A program made the position numbers and the translations under genes. Below are positions 1-64,000 of a DNA stretch of 64,000 nucleotides, piece by piece. The notes under the pieces are model-generated. The model did not search any database. It was not told the origin of the DNA and saw only the letters and a program-made list of their open reading frames with translations. The stretch is from Cloeon dipterum. Its lineage: Eukaryota; Arthropoda; Insecta; Ephemeroptera; Baetidae. Position 1 is the stretch's first letter. The number at the start of each line of letters is the position of its first letter. The stretch lies in the NCBI RefSeq assembly GCF_949628265.1, contig NC_088786.1, forward strand, positions 16,058,001 through 16,122,000, in the 5' to 3' direction.

Positions 1-2760
1 TTTTGGCAACTGGTCCCAACCTGGAAACGCCGTTTTAAATTTTAATAATTCTAATCATCACACAAAGTTGCCAAAAAATAGTGAAAAGCTGTTAAAAATC
101 AATCAACTTAAAATTACCTTAAAATATGCACAGCGATTTTCAAGATTGGCATGAGAAAGTAGGGTTTTGACCCAGAGGCAATTGCGGAGTGAAATGCTAT
201 GCATGTTTGTCCTTCAGCAACACCATTCAGTTGAGCCCTAAGAGCTAAAAGCAAGACTGCAACAAGATAGGCCGGCAACTGAGGTGCGTAGAATCTGACT
301 AACTGGCCCAGGATCATCGCTGGCGATGGCTCAATTCTGAAAAATCCCAAATTATTCGTAAACTTCAATCATAAACATAACTATTACTTGATATTGTAAG
401 TACAAGCAGGGTCGAGCTGCAGCGTTACATGAGCAATTTCAGTTTTTTCGATTCCATTGGGACGGAGTAGGTGCAGTTTGAGCGGGAGACTCTGAGAAAC
501 TGATGAGCTGCAAAAATCTCCATTTTTCTCTTATGTCTTTTTAATATGTATTTAAGTTTACGTCACAAAGGCGTGAGAATCTTCTGTACTCCAATCTGTA
601 GCTAGAGTGGCCACTGCGTGATGATTTTGAGCGGCGCAGTTCGCTTCAAATACCAGATTCGCGGCGTGCCAAGCTTTTTCCAAGGTTGGCAATTGCAGCT
701 GATAGTACAGAGCGCCAACCGATGTCACTTCCACGACATCCACAGGGCTTCTTGAATATATCGAGGGAAGTGAGTTCACTTGCAAAATCCTTTCTTGCCT
801 TGAAAACACGTCGATATTGAGTACCACCTGTAAATATGTTAAACCATTGTTATCAGAAATCAAGTGGATTTATTATTCAACTGTTCTTTTTGAACGTTTG
901 GCTTTCTTTTTTGACCTCTGCAAGTCAGGATAATTCATTAGGCATCTTCAAATGTACATAAGATAGTTTACCTCATTGCTGGAGGGAGGAACTCTGACAA
1001 CCACATGACTAAAACCTTGTTTCTTCAGTGAATGAAGGTTGAATGTGACACTTTTGCGTCGCTTCATGAGGGAAGGTACAAATTTTGTAAAGTTCGACAA
1101 ATTCATTCCAGTCTCGCTAAAAAAGGGAACAAAAATTGTACTGTCTGTCTCACTATAAGGCTACTGCTTCACTAACCACATGCGGACGTGCTTGTAAACC
1201 AAGTCAGCATTACAACCGTAAACCCAATCGCGCCTTTCAATTCCGATAGCTTCAATAGATACAAATTCGTGTTTGAGATCATTTGGCACTATCCTAACCA
1301 TGATGTACACAGGTTTCTTCAAATGGGTTTCCTTCACTGTGAATTGCCGACGCAAGTATTCTCGCCACTCGCCTTCTTTGTCAAAATCGGCGTTTGACGG
1401 GTAGAATGCTGATACTACCCGTTTGCCAAAATTACGCTGAAAATAATTAACAATAATTGTTACTTAGGACACAAAAGAGTTTCCCTTGCATTACATTTAA
1501 TAGGTGGTAGCTGAAGGCCTCATACATAATCTGTGGGTCATTTGAGAGAAGTTTTGTCTTTGAGTCAACCGAGTCAAACAAAGCTCTAGCAAGTGAGAGC
1601 ACAAGTTGTTTGCACCACAGAATGCACAGGTGGTCAGCAGACACCCAAACGGCTGGCACAGCTGTACTCTGAAATTATGCAAAATATTAAAAGATTAAAA
1701 GCTACTAAATTAATGGCACACTGTGCCTTATTATCATCAGTTAGTATAAACATTAAAATTAAATTTTTTATTCTTGCTATCATATTTAAAAATGAGTTAA
1801 AACTACCAATGTCGAAATATTTCCTTGAAGTGTGAGTCCTGATCTAACAAGTAGATCCCTGTGGCCACCGCCGACAGAAACCAACAATCTGTTGGAATCC
1901 CCTACTTCCCAGAAAGTGTTGACCTTCTGATAGTAGGAGGCAACATAGGGGTCCAGCATCATCACTGGACTCGCGTGAGGGGTAGCCAAAGTGAGGACAG
2001 TGTTGACTGAACCAGGCACAAAAGTGGGCTCCAAGAACACGCCTTTTGCTACCATACCACCCTGCACAGAGAGGGATTATGATATCAATGCTCTTTCAAA
2101 ATTTGAAGCCCTCTTACCATTGAATGTCCAAAGAGAAGCACTGACTGAGGAACATTTCTGTTTTTCGCGTAGAGCGATAATATTCGGTTGATGCAGATTG
2201 ATATAAAACGAGTTTGTTCTGATAAAACTCCGCCGAATAGTGCTGAATGCTCTTCATTGAGGTCTGCTGTAAAGAAGTTGAAGTGGAAGGGACTTCGACT
2301 GTCCCTGGCCTTGCGAAGAGCGACAGATGCCAAAGAGCGCACTGAAATTAGGATTATATGTATGTTAGATAAATGCGCGAAATCAGCGCAAGAGATTTTT
2401 AATTTACCTTGTTTGTACGAGCCACTATTGCCCGGCACGAATAAGACAGGAATGCCATTGAATTGCATGTTCCTGAGTTTTTCGGTGTACTGTCCCTCTC
2501 CGTAAGCATAAAGGCCATACTTTGGATACTCTTTAGTGTCGTTCTCAGACAATGCGATTTTCTGCAACATTCAGAAATCAAATGGTTTCAACACGAAATA
2601 TCACCGGCTCAACGCAACTCACCACATATTGAGGATATTCAAACATGTACGTCATTTCGCATGAGTTTTCCTCATGAGCGGTTAAATAATTGTGAATACC
2701 CAGAACAAAAAATGCAAATATTACGCCAGAAAAAGCGACAAATAAGTTAAATGCTGCCAT
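1..2760 (-). CDS. PGAP1: GPI inositol-deacylase PGAP1 (partial, 3' end beyond the window)
   Basis: Removes the inositol-linked acyl chain from GPI anchors in the ER membrane. Exons read in transcription order: 2760-2623, 2561-2408, 2341-2118, 2061-1807, 1668-1495, 1436-1177, 1116-972, 827-562, 507-388 and 336-118. All joins keep frame and give about 651 residues. A further piece at 20-1 is possible but weak. The start ATG precedes a membrane segment (residues about 4-26), as expected for this ER protein. The lipase motif LFGHSMGGMVA crosses the exon 3/4 junction with the nucleophile Ser near residue 171. The stretches ATPHASPVM, DHLCILWCKQL and VRSGLTL match the family as I know it. Vertebrate PGAP1 is about 920 residues, so the C-terminal membrane region lies to the left of the window. 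Introns are about 60-150 bases. No break was seen. Confidence 0.92.
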
Positions 2761-3233
2761 CGCTTGAGCTGTGTTTACTACATCATATGGCTACTAGCAT
2801 GGCCATAGCCCATGATCGAGCATGAGGAGTGAGGAGTAGACGAGTGCTCATTGTCAGCTCGATCCTTTTACCTCTTACCTCGCACTCGCAGTACCAAGCT
2901 TTTGCCAACATGACAAACGCATTCAAATATAAAAATTCTGCTTATAATTCAAGTTGCCTTGACTTTATCAACGATTCTGTTATGTAAATTTTATTGTCTT
3001 TTATTTTTTATTTTTTTATTTCAGAAATATACTGATCCGATAATTTTTTCTTGTTATCATTTTACTAATAAGGTTGGCATAGGTGCTTGTCAAGTAATAC
3101 GAAAATAAACATCATAAACGCTAACAAAATTTGGCGTGCAGCCGTGTTTGCTTTTAGACGCTTTAGACAGAAAAAGATTCATTGGCCGATTTTATTTTAT
3201 TGATCAGCGAAAATTCTATCTATTCTAAATAAC
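2761..3233. promoter_or_regulatory. Intergenic promoter region between divergent PGAP1 and SAAL1
   Basis: The 473 bases between two oppositely oriented start codons hold no reading frame of note, so both promoters must lie here or overlap. I see no convincing TATA box, which is usual for housekeeping genes. The SAAL1 side is AT-rich. The call rests on gene arrangement, not on a recognised motif. Confidence 0.5.
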
Positions 3234-5189
3234 ATGGACGAAGAACAGTCGTGGGTTAAGGAGTATACTGAAGCTTCAGATTCAGAAGGAGACGCAGGAG
3301 AAACAAAAAATGGAATTGAAGCCGGCGACAACAATTCACCGGCATTGGCATGCAATCCTTCAGTACCTGAAGAAATGGAAGCTGACTTGGAGAAGATTAA
3401 AGGGGATATGATCGGTTTGTTACAAACTGAAATTTAGCTTTCATCTCTATCCAAATGATAATGCTATTATTTATTTATGTATTATTTATAATACATAATG
3501 CTATTATTTATTTTTTTTCAACTGCGCATCCTTGCGTGGTTCAAAATCTAGCAATTTTTATTGACCATTAATTTGCAAATATAATGAATTGAAATAAAAT
3601 ATTAATGTGTAGCAGAATAAATAATTTGGAAATTTTGCATTAATTGTAAAAATAATAATTGTAACACTTTAGGTGACACCGTTTACACTGAGCGGTGGGT
3701 TTTGAAGTGTTTGATGAATATAACGAAGGTGTGTAATACAATATTTTAATTTTTAACGCGCAATTAAATATGTATAGAGAAATTATTGTTGAACTTTAGA
3801 AATTCCCGGAGTACTGCAAAGAAGACGAGGAGGTGAAAGAGCTTGATTCTGCATTTGAAGAAGATGTTTGCACGATTTGGGACATGGCTATAGACAAAGA
3901 CGTGACCAAGTTTTTAATGAAGCACAACATCCTGAATCTCATAGAAGCCATAATTAGCGAATGCAAAAATCCTCGATTGATGGTATACGCTGTGTATGAA
4001 AAATACATAAAGCTATCTCTAAAGGTATCTAATTGTTATGCAGGAAATGATGTTGGGGATCATTGGAAATTTGGGCTGCCAATCAGAAGCTCGAAGAGAA
4101 ATCGCAGCACAAAAGTCGCTCATCGCCATATTAGCAGCAACTTTGGAGTATACTGACGCCCGTTCATTAATTCAACTTGTAAGACTGATCAAAACCTGCT
4201 TGTGGGATTTACGAAACTTGGAAGCGGGCGAAATTCCCAAAGATAATTTTTGGGTCGAATCACTAGCTCATCAGAGTTGCAGCGATAGCTTGATGTTCAT
4301 AATTAAAAGCTCATGTGATGGTAATTATTTTACCTTTTTTTTTCGAACAGTTAAAAATATACGCTTTGGATATTTCCAGAGGACTTGGTGTTTGATGCAA
4401 TCAAATTATTGGAGACGTTAGTATTTATCAGGCTACCAAAGGAAGGGGAATTTTTAGGAAAATACTTTGCAAATGCTGGTAATTGTCATAAATAATTTGT
4501 TTTTGAATGTGAAGATTTAATCTAATACAAGCAGAAGCTGTTGCGTCGCTTTTGGAAGGACTGCGAGAAGTCTCCTCAAGTTCGGAAAAATCTGATTTTG
4601 GCGTAATCAACAGGAATGTTGAGGATGTGCTGATAAAGTGGGTCTCGATCCTGTATGGCCTCACACTTTGCGCTAATGGTGAAGCAGCAATAAGTAAGGA
4701 AATCAACGTCGCTTTAGATCATCTAACAAAAATTTAACATCTATAGGGGCGCATGCTGAAAGCAATCTAGTTTTCGTCCATCTAATAACTACACATGTCC
4801 TGGAAAAGGAGAACTTGAAAGAATGCATCGATGAATACTCTGACTTCATCATGTGCGTCACGACAGTCATGAATCTCCTTCTGCCTACTGATTTCCACGA
4901 AGGATGCCTCGCCAGTGCTGTAACCCTGCTGGATAAGGTCCAAGGCGTCGATCACCTGCGCGAAGGCTTGGAGAAGCTGATGGTTTCTGTCGCAGCTGCC
5001 GAGGGTGTGCAGGCCAGCATGCTATCCACTTTGTCCCAGTGCCACGCGCCTGAGGTTGAGTTATGTTTCCTAGCGATCTCAAAGCAAGACAGAGCCCTGC
5101 TTACCCAGCTGCTGGCAGAGCTCAAGTGCATCAACAAGACTGACAGACTATGCGAGATCGCAAAAAACATTCTCAAAGGTTCGCATTGA
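3234..5189 (+). CDS. SAAL1: SAAL1 (serum amyloid A-like 1) armadillo-type protein
   Basis: Seven exons join in frame: 3234-3414, 3673-3728, 3800-3982, 4044-4320, 4380-4478, 4535-4693 and 4747-5189. They give 465 residues, close to the roughly 470 of human SAAL1. The N-terminus is acidic (DEEQSW, DSEGDAGE). The family signature follows: EEDVCTIWDMAIDKDV near residues 99-112, then NPRLM joined to EMMLGIIGNLGC across an intron (about 137-152). The rest is helical and leucine-rich, consistent with the ARM-like fold described for SAAL1. The small fourth intron has a TTTCCAG acceptor and the last intron is only about 53 bases. SAAL1 is poorly characterised; in vertebrates it is linked to cell proliferation. 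The gene is divergent from PGAP1 and convergent with the small minus-strand gene downstream. I found no frame break. Confidence 0.9.
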
Positions 5190-5268
5190 ACAAACTTGCT
5201 GCTGAGAAATTCCCAAATGTGCCATTGGTAAATGAAACGTTTAGTTCTATAACGTGTATTATATAATT

Positions 5269-5285
5269 TTTATTCTTGTTTTATT
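5269..5285 (-). terminator. Overlapping AATAAA signals on the minus strand
   Basis: TTTATT on the plus strand at 5269-5274 and 5280-5285 reads as AATAAA on the minus strand, about 150-170 bases past the stop of the small secreted gene. It lies inside the predicted SAAL1 3' UTR. Confidence 0.4.
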
Positions 5286-5367
5286 TATCACAAATTTTTG
5301 AGATTTTCTCTACCTAGTACATTCTTGTTCACCACAATCATAAACTCTCTAAGCTACTCTAATCTAC

Positions 5368-5373
5368 AATAAA
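5368..5373 (+). terminator. Polyadenylation signal AATAAA, probably for SAAL1
   Basis: AATAAA lies about 180 bases after the SAAL1 stop codon. It falls only 65 bases beyond the end of the convergent minus-strand coding exon, so the two 3' UTRs probably overlap. Confidence 0.5.
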
Positions 5374-5437
5374 TACTTAATGCTAGAATTTAAGAGTATT
5401 AGCAGGTACTGCAGGATAGTTCAAGTTCGACTTAAAC

Positions 5438-5911
5438 CTACGGGAATGCGTTGTGGGAATAATAGTATGGATAGTGAGGAGCATACTGGTCAGGATAGGG
5501 AATGTTGCTGTAGAGTCTGTGCTGCTGATGCTGCGGGAAGTAGAGATGAAACTGGGGCAGGGCGTAGGGCGCCCTCGGGGCCACAGCAGGGTGTTGCGGT
5601 GCGCTGATCACAGATGATGCCATGAAGGTTGCTATCACAAGCAGAATGAATGCCAGGGTACGCTGGAACAAGAGGTACGAGTTAAACAAGGAATTAAAAC
5701 CAACGGAATAAATGAAACTATTAAATTTGACCTGCAATAATCGTTTGAAAAATATTTTTAAAAGGTGTTTTTTCAATTTTTTTATGGAATGTTACCAGTT
5801 TGAATGCAGAGTTTAAATGCTTGTAACATCAGGTGAGGATTTTCGATATTTGACTTTAAAAGTAATATTCATCCTTGAAATCAAGAAATGTAGAGTAATT
5901 TTACTCACCAT
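5438..5911 (-). CDS. Small secreted Tyr/Pro/His-rich protein
   Basis: Exon 1 (5911-5909) is just the ATG, followed by the donor GTGAGT. Exon 2 (5662-5438) begins after TTGTTCCAG and runs to the stop, giving 75 residues. After Met-Arg comes a hydrophobic signal peptide (TLAFILLVIATFMASSVISA). The mature part is about 50 residues of low complexity with many Pro, Tyr, His and Gln (YPDQYAPHYPYYYSHNAF near the end). An intron that cuts the signal peptide right after the first codons is common in insect cuticle and secreted-peptide genes. The same layout recurs in the next gene. I do not recognise a named family. It could be a cuticle-associated peptide or a short secreted peptide; function is unknown. 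Confidence 0.65.
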
Positions 5912-6040
5912 TTTCACCTAGCGTCTGTGTTTTCTTGGGCAAATTAACACGTTTCTCTCGTGAAAGGCGCAGCTATCGTGTGTTGTGCGTCGATGTGCAG
6001 ACTGAACGGGTACACAACTACCGCTTGTGTTGCACTGGGC

Positions 6041-6046
6041 TTTATA
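6041..6046 (-). promoter_or_regulatory. TATA box for the small secreted gene
   Basis: TATAAA on the minus strand (context GCATATAAAGCCC), about 130 bases before the ATG exon. A start site 30 bases on would lie near 6015; a TCAGT initiator-like motif lies slightly further, at 6005-6001. Confidence 0.5.
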
Positions 6047-7544
6047 TGCGCTCTCGGACGACAGATATAACTGTGCTCCAATAAAAATGATTCCTTCCAT
6101 GAATAGCCTGCAGGCGAACGCGTCCGTTAATATGACCGGGCGATAACACCACACAATTTGACGAGCAAAAAAGGAATCGCCCCTCTTTAGTTTTGTTCCT
6201 GGTCCAGCAAATAGTGGGAGGTAAATTGCCGACCTACAGTGTAATCACCTGTTCGGACCGAGCGCATCTCACGTCATTTTTTTACACACTCTGCTCTCTC
6301 GTTCATTAAAGAGGCCAAATATTACGTTATTTGAAAATTTTCAACTTGGCAAAATTGATAATTTATTTTTAATTTATCATTGATTTTTTCTGTAAAAGGT
6401 CCTTCCCGCTACTTACTAAATTACGTTTTATAATAAGCTAAATACTGTTGATTTCTGCCAAGTTGTAAACCATCAACCCAACTTTTGGAAATTACCTTGC
6501 ATTTTCTGAGATGACCCTTTCTCCAAGAGCAGAACTAAAATCAACGTATTTTTTCGCTTATGGAAAATTTAACATTTTTTCAAACAGCTGAGAAATAAAA
6601 GAAGCATTTCAATTTTTGCAATCGAACTTTTCAATCAAATTCTCAATGTGAGTTAGTCGCGGAAATTTTCTTCTACCACAATTTTACGGAGCAATCAAAT
6701 CACTGCAAATGCCGGTTTGATCAAGGGATAAGAAAATGTTACTGTCTTTTGGCCGTTTAAACTCGCACGCGAAAAATTACGAGCCAAGTTGCCTCATACT
6801 TGTTAGTTGGAAAACCGCAGAGTAGAATGAGAAACCTTGTTAGCGTGAGCTACAACAGTAAATTTTGCACTATCGATCTCCCTCGTCGTTATTGTGCTTC
6901 TGAAGGTATATCGCATAACTGCATTTTATCTATACACGCTCTCGCACTAAGCGTCAGTTATCTATAAAATCGATAAAATCTATTGCATTTGGGCACACAT
7001 AGTTAGAACGCCATCGCCTTATAATGATAACATGCTGTTACGTGAGATCAACAAATTTATTTTTCATTTTGAATTCATTTCTCCTCTCATGCATTTTATA
7101 AGGTAAACGCTACGTACTCCTAATTATAAAAACAGTTAAAAAAATTGGCCTTTTAAAGGATTTTTAGCTTAAAAATTTAATGCTGGAGCTATATTATAGC
7201 AGCGTAGAAAGTACGCTTGTTTAACACCCAAAAATGGTTAGTTATTTTTTTACTACTTTTTATGGAAAAATATTTTTGATTTATTGAAAATAAAAAATAA
7301 TTTAAGTAAACACTTTTAAGACTACATAGCCCACGGTTTTAGGGTTTGGGGCGATATTTTGTGAATAATTTATTTTAAAAATTGATTAAATATTTTAGTA
7401 TGATAAGTGCGAAATTTTATATAGCGATAACGCAAAAAGGCTACACTTTTTAATTTGCTAAGATTCTAAGTTTGAATTAAATCTGAACCAAAATGCTGGG
7501 CAGCGCAGTAATAGAAACACAAAATTTGCGTGAAGGTGTTGTAC

Positions 7545-7550
7545 TTTATT
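7545..7550 (-). terminator. Polyadenylation signal AATAAA for the Ala/Tyr-rich cuticle-type gene
   Basis: TTTATT on the plus strand reads as AATAAA on the minus strand, about 150 bases after the stop codon. Confidence 0.55.
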
Positions 7551-7699
7551 GAATTATGGGCAAATTTCTGTCGTTATCGTGACTCAAGCAAAAATTTGAT
7601 TTATGAACACATTTTGCAAAACGTCAACGGTGTAACAATCAACAAAACAAAGTGAGCATTACGTGAAATCAGTCGTCAGCAGTCAGTTGCGTTACTTTC

Positions 7700-8336
7700 T
7701 TACTTCTTGTAGAAAGCGGTGTAGGGGTAGGCGGAGTAGGGGTAAGCGGCGTAAGGGTAGGCAGCTCCGTAAGCATAGGTGTTGTAAGGATAAGCAGCGG
7801 CAGCAGCGGAAGGGTAGGCGGCGTAGGGGTAGGCACCGTAGTAGCCGACGACGGGGGCTTCCTTCTTCATATCGGCGGCCTTAGCCTCAACCTTGACTTC
7901 GACGGGCTTGGCCTCCTCAGCCTTCACCTCAGCGGGGGCGAAGACGCCGTAGTTGTAGGCATAGGGGTAGGTGGTGTAGGCAGAGTAGGCGAGGGGAGCG
8001 ACAGCAGGCACAACCTTGTTCTCAGCAACGGTGTAGGCGAAGGCACCTCCGACCTGGCCGGATGTGACGTAGGCGGTGTTGACCGCGGGGACAAAGGTAG
8101 CGTTGGCGGCAGCAACGGCCAAGAGGAGGACAGCGAACTGGAAATATTGCAAGTGAACATTTAATATTAAAACTTTACCAAAATATTGTTTTGGAGCCGA
8201 ATTTTCAATGTTAGAGTCAAGAAATAAGACAAAATTTTAGAAAAACTGCTTTTAAAGTGTTCAAAATCATGCAGAGTTTTTTTTTTAGAAAAAAATTGGG
8301 GCTATACGAAAATTTGGGTCTACTCACCACCTTCAT
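7700..8336 (-). CDS. Ala/Tyr/Pro-rich cuticle-type structural protein (AYPY repeats)
   Basis: Exon 1 (8336-8328) encodes Met-Lys-Val before the donor GTGAGT. Exon 2 (8137-7700) starts after TATTTCCAG and gives a total of 148 residues. The signal peptide is MKVFAVLLLAVAAANA. The middle part has a short charged block (KAEEAKPVEVKVEAKAAD, about residues 75-92). The C-terminal third is built of AYPYAAYP and AYPYSAYPYTAF repeats. Such Ala/Tyr/Pro low-complexity secreted proteins with a three-codon first exon are typical of insect cuticle genes. There is no chitin-binding RR motif, so I assign no numbered family. A TATA box sits about 80 bases upstream. Assembly into cuticle or another secreted matrix is inferred from composition. 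Confidence 0.87.
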
Positions 8337-8409
8337 GATGCTAGAGAGTTGAGGTCGGACTTGCTGTGTGAGCTAGTTTCGAAGTGACAATACGCTCCAG
8401 GGACGGGGG

Positions 8410-8416
8410 TTTTATA
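8410..8416 (-). promoter_or_regulatory. TATA box of the Ala/Tyr-rich cuticle-type gene
   Basis: TATAAAA on the minus strand in a GC-rich setting (GGTATAAAACCCCC). A TCACT initiator-like motif at 8387-8383 is about 31 bases downstream, the classical spacing. This gives a 5' UTR of about 50 bases. Confidence 0.7.
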
Positions 8417-11400
8417 CCATCCGCGGGGCGGTGGCCCTCACAGCCTCCACTACAGTTTTCACTGCCAAGGTCGACCACATCTCTGGCAGGGTCCAAAATG
8501 ATGCGAAGAGGCTTTCGCACGCATCTTTTCTCATTGGTCACCGCGAATTTAATAGGCGAGCCCACATTTCGCATGGAAGTGTATCGAGAATCTTCTTTTC
8601 CTCTTGAGTAGTTTTCAGCATATAAGGAGTCAAGTGAGATCAAGGCCGGTCTTTCTCAAGGTTTTGCTTAAAATGAAATTCGTCGATGTTCTCAAAGAAA
8701 AAACGATCAGACGCGTTCCACTGGCGTCTTTTAATTTGCATGCTGACTTAAGAGAATAAGGAGGAAAGTAGCCACTACCATATAAGGTTAACTTTTCCGA
8801 GTACTTCTCGTGTTGCTAATTATATTAATGCAGCGCTTGCTTCGATTCCAATTTATTCCAACCCCGTCTCGTGAAAAACGTGAACAGAACTGGATTTTGA
8901 AACTCGCCGGAGCGAGAGCTGAATACGTCCGCTATCAAAGAAGCAAGAAAGAGCTATTTTAAAAGCAGCAGGTTTCATAAATTACAAAAAAAAACCCTGC
9001 TAATGAAAGTAATGAAGCTTGACAAATTAAACTACAATTTTGACACAAAATAAAAATGACATTTTACAAGCATAAAGCCGCGCGTCTTTTAAAACTGCTA
9101 AATCTGCAACTCTTCGTTTTTCTGCATGTTTAGGAACACCGTCCAGATATATTTAGTTTGTTTTTCACTGTGGAACGAATTACATATTTGTATTTTTTTT
9201 TTTTGCAAAAATACGTTCTTGATTTCTTTTAAAATATATACTTAAAAGTCGAACTTTACAATGGTAATATTTTCCGTTGCAGAAATACACTAGCAGTAAA
9301 AATTAATTTCTCAAAATAATAATCAAGCCTATGATATTTTAGTAGCTCTCAAGTAGCGTGTGAATATCACGTTAATAATATTTATTTAATATCCTTTTAA
9401 TCTAACTGCCATAGGCAGTTCACACACAACACGCGTCACGCATGCTGCTCCATCATTTCCCTTCAATTATTCAACATATTGAACGCATTATACGTTGTAC
9501 AAAAGAAGTCATCGTGCATGCGTGATGAAGCCGCTCTGTATTGCGTGGGGCCGATTTTTTTTGCTCTGCATCCCGCCACAGCAAAGATAATTCGCTCAGA
9601 TAGCTGCTGTTGCTACTTGAGGTCGAAGACTTTTCGACCGTTGGTGTAGCGTGGCATCACTCTCTCTTCAAGGTCTTCTACTTAGACCAATTTGATTGCC
9701 CATTCTGTAGTGGGCTGGGTCACCACACCCTGAGCATGTTTTTCTTGGCGTTGGTCTTTGTTACCAGGCGATGGCGAGTTTGCAAAAACTGCGTTGCCAG
9801 TCGAGAATGTGTACTCTAATTTTTACTCTTGCGGCCGTTAAAATTACCGAATAAAAACTTTGTGTTTTCCAAATAGAATCAAATTGAGTAAATTTACAAT
9901 TTTTTAGTTCCACTACTAAATGAGGCATTCTGAGTTCTGAGAGAATAATGGTGTAAATGTTTTTATAAATGTGAGTACTACGGTATGGTCAAATTATTTT
10001 CAAATTCATTTATATAATTTGTTTTTTCTTTCTCAATAAAACACATGGTTGTAATCAAGGTAAATTGCCCAAATATATATAATCTATTTTTTCTGTTGTA
10101 CAGGTTTTTTTTGGGAGACGTTATTTAATTTTCATCATTCCGATAAACCATGCAAATAAATAAGTACGTTAATAAAGTTTTTTCTTAGCTGACCGAGTGA
10201 AACCAAAAATAAAGCATATTAAAATTGTCGTTTATTTTGTCCATTTGAGAAGCACGGGTCTAAACATTAATACATATTTTTCGAACTGCCCACGGCACCG
10301 CTTGGGCCCGACACAAAGATTTACAACTACAATTCGCTCGCATTCCTTCTGCATAGCCCCACCCTTGAGAAAATCGACGCTGGGTTGACCTGACACCTGC
10401 AGGTATTGCGCAAAATCTCGACCTGAGCGAAACACTCCAAAGGAAAACAAGAGAGGGAGTCGTAGTAGCTGGATCGAAGAAGAAGGCTTTGAGATGCAAA
10501 AGGAGCAAGGCGCTGCGAGAGTAAGAGAGAGATTGATATAATGTTTTCCATCATTACGAAAAAGAATAAATCAAACCGAAGGGTAATTTATGCAAAAGGC
10601 TGTATTACTGAGTGGTGTTTAGATGTTATCCGGTTCACATGCGTGCTTTTTTGCGAAAATGCATTAATAATCGGCGAGTTTCAAAGAAAAGCAATGCCAA
10701 TGCCCCGCAACAGGAATGGATCCGAGAGAACTAAGACGCACAACGACCCAAGAGCTGCAAACCCATTATTTTTAATTGAAAAATAAATTGACTTGAATTT
10801 TCACTGCCCTGTGAAATTGCTCAGCGCGATTCTGTTTCTGTATCTCAGATCATTCTCCTCTCGCCGCGCCGCATCATTCATCGCAACTAATTCTATAACA
10901 TAACAAAATGCACATAAAAGCAGTCATGTGTATCCGAGGAGAATTATTTTGCTACCCTCTAATTGGATTTTTCTCTACGTCTAAATAAAATAAGGCAACA
11001 TATTATGAACAAATCAGAAATATGATGTTATTATTAGGATTACGAAATAATACAATGGCAAATATAATAAAAGTTTTGTTTCTACTTTCTCCTTTTTTAC
11101 TACTCAATTGATAAATGAGTACAGAAAAAGATCCTAAATCAGCATGAGTTTTTCTTTGAGTCAAGATCAATTCGTCCGACGATCATTCTGCAACGTGTGG
11201 TTTGTGGAAGGAAGCTAACGCTCTGCCTCAAGGTGGACAAGCTCTATTGTAGAATTTTACGACGAAGGCTGCAATATAAATATTTTTACCATGAAATGCA
11301 CATCTTCTTTCTCGTCATTTTACGAGCAATTACTCTCGCAGTGCAGTAGCGTGTTACATTTTTGCGAGATCAGGTAATCGCCGCCTAGTTATCCATGAAC

Positions 11401-14400
11401 AACTGCCTTAGAAAGCACAGAGGCGTGCGACGCAGTCATTAGCATTGAGCGCGCCTGATTGAGAGCTATAAGTGATATTGTTAGATATTGTTTTATTATT
11501 AAAATGGGTCCAATAAATCGCACAGCTCGATTTGAGTGCTCTCCAATGGACTCCAGCGAGTTTTATTGGTGCTGTCGATCGCATGATTTGTGGTCTGGTC
11601 TGCATTAAAGAGCGAGCGTGTCAAGGGTGAGTGTTTTAATTACAAGTGACATTCTTCTTTACGCCGTGTGCCCACAAATGGGAAATAATAATTTCGAGTG
11701 CAAGCCAGCGGTGGCATGTGCAATTAGTTTAGATGCTTTGCTTTAGACGTTTTGCTTTAATTAATTTTCTTTTTTTATATTTCCGATAAGCATTCGCGAT
11801 AATATTTTAATGGGAACTGTGGAGAAAGAAATTAAATTTCATTCCCATCTTTATCTTTGTTGATCCAAACAAATCGAACAAATCATATATTAAAGTCTTC
11901 ATATTTCTCGAGTTTAATCATAAAAAATGGAAGCAATGCAGGAGACCGCAGAGATCTCAAGTTTACATCAGCCGCATGCATCAAGATGTTTTTGTATGAT
12001 TTGCGTCAGACCGAAATTCCACAAGATGCTGGAACTCAACCCTTTGATTTACAGTGGATCCGCTTGGTTTCCTTCCACTCACATTCCTTTAGTCATTCTG
12101 AGTCCTCTTGTCTCGTTTTAAATTCTGGTTTCTTGCAAGACCGCGTGCCATAATATCAGGTTGTTATTACGCTAATTTCGAATCAGCTGCATCCACAGTG
12201 CCACTGCCGTTTTCAATTTTACGGCAGTTGCAATCTCATTTTATTATAAAAGTTACTGACCAAACACCGACAATTTAATGGCCACTAATGACTAAATTTG
12301 AAGCAACATGGAAACTTGCATCGTAAAAGTATGCTCAGATATATCTCAGTGCACATCTCTGGTAATTGCACACAGCAAGTAAAAGAAAAAACCGATCGAG
12401 CGGCCGACAAATGCGTTGTCTCAGCGTGGTAAATCAATTTAATTTACAAACATCTTGTCGGCTGCGTCAATCCCTCTTGTATCGCGTCTGCAAAATGATG
12501 ACGAATTGTTTCGACGCCTGTGTGCAGCGTCGATTATCGTGTTTTGTTCGGCGGCGGAAAATAATTGCCTTGCACAACACTGCTGCCTGTTGGAGCAGCT
12601 CATTAGCCGCGGCATTAAAGGGTTGGCAGAGAAGAGTGCCGGGTGGGCGAAATGTCGCATCCTCCCTGCTGCTCGGACGGCCACTCGCCGCGATCGAGTG
12701 TCGTAATCGACGCCGCTTTTGCCAACACGTAATAAATGTGGAGCGGCCGCGTGTGCTGTGGCGAGCGACTTAATTTCAGACGCAGCCAAACAACGACTTA
12801 ATGTGATATTCATGTGAGCTAGCCACCGCCGCCGCCTCGCTCGCATTCGCTGCTGTTGGCCAACCGAGAGTGCACCACTTTTACATTTTATTGGTGAACG
12901 GTTTTCGGGTTATCGGGCGAAAAACGGCGCCGCACGGTCGCTCAGGGGAATTTTGGCATGCCGCAGAGACGCTTTTGTCACCTTTGCCGAGAGTTAATTG
13001 AGGCATTACCTCAGCCACGCGAAATGGGTTCAAGTGCGCGAATGAAGCATTGCCAAAACGGCAAAAGGTGAATGGAAAATGAGAACGGAATTGCATAATA
13101 AAAAGCTGCATTGGATGGGCTTTAAAGCGAGCAGGCATTTTCATTGAAAATCCATGCAAAGTAATTGCACAAGCGCAGCAGTCATCCGAGAGACGACATT
13201 TTTCCTTTCCAATTTGCATACTAAAAGGTTTAAATAATATACAAAAAAAAAAAAAACAATCCTGCTCAGCAGCACCGAACACAGCTTGTTTTCACATAAC
13301 GTAGACAACGATCGTTTTCTTCCTTAAATTCTGCGCCGTAAAATGCTCACGCAAAAATGTTATTAGTAATAAGCGTGTTGTAATATGATAATTTTATCTG
13401 TCGCCTGTCCGCCGTATTACAGACGCGGCCGACATGCTATAATTAAAATGCAAATTTCCAATTATTTTTCGAATGAGCCGTGTAGAAGCGGCGTCTCGAA
13501 TTTGCGATTGTATGCGTGCCGCGCATCCTGTATATTTAAAATTCCGTGATGCAGAATCCGGGAAAATGTTGTTTGCTTTTATGATCTCGGGCAGCAACAA
13601 GGAAAGGCAAAGGCAATTACTGTAATTGTCAAGATTAATGGCATTGACGCGGAGATGCTCATCCCGACGGCCAAAGTCGAACGAAAATCGTTCGTCCGCG
13701 GCAAAACTTTGGGACTTTCATTTTTAGCTCGTGCTCTTCATAAAAGATCGAAAATTTTGTCATATCTGATGGTTATCATCAGAGAAGTAGAAAATGACGG
13801 CGCGCGCCCAAGCGTCGGCGATTGCGACGAAAGTGAACGTGATTTCCTACGCCGCTTTGGAGGAAATGAGTTCGTGGGTGCGTGAGATGGCATTCGTGTT
13901 GGACACGTCTCTCGGACGGTCACTTTCCCTCTGACCCACGCTGCTCTCAGGAAGCTAATTGCTAGAGCACAATGTCGAATTGGCTCTAAAACGAACTCAC
14001 AGACTCGCAATTAAAAATGCCGACCACTCGTCGTGAAACAAATAATCATGTCACTTCCTGGCTCGCAAAACAAAGTTAACCGAAGCATATTTCAAAATTT
14101 ATGCGACACTTTTTGCATTTAGAACAAAACGAATGAATTTTCAGGAAGAGTCGGTGTTGCAATAGCAGCAAATAGACATTCTTTCTGGCGTCATTAACAT
14201 AATCAAATAATGCATAATGAATTAACAATGGACACTATGGAATGAATACCGCACCAAAAGTGACACACTTCAGTGTTGTGATTGATCAGTCCGTGCTTGA
14301 ATTTGAATCAAGAAGAATGTTATTCAGGCCTCATTCAGTTTTCATTCTTCTTGCATTTTCCAGTTCGCATTTCTGAGAACCACGATTGGACTTTCATTCT

Positions 14401-15853
14401 GATGCAAAATCCCGTTGCAAGCAACGCCGCGATAACAAATAAATTTCACGAGATGAATGTGAGAATGATTGCAGAGATGCGGCTGTGAGAATTTGCTTGG
14501 CTCCTCTTTTTGTTGGCAAATCAGCCTTCACCAAGCCCGACATGCCTGCGTCGTGCCGTAAAGGGGCGTTCAGAAAAAAGGCAATTTCAACCTGGACAAC
14601 CGGCCGGTGTGTGCTGGCATAATGAAATGCACGAGAGGGAAAGAACAATCTTCTGCCCGAGGAGACACTTTGATAAAAAGCACTGACCCCGCAGCATCCA
14701 CGACAAAGCGCGCTGGACTAAACAATCGTGCTGAGAACAACTCACGATGGCAATTTCGATTTTCTTTGGCGAGCACCTGCGCTGGAGAACATCCACTCTC
14801 AGTGTCAATGATCCGAAAATAACTACAAAGCTGGAGCTGAATAATAATATCTCAAAGTTGTAAAGCATAACACCCAATCTATTTTTTTGCTGTTGATTTA
14901 CCATTTAATCTCAAAAATAAAATGTTCTCAGATTGTAGAGCTATACAAAAATAACGATGTATGATACAGTTATTGTTTTTGAAATGGTTTCATTAGTTTG
15001 CAAAACGAGTTTAAACGAAAATGCTCCATAGTCTTAAAACAGACTGTTCGATTTGAACAAGCACTCTGGTTTAACAATGATTAAAAGGTAATTTTAAAAA
15101 CTTTGATGTTTTGTAATTGAAGTATACAAAATGAAAGTTCACAAAATTGGATTAAATAAATGTAAAAGAATGCATTAATAAAAAAATGTTATTGCATCTA
15201 GATCACATTAGATAAAGAATTGAAAAAATGTAACACATAGCGTCTTTTTTAAATGACAATGAAATTAAATTTTGAATGGGCAAATTGATAAATTTTTACA
15301 GTTGCAAAAAAAGATGAAAATACTCTACGACCAAATATAATTATTAAAATTTGAACAATTGTTTGAAAAGAACTTGCTATAAATTTATTTGATTTTCTTT
15401 TTTGGCATTGAAGTCTCCACGTGCTTTTTATTTAAAAAGATCTTATATCAATTTGGAAATATTAGAAATTAATATGTGTCAACTCGAAGCAATTATGCGC
15501 TGTTAACAAACAACACGGAGGGTTGTGCCAAAATTGCACACAGTCACCGCTGCGCCTATTAGAGGTGCTGGCGTCAAATAAAATGAAAGCAATTCCCCCT
15601 AATTACCCTTTTCACCTGCTGTTTGTTCTGTATCATCAGGTAGGGACCATCAAGGTGGAGGGAAGGCCACATAAGCTGACGCCCTCAGGGAATTGGCTCA
15701 TTCTACCTCAACACTTCTTTGCGCTTCTTGGAGGACAGGTTTGAAGAGCTCACACTCGGCGGTGCTCGACTCGACTCGCACGCACAGGAGGCAACAACAC
15801 ACCACACACACACTCTCGACTCAGCGTTTACATTGCAGACCCTTGCTGCAGTC
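8417..15853. other. Large intergenic region without a supported gene
   Basis: About 7.4 kb of alternating AT-rich DNA and moderately GC-rich patches (for example 9540-9840 and 12380-12870). Open frames occur but lack ATG plus splice context or protein-like composition. Homopolymer runs are at 9193-9204 (T) and 13243-13256 (A). The GC patches may be regulatory. I found no tRNA, repeat family or mobile element. Confidence 0.45.
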
Positions 15854-18800
15854 ATGAGGACGACTTCTATTTTGGTGAGCACTTGTTTCTCATTGTTAAT
15901 TATTTTGCTCCTTTATAAATTGAAATAATCTAATAACGACTGTCTTCTGCCTTTAAATTTTTATTTTTGTTTAAACCAACACCAACAACAAGAAGAGTAC
16001 TTAATTTATTCTATATTTAAAGCGTCGGGGTTTCTCGTGGTTGTTTTGTTTTGTCTGCAGAGTTTACACAAACAATTATCTACAATTAGCTGCTTTTAAA
16101 TTTACACTGCAGATCAATTTCGCTCTGTCTGCTAAGCGGCAAACAGGTTTCGCCGGCAAAGGTGTCTTTTTATTCGATCCTCGTTTTTACATTTGAATTC
16201 CGGCGTCTGCACGCTCGACCAGAACAAAGCCTTTCGGAGTTTTAATTGCAGATAACCATCTCCGATTTCGGTTGCAATTTACGAGCGCTTTGTTTCATTT
16301 CCCGGCTCCACAGAGCACACGTACGCAGACGCTTAATGCTTGAAAGCCGATGATTGATGGCGCTAGAGCGCACGGATTAAAAAGGTTCTACCCATAATTC
16401 TTTCACCTGCAGCAAAGTGCTCCACCCTGTTGCGCGTATAAAATCGAATTCAAGGCAGTCCACTCATCAAGGGGAAAAGAGAACTCTATTAAGAGTTCCT
16501 TGCACGTTTCAAAATGAGATTTTCGTATTTCCTTCTCGGCACATTTTGGCTCGGAATTTTAGGAGGAAGCCGTCATTCTCGTTCGGGCCAGAGCGAACAG
16601 AAAATTAATGTAGATTACGCGCGCGCCTCACAACAGCAAAAGTGATGCAGCAGCTTATTGTCTGTCAGCAGAGGTGTATACCGTTGTATTTAGCAGCAAA
16701 TTAGCTCATTTCATGGCCACTCCAGGTCATTCAATGGAGACACGCGGCAATCCTCTGTTTCATTCTTCTCGCGGTGACACTGCCTTGGCGGTGGCGGAAA
16801 TAAATCAGAGTCAATCTCCAGATCGAGATGTTTGTTTTTCAAGGGGAAAGAGTTATTTATTGTTTTCTAATCAATCACATACAAAAAAGGAAAGTAGATA
16901 ATAATAAGGTATATATATTTAAAAAAAATATAATTTGGTCGGTTCATTAACTGAAATCTCCTCCTGGACAATATCTAATTTCAAATTTTGAAATTTATTT
17001 TGAGCATTCCTGTGGAAATCGACCAATTTTTGGCGAAGCGTTTTTTTTTAGAATGATATATTTCCTTTTGAAATATCGAGTTTACAAATGATACAAAATA
17101 ATGGCATTTTAGCGATCAAATTAGAAAGATATTTGGTGACAGATAATTTTTCAATTCAGTCGGAAATTATTCAAACTTTGTTTAAAAATTGGAGGACATA
17201 CAAAAAGTATATTATACATTGCAAAACTTCGATAAAAATATTTATCCTAAATCAACAAAATTAAAATTTCTCCTTTGAATGTAATAGTAATTTTAGGTTA
17301 CGGTGATTTCTTTTTGCCTTCCAACCCTTCCAAGAACTTTTAATGCAGTTGCACATTTTACTAGTCGGTTGGTGTGTTGACGAGTTGTTCAAGCCAGTAT
17401 TGCTTTCAATGTTTTTGGGTGGTAAAATGCGGTTTGCTGGGTAGTAACCGCAGTAGTAACGAGAGACACCCGGGTATGTGAAGGACGATGAAACAGGATT
17501 CAAAGTATTTGGTCAGCTGGGATGCTGTGGAAAACTTGAATGCTGTATAAATACACGGCACTCAAAGAGGCATTATATTTTACTCTCGCGGCGGTGGCGG
17601 CGCATTCTTTGGTTACTCCAGCGCAGAAAGAAGTAAAAACGTGCCTCATATTTTTTTCTCGTAAACTTCGTTGCGTGCTGCCAGATTGCGCAATTAATTT
17701 TGGCGAGTGTAAAATTGCAGACGTGTCGGGCTGGGCTCTTATCGCACCAAGCCGCTTAAATTCGAGCTGTCGCCAGCTTTTCCTGAAATATCACACGCGC
17801 GTTTCGATTCTGGGCAGGCGTTTGAATCGCGCACTCCAGTGGAACAGAAACCAAAACGCGCGTATTACATAAACGACACGGTTGGCACTTTAATGAGGCG
17901 CCGCCGGACCTCTGCCAAGTGAAGGTGTACTGGCTTTCTGATAAGGAAACAAATAGAACACGCAGTTGCATAAGTTTGGCCCAGTCTAGTGCGAAGCTGG
18001 ACGCGAAAGTGTCACAAAACCAAGTGACTAATGCGACTTATTTGCCAAAATTTTAAATAGGCCGTTTTCGCGAAGCGATGCGTTTCGAGCACTTGGATAA
18101 TAAATTCTCGAAGCATATGACGGATGATTATGCGACATGGCAATGCACCAAAAAATGCATAGACGCTCCTTTGACGGGGGGAATACCATATGGAAATGCG
18201 ATTGAACCTGAGTTTTTTCACGCTCTAAATAAAGCCGTAACATTTTACAACTCTTTCCCACTCCCTCGGTCGTGGGTTATTGACAGAGGAGAAGGTTTAT
18301 TCGAATTCACAGCTTGTATTCTGCACGTTGCTTAATTTTCCTTACAAAAGTTGTCAATTTCAACACGTTGTTTTACGTTGTTTGCCCGTTATTAGTGGCA
18401 TTTTCCAAGCAGAATTTTGTATTAACATAATAAAACAATGCATCGCAGGTGACGTACGTACGCAGGACTCATTTTACAAAATGTTCGCAGGCATGTGCCA
18501 TTGTCGCCGCGGTGCTCATTTCGGATGCAGCGCACGCCAGACCTTCTCCTGAGGCTGCCCTATCTGGCGGATACAGGTGAGATTTAAGTTCACCCATCAC
18601 CGTGGGCTTGAACTCCATTAAACTCGAACATCAACACACCAGTTCAAACCAAAATCATTTATGCTATGTGCGCATGGTGAGAGAATGAATGCTGAGTAGG
18701 TCTGTGATGGTTCGAATGGGGCACGAGGTCGCTGCTCTTTTAATGACTATATCGACTCTTTCACGCAAACACAACTTATTTGGAATTTATTTCCACTTTT

Positions 18801-20589
18801 TATTTTTCATTTTGGACTTATTTCACACATTTGGTGGCATGGACACACAGTTTTAATAATTTTTTGCTTTTTATCAAATTATGGCTGGGAATTGGTTTGG
18901 AATTAATTTTTAAAAGTTTGGAATTTGAATTTAAACCAACATAACTATTAACTACCATAAATGAGTGACAAATAAAGCGGGGCAATTTGTATTGAAAATT
19001 ATGTTGTTTCCACGACAATGACTATTTGCACCATACTTAAGAGAAAAATTAGTTCACGCACCGCACACCGACGCTCAGCACACGTTTCTATCTACGCCTA
19101 CCCTCTTAGGTAAGACTCTCCAAAGATGGAAAAGCGACCTCGAGTGATGTGAGATATGCTTGGAGGTGACTTCTGCACCGACTCGCTGACGTTAAAACCT
19201 CCTATAAATTGCAGCTACAACCCTCCAAGTGGCCCGCGTCTCAACTACCTGCCCCAGAGGCGGGCCCCTGAATACCGAGCCAAGGCAGCCGAAGTCACCA
19301 TCGAGCGTGTTCCCATGCGTCTGGTCCACCAGAGCATCGAGCAGCACCACCGCCCGCACTACCACATCCACCCCAGCGGCCCGGCGCGCCGAGGCCCCTT
19401 CAGCTTCCCCACGGGCCGCCACTATGAGCCAAACCAGCGCTTCCTCTTCCCCTCGGCCGCGGCGTCGCAGCAGATCCAGCGCAACAACGACGTGTTCCCC
19501 AGAAACAACCAGCACTTCGCTCAGCTGAGGATCGACTCCGAGATGAGGCCCCCTGCGCACTCCACCCCGTCCTACGGCTACAACTATGACCGGCCAGCCG
19601 TTACCCTGACCACGACCACCAGCACCACCACCGAGGCCGCCCCAGTGTCGACGACCACTGCCGAGGCGACGACAGAGGTACCCGAGCACGAGAAGCCGCG
19701 CATCACTATCGCCATCAGCAAGTCCACCGTCATCCACACCGGCAAGGGCAGCTATGAGATCGACGAGAAGACCGGCAAGCCGAAGCCGATCGTGGCCGAG
19801 GCGCACAGCTTCGCCATCGACGACCCCGCCGGCACCAACAAGTCGGAGCCGACCGACCACCTGGCCGGCGAGGGCACCGGAAACTTCCCCGTCATCACCA
19901 GAGGCACGCCGCCGCAGGACGAGGAGCCCATAACCGAGAGCGACGAGCCCATCAGCGAGGAGCCAGCGACGACCACCGAAAACGCCGAAGCCGACGCCAC
20001 CACCCCCAGCCCCGCGGCGCCGCCGACCGACGCGTCTCCCTACTCGACCTCGTGGCCGCCCGTGGGGCAGCACTCCTACTCGGTGATCGCCCCCGGCCAG
20101 GCGCAATTCGTGTCCCTGGGACACGTCGACCCCGGGGTCGTCGCCCTGTCGCAGAACAATTTGGTTCCGGCCTACATCCAGCCCGAAATCGCGCACCCGA
20201 CCTACAGCAGCGCCTACCACCCGTTCGCCCCTGCAGCTACCTTCTACTACCAGCCCCTGTTCGGGCCGTACACCAACCTGATTGAGTACGCGCCTCCCCA
20301 GGAACTATGCAAGGTCGCCGAGCCGGTGGGCAAAGCCGCTGTTGAGGCGCCCGCGCTGGTCAAGGCGAATAGACTAGTCATCACCAAGGGTGGCATCGCT
20401 ATCGCGGGTCCCGGCGGCTTCGCTGACTCCGGAGAGGGTGGCACCTCCATCGTTGGCCCTGGCGGCACCGCTTACTCCAGTCCGAACGGCGTTTCTGTTG
20501 TCGGTCCCGGTGGCAAGGTGGTGCACCAGGCGGACGGCACGGAAAGAATCCTCGCTAAAGGCCCCATCGTGTACTACCACCACGCCTAA
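15854..20589 (+). CDS. Secreted GPGG-repeat (DUF4774-like) Thr/Pro-rich protein
   Basis: Three exons: 15854-15874 (MRTTSIL, donor GTGAGC), 18491-18576 (after TTCGCAG; ends in phase 2 at AG/GTGAGA) and 19215-20589 (after AAATTGCAG). They give 493 residues. Exons 1 and 2 encode a signal peptide (MRTTSILACAIVAAVLISDA...) and a short Pro/Gly leader. Exon 3 carries a basic His/Pro/Arg-rich part, a Thr-rich mucin-like stretch (TLTTTTSTTTEA, about residues 150-175), an acidic Pro/Thr linker and a Tyr/Pro region (YSSAYHPFAPAATFYY). The C-terminal domain (about 422-493) repeats GxxIxGPGGxA three times (IAIAGPGG, TSIVGPGG, VSVVGPGG). This resembles the insect domain of unknown function DUF4774 as I remember it; an HMM search was not possible. 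It is probably a cuticle or epithelial matrix protein. Exons 1 and 2 may also serve the two 3' exons at 22505 and 23802. Confidence 0.82.
15875..18490 (+). other. First intron of the GPGG gene
   Basis: Starts GTGAGC and ends TTCGCAG. About 2.6 kb, with no coding exon, RNA or repeat recognised inside. Confidence 0.6.
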
Positions 20590-20735
20590 AGTTGTTAACC
20601 AACACATTAACAGACTTGTTGGTGATTCAACCTATTTTGTTTTTACTGCGGCATCTTGCTTATTGTTAGTTAATTAATTATATAGCTCTCTGCGAGAATG
20701 TTGAATTTGTTACCGTTTTTAAATAATTATGTAAC

Positions 20736-20741
20736 AATAAA
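20736..20741 (+). terminator. Polyadenylation signal AATAAA after the first GPGG gene
   Basis: AATAAA 147 bases after the stop at 20589. It marks exon 19215-20589 as a terminal exon. Confidence 0.6.
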
Positions 20742-22504
20742 TTGTTAATTTATATAATGGAAAATTGGCAAAACCCTTGTATTTCTTTTTTTATTTTCTT
20801 TTGTCTTAATGAGATGAAGTCCGTGCCCTTTCGCAGTGCCTTTTTTCTTTAGATGTTATTTAAGTCTAATTTGTTTTATTTTTAACATTTCTTCGATTTC
20901 TTCTTTAAAATAATATGCGTTTTAATAAATAACATGCTCTGCCAATTTGCCACAGTTAAAACTAACAATTCATCGTTGCAGTCACATTTTCAGAAATTGC
21001 ATTTTTCACAAAAACCGTCAGGAATTCTCTCGCGGGTGTCAAATTTCTGTCACACAGCACAGGAGCAAGCTGCCTCATAAATTTTAAGTTTTATCTGCGT
21101 GAATACCCGTGCCTTTTCCAAGAAATACCGTCACATTTTATATCATAATCCCCAAGCAACAGCATTTGACTAAGTTATTTTACATCAACTCAACTCTTGT
21201 AAATCTGTACATTTTATCAGATCGCAATTTAAAAAGTTTTAACGCTCGAACGCCCCTTCATTATGAAACATTTTATTACTCAGTGCAACAAAGAGCCCTT
21301 CATTTCACATTTGCATGTCTTAGTCGCCTCGATTACCAGCAAAAACTTGCCGAGCATGTTAATGCAAACACAACATCTCCCCGTGATCTTGATACAGGAT
21401 GGTTCACATTAATCTCTTGAGGCGATCCGAGCATTTGAGATCTTTTAATTTGAAGTGACGCCGCCAGTTTTGAGCTGGCTGCATCATTAATCAAGCGTTC
21501 TTCACTTTAGTAGCTTGACTCTTGCGCGTTTACAAACGAGAGTTGCAAATGAACAAAATATATTTTATGCGTATCTGTATACATACACTAATTAAAATAA
21601 CTGTTCTCCAGAGTAGGAAATTGATGGATATAATTTTATCATGTGATCATTGTATATTTTATCATTAGCATGTAATGCAGTTGAGGAAACTCGCAATAAA
21701 AGAGTAAAATTTATGTAGTGATTTATTTGCCAATTCCATCGATTTGTCTCTCTGCGCTGCCAACGAATGTGAGACAATCGCGTCGTTGCGCAAAATAAAT
21801 GCGTGTTTGAGCATTTGAATCGATCATTTACATACGAGAAGAGACTCTTCCTTTTTAATCAATGTAGCGAACGTAGCAAATATAACGCATTTTACATCGC
21901 ATCAGCGCATATTATGTGTAATTTTCAGTAAAACAAAATCATCCTCCTTTGAACCATTAATTGATTTCCTTTAGCAGAGAATAACATGAGAAAATCAGGT
22001 GAATAATACTTCAATATTTTATATATAATTAACTGTCCAATTATTGTGTTGCATTTGCTTAGTTGTAAGCACAGCTTCATGTCTCAAAACATTTCATTTC
22101 ATTTTACGAGTTGCCATGTTTGTAAATCATTATGATAATTTCAAACGACACTTGGCACCACTCGCAGGAAAATATCACTGATTCAATAGCACGTAATCAC
22201 AAATAATAATATAAATGACGTATCTTAAATCGTTTGAAGTGTATAAATTGAAAGTTAAACACTGGACATATATTTTTTATTTTTCAGATTGAGTGCACGA
22301 GCTGCAAGATACCATTGCATAATTGTCTTGGAATGCAAAAAGTAGAAAATTTAAAGTAGAAGTAACATACATTGCTTGTCGCATGATGATCTAGTTTGTA
22401 GACCTTGGCATTCTTGGTGTTGAATGCGTTTAACCCGTCCACTGCCTGCCCATTATACCCTCCCTGACTGACCTCCACTGAACGCAGTTTTGATCCCCGT
22501 ATAG
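20742..22504. other. AT-rich stretch before the PYGALK exon
   Basis: I searched for an ATG exon ending in phase 2, or a hydrophobic leader exon, that could start the next coding exon, and found none convincing. A strong pyrimidine tract and AG at about 22264-22287 leads into frames with no useful donor. This absence is the main reason to suspect sharing of the upstream leader exons. Confidence 0.45.
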
Positions 22505-23189
22505 ATCCGACGCCGCGGTGCAAGCGCCCTCATCCAAACTCAGCAGGCCGCAGCACCGCGAAGCCGACCAGGAATTGGTCGAAAACGACGAAGATTCAAA
22601 GCCCTATGGCGCCCTCAAGAAGGCCCCCAAGCCGGAAAAGTTGGAAAACGAAGCGCCGGACGATGACGAGCTGGAAGTCGCGCAGGGCAGCCAGGAAAGC
22701 GAGGGTGACTTGGAGCCCTACGGGGCCCTGAAGCAGAAGAAAGAAATGGAAGCCTCTCTGCAGCCATACGGCGCACTGAAAATCGCAGTGGCGGAGGAGC
22801 CCTGGGGTGCCCTCAAGGTGTCCATCGCCATCGCCGAGAGGGAGAGGAAAGAGTCGGAGCGGCTGCTCGTCGACCGGCAGAGCATCGAAATCGCCGCCAC
22901 CCCCGAACCGGACACGGACGTCGTCAACGTGGAGGCCCCCAAGGAAGACAGCTCGAAGGAGGCCGAAGCCAGGGCGCCGACCACCCTCGTGCTCAGGCCG
23001 TACGCCAAGGCAGTGGCCGGGGCGGGAGGAACGGCCATCGCGGCCCCCCAGTCGCTGGCGGTCACCTCCAACCCCGGCGACGTGGTTATATTCGAGCCGG
23101 AAACCATCGCCCTGGCTGGCCCCGGGGGCAGGGCGGTGGCGAAAGCAACCTTGATCATCGAGTCTGAGCCCAACTATAAGCTCAATTAA
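22505..23189 (+). CDS. 3' terminal exon of a secreted protein with PYGALK repeats and a GPGG region
   Basis: An open frame of about 227 codons begins after the acceptor CCCCGTATAG and ends in TAA. Its phase needs two bases from an upstream exon. No Met occurs before about residue 75 of the frame, so the start must lie in another exon. The N-terminal half is acidic and carries PYGALK three times and PWGALK once (22602-22619, 22716-22733, 22764-22781, 22800-22817). A charged linker follows. The C-terminal part has IALAGPGG and the related AVAGAGGTAIA, like the neighbouring GPGG proteins. AATAAA at 23385 supports a terminal exon. It could splice from the leader exon ending at 18576 (same phase) or from an exon I did not find. 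Base composition and frame quality argue strongly that it is coding. Confidence 0.75.
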
Positions 23190-23384
23190 ATTTCGGCACC
23201 CTGCGCATATTATGCTCGTCGCGACCAAATACGAATTACACTGCTGATGATGATTATGATAATGTTGAGTGAATGATGAATGTGATTATAATATTTTCCG
23301 CCCTGAGATGGAATGTCTATCCCTTGAGTAGTTGAACCGGTTTTCACACCTTGGTTGTCGTGAATAGCGCTCGTGTATTTTAAA

Positions 23385-23390
23385 AATAAA
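23385..23390 (+). terminator. Polyadenylation signal AATAAA after the PYGALK exon
   Basis: About 195 bases after the stop at 23189. Confidence 0.55.
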
Positions 23391-23452
23391 ATATCTGCTA
23401 CGCCTCACCTTTCAGAATTGTATCACGCGTGTCTGTTTTGTTTGCACTTCAT

Positions 23453-23467
23453 CACACACACACACAC
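23453..23467. repeat. (CA)n microsatellite
   Basis: About seven and a half CA units in intergenic DNA. Confidence 0.9.
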
Positions 23468-23801
23468 TTGCTGCAGCTAATGTTTCGCTTTATTTTTTTC
23501 GCTTACTAACCTCTCCACGTAGCCAAAACAATTTTTTGGTTTTCCAGCTGATCACTTTGCCCAGTGCAGAGTTAGTCAAGGAGAGGACACTCGACTTTTT
23601 AATATTCTTTTCCTCCGTCATTGTTTGGCAATAAAAACTCGGAGCCTCGCTCCCCACAAGGTCACCTTGCATTAATATAAATCGCTGCTGTAATTTAAAA
23701 GACCGTAGGGAGGCTCACAACTCATCCACGTTTAGCACAAATAAAAGCATATAAAAACCCAGTAACAGCAATAAACTGAAAACTCGTGTCAAAATCTACA
23801 G

Positions 23802-24228
23802 AGGCGGCCGCCAGTACTTCTACTACCCACTCACCGTCTCGAGCGCGCCTGTGGGCCAACCAATCTTCTTGTACCCCGCAGAGCCACCTCAGGGAGGCCA
23901 GCAGCCGCCCGGCGAGGACCTTGAGTCGACCGAGATCCGCCCGCCGCCCCCGGGGGCCTCCGTGGCCGAGGCACAGCCCGTAGGGATCGCCATCGCGGGG
24001 CCCGGCGGCGTGGCCTCCGCCCAGCCCATCGGCCAAGCTATCGTGGGCCCCGGCGGGCTGGCCATCGCCCGTCCCATCGGCACCGCCGTGGCCGGCGTGC
24101 CTGGTGTCAGCGGCGTCCCCGGCTCCTCCGGCGGCCCGCCCACCATCGAGGCCGAGGAGCCGCCCAAGATCACCATCTACTACACGCCGGGACTGCACCC
24201 CTACTACGTGCTGGGCAGCCGCCACTGA
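23802..24228 (+). CDS. 3' terminal exon of a secreted Gly/Pro-rich GPGG-repeat protein
   Basis: The frame opens after the acceptor AAATCTACAG, with one base completing a split codon, and runs about 141 codons to TGA. It contains no Met at all, so it cannot be a stand-alone gene. It starts with a Tyr-rich part (RQYFYYPL), then an acidic Pro linker, then three tandem units around QPIGxAIVGPGGLA, then a Gly/Pro/Ser stretch and a Tyr-rich tail (ITIYYTPGLHPYYVLGSRH). The GPGG block is closely similar to that encoded across exons 4 and 5 of the gene at 28659-38422. The phase matches the leader exon at 18491-18576. An alternative acceptor two bases further on would need a different phase. Confidence 0.72.
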
Positions 24229-24362
24229 GATGCACGCGACCTCTACAGGGTCCAACGGGGGTTGCTTCTTTTCTAATCAAAACTTGGTGACTGAGAATCA
24301 AATTATTTATCCTGCTGATACTCTCTATTTTCACGAGATTTTTAATTTATTTTACACGTTCG

Positions 24363-24368
24363 AATAAA
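24363..24368 (+). terminator. Polyadenylation signal AATAAA after the short GPGG exon
   Basis: About 135 bases past the stop at 24228. It supports a terminal exon. Confidence 0.55.
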
Positions 24369-27300
24369 CCTTGACTTGCATTTTCATTCGTTTTTGCTTT
24401 AAATTTCTTGTTGCTCTTTAAAAGAGGCAGCTGCAACCCGTCTGATTGAGGTGATCTGTATTTCAGAAAGTAAAAAAAATAACAGTCGAGATAGAGAGCG
24501 TTTCTAAGAGATGTCATGAAAGTGGAGCTTCCCTTAATCTCTAAGGAATATTAAAATGTCATTCAATCCTGAGAAAACCAACTTATGATATGAACTTGGT
24601 GGATTTATCAAAATAAATATTCTAGAAGGTTATATTCCCAGAATCAAATTCAAATTCAAACCAAAATTAAAAATGGTTAGGGCAGATTTATTTATCTGTG
24701 AATAATTATAAAGAGACAAGCTCCTATTTTTATAAACTGACTTGGCTGTGTTTCTTTTACCTCTCTTTTCTTAGCTAGCGCATTAATAGATAAATTCCAT
24801 TGCACAAAACGATAAATAAAACTTGACACAGCTTTTATCATCAAGACAGGACGAAAAATATTTTGCCCAGCATGCAGAATGTGTAAGCACAGGTTGATTT
24901 CGGCGTGAAGCGGACGCTCGTCACGAGATTGGCAGGTTGTCCCTTTGGCAATTACTCTTTTTAGGACAACAAGGTCACGTTACGAACCAGAAGATTCAGC
25001 GTGATGCAGTGGCGCAGAAGATGCTGTTATGTCATTTACATCCAATCGAACTCGTGCAACACTTGCTGCACAATGGGCTGGCAAAAGAGGAACAGCACGA
25101 ACCTACATCATTTAATGTATTACACAATAGACATTTCCATACCGTATTACATTTCTTTATATGTTGATCTCATCTGCCTCGGTCCTGAAAAAAAATTTGA
25201 AAAGGTTGAAATTCCCCACGCCTTGCTCTCGTCTATAAGCACACACATTCTGAACTGAATGGTCGCAATCAGACCTGTTGCTTCCAACGGAGCCAGCATC
25301 ACTATTATGTAATGACAATAATGGCTTTATCATCTCTTCTTCGGTGGTTATTTCTGGCGCACCGCCTTTTTGCTCACTCATCGCTAGGTGGTCCCTCGAC
25401 GCACAAAGACTTATTCAATCAAGACTAACACTCGGGAATTATCTCTCCACGGCGGCAATGTGTGGCCCGTGAAATTATTTAATTTGCCTTGCAGCCTGCT
25501 ATTGATAAACAACCGTGTTATTAAAACGCGTCATTCAGTCATTATACATACAGCTCCGTGTGTGATTGTACAGTCCAAAGCCAAGTGGATTAAACGAAAT
25601 GAACCTCAGCGGTATCATTTTTGCGGATTTTAAGTTCAACCTAGGCCACCCAATGATGCAGAATTACGTTTCGTAGCAAGCACCTCGCCCTGACCTTACT
25701 AGCTAATTAATATCAGCAATATACGAAAACGAAGAAGACAGTCATTTACCATCAGAAGAGGATTATCATGATAACTTAGTTAAATTTAATGAAACCCGTG
25801 ACGAAATTGGGAACAACGATTTAATTTCTTTACGATTACCAAACACAACATAGTAGAGGAGGAGGAATAAGGTTGATTCACTAATTTTCTTGTAGTTTGA
25901 AAAAGCAGAGTTAAAAATAAGTTAAATAAATTTTATAAATTATATTTTTTGGCAATATAAGGCAATTAATGATTGAAAATAAATACTTTTTAAATTTATT
26001 AAGTGTGTATTTGATTAAAAAATGTAAAAATAAAACACAAACTGCATTATGAAAAATAGCAATATGGAGTTAATTTTGGTCTTGCGTAGCAAAATATTAT
26101 CGAAGAGGCTGCTGCTTGCATAAACGGAGACAATTAAAGGTAGGCGTTCTGGAAAGGGAAGCGAATCACAGAATTCCTTCTTTTGTTCCCACGAACGAGA
26201 TTTGTAGCGACGTTTGTCAGGTAGACACGTTTTGTGTGCATCGCAAATGGAAAAAAGCAGCTTTTCTAGCAAAGGTCAAAGCAGAGATGTAAAAATTGAA
26301 ACTCGATCCGAGTGGCGTGTAACTAACCGTCGCTCTTTGTTGGAATTGGCACTGGCGTTAATTCGATTGCGGTAAATCGGCGATGCAGCTGCTTGGCTGA
26401 AATTTAATTTTGGCACACACGCCGGCAAATTACACGCGTGGGAATCCAGGAGCAGACGACGGGATTCTCCTCGTCCTTTACAGAATGACCGAGAGTGCTG
26501 GGCTGTGTGTCACACGCAAATGGGCGAGATTGCACTCCCGGCTCATGCAACGGGACAGGATCTCGTAAATTGACCCCGGCATGCTGCACTTGCATTACTG
26601 CTCACCCACGACACAGAAAAATCATCCGCGGCGCTTTTGATACGCGACTAATGTTGGTTTTATTGTGTGCAGGCAAGGCTATTAATGTCGCCGCGTGCAC
26701 AATGCGAGGAAATTTTAGACTCTTTTGTTGGGATTTGCCGTTGCCTTTCATTAGTATGCAGATGTTTGGACAGATTACCGTTCATTCGAGTCATTACGGA
26801 ATTTCGACCAGTTTAATTCGTTTGCTTTGTCTGCCACTTTTCCCTGCCGATGAATGAAATGGAAATCCAGCAGTGACTCATCCTCTGTCAGCCCAAGTTT
26901 ATAGATTCGTGCACATTTTGACGCGTAGTTCACATGGAATAAAAAAAAAAAAATACACCATAACATTTTATTGGCATTGCATGCAGCACGGTATATAAAA
27001 CGATCTGAGTGAGCATCAGCTGCTCCTGTCATTTTCTCGAAACAAACCCCGCAGTGGATGCACGCTAAACAGCGAGAGAATAATTAGCAATTACTATTAT
27101 CCGCGTGCACCTGGACGCGTAATTAATAAGATGCAAATGAGCTGGGCATTCCGAGACTGCGGAAACTGTCTTCGAGTGTGGCAAACCGTGTCGTTCCAAG
27201 TATGCACGAAACAAAAATTACTTGCTGGAGCGACGGAGGCGCGTTAATTGAAAAGAACAATAATTGTTGAAAAACGCCGCGCTTATGATGCTCCGTCGAG

Positions 27301-28590
27301 TGCGATTTCACGTTTTACAGCCGCATTTGCACGACTGCCAACCAGTGTAAGAACTCGGAGAGATAAATGGCCGTCACTCATGCTTAAATAAAGTGTGCAT
27401 ACAGTGCTCAGCTCAAAGATTAACACGTGTTTACAATTAAATGCTTCCACTGATAATGCTGAGAGCATTATTCTCAATTAACATGCCTTTTAACGAATTA
27501 CACAATTTTGCCATTAAATTGATCTTAGGTCACCGAAGGGCTGAATCAATTCACATTGTGTTACAAATACGAATTAACGATTGAATTACAATGTGGTTAA
27601 GAGACGTTAGATATTTGGAAAAAAAATTCTATGAGGTAAGAAATAAATATTTTTTTGACATTCCTCATAAGAAAACAAAAATTTAAATAAGCCGATTTTT
27701 TCGCATATCTGCAAATAATGCAATCATCTGTGCTTAACACCAGGTTGGTGTAAATTTTCTAACATAAATTTAGTGCAATGCACCAAACAAATTCTCGTTT
27801 AAGTTAGTAATAAAAACACCGATCCCGCAGGGTTTTAACAGAAATATTCTGGGCACTGAAAGTTAAAAATAAAGATCGAACATGCTCAATTTATTGCTAT
27901 AGCATTTATTCCGTCTAACTTCAAGGTTTGTTTTGCACATTAATGAAAACTTCCTCGTTTCAATTTCCTTTGCAGTTAACTTGAAGTTAACTGAATTTAT
28001 TGTAAATTTAAACTTGTTCAAAACTTAATTTTGAAACCCCTGGCAGCTAGGCAATTTTTTTTTTAATTTAAACCGCATTATAGGAGCTATTTTTTGTAAT
28101 TAATAAGCTGGGCCACTGTTAAAATAAACTCTTTACAGCTTAGTTATTATTATGTTTTAAGATGTATTTAAAATTGGTTATCAAATTTTGCAGAAGCTTA
28201 TAAAAAAATTGTTTTCCAAAAGAAACGAAAGAAAAATTTAAAATGTAATCAATTTTTGCTATTTCACTATAAGATTGTCATTTGGCGCCAAAGAAAACAA
28301 TACCTTTCCTTCTTGGAATTGACATAAATGCCCCAAAAGAGCAGATTTTCCTTTCAAAGTATTGTCCATTGTTGTTTCCGCGAGCGCCACCTCTTTGTGG
28401 CGTGGTATGGTGACAGTTGTTGACAAAATGCAAAAACCCAGTGTGCATGAAAAGTGCACGGTGCTGATCAATCATCGACGGCGAGCGAGGAGTCGTCATC
28501 GGGAGTGTGTGCATCATGACGGCAATAATATAATCAACTAATGTGCGTGGCTCTACATTATAAGGATACCTTACAGGGTGGGGAAAAAGG
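24369..28590. other. Intergenic region between the GPGG loci
   Basis: AT-rich DNA with no supported gene except a doubtful minus-strand exon at 25381-25275. It includes a 13-base A run near 26941-26953 and an inverted repeat at 27974-27992. Confidence 0.45.
25275..25381 (-). CDS. Possible first coding exon, minus strand, unidentified
   Basis: On the minus strand an ATG opens a frame with protein-like composition: MSEQKGGAPEITTEEEMIKP, then a Leu/Ser/Asp/Gly-rich stretch to Gly-Ser-Asn. It reaches a good donor, CAACAG/GTCTGA, in phase 2. It reads like the cytosolic N-terminus of a transporter or receptor, but I recognise no family. No partner exon was found to the left, where the plus-strand GPGG exons lie. 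The frame continues to 25157 if unspliced. Chance is a fair alternative. Confidence 0.2.
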
Positions 28591-28597
28591 TATAAGG
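28591..28597 (+). promoter_or_regulatory. TATA-like box (TATAAGG) upstream of the second GPGG gene
   Basis: TATAAGG lies 68 bases before the ATG exon at 28659. A start site about 30 bases on, near 28621, would give a 5' UTR of about 40 bases. Confidence 0.45.
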
Positions 28598-28658
28598 AGG
28601 ACGCTCGGTAGGTGCTTCGAAACATTCTGCAAACGGCCCGAGTGTGACACCAGCAAAC

Positions 28659-31600
28659 ATGATCACCACCTCGTCAACCGTGAGTCGAATTTCATTTACC
28701 TTTTATATCAGAATCAATTAATTTTAAATATCTGCCGCTTGAGTGCTTTGTGAAGATATTTTCCACCGCACTAATAATTTATATTTTTCTCTCGTTCTTG
28801 ACAGCATGATAAGCGTGTTTGTCAGGTGATATAATATTTCTTGCGTATTATATTCTATATATATTACTCGGTTTACCTTCAATTTGCATAATGGAGATTT
28901 TAGCGCCTTCAGATAAAAAATATTTATTTCTTCATTACCGGACTCCTCGTCTCTACACTAAAGGCATTCATTACAAATTATCATTTCGTGTCCTTCAATG
29001 ACCGATTGATAAGTAAACTCACTTGCGGATGATTGCGCACAAGAGAGGAAGAGGAAACAATCCGCGAGGGTGACGAGAAGAAGCTGCTCGCGAACAATTA
29101 CAAATCGAATTCCCACACTCGCGAGCGACGTTACATAATTAATCCGTCGATCCGATGTGCGGACAAGGCCCTTTTTCGCATGTTTTTGCCAAGATGCGAC
29201 CGAAAAGAGGCTCGTTGAAATTCATAAAAATAAACACAGCCTTGCTTGGTTTGCGCGTTGATATCTCCATTCACATCATGTTTTCGTCATGGTCACTGTC
29301 ACTGGTGCGGCGGGCGCATGACTCACAGCGGGCCCTCCGCAGCAGTCAGCACGCACAACGCACACAGACCAATCGAAGCGATCCGATCCGCCGGGTTTTG
29401 GATTTTGTTTGTGGGCGGAAAGACGATTTATTCACGCTGCCGTTTTTCATACTAAGCCGTCCTTGGATTCGTCCGGCGCGCAGAGGTGATCAAACCTTCG
29501 GCGCAATTGAATGTTTTGTGCGATTTGGAGAATCCACTTCATGGCTCGCAGGGTTCGTTTTTTTTCCTTTGAACCGCGTCTTTCGCGTGCCTAATTTTGA
29601 CACCATATTCAATTATACTCGCGAGAAACATTTCACACGCGAAATAATCGACATTCTTCAATAATTCGTTTGTTTTTTCAATTATCCGTGTTTAGCAGCA
29701 ATAAAGAGAAATTTCGCTGCCACTTTGAAAGATTTTTAATTGAGCAATTAGTAGAGTGCAGGTTTCACCCATCATCAATTTTACGCCCGCTTCTCACCAA
29801 ATCATGGCACGACGTGAACAAGTACGCTCGCTAAAAAATGTTTTGTTACTCCGGTTGCCAGGCTTTTCGATTTTTTACTGCTGAAAACAAAGCAAAATTG
29901 ATAACTTGTTTCATATATACAATTTAAGCACAGCCGACCATTACTACCGCATCGACGATCTTGACCGCGTTTGAAAGTAATATGAAGAGGATGAAGCGTC
30001 TTTAATTGAATGCCACAGGGGAACAATGAGATGACTTGAAAATTTTAGTTCATCAACTTTTTACTTGAAAGTCCTTTGGGCTACAGCTGGCAACATCAAA
30101 ATTTTTATTTTCAATTAAAATCCAGTTTTTTTGTAAGGTACACAGACACAGCTTTCATTTAATTATTTGCAAGCAAAAAAATCATTGGATTTTTAGCTTT
30201 GATATTACTTATCAACAATGCTGATTTATTTAAATCAGAAATCTTGTTATTTTGCTTTTTAAATTTAAATAAATCATCAACGCGTATAAAAATGAATGTA
30301 TTTTCGAAATTTAAACTGGTTGTTTTGCTTTACACCGATAAATTTAGAAAAGCTCTGAGCAGTTATTAATTTAAATACCTACCTGCAGAGGTTTGAAATT
30401 ACAAAACATTTCAATTACCAATTTATGCGTAAAGAGGCCTGACAGCTATCGCATATAGCAGACAAAATACCGTACTTGAAGAGTGCCCTGAAGTCTTCTG
30501 CGAATTCCGACTAAAATTTAAAGCATGTGTGGATGCTCCGTTGGTCGTTTTTTATTTGATAGCGCAGCTGCGCGGCGAATTAAGCAGGTCTTTGGTGACG
30601 GGAGGGTGCGGCGGCGGCAGCGGCGGCCGATTTGTACCTCATCCCGTAGCACGTGCTCTGCTGGCTCAATCTATCACCGGAGGCGATTGCGAGTGTGTAT
30701 AGCTCCGCTCGCGAGCGCGAGAGCAGTATGTGTGTAGCGGGTGAACAACCTGCAGCCCCGCCCTGCGAAATTCAGCATCTAGATGGACAGCGAGCGAATG
30801 AGTTCCGTAAAACACACACAAAACGCTCTTCCATTCCATGGGCATGAATTATCATCGTTGTTTGTGTCCCTGCTCAATAATTAAAATCTACTGGCCAACC
30901 TGCAATCAAGATTTTATAAACACTTCACGCGCCGCGGTTTTATTAGATCAGGCCGGTCTTTTTTAATTAAATATTAGCTTGCCCCGACAATGCGAGCAGA
31001 GAACGAGCGTCTAATTAAGTGCACCGTTAAGTGCATCTTGGGCTATTTTCTGCATGAAACGTGCGCAATATATATAAAATACCGAGGTGGCGCACGTTCA
31101 TGCAGCTGTTTATTTCAAGTTTGAAGTCAAACACCTGTGAGTGTGTGTATGTGCATATCAACTTTTCGAACCCTTTCCGTGCGGGAAGATGATTTACGTC
31201 GCGCAACAAAGAGCGTATTTTTCTCGCGGCGGCCTATTCACTTGATTGCAATGGCAAATTATTGAACTGTTATATTCAAAACGCCCACAGCAACAGGAAA
31301 ATGTGTATGAAAGAAAATTACACGCTGTTCTCTTATTAGATTAATCACGTGATTATAATAGAGGATAGCGCTACTATGTTCGCTATAAATATTAATGCCC
31401 TATTTGCTCACGTAGCCTTGTTTTATAAATTATTCAAAGACTTTATTGAATATTTAAATTTTAAGTAACCATGAGGAAAATGCAAGAATAATTAAGATTT
31501 TTTTATAAAATATTTGGAATTCCGTTTAATTCCGCGAATCAAAAGTGCTGCAGGGAAAGACGCAAAATTATCAAAATTATAGCCCACCTTGGCTCTACCA

Positions 31601-34600
31601 CGAAACAAATTACAAGCCTATTAAGCCTGATCTAATTAGCATAATTCGAAGCGCTGTGCGTTGAAGAAATTGAGCTATTACAACTTGTTAAGAGCAATAT
31701 TTACGCATTGTCTTTAACGCTTCGCCTGAGCTTCCATTTATAATTTGCAATTTCATGAGTCACTGCGACCGTATAGAGATGCGGTGAACTCTGCTGGCCA
31801 GGATGCTTTAACAGGAACAAAATTTTGGAGTCTATATTTGCAGAAGTGTTTCGTAACTCTTAGAATCTCTCGAGCAAGCTCAAACAAACTCGCATACCTC
31901 TCTCGTCTTTATTTGCATAAGTCGGCTCCAAAAAGTGGATTCCAACACGCGCGTGCGTTTTATTTCTATTTCTTTTGGTTAATTTCAAAGATCAACTGCT
32001 TTGCATACTTTTAAACTAAAAGCACTTTCGGTCTGACGGATAGATGCGAACAGTTGATCTTGGGCGGAGGTCACTGACTGGCAATCGAGGGCTTGGCCTG
32101 TTTTAGCTTGGCAGGATTTAAATCAATAACCATAAATTTCGCGAAGCCAAGTGCGGAGAAGATAGAAATTGGGCCTCAGCCTGTGTTGACATGGCGAAAT
32201 CGAGTCCATATAAGGCTGAGCAGAGAACACCCCCGAGGTCAACGCCCCTATGATATATAACAAGAGGTTTATTGCTTTAAGAGCCATAAAATGGGTTTAC
32301 AGATTAAACACAGTTGTAGTTTGCTCTGCACAAATCGCCAATGGGAATATGCTATAGGAAGACGCAAAATAATTACACATTGTAAATCACCGAGTTAAAT
32401 CACTCGGCGCACACACACGATGTGATGAATTACCGTACAAGCATAACTTACGATTATAACTGTTATTTAACATGCAGCGTCTTGCAGGATCAAAAGTGAA
32501 TAATTAGTCGTATGCTAATTGCTTCCCTCTTTGCAGATCTTGGTGGCTCTGGCGCTGTGCAGCGCCCTCGCGTCCAGCGCTCCCCAAAACTTCTACTACT
32601 TCCAACCACCCTTCAACAACCAACATCAGCAGCACCAGCAGCAGCAGTACCAATACCCCCAACCCTACCAGCAGTACCAACACCAACCCCAGTACAGTCA
32701 GCGACAGCAGCAGCAGTTCTTCGGCGGACAGGCGGCACCCTTCCCCTTCCCCTACCAGGGCGGATACCCTGCGCCTGCAAGGTAGGAAGCGCATTTTATC
32801 CTTTGAAAATATCAATAAATCGCAAATATTTTTATTTATTTTTCATCTCTAATTTAAACCAAATTACATTGTTAAGAAGATTAACAAATCAATTACTATA
32901 TGAGGAGTGGAAGTTATTTATATTTGTCAAATAAAATTTGCTGTTCAAAATATGCATGAATTGCGCAGGTTTTCAAAACTTAATTGCAAATATGATATAA
33001 ACTATCAAAGCATTAATTCAATTTGCGATATGGCAGTCGTCAAAACAATTTATAAGTGTTTTGAATTGTCAATAAAGTCAGTGCAATAGTATTTTTATAA
33101 TATCAAACTTATTTTTTATCAAACAGTTTTTTAGACTTTATTTAACACTTTGCTTTTAAAATGTATTAGCTCTAAAGAACGAGAAAATAGTAAATTTAAT
33201 TTTAACTCATTCTTTGTCGTGTTTGGTTTCCAGTGCGAAATTTAAAAGTTTTGCGTGAGCGAGTTGCATAGTTAAATTTGGTTGTTGGTTTTTAACCTTC
33301 CCCTTCACCTTTGCAGACCACAACTGTTACTCATAGAGCATTAAGAAATACTGTATTTGATAACTTTAAGATCCCAAATAGAAGCTATTTTCCCTAACTG
33401 TTGCAACAACTACCATATATTATATCACAACGAAACCAAATGAAAAAGGAACTGTCGTAATGGATCTCAAGCAGTTGTTTTTTCGTCTTAAAAATATATC
33501 AATTTCCTAATTATAGTTATAAAGGCTACTCATTAAAAAGTTTGCACAATTAAAGGGTACATTATTTCAACTGTTCGCATCGCAAGAATCCGCAAGTTCA
33601 TTAAAGCAGACTCAAACAGCGCTGGATTAAGTTAAAAATTCCAGGCAGTTGCGCAGGAAATTTATGTAATATACTAATGAATTCAAAAAAGCCAATTATG
33701 AAATAATGCTATAAGATGTTTCAAGAATATGGGACTTGAATGATAATAACAATTCATTCCTGACAAAGTAACAGAGATATTACAAAAAATAGTTACACTT
33801 CAAGCACCGTTGGAATAGGACAATATTTCTCTAATGTCGAATATGCCATAATGAACGACAGATTCCCCGTATGAACACAATGGGGCAGCTTCTATCTCGA
33901 CACATGCATCTGCGCTCTAATGACGATTGAGTTCAAACGTTTGAGTCGTCTCGACGCGCGCGCGGTGAACATTTATTTATTGCATAATAGAGCGCGAGCG
34001 CACACTAGAAATTCCGTTCGTGGCGCGATTTTTTCCCAAGTTTGGTAGCGTGAGATGCTGATGAGATTGAATCGCTGCCACGCCTATTGTCACGCCTATC
34101 GACTCATAAATTATTGAAATGAGATTGTGCAGCTGGACATGGGTGGCCAGCGCGGAGATCGAGCGTCTCGTGCTCATCAATTATTCAGCGGAATTCCGCG
34201 GCGCTGAGCAAAAAGAGGACTACAAAGGGACTTTCCGCGCATTTCACCTGCAGCCAAAACAGAGAGCTTGCATAGTTTATTTATGAGCGCGTTGTTCTAG
34301 TTGATTAGCGCGGGCCTGGCTCGACCATGTGAAGGAAAAAAATAATATTAAACCGCGTTTACAAGCCGCGCAGATTACACGCTTTGTTTCTCGGCCCTTT
34401 TGTTTGTTTGACGATCTCCGCCGCAAATGGCTTTTCTTTTACCACACAGGTTTTTGTTTTTCATTTTGTTCATGGGAGAGCAAGTTTTATATCTTCCTCA
34501 CTTTCGCGAACAAAAAATATATAAAACTAATGAAAATTAACCATGGCTTTGTGTTTTTTTGGCTGCGAATAGTGAAAAATCGAAAATATTATTCTCTTAC

Positions 34601-37600
34601 TGGAGCAGCAGTTGCAGCTCCTCTAGCAAATTATTTTTAAGGATATTAAATTATAAAATTATTGTTTTGGAATCATCAAAAATTGCAAGCTTATTTTGAC
34701 CAACAAGAAAAACACTGGAATTTTCGTCAGCTTTGAAAAGATGTTCGACGATTTATCTCTTCAAAAACTGTCCCATCGATTGAACAAAAAATAATTTTTA
34801 AATCAATTTCGAACTATTCTTAAACCAAAATCGCTAAAATAGTAGAATCAAAAAAGTTTGACTATCGAAAAACCAAAAATAGTATTTTAGATTCATTTAT
34901 ACCTTGGTTAATACATATTACATTCCCGACCGTTGCGTACTCTTTTTTCTGGTTTATTCTGAAATTTTCTGTTTTAGAAAAAAATATAAAGGAATATTCA
35001 TTCTGGGGTAGATTCAATTAGGCTTCGAGAGCAATCATGGTTACCGTTACACCTATCAAACGCACTTAATTAAATCAATTTGAGCGCGCTTTCAGGGGCA
35101 AAAATGCAGTTTGCAATTTCCGAGCAGTGATTGTCGTCTCGTCTGCGCGCAGCTGATGGGCAATAAATCGAGTGAGCTCGCGGCTCAATTACTCGTCCCG
35201 TCGGCATCGTATGCAATAACTGAAATTGCTCCGTGGCCAATCGCTCGGCGAGCCCAAACAATGCTGCTCGGGAAAAGCGCAAAGAAAACGCGCGCGCGTT
35301 TATACAAATTGAATTTGCCCATCATCGGCGTGGCAGTCACGCTGCATTACGTTCACCACACACATTCAAATGCAATATCTCGCTCCCGTTAGCCTTGCAT
35401 TAATTACAAAAGAGTCGAATTCAGGTAGCAGACGTCACCGAAATGCAGCTGCATGGCGGAAGACGACAAATTAAGTGGAGGCTGGTCAGTGCGCAAGCAG
35501 CAGCTCTCTCGTCAGAAATTGAAAGCTGAAAAAGTGGTTACGCCGTTGCGTGTGACGCTGGAATATAATACACGGCTGCAAGGGCGACCGATTTATTTTG
35601 GACTCTGCAGCAGGCAGACTTGTTAGCCTTGCTTTGTATGCAGTGTCACCAATTGGAGAACATTCAATACTCGCTCGCTCACCAGCAAGAGAGCCTTGGT
35701 GAACGCGCGTTCCCTCTGCTCCAACTAAATGGGCGAACGTGATCTGAAAAAAATAATAGCTGATCTTTCTGTTCTCATCGATGGCCGGCGAAAACACAAT
35801 CCTTCGAACGTCATCTAGCACGCGGCCAAGCAGAAAAAATTCGGATGGTGTATATTGCTAATGCACGATTGGGTTTCGGACGCCTGCTCGCCGAGCCGAG
35901 CGAGGAGGTTCTAGGGTCAATGTATTTTCCTATGGACAAGAGTTGGCGATGAGAATGGAATACCAATTTGCACTCGCGTCATGGTGAAACAAATCGTCAA
36001 ATCTGCTCGCCACTCTCAGATATGGAGAACTGATATATGTTGCTTTTGTTTTTATATGCTGCTGCTCTCAATCAGCACAACTGCGTAACTGTCTGCTGCA
36101 ATTCACTTTGATGTATCCGTTTAGTATTTGGCAGGAGCCATCTAGAACTATTACTAAAATCACTGTCAGAAATGAAGAGCGGCAGACTGACATGATTTAT
36201 ATATTCACTCCCGATGAAGTAGCGGGATTATCTGCCAATTTGAAATGCCTTGATGCTCGAGAGCCAATCTCCTCTGACCTCGAAAGAGTCCAGAAGACAC
36301 ATTCTCATGATTAATAATTATTAGTGAAAAGCAGTTTCTAAATTAGATTTTAGATAGTAAAAATAGAAGTTCAAATCTGAAGTTAACAAACTTTTTCACT
36401 TGGTCCAGATATTAACTTACTAACGAGATGTGTCGAAGTTTCGAGATCATGGGAGTGGGGAGAATTTTAAATATTTGGCTGTTACAGCTCCAAAGGCAGT
36501 GCACTTGCAAACATTAAAACTGCAACAACCTCCAGATAATTTGGCCTTGAACAACCTGTTGAAAAAATTGTCTTGCTGGGAGCACAAAATAAAAAAATAA
36601 AATTATTCACTCTTGCTTGCGTTTACTAAATTATTCTAAGAACCGACAAATTTTATTAAGCGATTTAAATTTTAAAAGAGATAAATCTTGTTTCCAGAAT
36701 CACAAATTCATTTGAATTTTAAAATTTGCAGCTACAACCCGGCGTACAACTTCAACCCAGGATATAGCACCTCCTCAGTACAAAGCTACGGTCCTGTTCC
36801 GCCACACCAGTACTACTCGCCACCCCAGCAGCAACCGCAGTACGTCTTTGTGTACCCTGGCAACCCCTACCAGCCCTACCCTGGCACCCCTGCTGCACGA
36901 CCCCCGCCCGTGGACGACACCGGTGACGCCGAGGTGTTCAACACGCTAGGCAGCATGGAGCACACCGACCAAGACGTGTCCAACGAGCGCAGGGAGCCCC
37001 TGGCACCGGAAGTTGCTGTTTCCGGACCTGAGGTTGGACGGCGAGGAATGCCCGAAAAGAGCGTGGCGGCCAAGAAGCCCCAGAGAGTGCAGAAGTTGGT
37101 TGACCAGCCCAAAGCCGAGGTGGAGCAATCGGCCGAGGAGAAGGTGGACGATGATGTCGACACGATTGTTGTTGACGTAAGCTAATTTAATTGTTTTTAC
37201 CAAAAGATGCTAGGTGGAAATATGAAAATCCAAATTGGGAAAATTCTGCTTTTTTAAATTTCATTACATATTTTTACCTTGGACTGAGTTTAAACTTTTG
37301 ATCAATGAATAAGAAAAATGATTAATTCACCTGCCTGACTATGATTCCACTGACAATTTTAAGTCTGCTTTTATTTAGGAAATTTTTCTTCAAAAAAAAA
37401 AAAAAAAAAAAAAAAATCTTTAAAACTGTCCTGTCCTAAATATAATGACGATTTTCATTTCAGGTGGATGACACTGAATTCGACGGTGGATCCGACAAGA
37501 ATGACGACAAGAGCTGGCACCGGCGTCTGGCTCCGAGTCTACAGTCCGTATACGTGGAGGCCGATGACAACGGTCGCGCCGGGATCAAGGCGCCTACGGC

Positions 37601-38422
37601 TGGCAGCGGCGGGAGCGTGGTCGTCGGAGACGACGCCCATAGCGGCCCTTCGGTGGCCTCTGTGAAACCAGCGGCCATAGCCTTGGCCGGCCCTGGAGGA
37701 GTCGCCTCCGCAGCGCCAGTTGGTAAGTTGCTGAAACTGAATATCCGCTCGCACACTCGTCAAACGCCTGCTACTTGCAAAGCGGCAACCAGCTACGCTT
37801 TGAGGTTGCTCGGGTTGCATAGCTGAACCAGAACGTTAACGTTGAAATTCAAGGCAAAATGCAATGCAGCTACTTTCCAGTTATTTTACAGACAATTTGC
37901 AAGTTGCAAAAAAATTTAAAAAAATAAACAATAATTTTGAATGGCAGTTTCATAGAGCTTATAAAAATGATACTGTTATCTTGTTAGAACTATTGATGAA
38001 GGGTTTTTAAATATAATTAATATAGATCTGAATGCTATAAATTTATAAAATTGATTTTACTTAACAGAAAATTGAAATATAAATGTTCAGTAAATATTAA
38101 TTTTTCGAATATCCAAAATAGCAAATATTTAATTGTTTAATAGTCACAAAAGCTGTTAAGTTCTCAAGTCACAATTCATTGAAATTTAATCTTGTTTGCA
38201 GGTACAGCAGTGGTTGGACCCGGAGGTCTGGCTGTGGCGGCCCCCTCTGCCACCGCAGTGGCCGGCCCTACCAGCGGAGTTCCACCCGGTGTGCTCGGAG
38301 GCGCTGCTTCTGCCCGGTCCAACTTCCGTCTGCACCAGATGCTGGATAAAATGTACGCGGCCCCTGCACGGAGAGCAGCCTTTAGGTCGGCGGCCGCCTA
38401 CAACCTGCAGGACTTCTACTGA
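28659..38422 (+). CDS. Secreted Gln/Tyr/Pro-rich GPGG-repeat (DUF4774-like) protein
   Basis: Five exons join in frame: 28659-28679 (MITTSST, donor GTGAGT), 32537-32781, 36732-37176, 37464-37722 and 38202-38422, giving 396 residues. The signal peptide is completed by exon 2 (ILVALALCSALASS). The mature N-terminus is Gln/Tyr/Pro-rich (QYQYPQPYQQYQHQPQY). Exon 2 ends in phase 2, and exon 3 begins with Ser-Tyr-Asn-Pro, as does exon 3 of the gene at 15854. Exon 3 ends in an acidic Lys/Glu/Val-rich linker. The GPGG block is split by intron 4: IALAGPGG (about 311-316) and AVVGPGGLA (about 326-334). The tail contains RSNFRLHQMLDKMYA and ends in NLQDFY. Introns 1 and 2 are each nearly 4 kb, the last two a few hundred bases. 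Exon 1 was chosen because its size, phase and Thr/Ser-rich start match the paralog. It is likely a structural matrix or cuticle protein. Confidence 0.8.
28680..32536 (+). other. First intron of the second GPGG gene
   Basis: Begins GTGAGT and ends CTTTGCAG; 3.9 kb. It includes GC-rich patches near 29280-29560 and 30580-30790, and a TATAAGG motif at 32209-32215, but no exon I can support. Confidence 0.55.
32782..36731 (+). other. Second intron of the second GPGG gene
   Basis: Begins GTAGGA and ends AATTTGCAG; about 3.95 kb. A strong unused acceptor at 33316 opens a short in-frame tail (see findings). Nothing else is supported. Confidence 0.55.
37392..37416. repeat. Poly(A) run in intron 3 of the second GPGG gene
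   Basis: Twenty-five consecutive A bases a little upstream of the acceptor for the exon at 37464. It is a plain homopolymer with no sign of a retroposed element around it. Confidence 0.9.
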
Positions 38423-38800
38423 ATCAGACTCCTTAGTGTACATACTGTGAAATCAAACCTTCGAGGGAAGACGACCGCGACTTGATACATGCCAACTGAA
38501 CTTTTGTTAGTTATAAGTAAGAGCGTTATCATCACAATGACCAAGAGTTACAAAGTATTTCGGAATAATCTCTAAACTGCATGATTAGTAGAGAGCAGAC
38601 TAAATAATTTGTATCTTGTTGTGAATAGCAAACTTACTGTTTAATAGTTTGATATGAAAGCTTCACTAGCGAGCTTCAATACTCCTTTTCATCGTGTCAC
38701 CATTTTTGTAGAACCGAGGTAATTGATTCGCAGTAATAACCTCGCACTCATCAGAGTGTGGAATTCATAACAAAAATTTCATAGATCTCATGTCAATATT

Positions 38801-38806
38801 AATAAA
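38801..38806 (+). terminator. Polyadenylation signal AATAAA of the second GPGG gene
   Basis: About 380 bases after the stop codon at 38422. The 3' UTR between has no other canonical signal I noticed. Confidence 0.5.
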
Positions 38807-40179
38807 GCATCATTGTGTCATCAAATATATTCTGTTTAGTCCCTACTCAAATAGTTTACCTGCTGTTTAAATTTTTATTCTTCGAAAGATTAGTTTTTGT
38901 AAGAAGAAATTGATTATGAGGCCTTGTCTGAAAAAGATAAAAATTAGAATGAAAGAATTGATAATTAGAATAGATAAGAACTAAGTCTTTTTTAATTTAT
39001 CTTAATTAGTACATGCTGCATCTAATTTTTTCATAATAATTGACAAAATGTGGATATTGAGGACAGTATGTGTCCCGTACACGTTAAGATATTAAAAATA
39101 TGGGAAATATTGAATCATATAAAACATACACACTTACTATGAAATCACGTTACAACTGAACTGCACTTTTTTAGGGATGTATTTGCTGTTCTGAGGGTAA
39201 ACAACAGAGCTTACAGTTTATAGATTTTCCTTTTTTTATATTATGTATTCTCAGAAGGATAGGATGGCCATTACGGCTGTTTAATTTTTTTATACATAAA
39301 AGTAAAAATGTATTGAAAAAAATGCTTGAACAATAGAAGTGAATGGCAAGCAGGAACTGCATGAACGCGCAAAAAATATTGACGTTGACATGGCCTTTGC
39401 GAAATAAAATATATGTAACAAAATCGCAATTGATAGAGAGGGCATAGAAGATAAAATATTTGTTCACTTTGATAAATTTAGAGAGTACCAGTAAGTTTCA
39501 GTTGGAAATAGACTTTTCAGAGATTCAAGCACCCCATACAAGAGTGCATTCCCGTCAAAAATGCTGCTGAATTGAATTTCCTGAAACGGCTGTCCTTGTC
39601 AGAGTGATTTTTAAGATCAGAGTTTTATTTTTCAATCAGTTATTTTTATTTGATGACAGATTTTTTGGCTTGATTTTCTAAATTTCCTCGTATGCTTATA
39701 GTTTTAGTTTGTCCTTGAACGACCTCTCAAGTATGAGAGTTTGAAATTTTTTATTTTATATCTCGAGGAAGTAAAAAATGTCTATTAATATGTTAATTTT
39801 TAATTTAGTTAATTGTGCGTGAATCCTAAAAGAAAATGAGCTATCGCAAAATCAAACTTTTGATTTCTCCAATAGAAGCAATGTTCTTTTTGAATATTTA
39901 ACAAGTGTGTGTCGAGTTACATGCCATTCGAGGCAACTAGCGCATCAACGCATGTGCGACCGTTAACAAAATAGACTGAACGCGTGCAGAAGGTGTTTAT
40001 TAGCTCCATAATAACCTTTCGCAGAGGCGGGCGCATGGTGATTCATGAGGAAGGAGCACGACTCGACCGGCGTCACCAGCAAGGCCCAGCTAACTTGCCA
40101 CCACAGACCTGCGAGATTTTACCTTAGCCAGTCGCATTCTGCAAGTTCAACGGTGAAGCGCTCTCCGACGGCTTTAATT
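38807..40179. other. AT-rich intergenic stretch
   Basis: No gene, RNA or repeat recognised. The promoter of the gene at 40180 must lie at its right end, where a GC-rich patch starts at about 40020. No clear TATA box was seen. Confidence 0.45.
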
Positions 40180-41418
40180 ATGAACTCACAGGTAAGAAGA
40201 TCGCTTTTCTAATGAAAATATTTAACTCTAGATTATTTAGTATGAAAATTTTAAATAGCAAATTTTTTATTTTGATTTTCTTTTTATAGCATGTTGGTTT
40301 ATGAGTGAGCTCATGGAGTTTTTATTTACAGAACTTAATTGTGGTGCTAATAAGCACATTGGTCGCTGTATCATCCTCACCGATAGTCACTCCAAATCGT
40401 GACTCCAGGTTCCTATTCCGCAACTCGCTGATTCCTCATTTTCATCACTGGCAACAACAGCAACAGCAGCAACAACAATTCCACTATAGAACGTAAGAAA
40501 AAAATGCCACCAAAGTGCAGAAAAGGAAAACTAGAAACTAGTTTTGAGCAGAATAGTCGCTTTTGTTGCGCAACTAAAGGTGTGCCGGCTAATTGACTAA
40601 ACGTAACTCTGTATTGCAGGCCTTCGTTCCCTGATCCCGAGCCGGTTGGGCCTGCACCGTTCGACGACTACCCCGTCGAGTCGTGGCACCAGGCCGATCC
40701 GGAGCCGGAACCCGAGCCGGCGTTCACCCGCTACGCGGCGCCTCTGCCGCATCATGAGCCCCCCCGGCCGTTCGTCACCACCTACTCGGCGTTCAGCAGC
40801 AACGTGCTGACCCCCAGCGACCAGCTGCAGCCACCGAGGGCGCAGCAGCAGCAGCCCCTGCGCATTTTCTTCCTGTTCAGCCGCTTCCCGTGGCCGTTGG
40901 AGTCGGTGGTGCAGCGGGTGCAGAACTACTACTCCACCTACACAGTGCCCCAAGTGGAGCCCCTTCTGGACGAGGAAGTCGACCTGGGGCCCGACCCGGT
41001 GGTCGTCGAGGAGGTCGACGAGCACGAGAGCATATTGTCCCTGGGCAACGCAACCACGACATTGGCACCCGCTAAAGATGACACCACCAACACGACGACC
41101 GCCACGCGGATTTCGGTGACGGAAAAACCGGAGGAAGGCGCCGGCGATTTGAAAAATGAGCAGACGCCGGACTCGACCGAGAGTGAGCAAGAGCAGGTCA
41201 CAGAAGCCGGCGCAACCACTCAGAGTCCAAACGTAACGGACGATTCGACGATCAGCGACGAGGAGCCGACGACACTTACATCTACCGAGCAAGTCAAGGA
41301 CGAGGCTACTACAATGCCGGTGCCGGTTGATGGCGGTAAAAATGAGAAAAACGTTTCCGCAACAACCACGAGCGAATTGCCACCTCTTGACTACGATGGA
41401 GAGATTATTCTAGCTTAA
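40180..41418 (+). CDS. Secreted polyQ/Pro-rich and Thr/Glu-rich protein
   Basis: Three exons: 40180-40191 (MNSQ, donor CAG/GTAAGA), 40332-40492 and 40620-41418, giving 323 residues. The signal peptide is MNSQNLIVVLISTLVAVSSS. A run of nine Gln (about residues 45-53, mixed CAA/CAG codons) follows Phe/His-rich sequence. Exon 2 ends in phase 2. Exon 3 holds a Pro/Glu region with PEPEPEP, a hydrophobic motif (LRIFFLFSRFPWPLESVVQRVQ) and a long Thr/Glu/Asp-rich tail with several Asn-X-Thr/Ser sites (NATTT, NTTT, NVTDD, NVSA), suggesting heavy glycosylation. It has no GPGG repeat, but the exon plan matches the GPGG genes beside it. I recognise no named family. It is probably an extracellular, possibly mucin-like, matrix protein. 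Confidence 0.8.
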
Positions 41419-41523
41419 TTGGCGCGCTCTTCCGAGTTACCGATGCATGCGCGCTGCATAATGACTGCACACGTCTACGATGAGGACGAGTTGCTGTATA
41501 ATGTTCCACGACATGAAAGTGTA

Positions 41524-41529
41524 AATAAA
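41524..41529 (+). terminator. Polyadenylation signal AATAAA of the polyQ gene
   Basis: About 105 bases after the stop at 41418. Confidence 0.6.
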
Positions 41530-43575
41530 AAAACAAACACTGCAGGAATAAATGCTAACACTTTTCACCTTGGCTGTTTTGTTGCTTGTTTGCACTCCAG
41601 ATTAGCAAATAATGCGCACAGTTTCTTCCAAATACGTGCATTTTGAAAGGGAACGGATTATGCAATTACTTGTTAAAGCATGTTCGAGTCTTGTTTTTCT
41701 TGCTGAAATTCGAGAAAGGCTCATACGAATAGCCTTGCTCTTGAAAACGATACGTGCGATTATTTGTCCCATTGTTTGTCGTGGCCGTGAACCTGAAAGG
41801 AAACGCAGTCTGCTAAAAGAGATACACGCAGTGCCAAATTACTCGTCGACAGGCAACACGTGTAATAAGCCTGCTGAGAGCGTGTGAAAATATGCCTGGC
41901 GCAATTTTGAGTGAGCAAAATCACAGTAGGTGACTGTGATTACCGAGCCTAAAAAGTAACAATATTTGATTACTGTGAATTGGCGGGAAATAATCTGTGT
42001 TTGTGAGCACAGAAATCAACACGTAATTTAGTTTGAATTGTGGGTCACGAGCGCACAATTTTTATGCTTCGTAGAAGACACAATGCATATTATTCATTCT
42101 ACGCCTGATTTGAAATAATTTTCTTAGCAACGGAATGTTGATGCGTTTTATCTTAAGTGCAAAAACATCACACGCTCATCTAAAGCGCCACCACATCAAT
42201 ATTGATTTTGATTTACGGTTGTCGATCTGACGATAAGCAGCAAAGTAGAAGGAAAATATGTTCTATGAGTCACCTTTCGACGTACCCAGAAGCAGTAAAC
42301 CTTTATGTATATGACTCTACTTTATTTTATTTATTTTGTACCGGTTGTTTAACAATAAAATTATCTCCGACATTTATCGTCTCTATAAAAAAATTTAAAG
42401 CACAAACACGCGTACTTTGTAAACAATTGAAACAAAACAATTCATCTGTAGCTCATCTAGTTATGAACTAATAGTAATTTAAGTTTAATGCTAAGTCTCT
42501 GCAGTTAATCTAAGAGAGATCTTGATTGTCTTGCCCGTGGTTCATCGGGCGCCATGTTGTGAAAATTATTGCAATTAATTTTCGCCCTCGGCGCAATTAC
42601 GTATAAAGGGCGGACCGACCAGCATGCACCTGACTTTTGATTATCATCTGCTCTCAGTCCGGCTAAATTAATAGAGCAGTCTTCACGATCTTTGCGGTGA
42701 GGTTAATAATTCTCGCTGCCGAGTTTTCCTTTCCGAGAACTCACACGAAACTAAAATTAAATTGATTTTCAGATCACTTGTAATTAAATTAGTGCGAGAG
42801 GCATATTTTGTTACAAATTTATTCATCCTGCGATTAAATATATTTAGGATGCAGAGATTTATCTCGGAAATTTGTTTTTCAAACAGTTTTTTTTTTGTAA
42901 GCGGTAATTTGCATGTCATGCGACATTTATGTCAAGAAATTGATTTGAGCCTTGATAAAATTCAGCACGAGATTTATCTTCGGGCCTGTTTTGCCCACCG
43001 CGGTGAATATTAATGAAACAGCTTATATTGGCACCTGCACATGATGTATTAGCGTCAAGTCATGACAACAGTGATATGCAAATGACAAGTTTACGCAAGC
43101 CATTGTACGCGCTCGCTGACAGCATCAGCTCGCCCTTCTGAGAATAGTTTCAGCGGCCAAAACTGCACATCGCAGCACAAATGAGACATTTTGCCAGTGT
43201 CACTCGAGAAATCAGATCTACAGAAGCAGTAAAACCATTTGAAGAACAATGGAGTGCCGCGGAGCACAGTTACCTGTGTGTCTCTGGCCAAGCCGAGAGA
43301 GGCTTGTTTGCTCGCTAAAAAGCTCCATCAGTGGAGACAGGCAAACAAGTGTGCGCCAGGAGCAATTAGCTGAATAATGAAAAGCCTCTCTCGAAATTAC
43401 CTCAGGATGAGTATGTGTTCCTAGCGTGGTGTTAATCATTACGCAGAATCAGGTTCCAGTTATGTGAAAATTAAGCGTATTTTGTGCGGCGTCGGCGGCG
43501 GCGCGAGTATGAAAATTAGAATGCCCACACATTTCCCTGCAATGTGTGTGCGTGGTGCATCCGAGACGGAACAGT
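41530..43575. other. Intergenic stretch before the next cluster gene
   Basis: No supported gene. A 91-codon ATG frame at 41612-41887 is judged chance. It contains a perfect short palindrome at 41919-41941. Confidence 0.45.
41919..41941. other. Perfect 9-bp inverted repeat with 5-base spacer
   Basis: AATCACAGT, spacer AGGTG, ACTGTGATT. It could be a dyad protein-binding site or chance. It is not within a gene. Confidence 0.5.
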
Positions 43576-43581
43576 TATAAT
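43576..43581 (+). promoter_or_regulatory. TATA-like box upstream of the gene at 43664
   Basis: TATAAT lies 88 bases before the ATG exon. A TTCAGC initiator-like motif is at about 43610-43615, slightly further than the usual spacing. Confidence 0.4.
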
Positions 43582-43663
43582 ATTCCTGAGAGCGGTTTGC
43601 CGGCAATTTTTCAGCCGCGCACTAGCTCTCGTCGCGAACGCGTCGCCGAATTGAGCAAAGGAG

Positions 43664-46600
43664 ATGCTGAGGCCGGTGAGCATTTTGATTTTTTTTTAAA
43701 TATATATCTGCGTATCGGGTCTTGTTGCGACACTCACCACATATTAGGATCAATAACCTTTTAAGAACATATTCAGCGGCTCAACTTCTTTTTTCTTTTG
43801 TGCTGATTAGCGCGCGCCTGTTGCTGCTGCTGCTCCTGTTTCTCATTCTCTCGATCGCTTTTTATCAAACGCGCGACAGAACGCGACTTATTTTACCTCC
43901 ACCAAGGGTATAATGACCAGCCTTGATTAGTTTCTCATTTATGTAGATTGTTCTCAATTGACGTGAAAAAATGGGAAGTGTCTTATTTTTTATTAAAAGT
44001 AACGTCTTGATTTATTGAAGTGTAAACGAGTTCTCCTTAATTGATATAATAATTGTAAGCACTTTTAGAATTTATAATACAATTTTCAAAACACTCAATT
44101 CCAATCCTCCGCGCGATGCTGCAATCTGTTTTGCATAAAATCGAAATGCAAGTGAGGCTGCACTGGATTTGCAACTGAAGCCAATGCAAAGCAGTTTGTG
44201 AATTAACAACTGGTTAGCAAGAAAACCTGAGCTTCAGAGTCTGCTGTCATAAGTTTAATTTCAGAAGTTGCTCCATTGTTGTTTACAGGAGTGAGCAATC
44301 GTTACTTTCATTGTTAGTCAAGTACTTCGTACACCTTTTTCTTTTGATTTTTGAACACCACTTCTTTACTATTTCATCATTCACAGAAAGAAAAAATTTT
44401 CAAAATACCAATTGAAAACTGCAGGGCTTTTTTATCAGAGATATATTCTTAAGTAATGAAGCAAAAATATATATGATTTAAAATTTTCCATATATTTTGT
44501 AAATAATGCGTATTTTGTTCGAGTTTTCTTTATAAAGTAAATAACGTTTTGATGTATTGAGCTCTGGTTTTCTTATGTTTGGGTATCACTTTTTTAATCT
44601 TCCACTGCAGTGTTCAATTTCATCTTGTTTAATTTTCATCTTATGCATGCTGGAACATTACACACATGGTAAATTCATTAATTACCAAATCAGATATTTT
44701 GCGTTTTTAAACTGTTGTGAATATAAGTGGAAATAAATTCAAAGGTTATCAAGCGTGGGTGTAATTTTATTGAGTAGCATTCCATGCATGTATAGCCGTC
44801 TGAAGCGCAAACAAACCAAATCTGCGCCTATAGGCCTAGTGAGGAATTAATTAAAGTAAAATGTCCCCTGCGTTGGGCTAGTTCCTGTAGAGGACCACGT
44901 ACACAAGGTCAATTCTCGTCTTGGACCGAAACCAAGTAGAAATAAAATATCTGAATGCGAAATGCGGGGGAAATTCCGCGTCATTGGCCGTGGTGCGGTC
45001 TGAATTTCGCTAAACAAAAAGGGTTCTGACGTCGTCTGATATAAATTTGCAGGTGGTGCTGTTGGTGCTGGTTGGAGTGCTGCGTCAGGTGGTTCACGCT
45101 GCTCCACCCAACTCGAAAAGGTCAGTGGCTCGGCGTGGCGATCTTTTTCTTTCCACCGCTCCACGCCAGCTCTATTTCGCATTACGTTAGCTCTGAATGT
45201 ACATATGTATGTGTAAAAGACAACGCGCACGCAGCAGTGTGTGTCGGATCGAGATGGATGGACGGACGAACGCGGACGGTTTCTAAGGCAACGAGCAACC
45301 CGTTCTCCCTGACCTTCCAATATCGGCTAGCAGTTTTCCTCTTGGTGCATGTTCGCTCTTTTTACGATTGTTTACGCTCATTAACCATACTTTGGGTAAA
45401 TTAAACGCAGGCGCCGCTCGCTCATCAGGCGCTCTGCTCCTATTCCGTAAAAATGCTAATTGGGTTGCGAAAGTGGCGCTGCTATCCTGACCGCTCTGCT
45501 CTTATTGGCAAAAGTAGCGGTATTCTGGTCGAGATGTGACGAGAAGATAAAAAAGCACATCTTTGTCACCTCCGACAGCATCTGACTAGCGGGTCTGCGG
45601 ATTTGCCACTTTGCAACGCGGCTGGGAACCAAATTTTGGCCAACAAAGGAGACTGAAGTTGTGGGAAACGCGCGCGCAGAGTTATTACTGGCTGTTGCAC
45701 TGCGTGCGTTTCGTAATGAATACCCTATAAATAGCTGCTTATGCGCGAATGCTTAATTGGCTCGCCTGAAACGAGATTTCTGCATTTGTTGTGCTGTCGA
45801 CGAGTCTTGCCTCGGAGATACATCTCTAATCTGCGTGTCTTTCGTAGAAAACGAGGCTGTTTGTTTGCTGTGGTGATTATATGAATTTGTGCACACCTAT
45901 TGAAACAAAGGCGTGTCTCCACAGATTCTTTTGGAAAACAAAATTCTTCAACAGAATAGGCAGCGCACCTTTTACGCGAATTTCCGTTAAAATTTTAATT
46001 CATTTTGAGAACAAAAATATATCAAAAGAAGCAGAATGTCACTCTTTGAAAAAAAAATAAGCTCAATCAATAAATGATGGAATTTTGGGCTTATAGTTAA
46101 ATTTGTTGTATCGCAGAGAAGGCAAGTAGCAGAGTTGCGCAAGTTTCCTCAGTCACTTTTCTTTTTGATCATGCTCAGCAATTAGTGAATAAATGTTTTT
46201 CAACGACGAGTGTTTCAAAATTCTCTACAGCTTACACTACTACGTGAATTTTGTTTAGCTAATTTAATCTGAAGGGCCGAAATAGTGGCTGTCCGGTATG
46301 AGAAACTTGTAATGTAATTTTATTTTTGAAATTTCAGTTGTATCCACCCATCCTCAGAGTTCCACATCATAGAGTCGTTTTATAAAAGCAATATCAACAA
46401 TTTAAATGTTTTTTTACAATTTTAATGTTAATCGTATGTTTTATAGTTTGAACAATAAATTTTATGAGGTGTATTAGCCCAGTGCTCCAAAAATATATCT
46501 GCTGTAAATACAAAACGATTATTAACTAAGAAACTATAGACTGTTTTATATTACATAAAAATATTTTGCTGATAAGCGATAGTATTGAAAGAACTTGACT

Positions 46601-48873
46601 TTAAACCTCTAAAAATGGCATGAGCATTTTACCTTCATGATAAAATATCCCTCTTATAGAAAGAAAAATGAAATGTCTTGAACGTAATAGATTTTTAATT
46701 AAAAAAAAAGGAAAACTTATTTATCCTTGCATAACAGCAGCAGCGAAAAATAAACTTAATTTGTCAAACTGTTTAAATTTGATTTGGAAGAAAAAATTTA
46801 CAGCTACGCCACAACAGTATCATTTTAATTAAAAGTTGGCGTGCGAAGTCTCTTGGTCAATGTCAACACGCACCTTGCTCATTTTTAGGACGGTTGAAGT
46901 AAAAAAATTCCCTCCTCGTAGGAAACGGTTCTCACCGCAAAACGACTAGAGCGGCACAAATCAATTTTGACTGAGAGTTGGAACGACAGAAACACTCTTG
47001 AATCTGGTGTTTACAATACACGGTTGCACTAGTCATCGACACGCCGCCTGACTCCAGACTTGAGGAAAGTGCAAAACAAAAAGAGAAGCGTGTGCGTTCG
47101 TCGCGCCCACCGAAGGTGACCTCTACAAAGGTCCAGGTGGGTTTTGGCCGCGCGCGCAGGTCGACGACCTGCTGCTTTCTTGCGCGTCTGCTGCCCGTGA
47201 TCTACGCCCGTGGCAGGCAGACGCAGCTGAATGAACCGCCTGCCATTCAACAGCGCATACACACCGCCAATTATCGCACTCGTGGTCACCACAAAGCGTT
47301 GGCCGCTCTGCCACCGTGAAATGTGCACGGTCGTAAAGGCCGATTTTATCTCGGATTTACTCATCTGCTGCAATTAGACACGTACACTCGTATTTACGAG
47401 GTGTCGGCAAAGAGAGGTTCAACAGCCGTGCAAGTTAACTTTTATTTGCCTCTTTTACGATCGCGGCAGAAAGCAAAATGCGCGTTAAGGCGATCACCGA
47501 GCCAATCCGCGTGCCGGACCATGCCAAATTGAATGCAAAGTACCGATATTTTCTTCGAATCTAGATGGAAAATCCATTAGTTTCACTCGCGATAGGAGAA
47601 ATGGCAACACCCATGCTATTAATCAATACTGACTGCGCGAAGTGGTTTGTTTGATTAAAAAATTAACTTTACACGGTTGACTGCTTAATACAATTATGAA
47701 GCATAATTCAAACGCATTGCTCTCTTCTCTGTTAATTTATTAGATTACACCAAGAAGTGTCCTTTTGCCTCTTCGACAAATGATATTGTTTTAATGTCGA
47801 GGCATAAATAAGGAATGATTTTCTCGACTTTGTTCTTGCGGCTGAAGCTGAAATATTAAATCCTTGCATAAGTTACATTACTTTAAATAGCAAGAAGAAG
47901 TTTTACTTTTACAATAACTTATTTTCGACACTTTATTTATTTTTTTTATGCGTTAATACTACGATATTTAAAATCAGATAATTTAATATCTCTCAATCTT
48001 CACGGTTCGGTTTAACTTGGCAAGATAGTGGAGTGCAAGTGATTGTATCTCAACATTTTATTATGTCGAGCGCGATATAAATCACTTAGTTTTCTGGTAA
48101 AAGCTGTTTCTATGCATGAGCACGTAAACATGCTGGTCCGGTGCAATATATCACTAAAAGTCTTCTTTTACGCTTGTAATAAAATTACGGTATTAATATC
48201 AGTTCACGCCTCAATTTATTTTTACGTCTTTTTACAACACTCCAGGGGCAGAATCATAATGCACACTTGTAAACCCATAAAGACAAAGTGCTGGATAATA
48301 CGAACTAAAAATAAATTATATCAAACCAACGGTTAATCGTTCCTCGCTATATCGAGTTTATATTGCTTGATTGCAGTCGTTCCATCCTGCTGATCTCACC
48401 TCAGTGGCCGATGTTCATGCCGGTGCAGCAGCCGCCCCCAACCGAGTACGGCCCCCAGTCGAGGTCGCCGGAGGCCCAGCCAGGCCCCATGAGGTAAAAA
48501 AGGAATTTAGCTCCAATCTTTCCTCATTCCCAGCAATTACAGACGCCGTCAGCAGCAGATGCAGGCCTTCTACCCGGTTTCCATAACGTTGTTCGATCCC
48601 AGCAGCCGACAGGTGGCAGGGACGATCCAGGGCTACGTGACCCAAGCGGTCGGCTTTTTGACCAACAGGGTGACGTCCGCCGTGACTGGCGCCCTCCCAA
48701 CGTTGCCGATCACCGTCAACGTGCCCGACTTGTTCACGGGGGTGGCTAACAGGGTGACGGCGGCCTCGGAGGTCGTGCAGACAGCCTGGCAGAACCGACC
48801 TGGCAACAACCCTACGGCCATTGATCCGCTGCCCGACCGACTACCCAACCCTGACGATGAATTCATTCTCTGA
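43664..48873 (+). CDS. Secreted Pro/Gln-rich protein of the same exon plan
   Basis: Four exons: 43664-43675 (MLRP, donor GTGAGC), 45053-45120, 48377-48493 and 48543-48873, giving 175 residues. Exons 1 and 2 make the signal peptide MLRPVVLLVLVGVLRQVVHA. Exon 2 ends in phase 2 at AAAAG/GTCAGT. Exon 3 encodes a hydrophobic then Pro/Gln-rich part (SPQWPMFMPVQQPPPTEYG). Exon 4 has an amphipathic Val/Thr-rich region (VAGTIQGYVTQAVGFLTNRV, then a second NRV repeat) and an acidic Pro/Asp tail. No GPGG repeat and no known domain is visible. The intron between exons 3 and 4 is only about 49 bases, while introns 1 and 2 are 1.4 and 3.3 kb. The frame of exon 3 was chosen because it alone keeps frame at both junctions. 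Confidence 0.75.
45121..48376 (+). other. Second intron of the gene at 43664
   Basis: Begins GTCAGT and ends GATTGCAG. It contains GC-rich patches (45400-45560, 47040-47330) without supported exons. Confidence 0.5.
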
Positions 48874-49283
48874 AATTGCAAATCCTTCATGCAGTTTTCG
48901 TTTGATGCCTTTTTTGTTGCACCTGTTTTGAGAAAAAATGCCAAAAACTAAAATCTAATCGACCGGTTAGCGACTTGATATTTTAAGGCGTCTAAGCATC
49001 TTCATTGGACAGGTGGTGTTATTTCTTTTGTCAACCAAAACTAGTTATGTAATAATTTATTATAAAATTAATAATGTGCCACGTCAAAGCTAACATTTAT
49101 AAACATATTTCTAAATTATAAAAGGTTCTCAATCCCATAACTGTGTTTGACTCTGAATGATAATACACACAAGATCATCTTTCGCTTTTAACGGGATGAT
49201 ATTATTTAACATCATATTCGGATGATGATTTACATACTGAAAGGGTTATCTTTTAACTCCAACTCCAACTGGTTCTCGTTGTG

Positions 49284-49289
49284 AATAAA
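49284..49289 (+). terminator. Polyadenylation signal AATAAA, likely for the gene ending at 48873
   Basis: First canonical hexamer seen after the stop, about 410 bases downstream. Confidence 0.4.
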
Positions 49290-50896
49290 TTGAATCGGCA
49301 TTTCGGTGCAAAGTAAAAGAAGGCACAGGCCTCTCAGCTTTTATTAACTCCATTCGCGACGCTCATCATTCTGTATTCCTTTCATTTCCATGAATTTGGC
49401 TGAATACACATCTGACTTGCGTTTTTAAAAAGCAATCTTGGCAAGCTAAAAGCATGTATTGAGGGTACTTCAAAGGATTGTATTTTAAGCAGTGAGCGCA
49501 TGAAAAAGAGAGCCCGCCTTGAAGCTTTGTCTCCTTTTGCAGACAATTTGTCAAAAAATGAACAGGAGCTGTGGATTTATTGCCTTATTCTGATGGGAGA
49601 ATTCACTCGGTCGGCGAAATTTTGTATGCAATCAAAGTCATACTTAAGGAAAATAAAGACAGGTGAGCCATTATTTATTGCCTTTTTTGCTCGACTTGGA
49701 ATGAAACAAAAGCACAAGTTTACGCGAATTAGCCTTTTTGGTGCGCGTGATTGAAAGGCGTCTGCGTGTTTACGCTGAATACTAAACTGAAACGCAACCA
49801 TAGCCAGAAACGTTATTTTCCGAGTACTTTCAAAACTGCAATATTTCCTTATTTCGAACCGAGTTGGTGGCTACGCCTAAATTTTTACCCACATGCTGTG
49901 GTTATCCGAGACGCAGTAATTTCATCCATAATTTGGGTTCCCGAGACGTAATTTGTAACTGCCAGAAAAAAACAGTGTTGCACAATTCATGAGCCGCGCA
50001 GAAGCTGCGGTGAAACCATTTCACGTGAATCGCAGTATTTATTGCTACGAATTCACTGATCGGATTTATTGCTCGAACCAAAGCTAGATTTATCAGTGTC
50101 TTTGATTGTAGCAATAAAAAGACTAGCGGTAATTAATTTTGTGCTTTAAAAAGGATGAGATATTTTCTTGATTAAAAATAAAAATGCTTGATTCTTATCA
50201 CAACTAATTTATTATCGTAGATTCCAAAAGCAGAAAAATAAACAGCTAGACAATATTATTTTCTAGTCCTGCTTCATCTTTTCAAATGTTATGTAATTCA
50301 ATGTATCGCTCTCGTGTTTTGTCATTTTCAGGATCTTGCAAAAATCGCGTTGTCAACCAAACCAAACCGTTTTGATATCAAAGCTATATCGCGTGAATGG
50401 AGTTGAGTATCGTGCTGAAGAAATCTCACAATTCGCCGCGCTCTCGGAATCTCTCACTGCCGTCTCGTGCGACTCGCCAACCACAAAAACGTTTAAAGAT
50501 ATGCATAAAATAACACCGCTCGGTTTAATTTAAAAAAAGTCCATTACAAAATCCCGTGCACAGCAATACTGAGGCCCGCCCTTACGCTAAAAACATTTAA
50601 AACTAAATATAATATCGTGCTGCCATCATTTTCCACTTTTTTATAGTCTTTTTTGTAATCACTTGTATGGCAAGAAGGAATCCGCGTGCGCTTTTTGTAC
50701 TCAATAAAAGTCGTCGTCCAATTAGAGTCCGCGGTGCGTTGAAAAAGTGGCAGATCAAAATCGAGCAAGTGCATATTTACGACTTTTACATGCACCGCCG
50801 AGACACAAAAAACCCTCTGCCGCGGACGCCGACACACACACACAAGAGCTCCGATTTCGATCAGCCACCCTTTCGCGCACATTCTGCTGAGCATGT
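49290..50896. other. Region between convergent genes
   Basis: Holds the 3' ends of the plus-strand gene ending at 48873 and the minus-strand RR gene. No further gene recognised. Confidence 0.45.
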
Positions 50897-52865
50897 TCAG
50901 TTGGATTCGATGTAGACGGGCTTGGTCTGGTGGTCCTGCACCCTCTGGTTGGGCGACACCTGCGTGTCGTGCACGGCGGCCACCGGCACGGCCCCGAAGA
51001 AGGTGGCTTTTTGCGAGATAGAGGCCGGCGGGATCGCCTGCTGCTCTTTCTGCTCCTTCTGCTCAGGCTGTTTGGGCTGCTCGGGCTGGTCGGGCAACGA
51101 CAGAGCCGCCGACCTGGTGTTTGCGATCTCCTCGGATTCCGGCGGCGGAGCCACACCCACAAACACTGGCACCGTTTGTCCGCCGAACGACGCGAATTTG
51201 CCTTCGGGAGCTGGATTCCTCAGGCCGAGGCTCTTGCCGGTGCGGTGCAGGTGCTGCTGCTCACGCAGACTGGGCGCCGAGTAGGCAGACAGTTGGGGCG
51301 GCGCGGCGGCGGCCACTGCGGCCCTCCGCAGGTGCTGCTGCTCGCCCTGGGGTGCGCCGTACGGGTGGAAGTGGGAAGCGTAGGTCATGGGCTTGGTTCC
51401 CTTGGCCGCGCCGTAGTACTCGAGGTCCTCCTCCACGCCCTTGAGCCCCTCGCTCACGGTGTAGATGCTGTCTGGCGGGTGAATTTTCTCGTCGTTGTCG
51501 TACTGCTCGTTCTCTTCAGCCTTCACCGGCACGACGGGCTCCTCGGGTTTTTGGGGCTGCTCCGCAACCTCAACAGGCGTGGCAGCGGGCAGGTCGGACT
51601 GCTCGGCGAGCAGCTTGGCCTGCAGGAAGAGCCGGGCGAACAGCGACTTGGCGGCCACCACCTCGGGGGTGTCTTGCACCTGTTTGGGTAGCACGCTGGA
51701 CGCTTCGTCCTCGTCGAACACCTGGAAGCCGTCCCTGCCTGCCGAGTACCTGACCTTCACGGTCTTGCCCTCAGGGTCGACGTAGCTGTAGGAGCCGCGG
51801 ACGGAGCCGTCCAGCGACCTGGCTTCGAGGCGCGCCTGCTGGGGGCTGCTGTAGCCGAAGAGGATGTTTCCACTTCCGTCCTGCGATTGGAACAGAGTGC
51901 TCTCAGATTCTTCGTCCGACGAGACGGCCGTGTACGAGCCGGGGCTGGGTCCGTGCGTCATGACCGACGGGGGCGCGTCATTGGCGAATCCGTCCTGCGA
52001 GTAGCCCTCCTGGGATGGCTGCACGTTGCCGAGGTGCGCCCCCTGCGAGACGACCACGACGGGCGGCGCCGCGGCGCGGAAAATCAGGCCGGGGGCAATC
52101 TGTCCGGCGTCGATCACGTTCTTGGGGTTGACGACGGGAGTGGCGGGGCCGGGGGCTGCTTCGACTACGGTGGCGTCGTCGGACACGTCGTTCAGCGGGA
52201 CTTCGTTGCCCCGCACGAAGGGCTTGGCGACCGCATCCGACACGGGGGTCGCGGCCACTCGGTGCGGCTGGTAGTACGCGGGGGTGGGCACGTAGGGGTG
52301 GTAAGGGGTGCGGAAGTAGGCCGCCGCCGGGCTCTGGTGGTAGTAGTAGACGGGCTGGTGATAAACGCTGCCATAGAAAACGGGTGTGGAGAGTACGCTG
52401 CCCAAAAGGTAAACCTGTAGGAAAAGGACACAAAGCGAATGCGTGAAAAATGATGTCAGAAGAGGCGAAGGAGATTAAAATAACAAACGGCTCTCCGAGC
52501 GGTCGCGACACGAATAAAAACAAGGGAATTCATTTTTACGTGTCCTCGACATACGTGCAAGTTGGCCACAAAAGTGGCCAAGATAGGCGTTTATAGTTTA
52601 ATATAGTGCTCTAAATTACGCTCCGCAAATGATCTCGTTTAACTTGAAACACGCCCTGGCGAACCGAATAATGTCACGTATTTAGCCTTGAAACCGTGCC
52701 AAGTTCAAAGTCAAATTAAAAACCTCATCATAATTTGAGCGCGCGTGAAAAAAATAACAATAACTCATAAACCACAGCACAAAAAGCGCGACGGAAAAGC
52801 GTATAGGTGCGCTGATAAACGAACGATAATCCTTTACTTACGAGGAGCAGCGCGTGGCGAAACAT
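50897..52865 (-). CDS. Large RR-family cuticle protein (chitin_bind_4)
   Basis: Exon 1 (52865-52842) encodes MFRHALLL before GTAAGT. Exon 2 (52414-50897) starts after TTTCCTACAG, for a total of 513 residues. The signal peptide is MFRHALLLVYLLGSVLS. A Tyr/Pro/Val-rich N-terminal part follows. The Rebers-Riddiford chitin-binding domain lies at about 180-245: GNILFGY, then GSYSYVDPEGKTVKVRYSAG and RDGF, fitting G-x8-G-x6-Y-x-A-x3-GF, with Arg where the classical consensus has Glu. The C-terminal half is long and low in complexity, with DLEYYGAAK (about 338-346), HPYGAPQ, Ala-rich and Gln/Glu/Pro-rich stretches. It binds chitin in the cuticle by family knowledge. Most RR proteins are much shorter, so this belongs to the long, divergent group. 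The minus orientation is opposite to the GPGG cluster. A TATA box lies just upstream. Confidence 0.94.
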
Positions 52866-52910
52866 GGTGTGGTCAAAGGAGTAGTGTCGCGAGGCGGGGA
52901 GTATCAGGGC

Positions 52911-52917
52911 ATTTATA
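52911..52917 (-). promoter_or_regulatory. TATA box of the RR cuticle gene
   Basis: TATAAAT on the minus strand, 46 bases before the ATG. Transcription would start near 52887, giving a 5' UTR of only about 20 bases. Confidence 0.65.
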
Positions 52918-55900
52918 GCAGAGCGCCCCTGCAGCCATCGGCGCGCGAGGTGAGCCTGCTTCTCTTCTACTACCTCTGCTGTTGCTGCTGCTGCTGGAGC
53001 TTCGGCAGGCAGCCAGGCTATCAGGTCAAACGGCAAAACACGCGAGCTAATTGGTTCGATTGATAACACTGCGAGCTGCCAACCGCATCGATCGCTTCGT
53101 CCGCGGAGAATAGGCAGCTCTTTTTGCGACTCGATAGTTTTCTGCGGCCGTCGCTCGCTGCGCAGCACGCGTGACAAACCTGGAATTTTTCTCCAATTGT
53201 GTGTGCATTTATTGCTAAGTGAGCATCTTTGTTTGAGTTGCTCAACCAGTGTGGGTGCTGGTAAACAATCGGTGAACACATTTTTGCGCTACTGACTCAC
53301 GTAAATTATGTTCAAACGCATTGCATATTAGCCCATTCTATTACGCGGCAGTTGCGTCAGTCGGACGAAAAGAATGGTTTCCTTGTGTGGCGCAGAATTT
53401 GAAAAACGTGAGTGAGCGGGCGGTGCGGACGGACGCGAATTCGCAAATGTATATTTAGAATGTGATTTACTACTGCCAGATAAAGGAATCGTCAGAAATT
53501 CGGTCCCATTTCAATTAGCATATTGCAGCATTAATCCCTGTCTCGTTTAAACGAACATTTTATTTTCCAGTTTTCCCCTATCAGATCCATAAGTGCAAAT
53601 TTACTTTCCGAGAAACATGCATGCTGCACCAAGAGATGACTTTTTTTGCAGCTTGGAAGGTCGAAAGGCAGCCGTGATAATTTATTGCAATCGCTTAGGA
53701 GGGAGCTGTTAACAATTAAAACGTTGGCCTTTAATTAACACGAGGGGCTTTTAGTTAGCAGCAGCGAGCAGGGATTTTTGGAGCAAAGTGCATCAACGCA
53801 TGCATGCATCATTAATTAATTCAATTAAAAATGTCCACGAGGTACAACGAGGTAGTTGTTGTTGTTGGTAATTGCATATATAAAACGCGCGATACACAGC
53901 CTCGGCGCGATGTTTGCTGCGCCGTCCGTCGCGGATAATGTCAACTCGCAAATCTTGTTGCGCTGCTATGCGGTCCACACCCTTTCGGAACAATTAAAAA
54001 AGACCGCATTGGCGCCGGAGAACTGCACGCTGGGTTTCTGCCTCCATTTTTCCTTTCGTGCTTTCGGATTTAGTTCAAGGCGGGCTGCGATATCACGTCA
54101 ACCACCCACGACAATTAATACATAGGATCGGGCATATTTCACACTTTCCGCTGCCGCGCGACAGCCGATCTTTATATTCGGATTATTTATTCAAATTAAT
54201 CTCCGCATCAGCCGCGGTAGCACCCATTTTAAAGAAAACGATCCGCTCAATAAATTTCCAGCTGCACTCCTCGCATGCATGCATGTAATCGAATACAGTT
54301 GTGCGAATGGACAGAGCCATTAATTTCGAGCCAGCCAAGTGTAGGTGCGGTACCTGCAGAAAAGACGCGAATGTCGGGCGCATTTGCATCTGCGTGGAGG
54401 AAGTAGCACGCGGAGAAAAGAAAACGGCGGCGGCGGCAGCAACTCCTGGCGAAATTAATCCAAATGCCTTCGCATCGCGCGCGAGATGATTATAAATTCA
54501 AGTCGTCTGCCCGCGTGCCGCTGCTGCTGTTATAGGTAAATGAATTGTTTGACGGCCGTTTGTTGTTATTGGTCCCATTCAAGGTTGAGACAATGCACAA
54601 AGAGCGGCTGACATTTTTATTGTCGCAACGCACGACAGGTCTTTAACGTTAAAAGTACAAAGATCAAACATGAAAATTTGCTTTTGCCATAAAAAGCGAG
54701 TGGAGCGGCATCCCGAGAAATCTCCAAAGTCGCCTTTTTGCACGTTCGATCGGCTGGTCGGTCGGTCGGCGGGCGCATTGTGTGCACGCAGCACTGCCAT
54801 TATTTAAGAGGAAAATATTACATTCTAAGGGATTGTTCGTCGTGCTACGTGTACCAACAGTTTTATGGCGCGCCGAGTATGAGCAAATAATAATAACGAG
54901 CTCGTCATATCGTTGCCATTTTATGTGGTCGTCTCACAGCTTTTGACACGAGGACGAGCGATTAGTTTTTTATTAAGTGCAACATACTGCACCTTCGTGG
55001 GCCGAATATCAGCGCTATTTACTGTGGAAATTCAGTTGCGCAGTCACTACTAGTCGAGTAATGCGTTTCGAAAAAGACATAAAATTTCAAACTGGTTTCA
55101 GGAGCGTCTCGGTTTTTGCTGCTGTTTAAGCAGTTAAATTTGATTTCGTTTTTAAAAAGAGGAAAACAACACATCATTAAATTTGTTATTAGTGAAGATA
55201 TAACATGATTTAATCTGTTTTTAAAACAACTGACAATGAGTAAAAGGTTATCTCAACAATTGCAAGGCATTCTTAATTTTAATTATATGATTCATTCCAA
55301 GCCGAATCTCTTAAGCTTTTAGTGTTTCATTGTTTCGTTAATTGCCAAATTCGTTTTTATTTTTTGCCTTGATTGGTTTGCGAATGCCTTTTGTTTTTCA
55401 CGGCAAAAATAGTCGTTCCCAGAGACTGGTAAAAGATTCGGATTTAACGAAATTTCTTAATCAGTGTAGCTTATTGATTATCAGCAAAAATTACTCTCCA
55501 AGGAAAATTTATCAAAGAAAGGACTTTTAAAAATAATGCGGCTCTGTATTTTACACCGATTTGAATCCAGCTGTAATCTAGTTATTTCTTCGGCCCGATA
55601 ATTCAACATACATGCATTTAATTCCAACTTTTCTGTTCTTAATATTGCCCTAATTTTTTAGTCTTCTTAGTGCAAAAATTGCTTAAAATAAGGCTAGAAA
55701 ACACTAAAATCTATGAATAATATGAGAAAAAGCATTTCTCCTTTTGAGAATACTAATTATTTCACTGCAGTTTTTAACTTTGTCCATACGTTGGAGATAG
55801 TCGCTGCTTAACAAGAAAAAAGGTTTTTATAGAACAATATTTTAGAAATGAGTAATAATTCAAAGATTAAAAAATATATTTTATTATTAGTCGTATAAAC

Positions 55901-56326
55901 AGAGCTCAGGATAAAATAGTCAACATAATAATTTTCTCACGTTAACTTATTCTTAGAATATTAAATAATCTTTATCTTTGAATAAGAGAATCGCTTTTGC
56001 AGACTCTTTAGTTTCAAAAGTAAGTTTGTTTATTTATTCTTTAGGCTTTTAAGATGAGTGAGGACTAAGCCTTGAACTTTAAAGCTTCAGAGAGAGTTCA
56101 ATTAAAATATATTATGGTTTGATCATCATGTTCTCTCCAACATTATACACAATTTCCTCACCAAAACATTCAACGTTTGTAGCCAAGTTAGCCAATTACG
56201 GCGATTAATTATAAAGCAGCCAGTGTGGTCTTTCCTTTGAGAATTCCTGCATACAAAATCACTATGGCGCATCTAAACGTTTAAAACAACCGCAGACTGC
56301 TCGACTTTTAATGTGTAAGCTGATAC

Positions 56327-56359
<33 letters not shown>

Positions 56360-59314
56360 GTTAAGCAATTTTTCCATTTTATAATATGGTCTCGAGAGTG
56401 TGGCTTGCCTGTTTGGTTAAGTGAATGACTTCATCCCATAAAATTATTGCTTGTGCGCGCAATGAAAACATCTGAACGCGTCGCGGTGATAAACAAATGC
56501 GTCTCAAATCAAATAATAATCATCGCGAGGCCTCGACGTTTAAAAATAAAAAGGAAGCCAACGACGCGCTGCAAAAACTATTCCTGGACACACCCAGCAT
56601 TCAATTTTAAAGATCCGCTACATTCTCCGCTGACGCTGCTCCATAAAAAAACGTGTTGTATAATACTCATTTGGTATTGCTGCCGAATATGCATACATAT
56701 ATAAAAGCAAGGGATTTGGATGAGGCGCTGCTTTGGGCCGACGTATATACGTGATAACCATCACGAAATAATTTTCCTCCTCATAGAGAAGAGATGCCAT
56801 ACTTTAATTTAATTAACTGGACTTAATTGCCACTCTGGCTGACAGATAAAGCGCCATCTTTTGTTATCGTACTCATTTGTGCAGAATGTGGGGCGGAAAT
56901 ATGTGTTTCAAAACACCGCTGCTTCGGCTTTCCCTTCGATTTTCACGTAGGCGTGGCTCAATTAGAGTGGTAGTGACGGATTTTGCGAAAATAAAAATGT
57001 GCGATGGTATATGCATGCAGTTGCAGTCATTAAGAGCTGTTGTTTCACGTGGGCTGGCAGCGGTACGCTCTCGCAGGTCACTTAATAATTCTGAAGTCCG
57101 TCCCTGAAGGTCGCGTTGGTCTCAATACGTGAGCAAAACTAATAATCTCCTGATAATTTATCGCGGTTCGATGCGGGGATGAATAAATCTCAATTAAAAT
57201 GAAATATGAATGCGATTCATCGAGCGATCAAGATCAGCGGAGGAATAAATTGAAATGCAAATTCCGCGGTGACACTTGAATGCGTTTTGTGGGAGTTTTT
57301 TTACTGTTTGGACGGTGACCACCCACACGGAAGAGCATCGTAATTAATTTAAGGCAAGATGGATGAAGTTGCAAGTGCGAAAGAAAGGTGAAGCAGTGCT
57401 GCATATATACAAATCTCGTCCTCCTATTTGTTGGCTCGGAGCGATTTTCTATAATATTTGATGCATAATGCATCGCAAATACATTGGAAAAGATGCACCG
57501 CACGTAAATCTCACCATCGGCACCGAGCCGTGTTCACTTTTGTTTTATTGTTCCATCAACTCTGCATAAACGCCAGCATTATCTGTAACACAATCCGCTT
57601 TTTGCGAGTGGATAATGCATATTTCATTGGAAGCGAGGCAAAATTGTCTGCTCGCTCTCATTGCACGATGTTTCCAGCTGCACGGAATACGAAAAAAGCT
57701 GAAAATGCACCTGTGCTGCACAACAAAGGCGCTCGAGATCGACTTTTATTGCATCGAAACACTGCAACCGCGATGAAAAAGCAACCGCATCTCGGATCAC
57801 ACCCACGAGGGCTGCTGCAAACAAATTGCAGACGCACAATATGTTTGTTTTCTCGCGTTTTAACGATCTCGTAAATCGAAATCCAACACCCAATAAATCT
57901 AAATGACTCATCGCACATGGTGATTCACAAGAAAGAAGTCAAAGCGTGACACTACAAGCAAGTTGTTTCACTTTGCTATCAAGACATTCCACTTAAAAAC
58001 GTCAAAGAAATTAAATTAAAAATATCCAACGTCGGAAGAAATCAGAGAACACTCGAGAAGACGCGAACCATTCTTGCAAAATAATTGCCTGCGTCTCTCG
58101 CCAATTAAATAGTAAATTACACGTCGACACAATCAACTCATTAATAGAGGCTGCATAATAGATCAGCATGGCTATAAATAACAATTAAGGCCCACACGGG
58201 GGCAGCCAACCTGCATCTGTGCAACATTGAATTGTCACAGCATATATGCAAAATGCGCTCGCTCCTGTCGCCGAGATAAATGCTCTCATCCGATGCCGAT
58301 TGAAACAAGCCCGCGATCGATCGCAATTAATTCCAACCATCGGCGGCAGCAGAAATAAAAACATCTCACGCGTTCGAAATCTCACTGGTGACAAGGACAC
58401 GGCACACGACAGGGCAAAGAAGCCGTTTCCGTCCCAAACGCTTAGCAATTATGTCAGATATTAACGACTCTGCTAGCGAACAAGCTCAGTCAATTAATGC
58501 AGCTGCTTCACGCCGGGCTCGTTTATTGCAGTTTATCTCTGCGCTTCTCAATTCGAGCAAAGCGACGGCCCTGAACTTGCTCTTGTGATAATATTCCGCT
58601 TTGTAAATCACGTCCCGGGCAGAGACAATCTCTTGCCTTTATTTCTCGAGCGCACTTTTTGCACGATAATTCTTCAAATTTGAAGAGAACATTCCTCGGC
58701 GGCGCATTTACGTACGGCCGCGATTGCTGCGTCGCGAGAGAGCCTGTGTATGTTTCGCATAAATCCGACTCTGTGATTATCCTTTTGAAACTGTTTGTTG
58801 TGAGATCATCCACGGCACGAATTACTCGATATTATCGAGGCCTGCGCCTTCTATTGCTTTTTTATTGATGTGAATCGTGTTATCCATCTTCCACACAAGC
58901 GCATTATTTATTTTTTTGTGCAATCGATCGTAGCTATTGTTCTAAACGCATTAAAATTTATAAGCACTTTATTTATCACTAATTGGTGCGAAGTATATTG
59001 CGTTCATTGTGAAATTCTTCCTGGCAGAATGTGCAAGAAAAAAGGAGGGAACGACCGGTGCCGTTTAATAAATTAATGATTTAATTTGTGAAAAAGCGGC
59101 GGCATCTGCGTTTGAATCATTAACGGTTCGGTGCCGCGTACGGAGCGAAAACAAGAGCCTTCGTCATATTATTCAAAAAGCAGTTGAAAGTACTATATTG
59201 TGTTGACCTAGACGCTTTCGAGGTGATAATTGTGCTCGCCTCCGAATTTGTTAGCTAAAGGTTAAAGAGTGCGTGTGCCGTTAAAAAATTCACTTGTGTG
59301 TGTTACCCTTAGGC
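52918..59314. other. Gene-poor region right of the RR gene
   Basis: About 6.4 kb with alternating AT-rich DNA and GC-richer patches (53100-53460, 54300-54800). Frames present look like chance. The only clear repeat is the (GA)n run at 56331-56357. No RNA gene recognised. Confidence 0.4.
56331..56357. repeat. (GA)n microsatellite
   Basis: About 13 uninterrupted GA units in intergenic DNA. GA runs can bind GAGA-type factors in insects, but nothing here shows this. Confidence 0.9.
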
Positions 59315-59455
59315 ATGGGAGGGGTCCACCGAAGACCCAGCCAAGCAGGTCCTTCGGCTGGTGCTCGATCCTCACTCATGTATGAAGAATTTTTTGCCGC
59401 GGTTCAAGGCTTTCGGCCAAGTCCAAGGCCAGAAAAGTGGCGAGCTTCAGATTAG
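59315..59455 (+). CDS. Possible small open frame in a GC-rich island
   Basis: A 46-codon frame starts at ATG just after an acceptor-like TTACCCTTAG and ends in TAG. It has protein-like composition: MGGVHRRPSQAG at the start, SLMYEEFFAAVQGFRPSP in the middle and PEKWRASD at the end. The island stands out from the AT-rich flanks. On the minus strand the same island also holds an ATG frame of 24 codons (MSEDRAPAEGPAWLGLRW...) leading to a weak donor. I recognise no family. It may be an exon of an unseen gene, a small peptide, or a conserved non-coding element. Confidence 0.25.
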   Translation: MGGVHRRPSQAGPSAGARSSLMYEEFFAAVQGFRPSPRPEKWRASD

Positions 59456-61445
59456 CGGCAATTCCTCATCACCGCTCTAATTGCGTGACAGTGAGACGCC
59501 GAGTTTCTCAAATTTGCTCCACGCCGTGAGAATAATCAACAGTGTTTTTGGATTCTCAGACATTATCGCTAATCTCCTTTACAATAGCTAAACATCATAT
59601 CATTTTTTTCTAGCCTGTGGACAAATTAACTAGTTTCACCTCTCTCCTTTTATGTAAAAATGATTGCTTTTTTAGCTGTTTATTATGGTTCATTAAATCC
59701 CGTGTTTTTGGTGAACATGCGTGTTGAAAGAAAATGTTAAAAATTCTAAAATTAAAATTCAAAAAATAATAGAGCTGTGTATCTTTAAATTAAAAAAGCA
59801 ATATTTAAAAAACTAAATTTGATCATAATCAGTAGAATGGCAACTTGCGTGTTGTCACGTGCTAAATTTAATGTAATAATTTAAGTGATAGTTTTACTAT
59901 TATTATTTGTTTTAACAGTTAATAATGCAGTTAAACACAGGTTTAATATTTTATTTTGCGTACAGTATCAATAAATGTTTTTATAAAATTTTAATTTTAA
60001 TTATAAAATTTGATTATTTTTTATTGTTTTTAAAATTATTTAAACTGAATTATTGTTATTCTTAAAAACATTCTGGTAAATTATTTATTATAATTAAATG
60101 ATATAATTTGTTTGCATTTGTATATAAATACTCTGTAGACTTAGATGTGTGGCATATACATTAATAAAAATGATACTAACGTGGCCAAGGTGATCTTGCA
60201 AGATTGCAAGAATGAAGATATTAATAATATAATAAAATTAAATTTAAGGATCATTACAGTCTGGCCTAATGTGTAGAGTAACATAGCAGACCAATCTGCA
60301 CCAATTTCAGATACTGACGTTGCTTCTTCTAACTTTTAAGATCTTCATTTATTTGAAGATTTTCTTTTTTGCTCATCATTAATTCAAATCTAAGCTATGA
60401 GCTGTCAGACCTTCGATTATATATTTTTTAATTTCATGAACTGAAAAATGCCCAACACACAATTGAATGAAATCTGACTGCCAACCAACATTTGAGCAAC
60501 AGTTGACTATAGGCTGGAGAAGTTTCAGAAAACCGCGATATAATGTCGTTGTTCATGATCAACAAGGTCAAATACCTTATAGTTAGTGCAGCCTAGAAAC
60601 GACTGCAAAGACAATGAGAGCAACATTTAAATCGATTTTTCTACGAGTGGGTGGAATACGTAAGCAATGTCCTCTCGGTTATTTGCATCAGGGCTGTGGC
60701 GGGTTCTGCTTCCAAAAATTTATAGAATACTTGGCCTTGTCACCATCAAGTGCAGATGCAGACACAAACATTTAAATATTGGGCACTCGTGAAAGGTGTA
60801 TTTGCCGACTCAAGTTTTATGCATCAGATAAATATAAAGTATACATTCTCCGCGCACAAATGGTGTTTGGGAAGGCTCTCTGTCATCGGACTCTATGTGC
60901 TGATCTGATTGTAAAACCTTTGATTGGCCTCTCCTTTTTGAAAATGCACACCACTTTGCCCTCATACGGAGACTATAGAGTGCTCTCTGAATCACTGCGA
61001 GGCACCTTCACCTTGCTCTAGCTTCGTTGTGATGCAGATTACTTTTTCAAATTCTTCAACTGCGCGTTTGGTGAGCGAGGGAGCGGAATGCCTTGACCAC
61101 CGACTTACCGACAAAATTAATTGCTGGAAAATCGTTTCGGCGACAAGGAAGCAGCGAATCGTTGTGCAGTCGCACCAGCGAAATGCAGTTTGTTTGTTTT
61201 GGCGTGTCCGCCTGCTGTCAGGTATTCAATGACGAATGCAGTTGCGAATTGAAATAATAAATAATCGACTGACGCTTGATCGGACTGCTCGCAAAGGACA
61301 CAAGTGACCTAAATGAGCAAATAAAATCGCTCTCGAAAATTGCATTTAGCCCGGCATGAGCGTAATTAATAACTGCAATAACTTTCGGCTTCTGACTGAT
61401 AGCATCATTCAGCGTCAGTTCGTGATTTCTGCAACTTGATGGAAG
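59456..61445. other. Very AT-rich intergenic stretch
   Basis: Nothing recognised. 59600-60450 is especially AT-rich. Confidence 0.45.
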
Positions 61446-61512
61446 ATGGATTACGCTGCCGGGATCTCGAGGTTTGCCCTAGTCGTGGTTTCACGGATTG
61501 TTTTCACGCAAG
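61446..61512 (+). CDS. Possible signal-peptide first exon
   Basis: ATG opens MDYAAGISRFALVVVSRIVF, then Thr-Gln, and reaches CAAG/GTATAA in phase 1. A TCAGT initiator-like motif about 30-40 bases upstream would fit a TATA-less start site. A secreted or membrane-protein leader exon ending in phase 1 is common in insect Ig-domain and receptor genes. No second exon is seen before the window ends, so a long first intron would be needed. Confidence 0.3.
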
Positions 61513-64000
61513 GTATAATTAACGGTTACTCGATTAACTATATACAATAAATCAGTCGACGAAAACGTTAAAAACCGCTGTTCTCCAGAAAACAAGCAAA
61601 ACATAACACGATTGCTTACATCACTGCGGAGATTATTATTCAAATTTCCTGTTCCTTCCGGCTAGAATTAATTTTACGGCCCAGGGTTTATTGGTTTATA
61701 ACGCTGCTCGCAGGAAGATTGTTTTGCATTTTTTACTCCAACCCAGCGCTCACTATTAAAATGAATTCGTTAACTACTCAGCTGTCGAATGGTATCATGT
61801 ATAGCATTTTTAAATCACAAGTGCGCGGGAATCGGAATATATAATCTCCGGCGATGATAAAAATAAATGATTCTGTTTCCACGGTCAGAAGAAGAGAAAT
61901 GGTGCTTATTTGAAAGACATAAATAGCAGACTACCAGTGTTACTGTGGGCATTGTAATTGGTGGAATCACCTATTAATCATGCACAGCTACACATGAGCA
62001 AGTGCGAGTCCATGCCCATAATTATAATACAACAAGGTATTATATGCGCTCGACGCGAACAGTAATTCAGATTCGCGAGGATAGAGGTGCAGATTTACAA
62101 TAGCGGTTCTCTTCATGGGTGGGCGCCTCGCACTTTTGTTCAGCGCTAGACCGATTGCAAGCACGGAGAGAAAATTAATCACACCTTGTGCTTTGTACCG
62201 AGAATTCATGCCTGACAACCACACAATAAAAATTAATACGGAATCGAAAGGAAGATTAGTCTTCATATCGTATACATATCAATTTTTATTTGAATGAATT
62301 AATTTATAACATAAATGCGTAGTTGCTTTTAAATCATTGAAATTTGCTTGATGGTTGATAAAGCCAAGAACTGCAATATCATAATTCCGAATGTGGATTT
62401 AATTGTCAATCTCATTGATCCATCTGGAGGGCTGAGAAACTCAGATGTCATTTATTATCAGAAAATATATGACCACGTGCAATGCAGAGACTTCGGTCAA
62501 TAAAAACAGTTTTAAACCATATTTATAATCGAAATCAATTTTATGCCCTATAATATTTATATATTTCATCGACACTAATAGGGGCAACACGTGTCTCTTC
62601 TGGTTTCACCTCGAAAAAAATGAGCTTACAATTAGTAAAAGCTATATAATCAACAAGAGAAAAAAATTGTCAAAACAAATTACTGAAGATGGGAGCAGCA
62701 TCAATTTTTATTGAAATGTATGGTTATTTATATACAGTTAAACAGCTCGCAATTGCATTATGTTTCGTGTTTATTTACTGTTCTTCTAGAAAGTGGACAC
62801 TCTGAAAAATGTTAGTCGATCTTTAAAATTCCACAGCGCTATAGTTAGCTATACTTTGAAAGTTTGGTTTGGACTGAGATTGGTTTTGGTTCAGTGAAAT
62901 TCTGCATCCAGTTTCACATTAAAATTTACCTGCATTTAAATATTTATCACAAAAAGTTCAGAAAATCTGGAAAATCCCTATTATTTAGTTATAAGACGAT
63001 ATACTATGGGATGAATTCCCTCTTCCAGGAGTTTTTTCTTTAATATTGTTTTAAATAAAGTAATATAAAATTAGCAAATTTCAATTTATTTTATTATATA
63101 ACAAAAGGTAAACAAATTTCTCATAGCGGTTAAGAGAAGGAAAAATATTAAAAGCATCTGGGTCCAGATCCACGGTTAAAAAGTAAGAGGGGATATTGAG
63201 GTTGGTTAGTATCACATCCAGCAAAGAATCAACTCTCAAGCCATCTAGTGTGCGCTCGCGCTACGACTTATCATGTATTTCTTGCCTGATTTGCTCTTTT
63301 ATTAGTTATGAAAACGATGAAAACATGAATATCAGATGATAAATTTTTATAATCTTTATGGCCAATTGTAACCTTTGGTTGTGGTAAAATAATAACATTT
63401 TTTTCACTTTGCTGCTCCTCTTTTAAGAATGCCATTTAATCCATTGATAATATTTTATGCAGCACGCTTAACTATGAAGCACGGCCGGTTGCATAACAAG
63501 TGATATGGTTTTGGTCCTCCACCGAAAATTCGTGTCTGTACCGTACGTACCATACTAAAACGGAGATTGAAAATGGTTATATAAGCATGGTTTATAGAGA
63601 AAAATTAGGTACTAAATAATATGACTGGCATACAATTTTTGTTGTGTTGTACATCTAGAATAGTTTCACAGAGTGGAGTTGTATTTTGTTGGAATCTATT
63701 TTCGAACAACTATAATAATTGTTATCGTTTATTCTCTTTGTGTTCGTCGACACAAAGTTATGATCTTTTTTAAACAGAGGATTTCTCTAATGATTATATA
63801 GGTTCAAGAGGAACTTGAAAGGAATTTGTCATCATAATTATGCTGTGCGAACTGTTTAGATGCTGTGATTTTTGTTATTGTGCCAACAAACGGCCACTAA
63901 AGAAAAACTAATTACCTTGCTCTTTTTTACTGAGCACAATTGTGTGTCTAAATATATGATATACCAATTAATAAAATTCAAGTTTTGGCTATATTTTGCT
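61513..64000. other. Right end of the window without a recognised gene
   Basis: AT-rich DNA. It could be intergenic or the intron after the possible exon at 61446-61512. No tRNA, repeat or coding exon supported. Confidence 0.45.

Follow-up and report, generated by a model that had tools for sequence, protein, structure and literature searches.

Genes in which one constant 5′ part is combined with one of several alternative 3′ exons are already known among insect neuropeptide and serpin genes. The neuroparsin gene of Locusta migratoria gives rise to five mRNAs that have two coding exons in common and one specific exon each, and coding exon 1 of Locusta myosuppressin is spliced to exon 2 or exon 3 (PMC4237046). 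In beetle DH31, alternative splicing retains the same N-terminal part including the signal-peptide exon and joins it to different C-terminal parts (PMC6585902), and for PpSerpin-1 from Pteromalus puparum two forms of the N-terminal part and 21 of the C-terminal part are described (PMC10513286). Drosophila mod(mdg4) couples common 5′ exons to a single 3′ exon chosen from a large set of alternatives (PMC12692577), and for the gustatory-receptor arrays of Rhyzopertha dominica splicing has been proposed where members without terminal exons adjoin one that has them, with no unassembled sequence between (PMC8956072). In the window analysed here (64,000 nucleotides of contig NC_088786.1 from Cloeon dipterum), a first-pass annotation had proposed one locus that makes three secreted proteins, in which a single signal-peptide leader is joined to one of three terminal exons, here termed A, E and F. 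Our analysis of the sequence modestly favours this arrangement, namely a single gene that uses the leader of A and can end in exon A, E or F.

The proposed arrangement follows the same plan as the two Locusta genes. Neuroparsin transcripts have been reported and encode neuropeptide precursors with related products, whereas A, E and F are predicted from the sequence and have long, structural-looking bodies that are alike only in their DUF4774 stretch. DH31 is unlike them in that a conserved peptide exon is also common to its forms and the parts that vary are short neuropeptides. Serpin-1 type genes resemble the proposal in that a constant 5′ part is followed by a large choice of C-terminal exons, but there the alternative exon exchanges only the end of a common serpin fold, whereas almost all of the mature protein would be exchanged here. 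In mod(mdg4) the parts are joined in trans, the 3′ exons being transcribed from their own promoters. The beetle gustatory-receptor arrays also have tandem exons using constant exons, with sharing inferred by the same rule, and form a mirror image of our case: the N-terminal exons vary, the C-terminal exons are common and the products are receptors.

The leader and three candidate terminal exons

The leader comprises two exons on the plus strand. The first (15854–15874) runs from the ATG to a donor of 2.7 bits, contains the seven codons MRTTSIL and ends in phase 0; the second (18491–18576) supplies the remainder of the signal peptide together with 12 residues past the predicted cleavage site and ends in phase 2, and joining and translating both exons confirmed that AG is left open at 18576. 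With 7.0 bits the donor at 18576 is the strongest exon-2 donor of the four plus-strand genes modelled (A–D), those of B, C and D reaching 4.7, 2.3 and 4.0 bits; these splice-site scores and the leader scores given below derive from a home-made scan that uses consensus values. The cognate body of this leader is exon A (+ strand, 19215–20589), which is Thr-rich and contains DUF4774; the junction reads S|YNPPSGP with no stop. Exon E (+ strand, 22505–23189) carries four P[YW]GALK motifs and DUF4774, exon F (+ strand, 23802–24228) is Gly/Pro-rich and also contains DUF4774, and joining 18576 to either of them keeps the frame open up to the respective stop. As annotated, the letters show several downstream exons in the open phase of the leader, each ending in a stop and followed by AATAAA (at 20736, 23385 and 24363, that is 147, 196 and 135 nt after the stops of A, E and F), which is the pattern that the shared-leader plan calls for. 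Each of these poly(A) signals is only weakly informative, because 28,100 nt of noncoding DNA contain 57 copies of AATAAA (2.03 per kb). It also holds that E has no early Met, the first being residue 81 of 227, and that F has none in 141 residues; the GPGG repeats said to occur in all three are present in A (three) and F (two), but the description is loose for E, with a single copy and one GAGG.

Both E and F have the appearance of genuine coding exons under constraint. Among the six frames, the coding score peaks in the frame set by the leader, at approximately 198–201 bits for E (other frames at most 79) and 188 bits for F (at most 85), and GC3 is 0.81 and 0.88 respectively. The best-scoring coding starts lie at 22506 for E and 23803 for F, by small margins of 1.1 and 0.4 bits, and the same scan places the start of A one codon too early. 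When the PYGALK copies of E, chosen by their motif, were compared pairwise, third positions accounted for 23 of 26 base differences and 20 of 23 codon differences were synonymous; a looser motif search revealed no copies past the known four. Codon changes between F and the neighbouring gene B were synonymous in 18 of 27 cases, whilst the two GPGG blocks within F display no synonymous excess (3 synonymous versus 6 other differences). The excess in the PYGALK copies and between F and B shows past protein-level constraint, which does not imply that it acts at present.

The acceptors are less favourable to a shared leader. That of F scores -0.2 bits, under all 11 acceptors of genes A–D (0.6 to 6.4), and an AG 17 nt upstream competes with that of E; both observations count against the proposal. 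A CTRAY branch motif is absent within 60 nt of the F acceptor, as it is at 4 of the 8 A–D acceptors examined. We also considered splicing of E into F. The sole donor in E above 1.5 bits (22705; 2.6 bits, phase 1) fits only an inner acceptor at 23882, and this route was rejected because the codons of F before 23882 themselves score as coding (+26.8 bits). A start of F at 23882 was dismissed on the same grounds.

DUF4774 and the neighbouring genes

Membership of Pfam PF15999 (DUF4774; presumably IPR031942 in InterPro) was assigned when the whole-protein score exceeded the curated cut-off of 25 bits, and all three proteins lie above it: A with 52.6 bits (E-value 3.9e-14), E with 49.0 bits (5.1e-13) and F with 54.0 bits (1.4e-14). 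The family to which A, E and F belong is structural-looking and uncharacterised; we found no literature on DUF4774 in open-access sources, and IAGPGG is not mentioned in the sampled open-access, cuticle-related literature. Pfam profiles did not detect in A, E or F the Chitin_bind_4 domain that defines one group of insect cuticle proteins. This domain was found in a minus-strand neighbour at 50897–52474. Pattern matches to F in prokaryote (593) and viral (52) contigs yielded no confirmed relative, as expected of an animal gene, and within the window we detected neither Rfam families nor tRNAs.

Three further plus-strand genes lie downstream, each with its own leader. Gene B (28659–38422) has five exons, the same phase-2 S|YNP junction as A and a DUF4774 split across two exons, of which a single exon scores 26.1 bits; genes C (40180–41418) and D (43664–48873) have the layout of A but no DUF4774 match. 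Common to A–D are a tiny ATG exon, a phase-0 intron, a signal-peptide exon and a phase-2 intron. The phase match between A, E and F had been put forward as an argument for sharing; the match exists, but since B, C and D are built alike and every modelled plus-strand gene (A–D) shows it, it would be expected of any member of this cluster and is weak evidence. Moreover, the DUF4774 of F is nearest to that of gene B, not to that of A (66% over 56 residues), which counts against a shared leader. The hypothetical introns from 18576 to 22505 and 23802 would measure 3,928 and 5,225 nt, compared with 3,857 and 3,950 nt for introns of gene B.

Search for leaders of E and F

A–D all possess their own ATG and signal-peptide exons, whereas the leader scan found none just before E and F. 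A first, stricter set of thresholds missed even the leader of A, and the loosened thresholds were thus set afterwards; with these, the scan recovered the signal-peptide exon of each of the genes A–D with a score of at least 22.3 (A itself 22.3), and no candidate appeared in 20590–22504 or 23190–23801. Looser thresholds with any end phase gave none in these intervals either, and with thresholds almost removed the best candidate upstream of E reached 5.5 and that upstream of F 1.8. A variant with an open second exon recovered the leader of every one of the six modelled secreted genes but none before E or F; when relaxed, it gave one candidate before E with a score of 6.8. Chance matches elsewhere score high, reaching 23.7 for end phase 1, and in the open variant 18.1 inside the first intron of gene D, above the real leader of A at 15.4. 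The claim that no leader exon lies between the bodies is supported by this computational negative, which appears to be stronger evidence for sharing than the phase match.

The same results bear on the possibility that E and F belong to genes or transcripts of their own with another kind of leader, which we consider unlikely. Such a leader could be an unusual one missed by the scan, and in favour of this each of the modelled plus-strand genes A–D has a leader of its own, including gene B, which F resembles most; a leader-like pair at 12331–12642 scores 15.7, and TATA-like motifs precede both E (22020) and F (23750). It could also be the 43-codon ORF MRFSYFLLGTFWLGILGGS... within the first intron of A (+ strand, 16514–16645), which could be driven by a TATA box of its own (TATAAAA at 16437) and has a signal-peptide-like start (score 2.46; 3.6 to 4.5 for the real leaders of A–D); ahead of its stop lies a phase-2 GT at 16642, from which exon 2 and the body of A would be skipped. 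However, its donor scores -1.0 bits against 1.7 for the weakest A–D donor, and as a one-exon leader it reaches 6.3 against 22.3 for that of A. TATAWA is common, with 96 occurrences on this strand, only 612 nt separate the stop of E from F, and the scan that recovers six of six modelled secreted genes finds nothing just before either exon.

The failure to find a leader would also fit bodies of old tandem duplicates that have lost their leaders and are no longer secreted, either as relics or as untranslated read-through. The resemblance of F to B rather than A and the GPGG blocks lacking a synonymous excess point in this direction, but the intact frames, strong codon usage and high GC3 of E and F, their downstream poly(A) signals and the synonymous excess described above argue against it, and we regard it as distinctly improbable.

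Joining in trans, in which E and F would have independent promoters and their transcripts would receive the leader from RNA made at 15854, has a precedent in the common exons and independently transcribed 3′ exons of Drosophila mod(mdg4) (PMC12692577). The TATA-like motif TATAAAAA approximately 50 nt before F would suit this, but would start an RNA only some 20 nt before the acceptor, and the frequency of TATAWA again speaks against it. Since the parts follow one another in the right order on a single strand, cis splicing suffices, and we judge trans joining to be very improbable. Slightly less probable still is a loss of the leaders of E and F from the assembly: tandem arrays of similar genes are, as general knowledge, prone to collapse or misjoining, but the window contains no N.

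The annotated model of one locus with three secreted proteins is retained in part: the finding of no leader just before E or F and their appearance as real coding exons speak for it, whilst the phase match with B, C and D, which have their own leaders, the proximity of F to gene B and the 16514 ORF speak against it.

The proposed gene and its meaning

In the shared-leader gene as we envisage it, a promoter before 15854 would give a pre-mRNA carrying the signal-peptide leader, and the strong donor at 18576 would be spliced to 19215 with use of the poly(A) signal at 20736, alternatively to 22505 with that at 23385 or, as a third choice, to 23802 with that at 24363. Every choice would combine one signal peptide with a distinct, nearly complete mature DUF4774 body, and the outcome would be three secreted proteins, perhaps associated with the cuticle. 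What the sequence shows are the exon phases, the open frames, the common domain, the coding signal and the lack of a detectable leader directly ahead of E or F; the splicing as such, its regulation, secretion and a role in cuticle are inferred.

Because insect neuropeptide and serpin genes already show the plan, the surprise is moderate; in the open-access literature, we found no cuticle proteins with leader-sharing splicing of this kind. Speculatively, and in our view improbably, one leader may serve as a common secretion tag for several dissimilar structural bodies through terminal-exon choice, possibly with trans joining to leaderless exons that are transcribed independently; splicing rather than separate promoters would then determine the composition of an extracellular layer. 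If the proposal for A, E and F is true, the plan would be newly met in a structural-looking family for which we found no such description, and leaderless members of such arrays could be overlooked or wrongly assigned by gene finders. Some of the secreted genes in a tandem array would then have turned into one gene whose mature parts are interchangeable, and A, E and F would represent an intermediate stage on the way from duplicated genes to alternative splicing.

The leader of A and its possible joins

The leader of A, the first of the plus-strand DUF4774 body exons A, E and F, comprises an exon encoding MRTTSIL (15854-15874) and a second (18491-18576) that completes the signal peptide and leaves AG open, with cleavage predicted by our own score at MRTTSILACAIVAAVLISDAAHA/RPSPE. 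On re-reading the sequence, the exon coordinates and open AG of the first-pass annotation proved correct, and so did its claim of three phase-compatible bodies: joins to 19215 (A), 22505 (E) and 23802 (F) stay open to the stops at 20589, 23189 and 24228. All three bodies carry DUF4774 (Pfam; A 52.6, E 49.0 and F 54.0 bits, cut-off 25 bits). The scarcity of methionine also held, with the first Met of E at residue 81 of 227 and none in the 141 residues of F. GPGG repeats, claimed for all three, were confirmed in A (three copies) and F (two) and not in E, where the motif occurs once. AATAAA does start less than 200 nt past each stop: since its density in noncoding sequence is 2.03 per kb, its presence near any one stop is weak evidence.

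A, E and F sit within a plus-strand run of secreted-protein genes. By its introns, its Chitin_bind_4 gene and its PGAP1-like exon, the window reads as animal, insect-like DNA. Downstream genes B (28659-38422), C (40180-41418) and D (43664-48873) start with tiny ATG exons of 7, 4 and 4 codons and share with A the layout of tiny ATG exon, phase-0 intron, signal-peptide exon and phase-2 intron; A and B also have S|YNP at the phase-2 junction in common, and Pfam gave no DUF4774 match in C or D. Because B, C and D are built like A, a phase match is to be expected of any cluster member. The first exon of B is uncertain: 29278-29304 (MFSSWSLSL) scores slightly above 28659-28679 (MITTSST), both serving one signal-peptide exon; by eye, MITTSST resembles MRTTSIL of A. 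On the minus strand lie a secreted gene for an Ala/Tyr-rich protein (8336-7700), its signal peptide split by a phase-0 intron after three codons (MKV), a secreted Chitin_bind_4 'insect cuticle protein' gene (52865-50897) with a phase-0 intron after eight codons (MFRHALLL) and, beside the secreted-gene cluster, a PGAP1-like exon (2085-2570; PF07819, 1.3e-29).

Search for separate leaders of E and F

The first-pass annotation had reported no leader exons between A, E and F, and our scan, which combined ATG, splice-site and signal-peptide scores (all based on general background values), likewise found none just before E or F. The first thresholds were too strict and missed the leader of A itself; once loosened, the scan recovered the signal-peptide exons of A, B, C and D with scores of at least 22.3 and found nothing in 20590-22504, 23190-23801 or two control stretches. 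A still looser scan, allowing any end phase, again found no leader ahead of E or F; it gave three weak matches in one of six control stretches. With thresholds almost off, the top candidate ahead of E reached 5.5 and the one ahead of F 1.8. A variant that left the second exon open recovered the leaders of all six modelled secreted genes (15.4 to 22.1), these controls being genes whose leaders were already visible to us; at the same thresholds it found no leader before E or F and, when relaxed, one candidate before E (6.8). Hydrophobic open segments do occur there (14 in about 2.5 kb before E and F vs 88 in 29.9 kb of control), none with a good combination of ATG and splice sites.

The specificity of the scan is insufficient on its own. 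Window-wide, every plus-strand entry with end phase 2 and a score of at least 22.3 belongs to A-D, the next reaching 16.1 (inside B) and 15.7 (12331-12642); end phase 1 gave a chance match of 23.7, and the open variant scored a candidate in the first intron of D at 18.1 vs 15.4 for the true leader of A. A minus-strand leader-like pair of end phase 2 (118-2120, 21.5; MLPAYLVAVLLLALRAQLNGVA) is either chance or a piece of another gene. Within the first intron of D lies a signal-peptide-like exon of end phase 1 with fair splice sites (44611-44668; CSISSCLIFILCMLEHYTHA), possibly an alternative leader exon or chance.

The most concrete candidate for another leader source for E and F is a plus-strand ORF of 43 codons in the first intron of A (16514-16645, starting MRFSYFLLGTFWLGILGGS), with TATAAAA upstream at 16437. 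It offers weak donors only: the phase-2 GT at 16642, ahead of its stop, scores -1.0 bits vs 1.7 for the weakest A-D donor. Its signal-peptide score is 2.46 vs 3.6 to 4.5 for A-D, and when it is treated as a leader of one exon the scan gives 6.3. The stretch 16437-16645 may be a small gene nested in the intron or an alternative leader, or may have arisen by chance.

Coding character and origin of E and F

Coding potential was scored with codon tables built from B, C, D and two minus-strand genes, leaving out A, E and F. The expected frame scored best of six for both E (201 bits vs at most 79) and F (188 vs at most 85), and the top coding starts fell at 22506 and 23803, by small margins over adjacent codons (1.1 and 0.4 bits); for A the top-scoring start came one codon early. 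E has four P[YW]GALK motifs, and a looser search (three of six residues) returned no others. Pairwise comparison of the four gives 26 base differences, of which 23 fall at third positions, and 23 codon differences, of which 20 are synonymous, a count biased in that direction since the copies were chosen by their amino acids. By eye, GDLEPYGALK of E (22713-22742) resembles EEDLEYYGAAK of the minus-strand Chitin_bind_4 protein (51400-51430). Across 35 domain codons, F and B are separated by 37 base differences, 24 of which lie at third positions; 18 of the codon changes are synonymous and 9 are not. No synonymous excess is seen between the two GPGG blocks within F (4, 5 and 6 differences at codon positions 1, 2 and 3; 3 synonymous vs 6 nonsynonymous codon differences). 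On balance, protein-level constraint appears to have acted on both E and F, if perhaps only in the past.

Within the six-protein set the F domain matches B at 66% over 56 residues (E-value 1e-15) and A at 47% over 34 residues. Since F is closest to B and the two are neighbouring DUF4774 exons, the comparison suggests a duplicated-gene array where the leaders of E and F were lost or not retained from the start, rather than plain copying of the last exon of A. The nearness of F to B also leaves room for E and F being relics, or drawing on another leader.

A proposed shared leader and comparable gene plans

For the joining of all three bodies to the leader of A, the simplest account would be alternative splicing in cis, with the donor at 18576 pairing with any one of the three acceptors, each choice accompanied by use of that body's own poly(A) site. 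At 7.0 bits this donor outscores the other three exon-2 donors (4.7, 2.3 and 4.0), and the proposed introns to A, E and F (638, 3,928 and 5,225 nt) compare with introns of up to 3,950 nt in B. The acceptors of A and E (1.8 each) lie within the cluster range and have a CTGAC branch-like motif; that of F (-0.2) scores lower than all 11 A-D acceptors and has no such motif, as is the case at four of the eight A-D acceptors examined. The claim of a shared leader is partly supported, with the missing leaders carrying more weight than the phase match, which is common to the cluster. We infer from sequence both the splicing and its regulation, as well as secretion of the E and F products, and consider it likely, with modest confidence, that the reading of one locus making three secreted proteins through the leader of A is right in substance.

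Beetle DH31 genes give precursors that have a common N-terminal part and differing C-terminal parts (PMC6585902), with insect serpin-1 genes (PMC10513286) and mod(mdg4) (PMC12692577) as further cases of this plan and beetle gustatory receptors, proposed from sequence by the same rule, as a mirror case (PMC8956072). Among the open-access papers searched, none was found that names DUF4774 or PF15999. If the shared leader is true, the locus would add a structural-looking, uncharacterised family to an already known gene plan.
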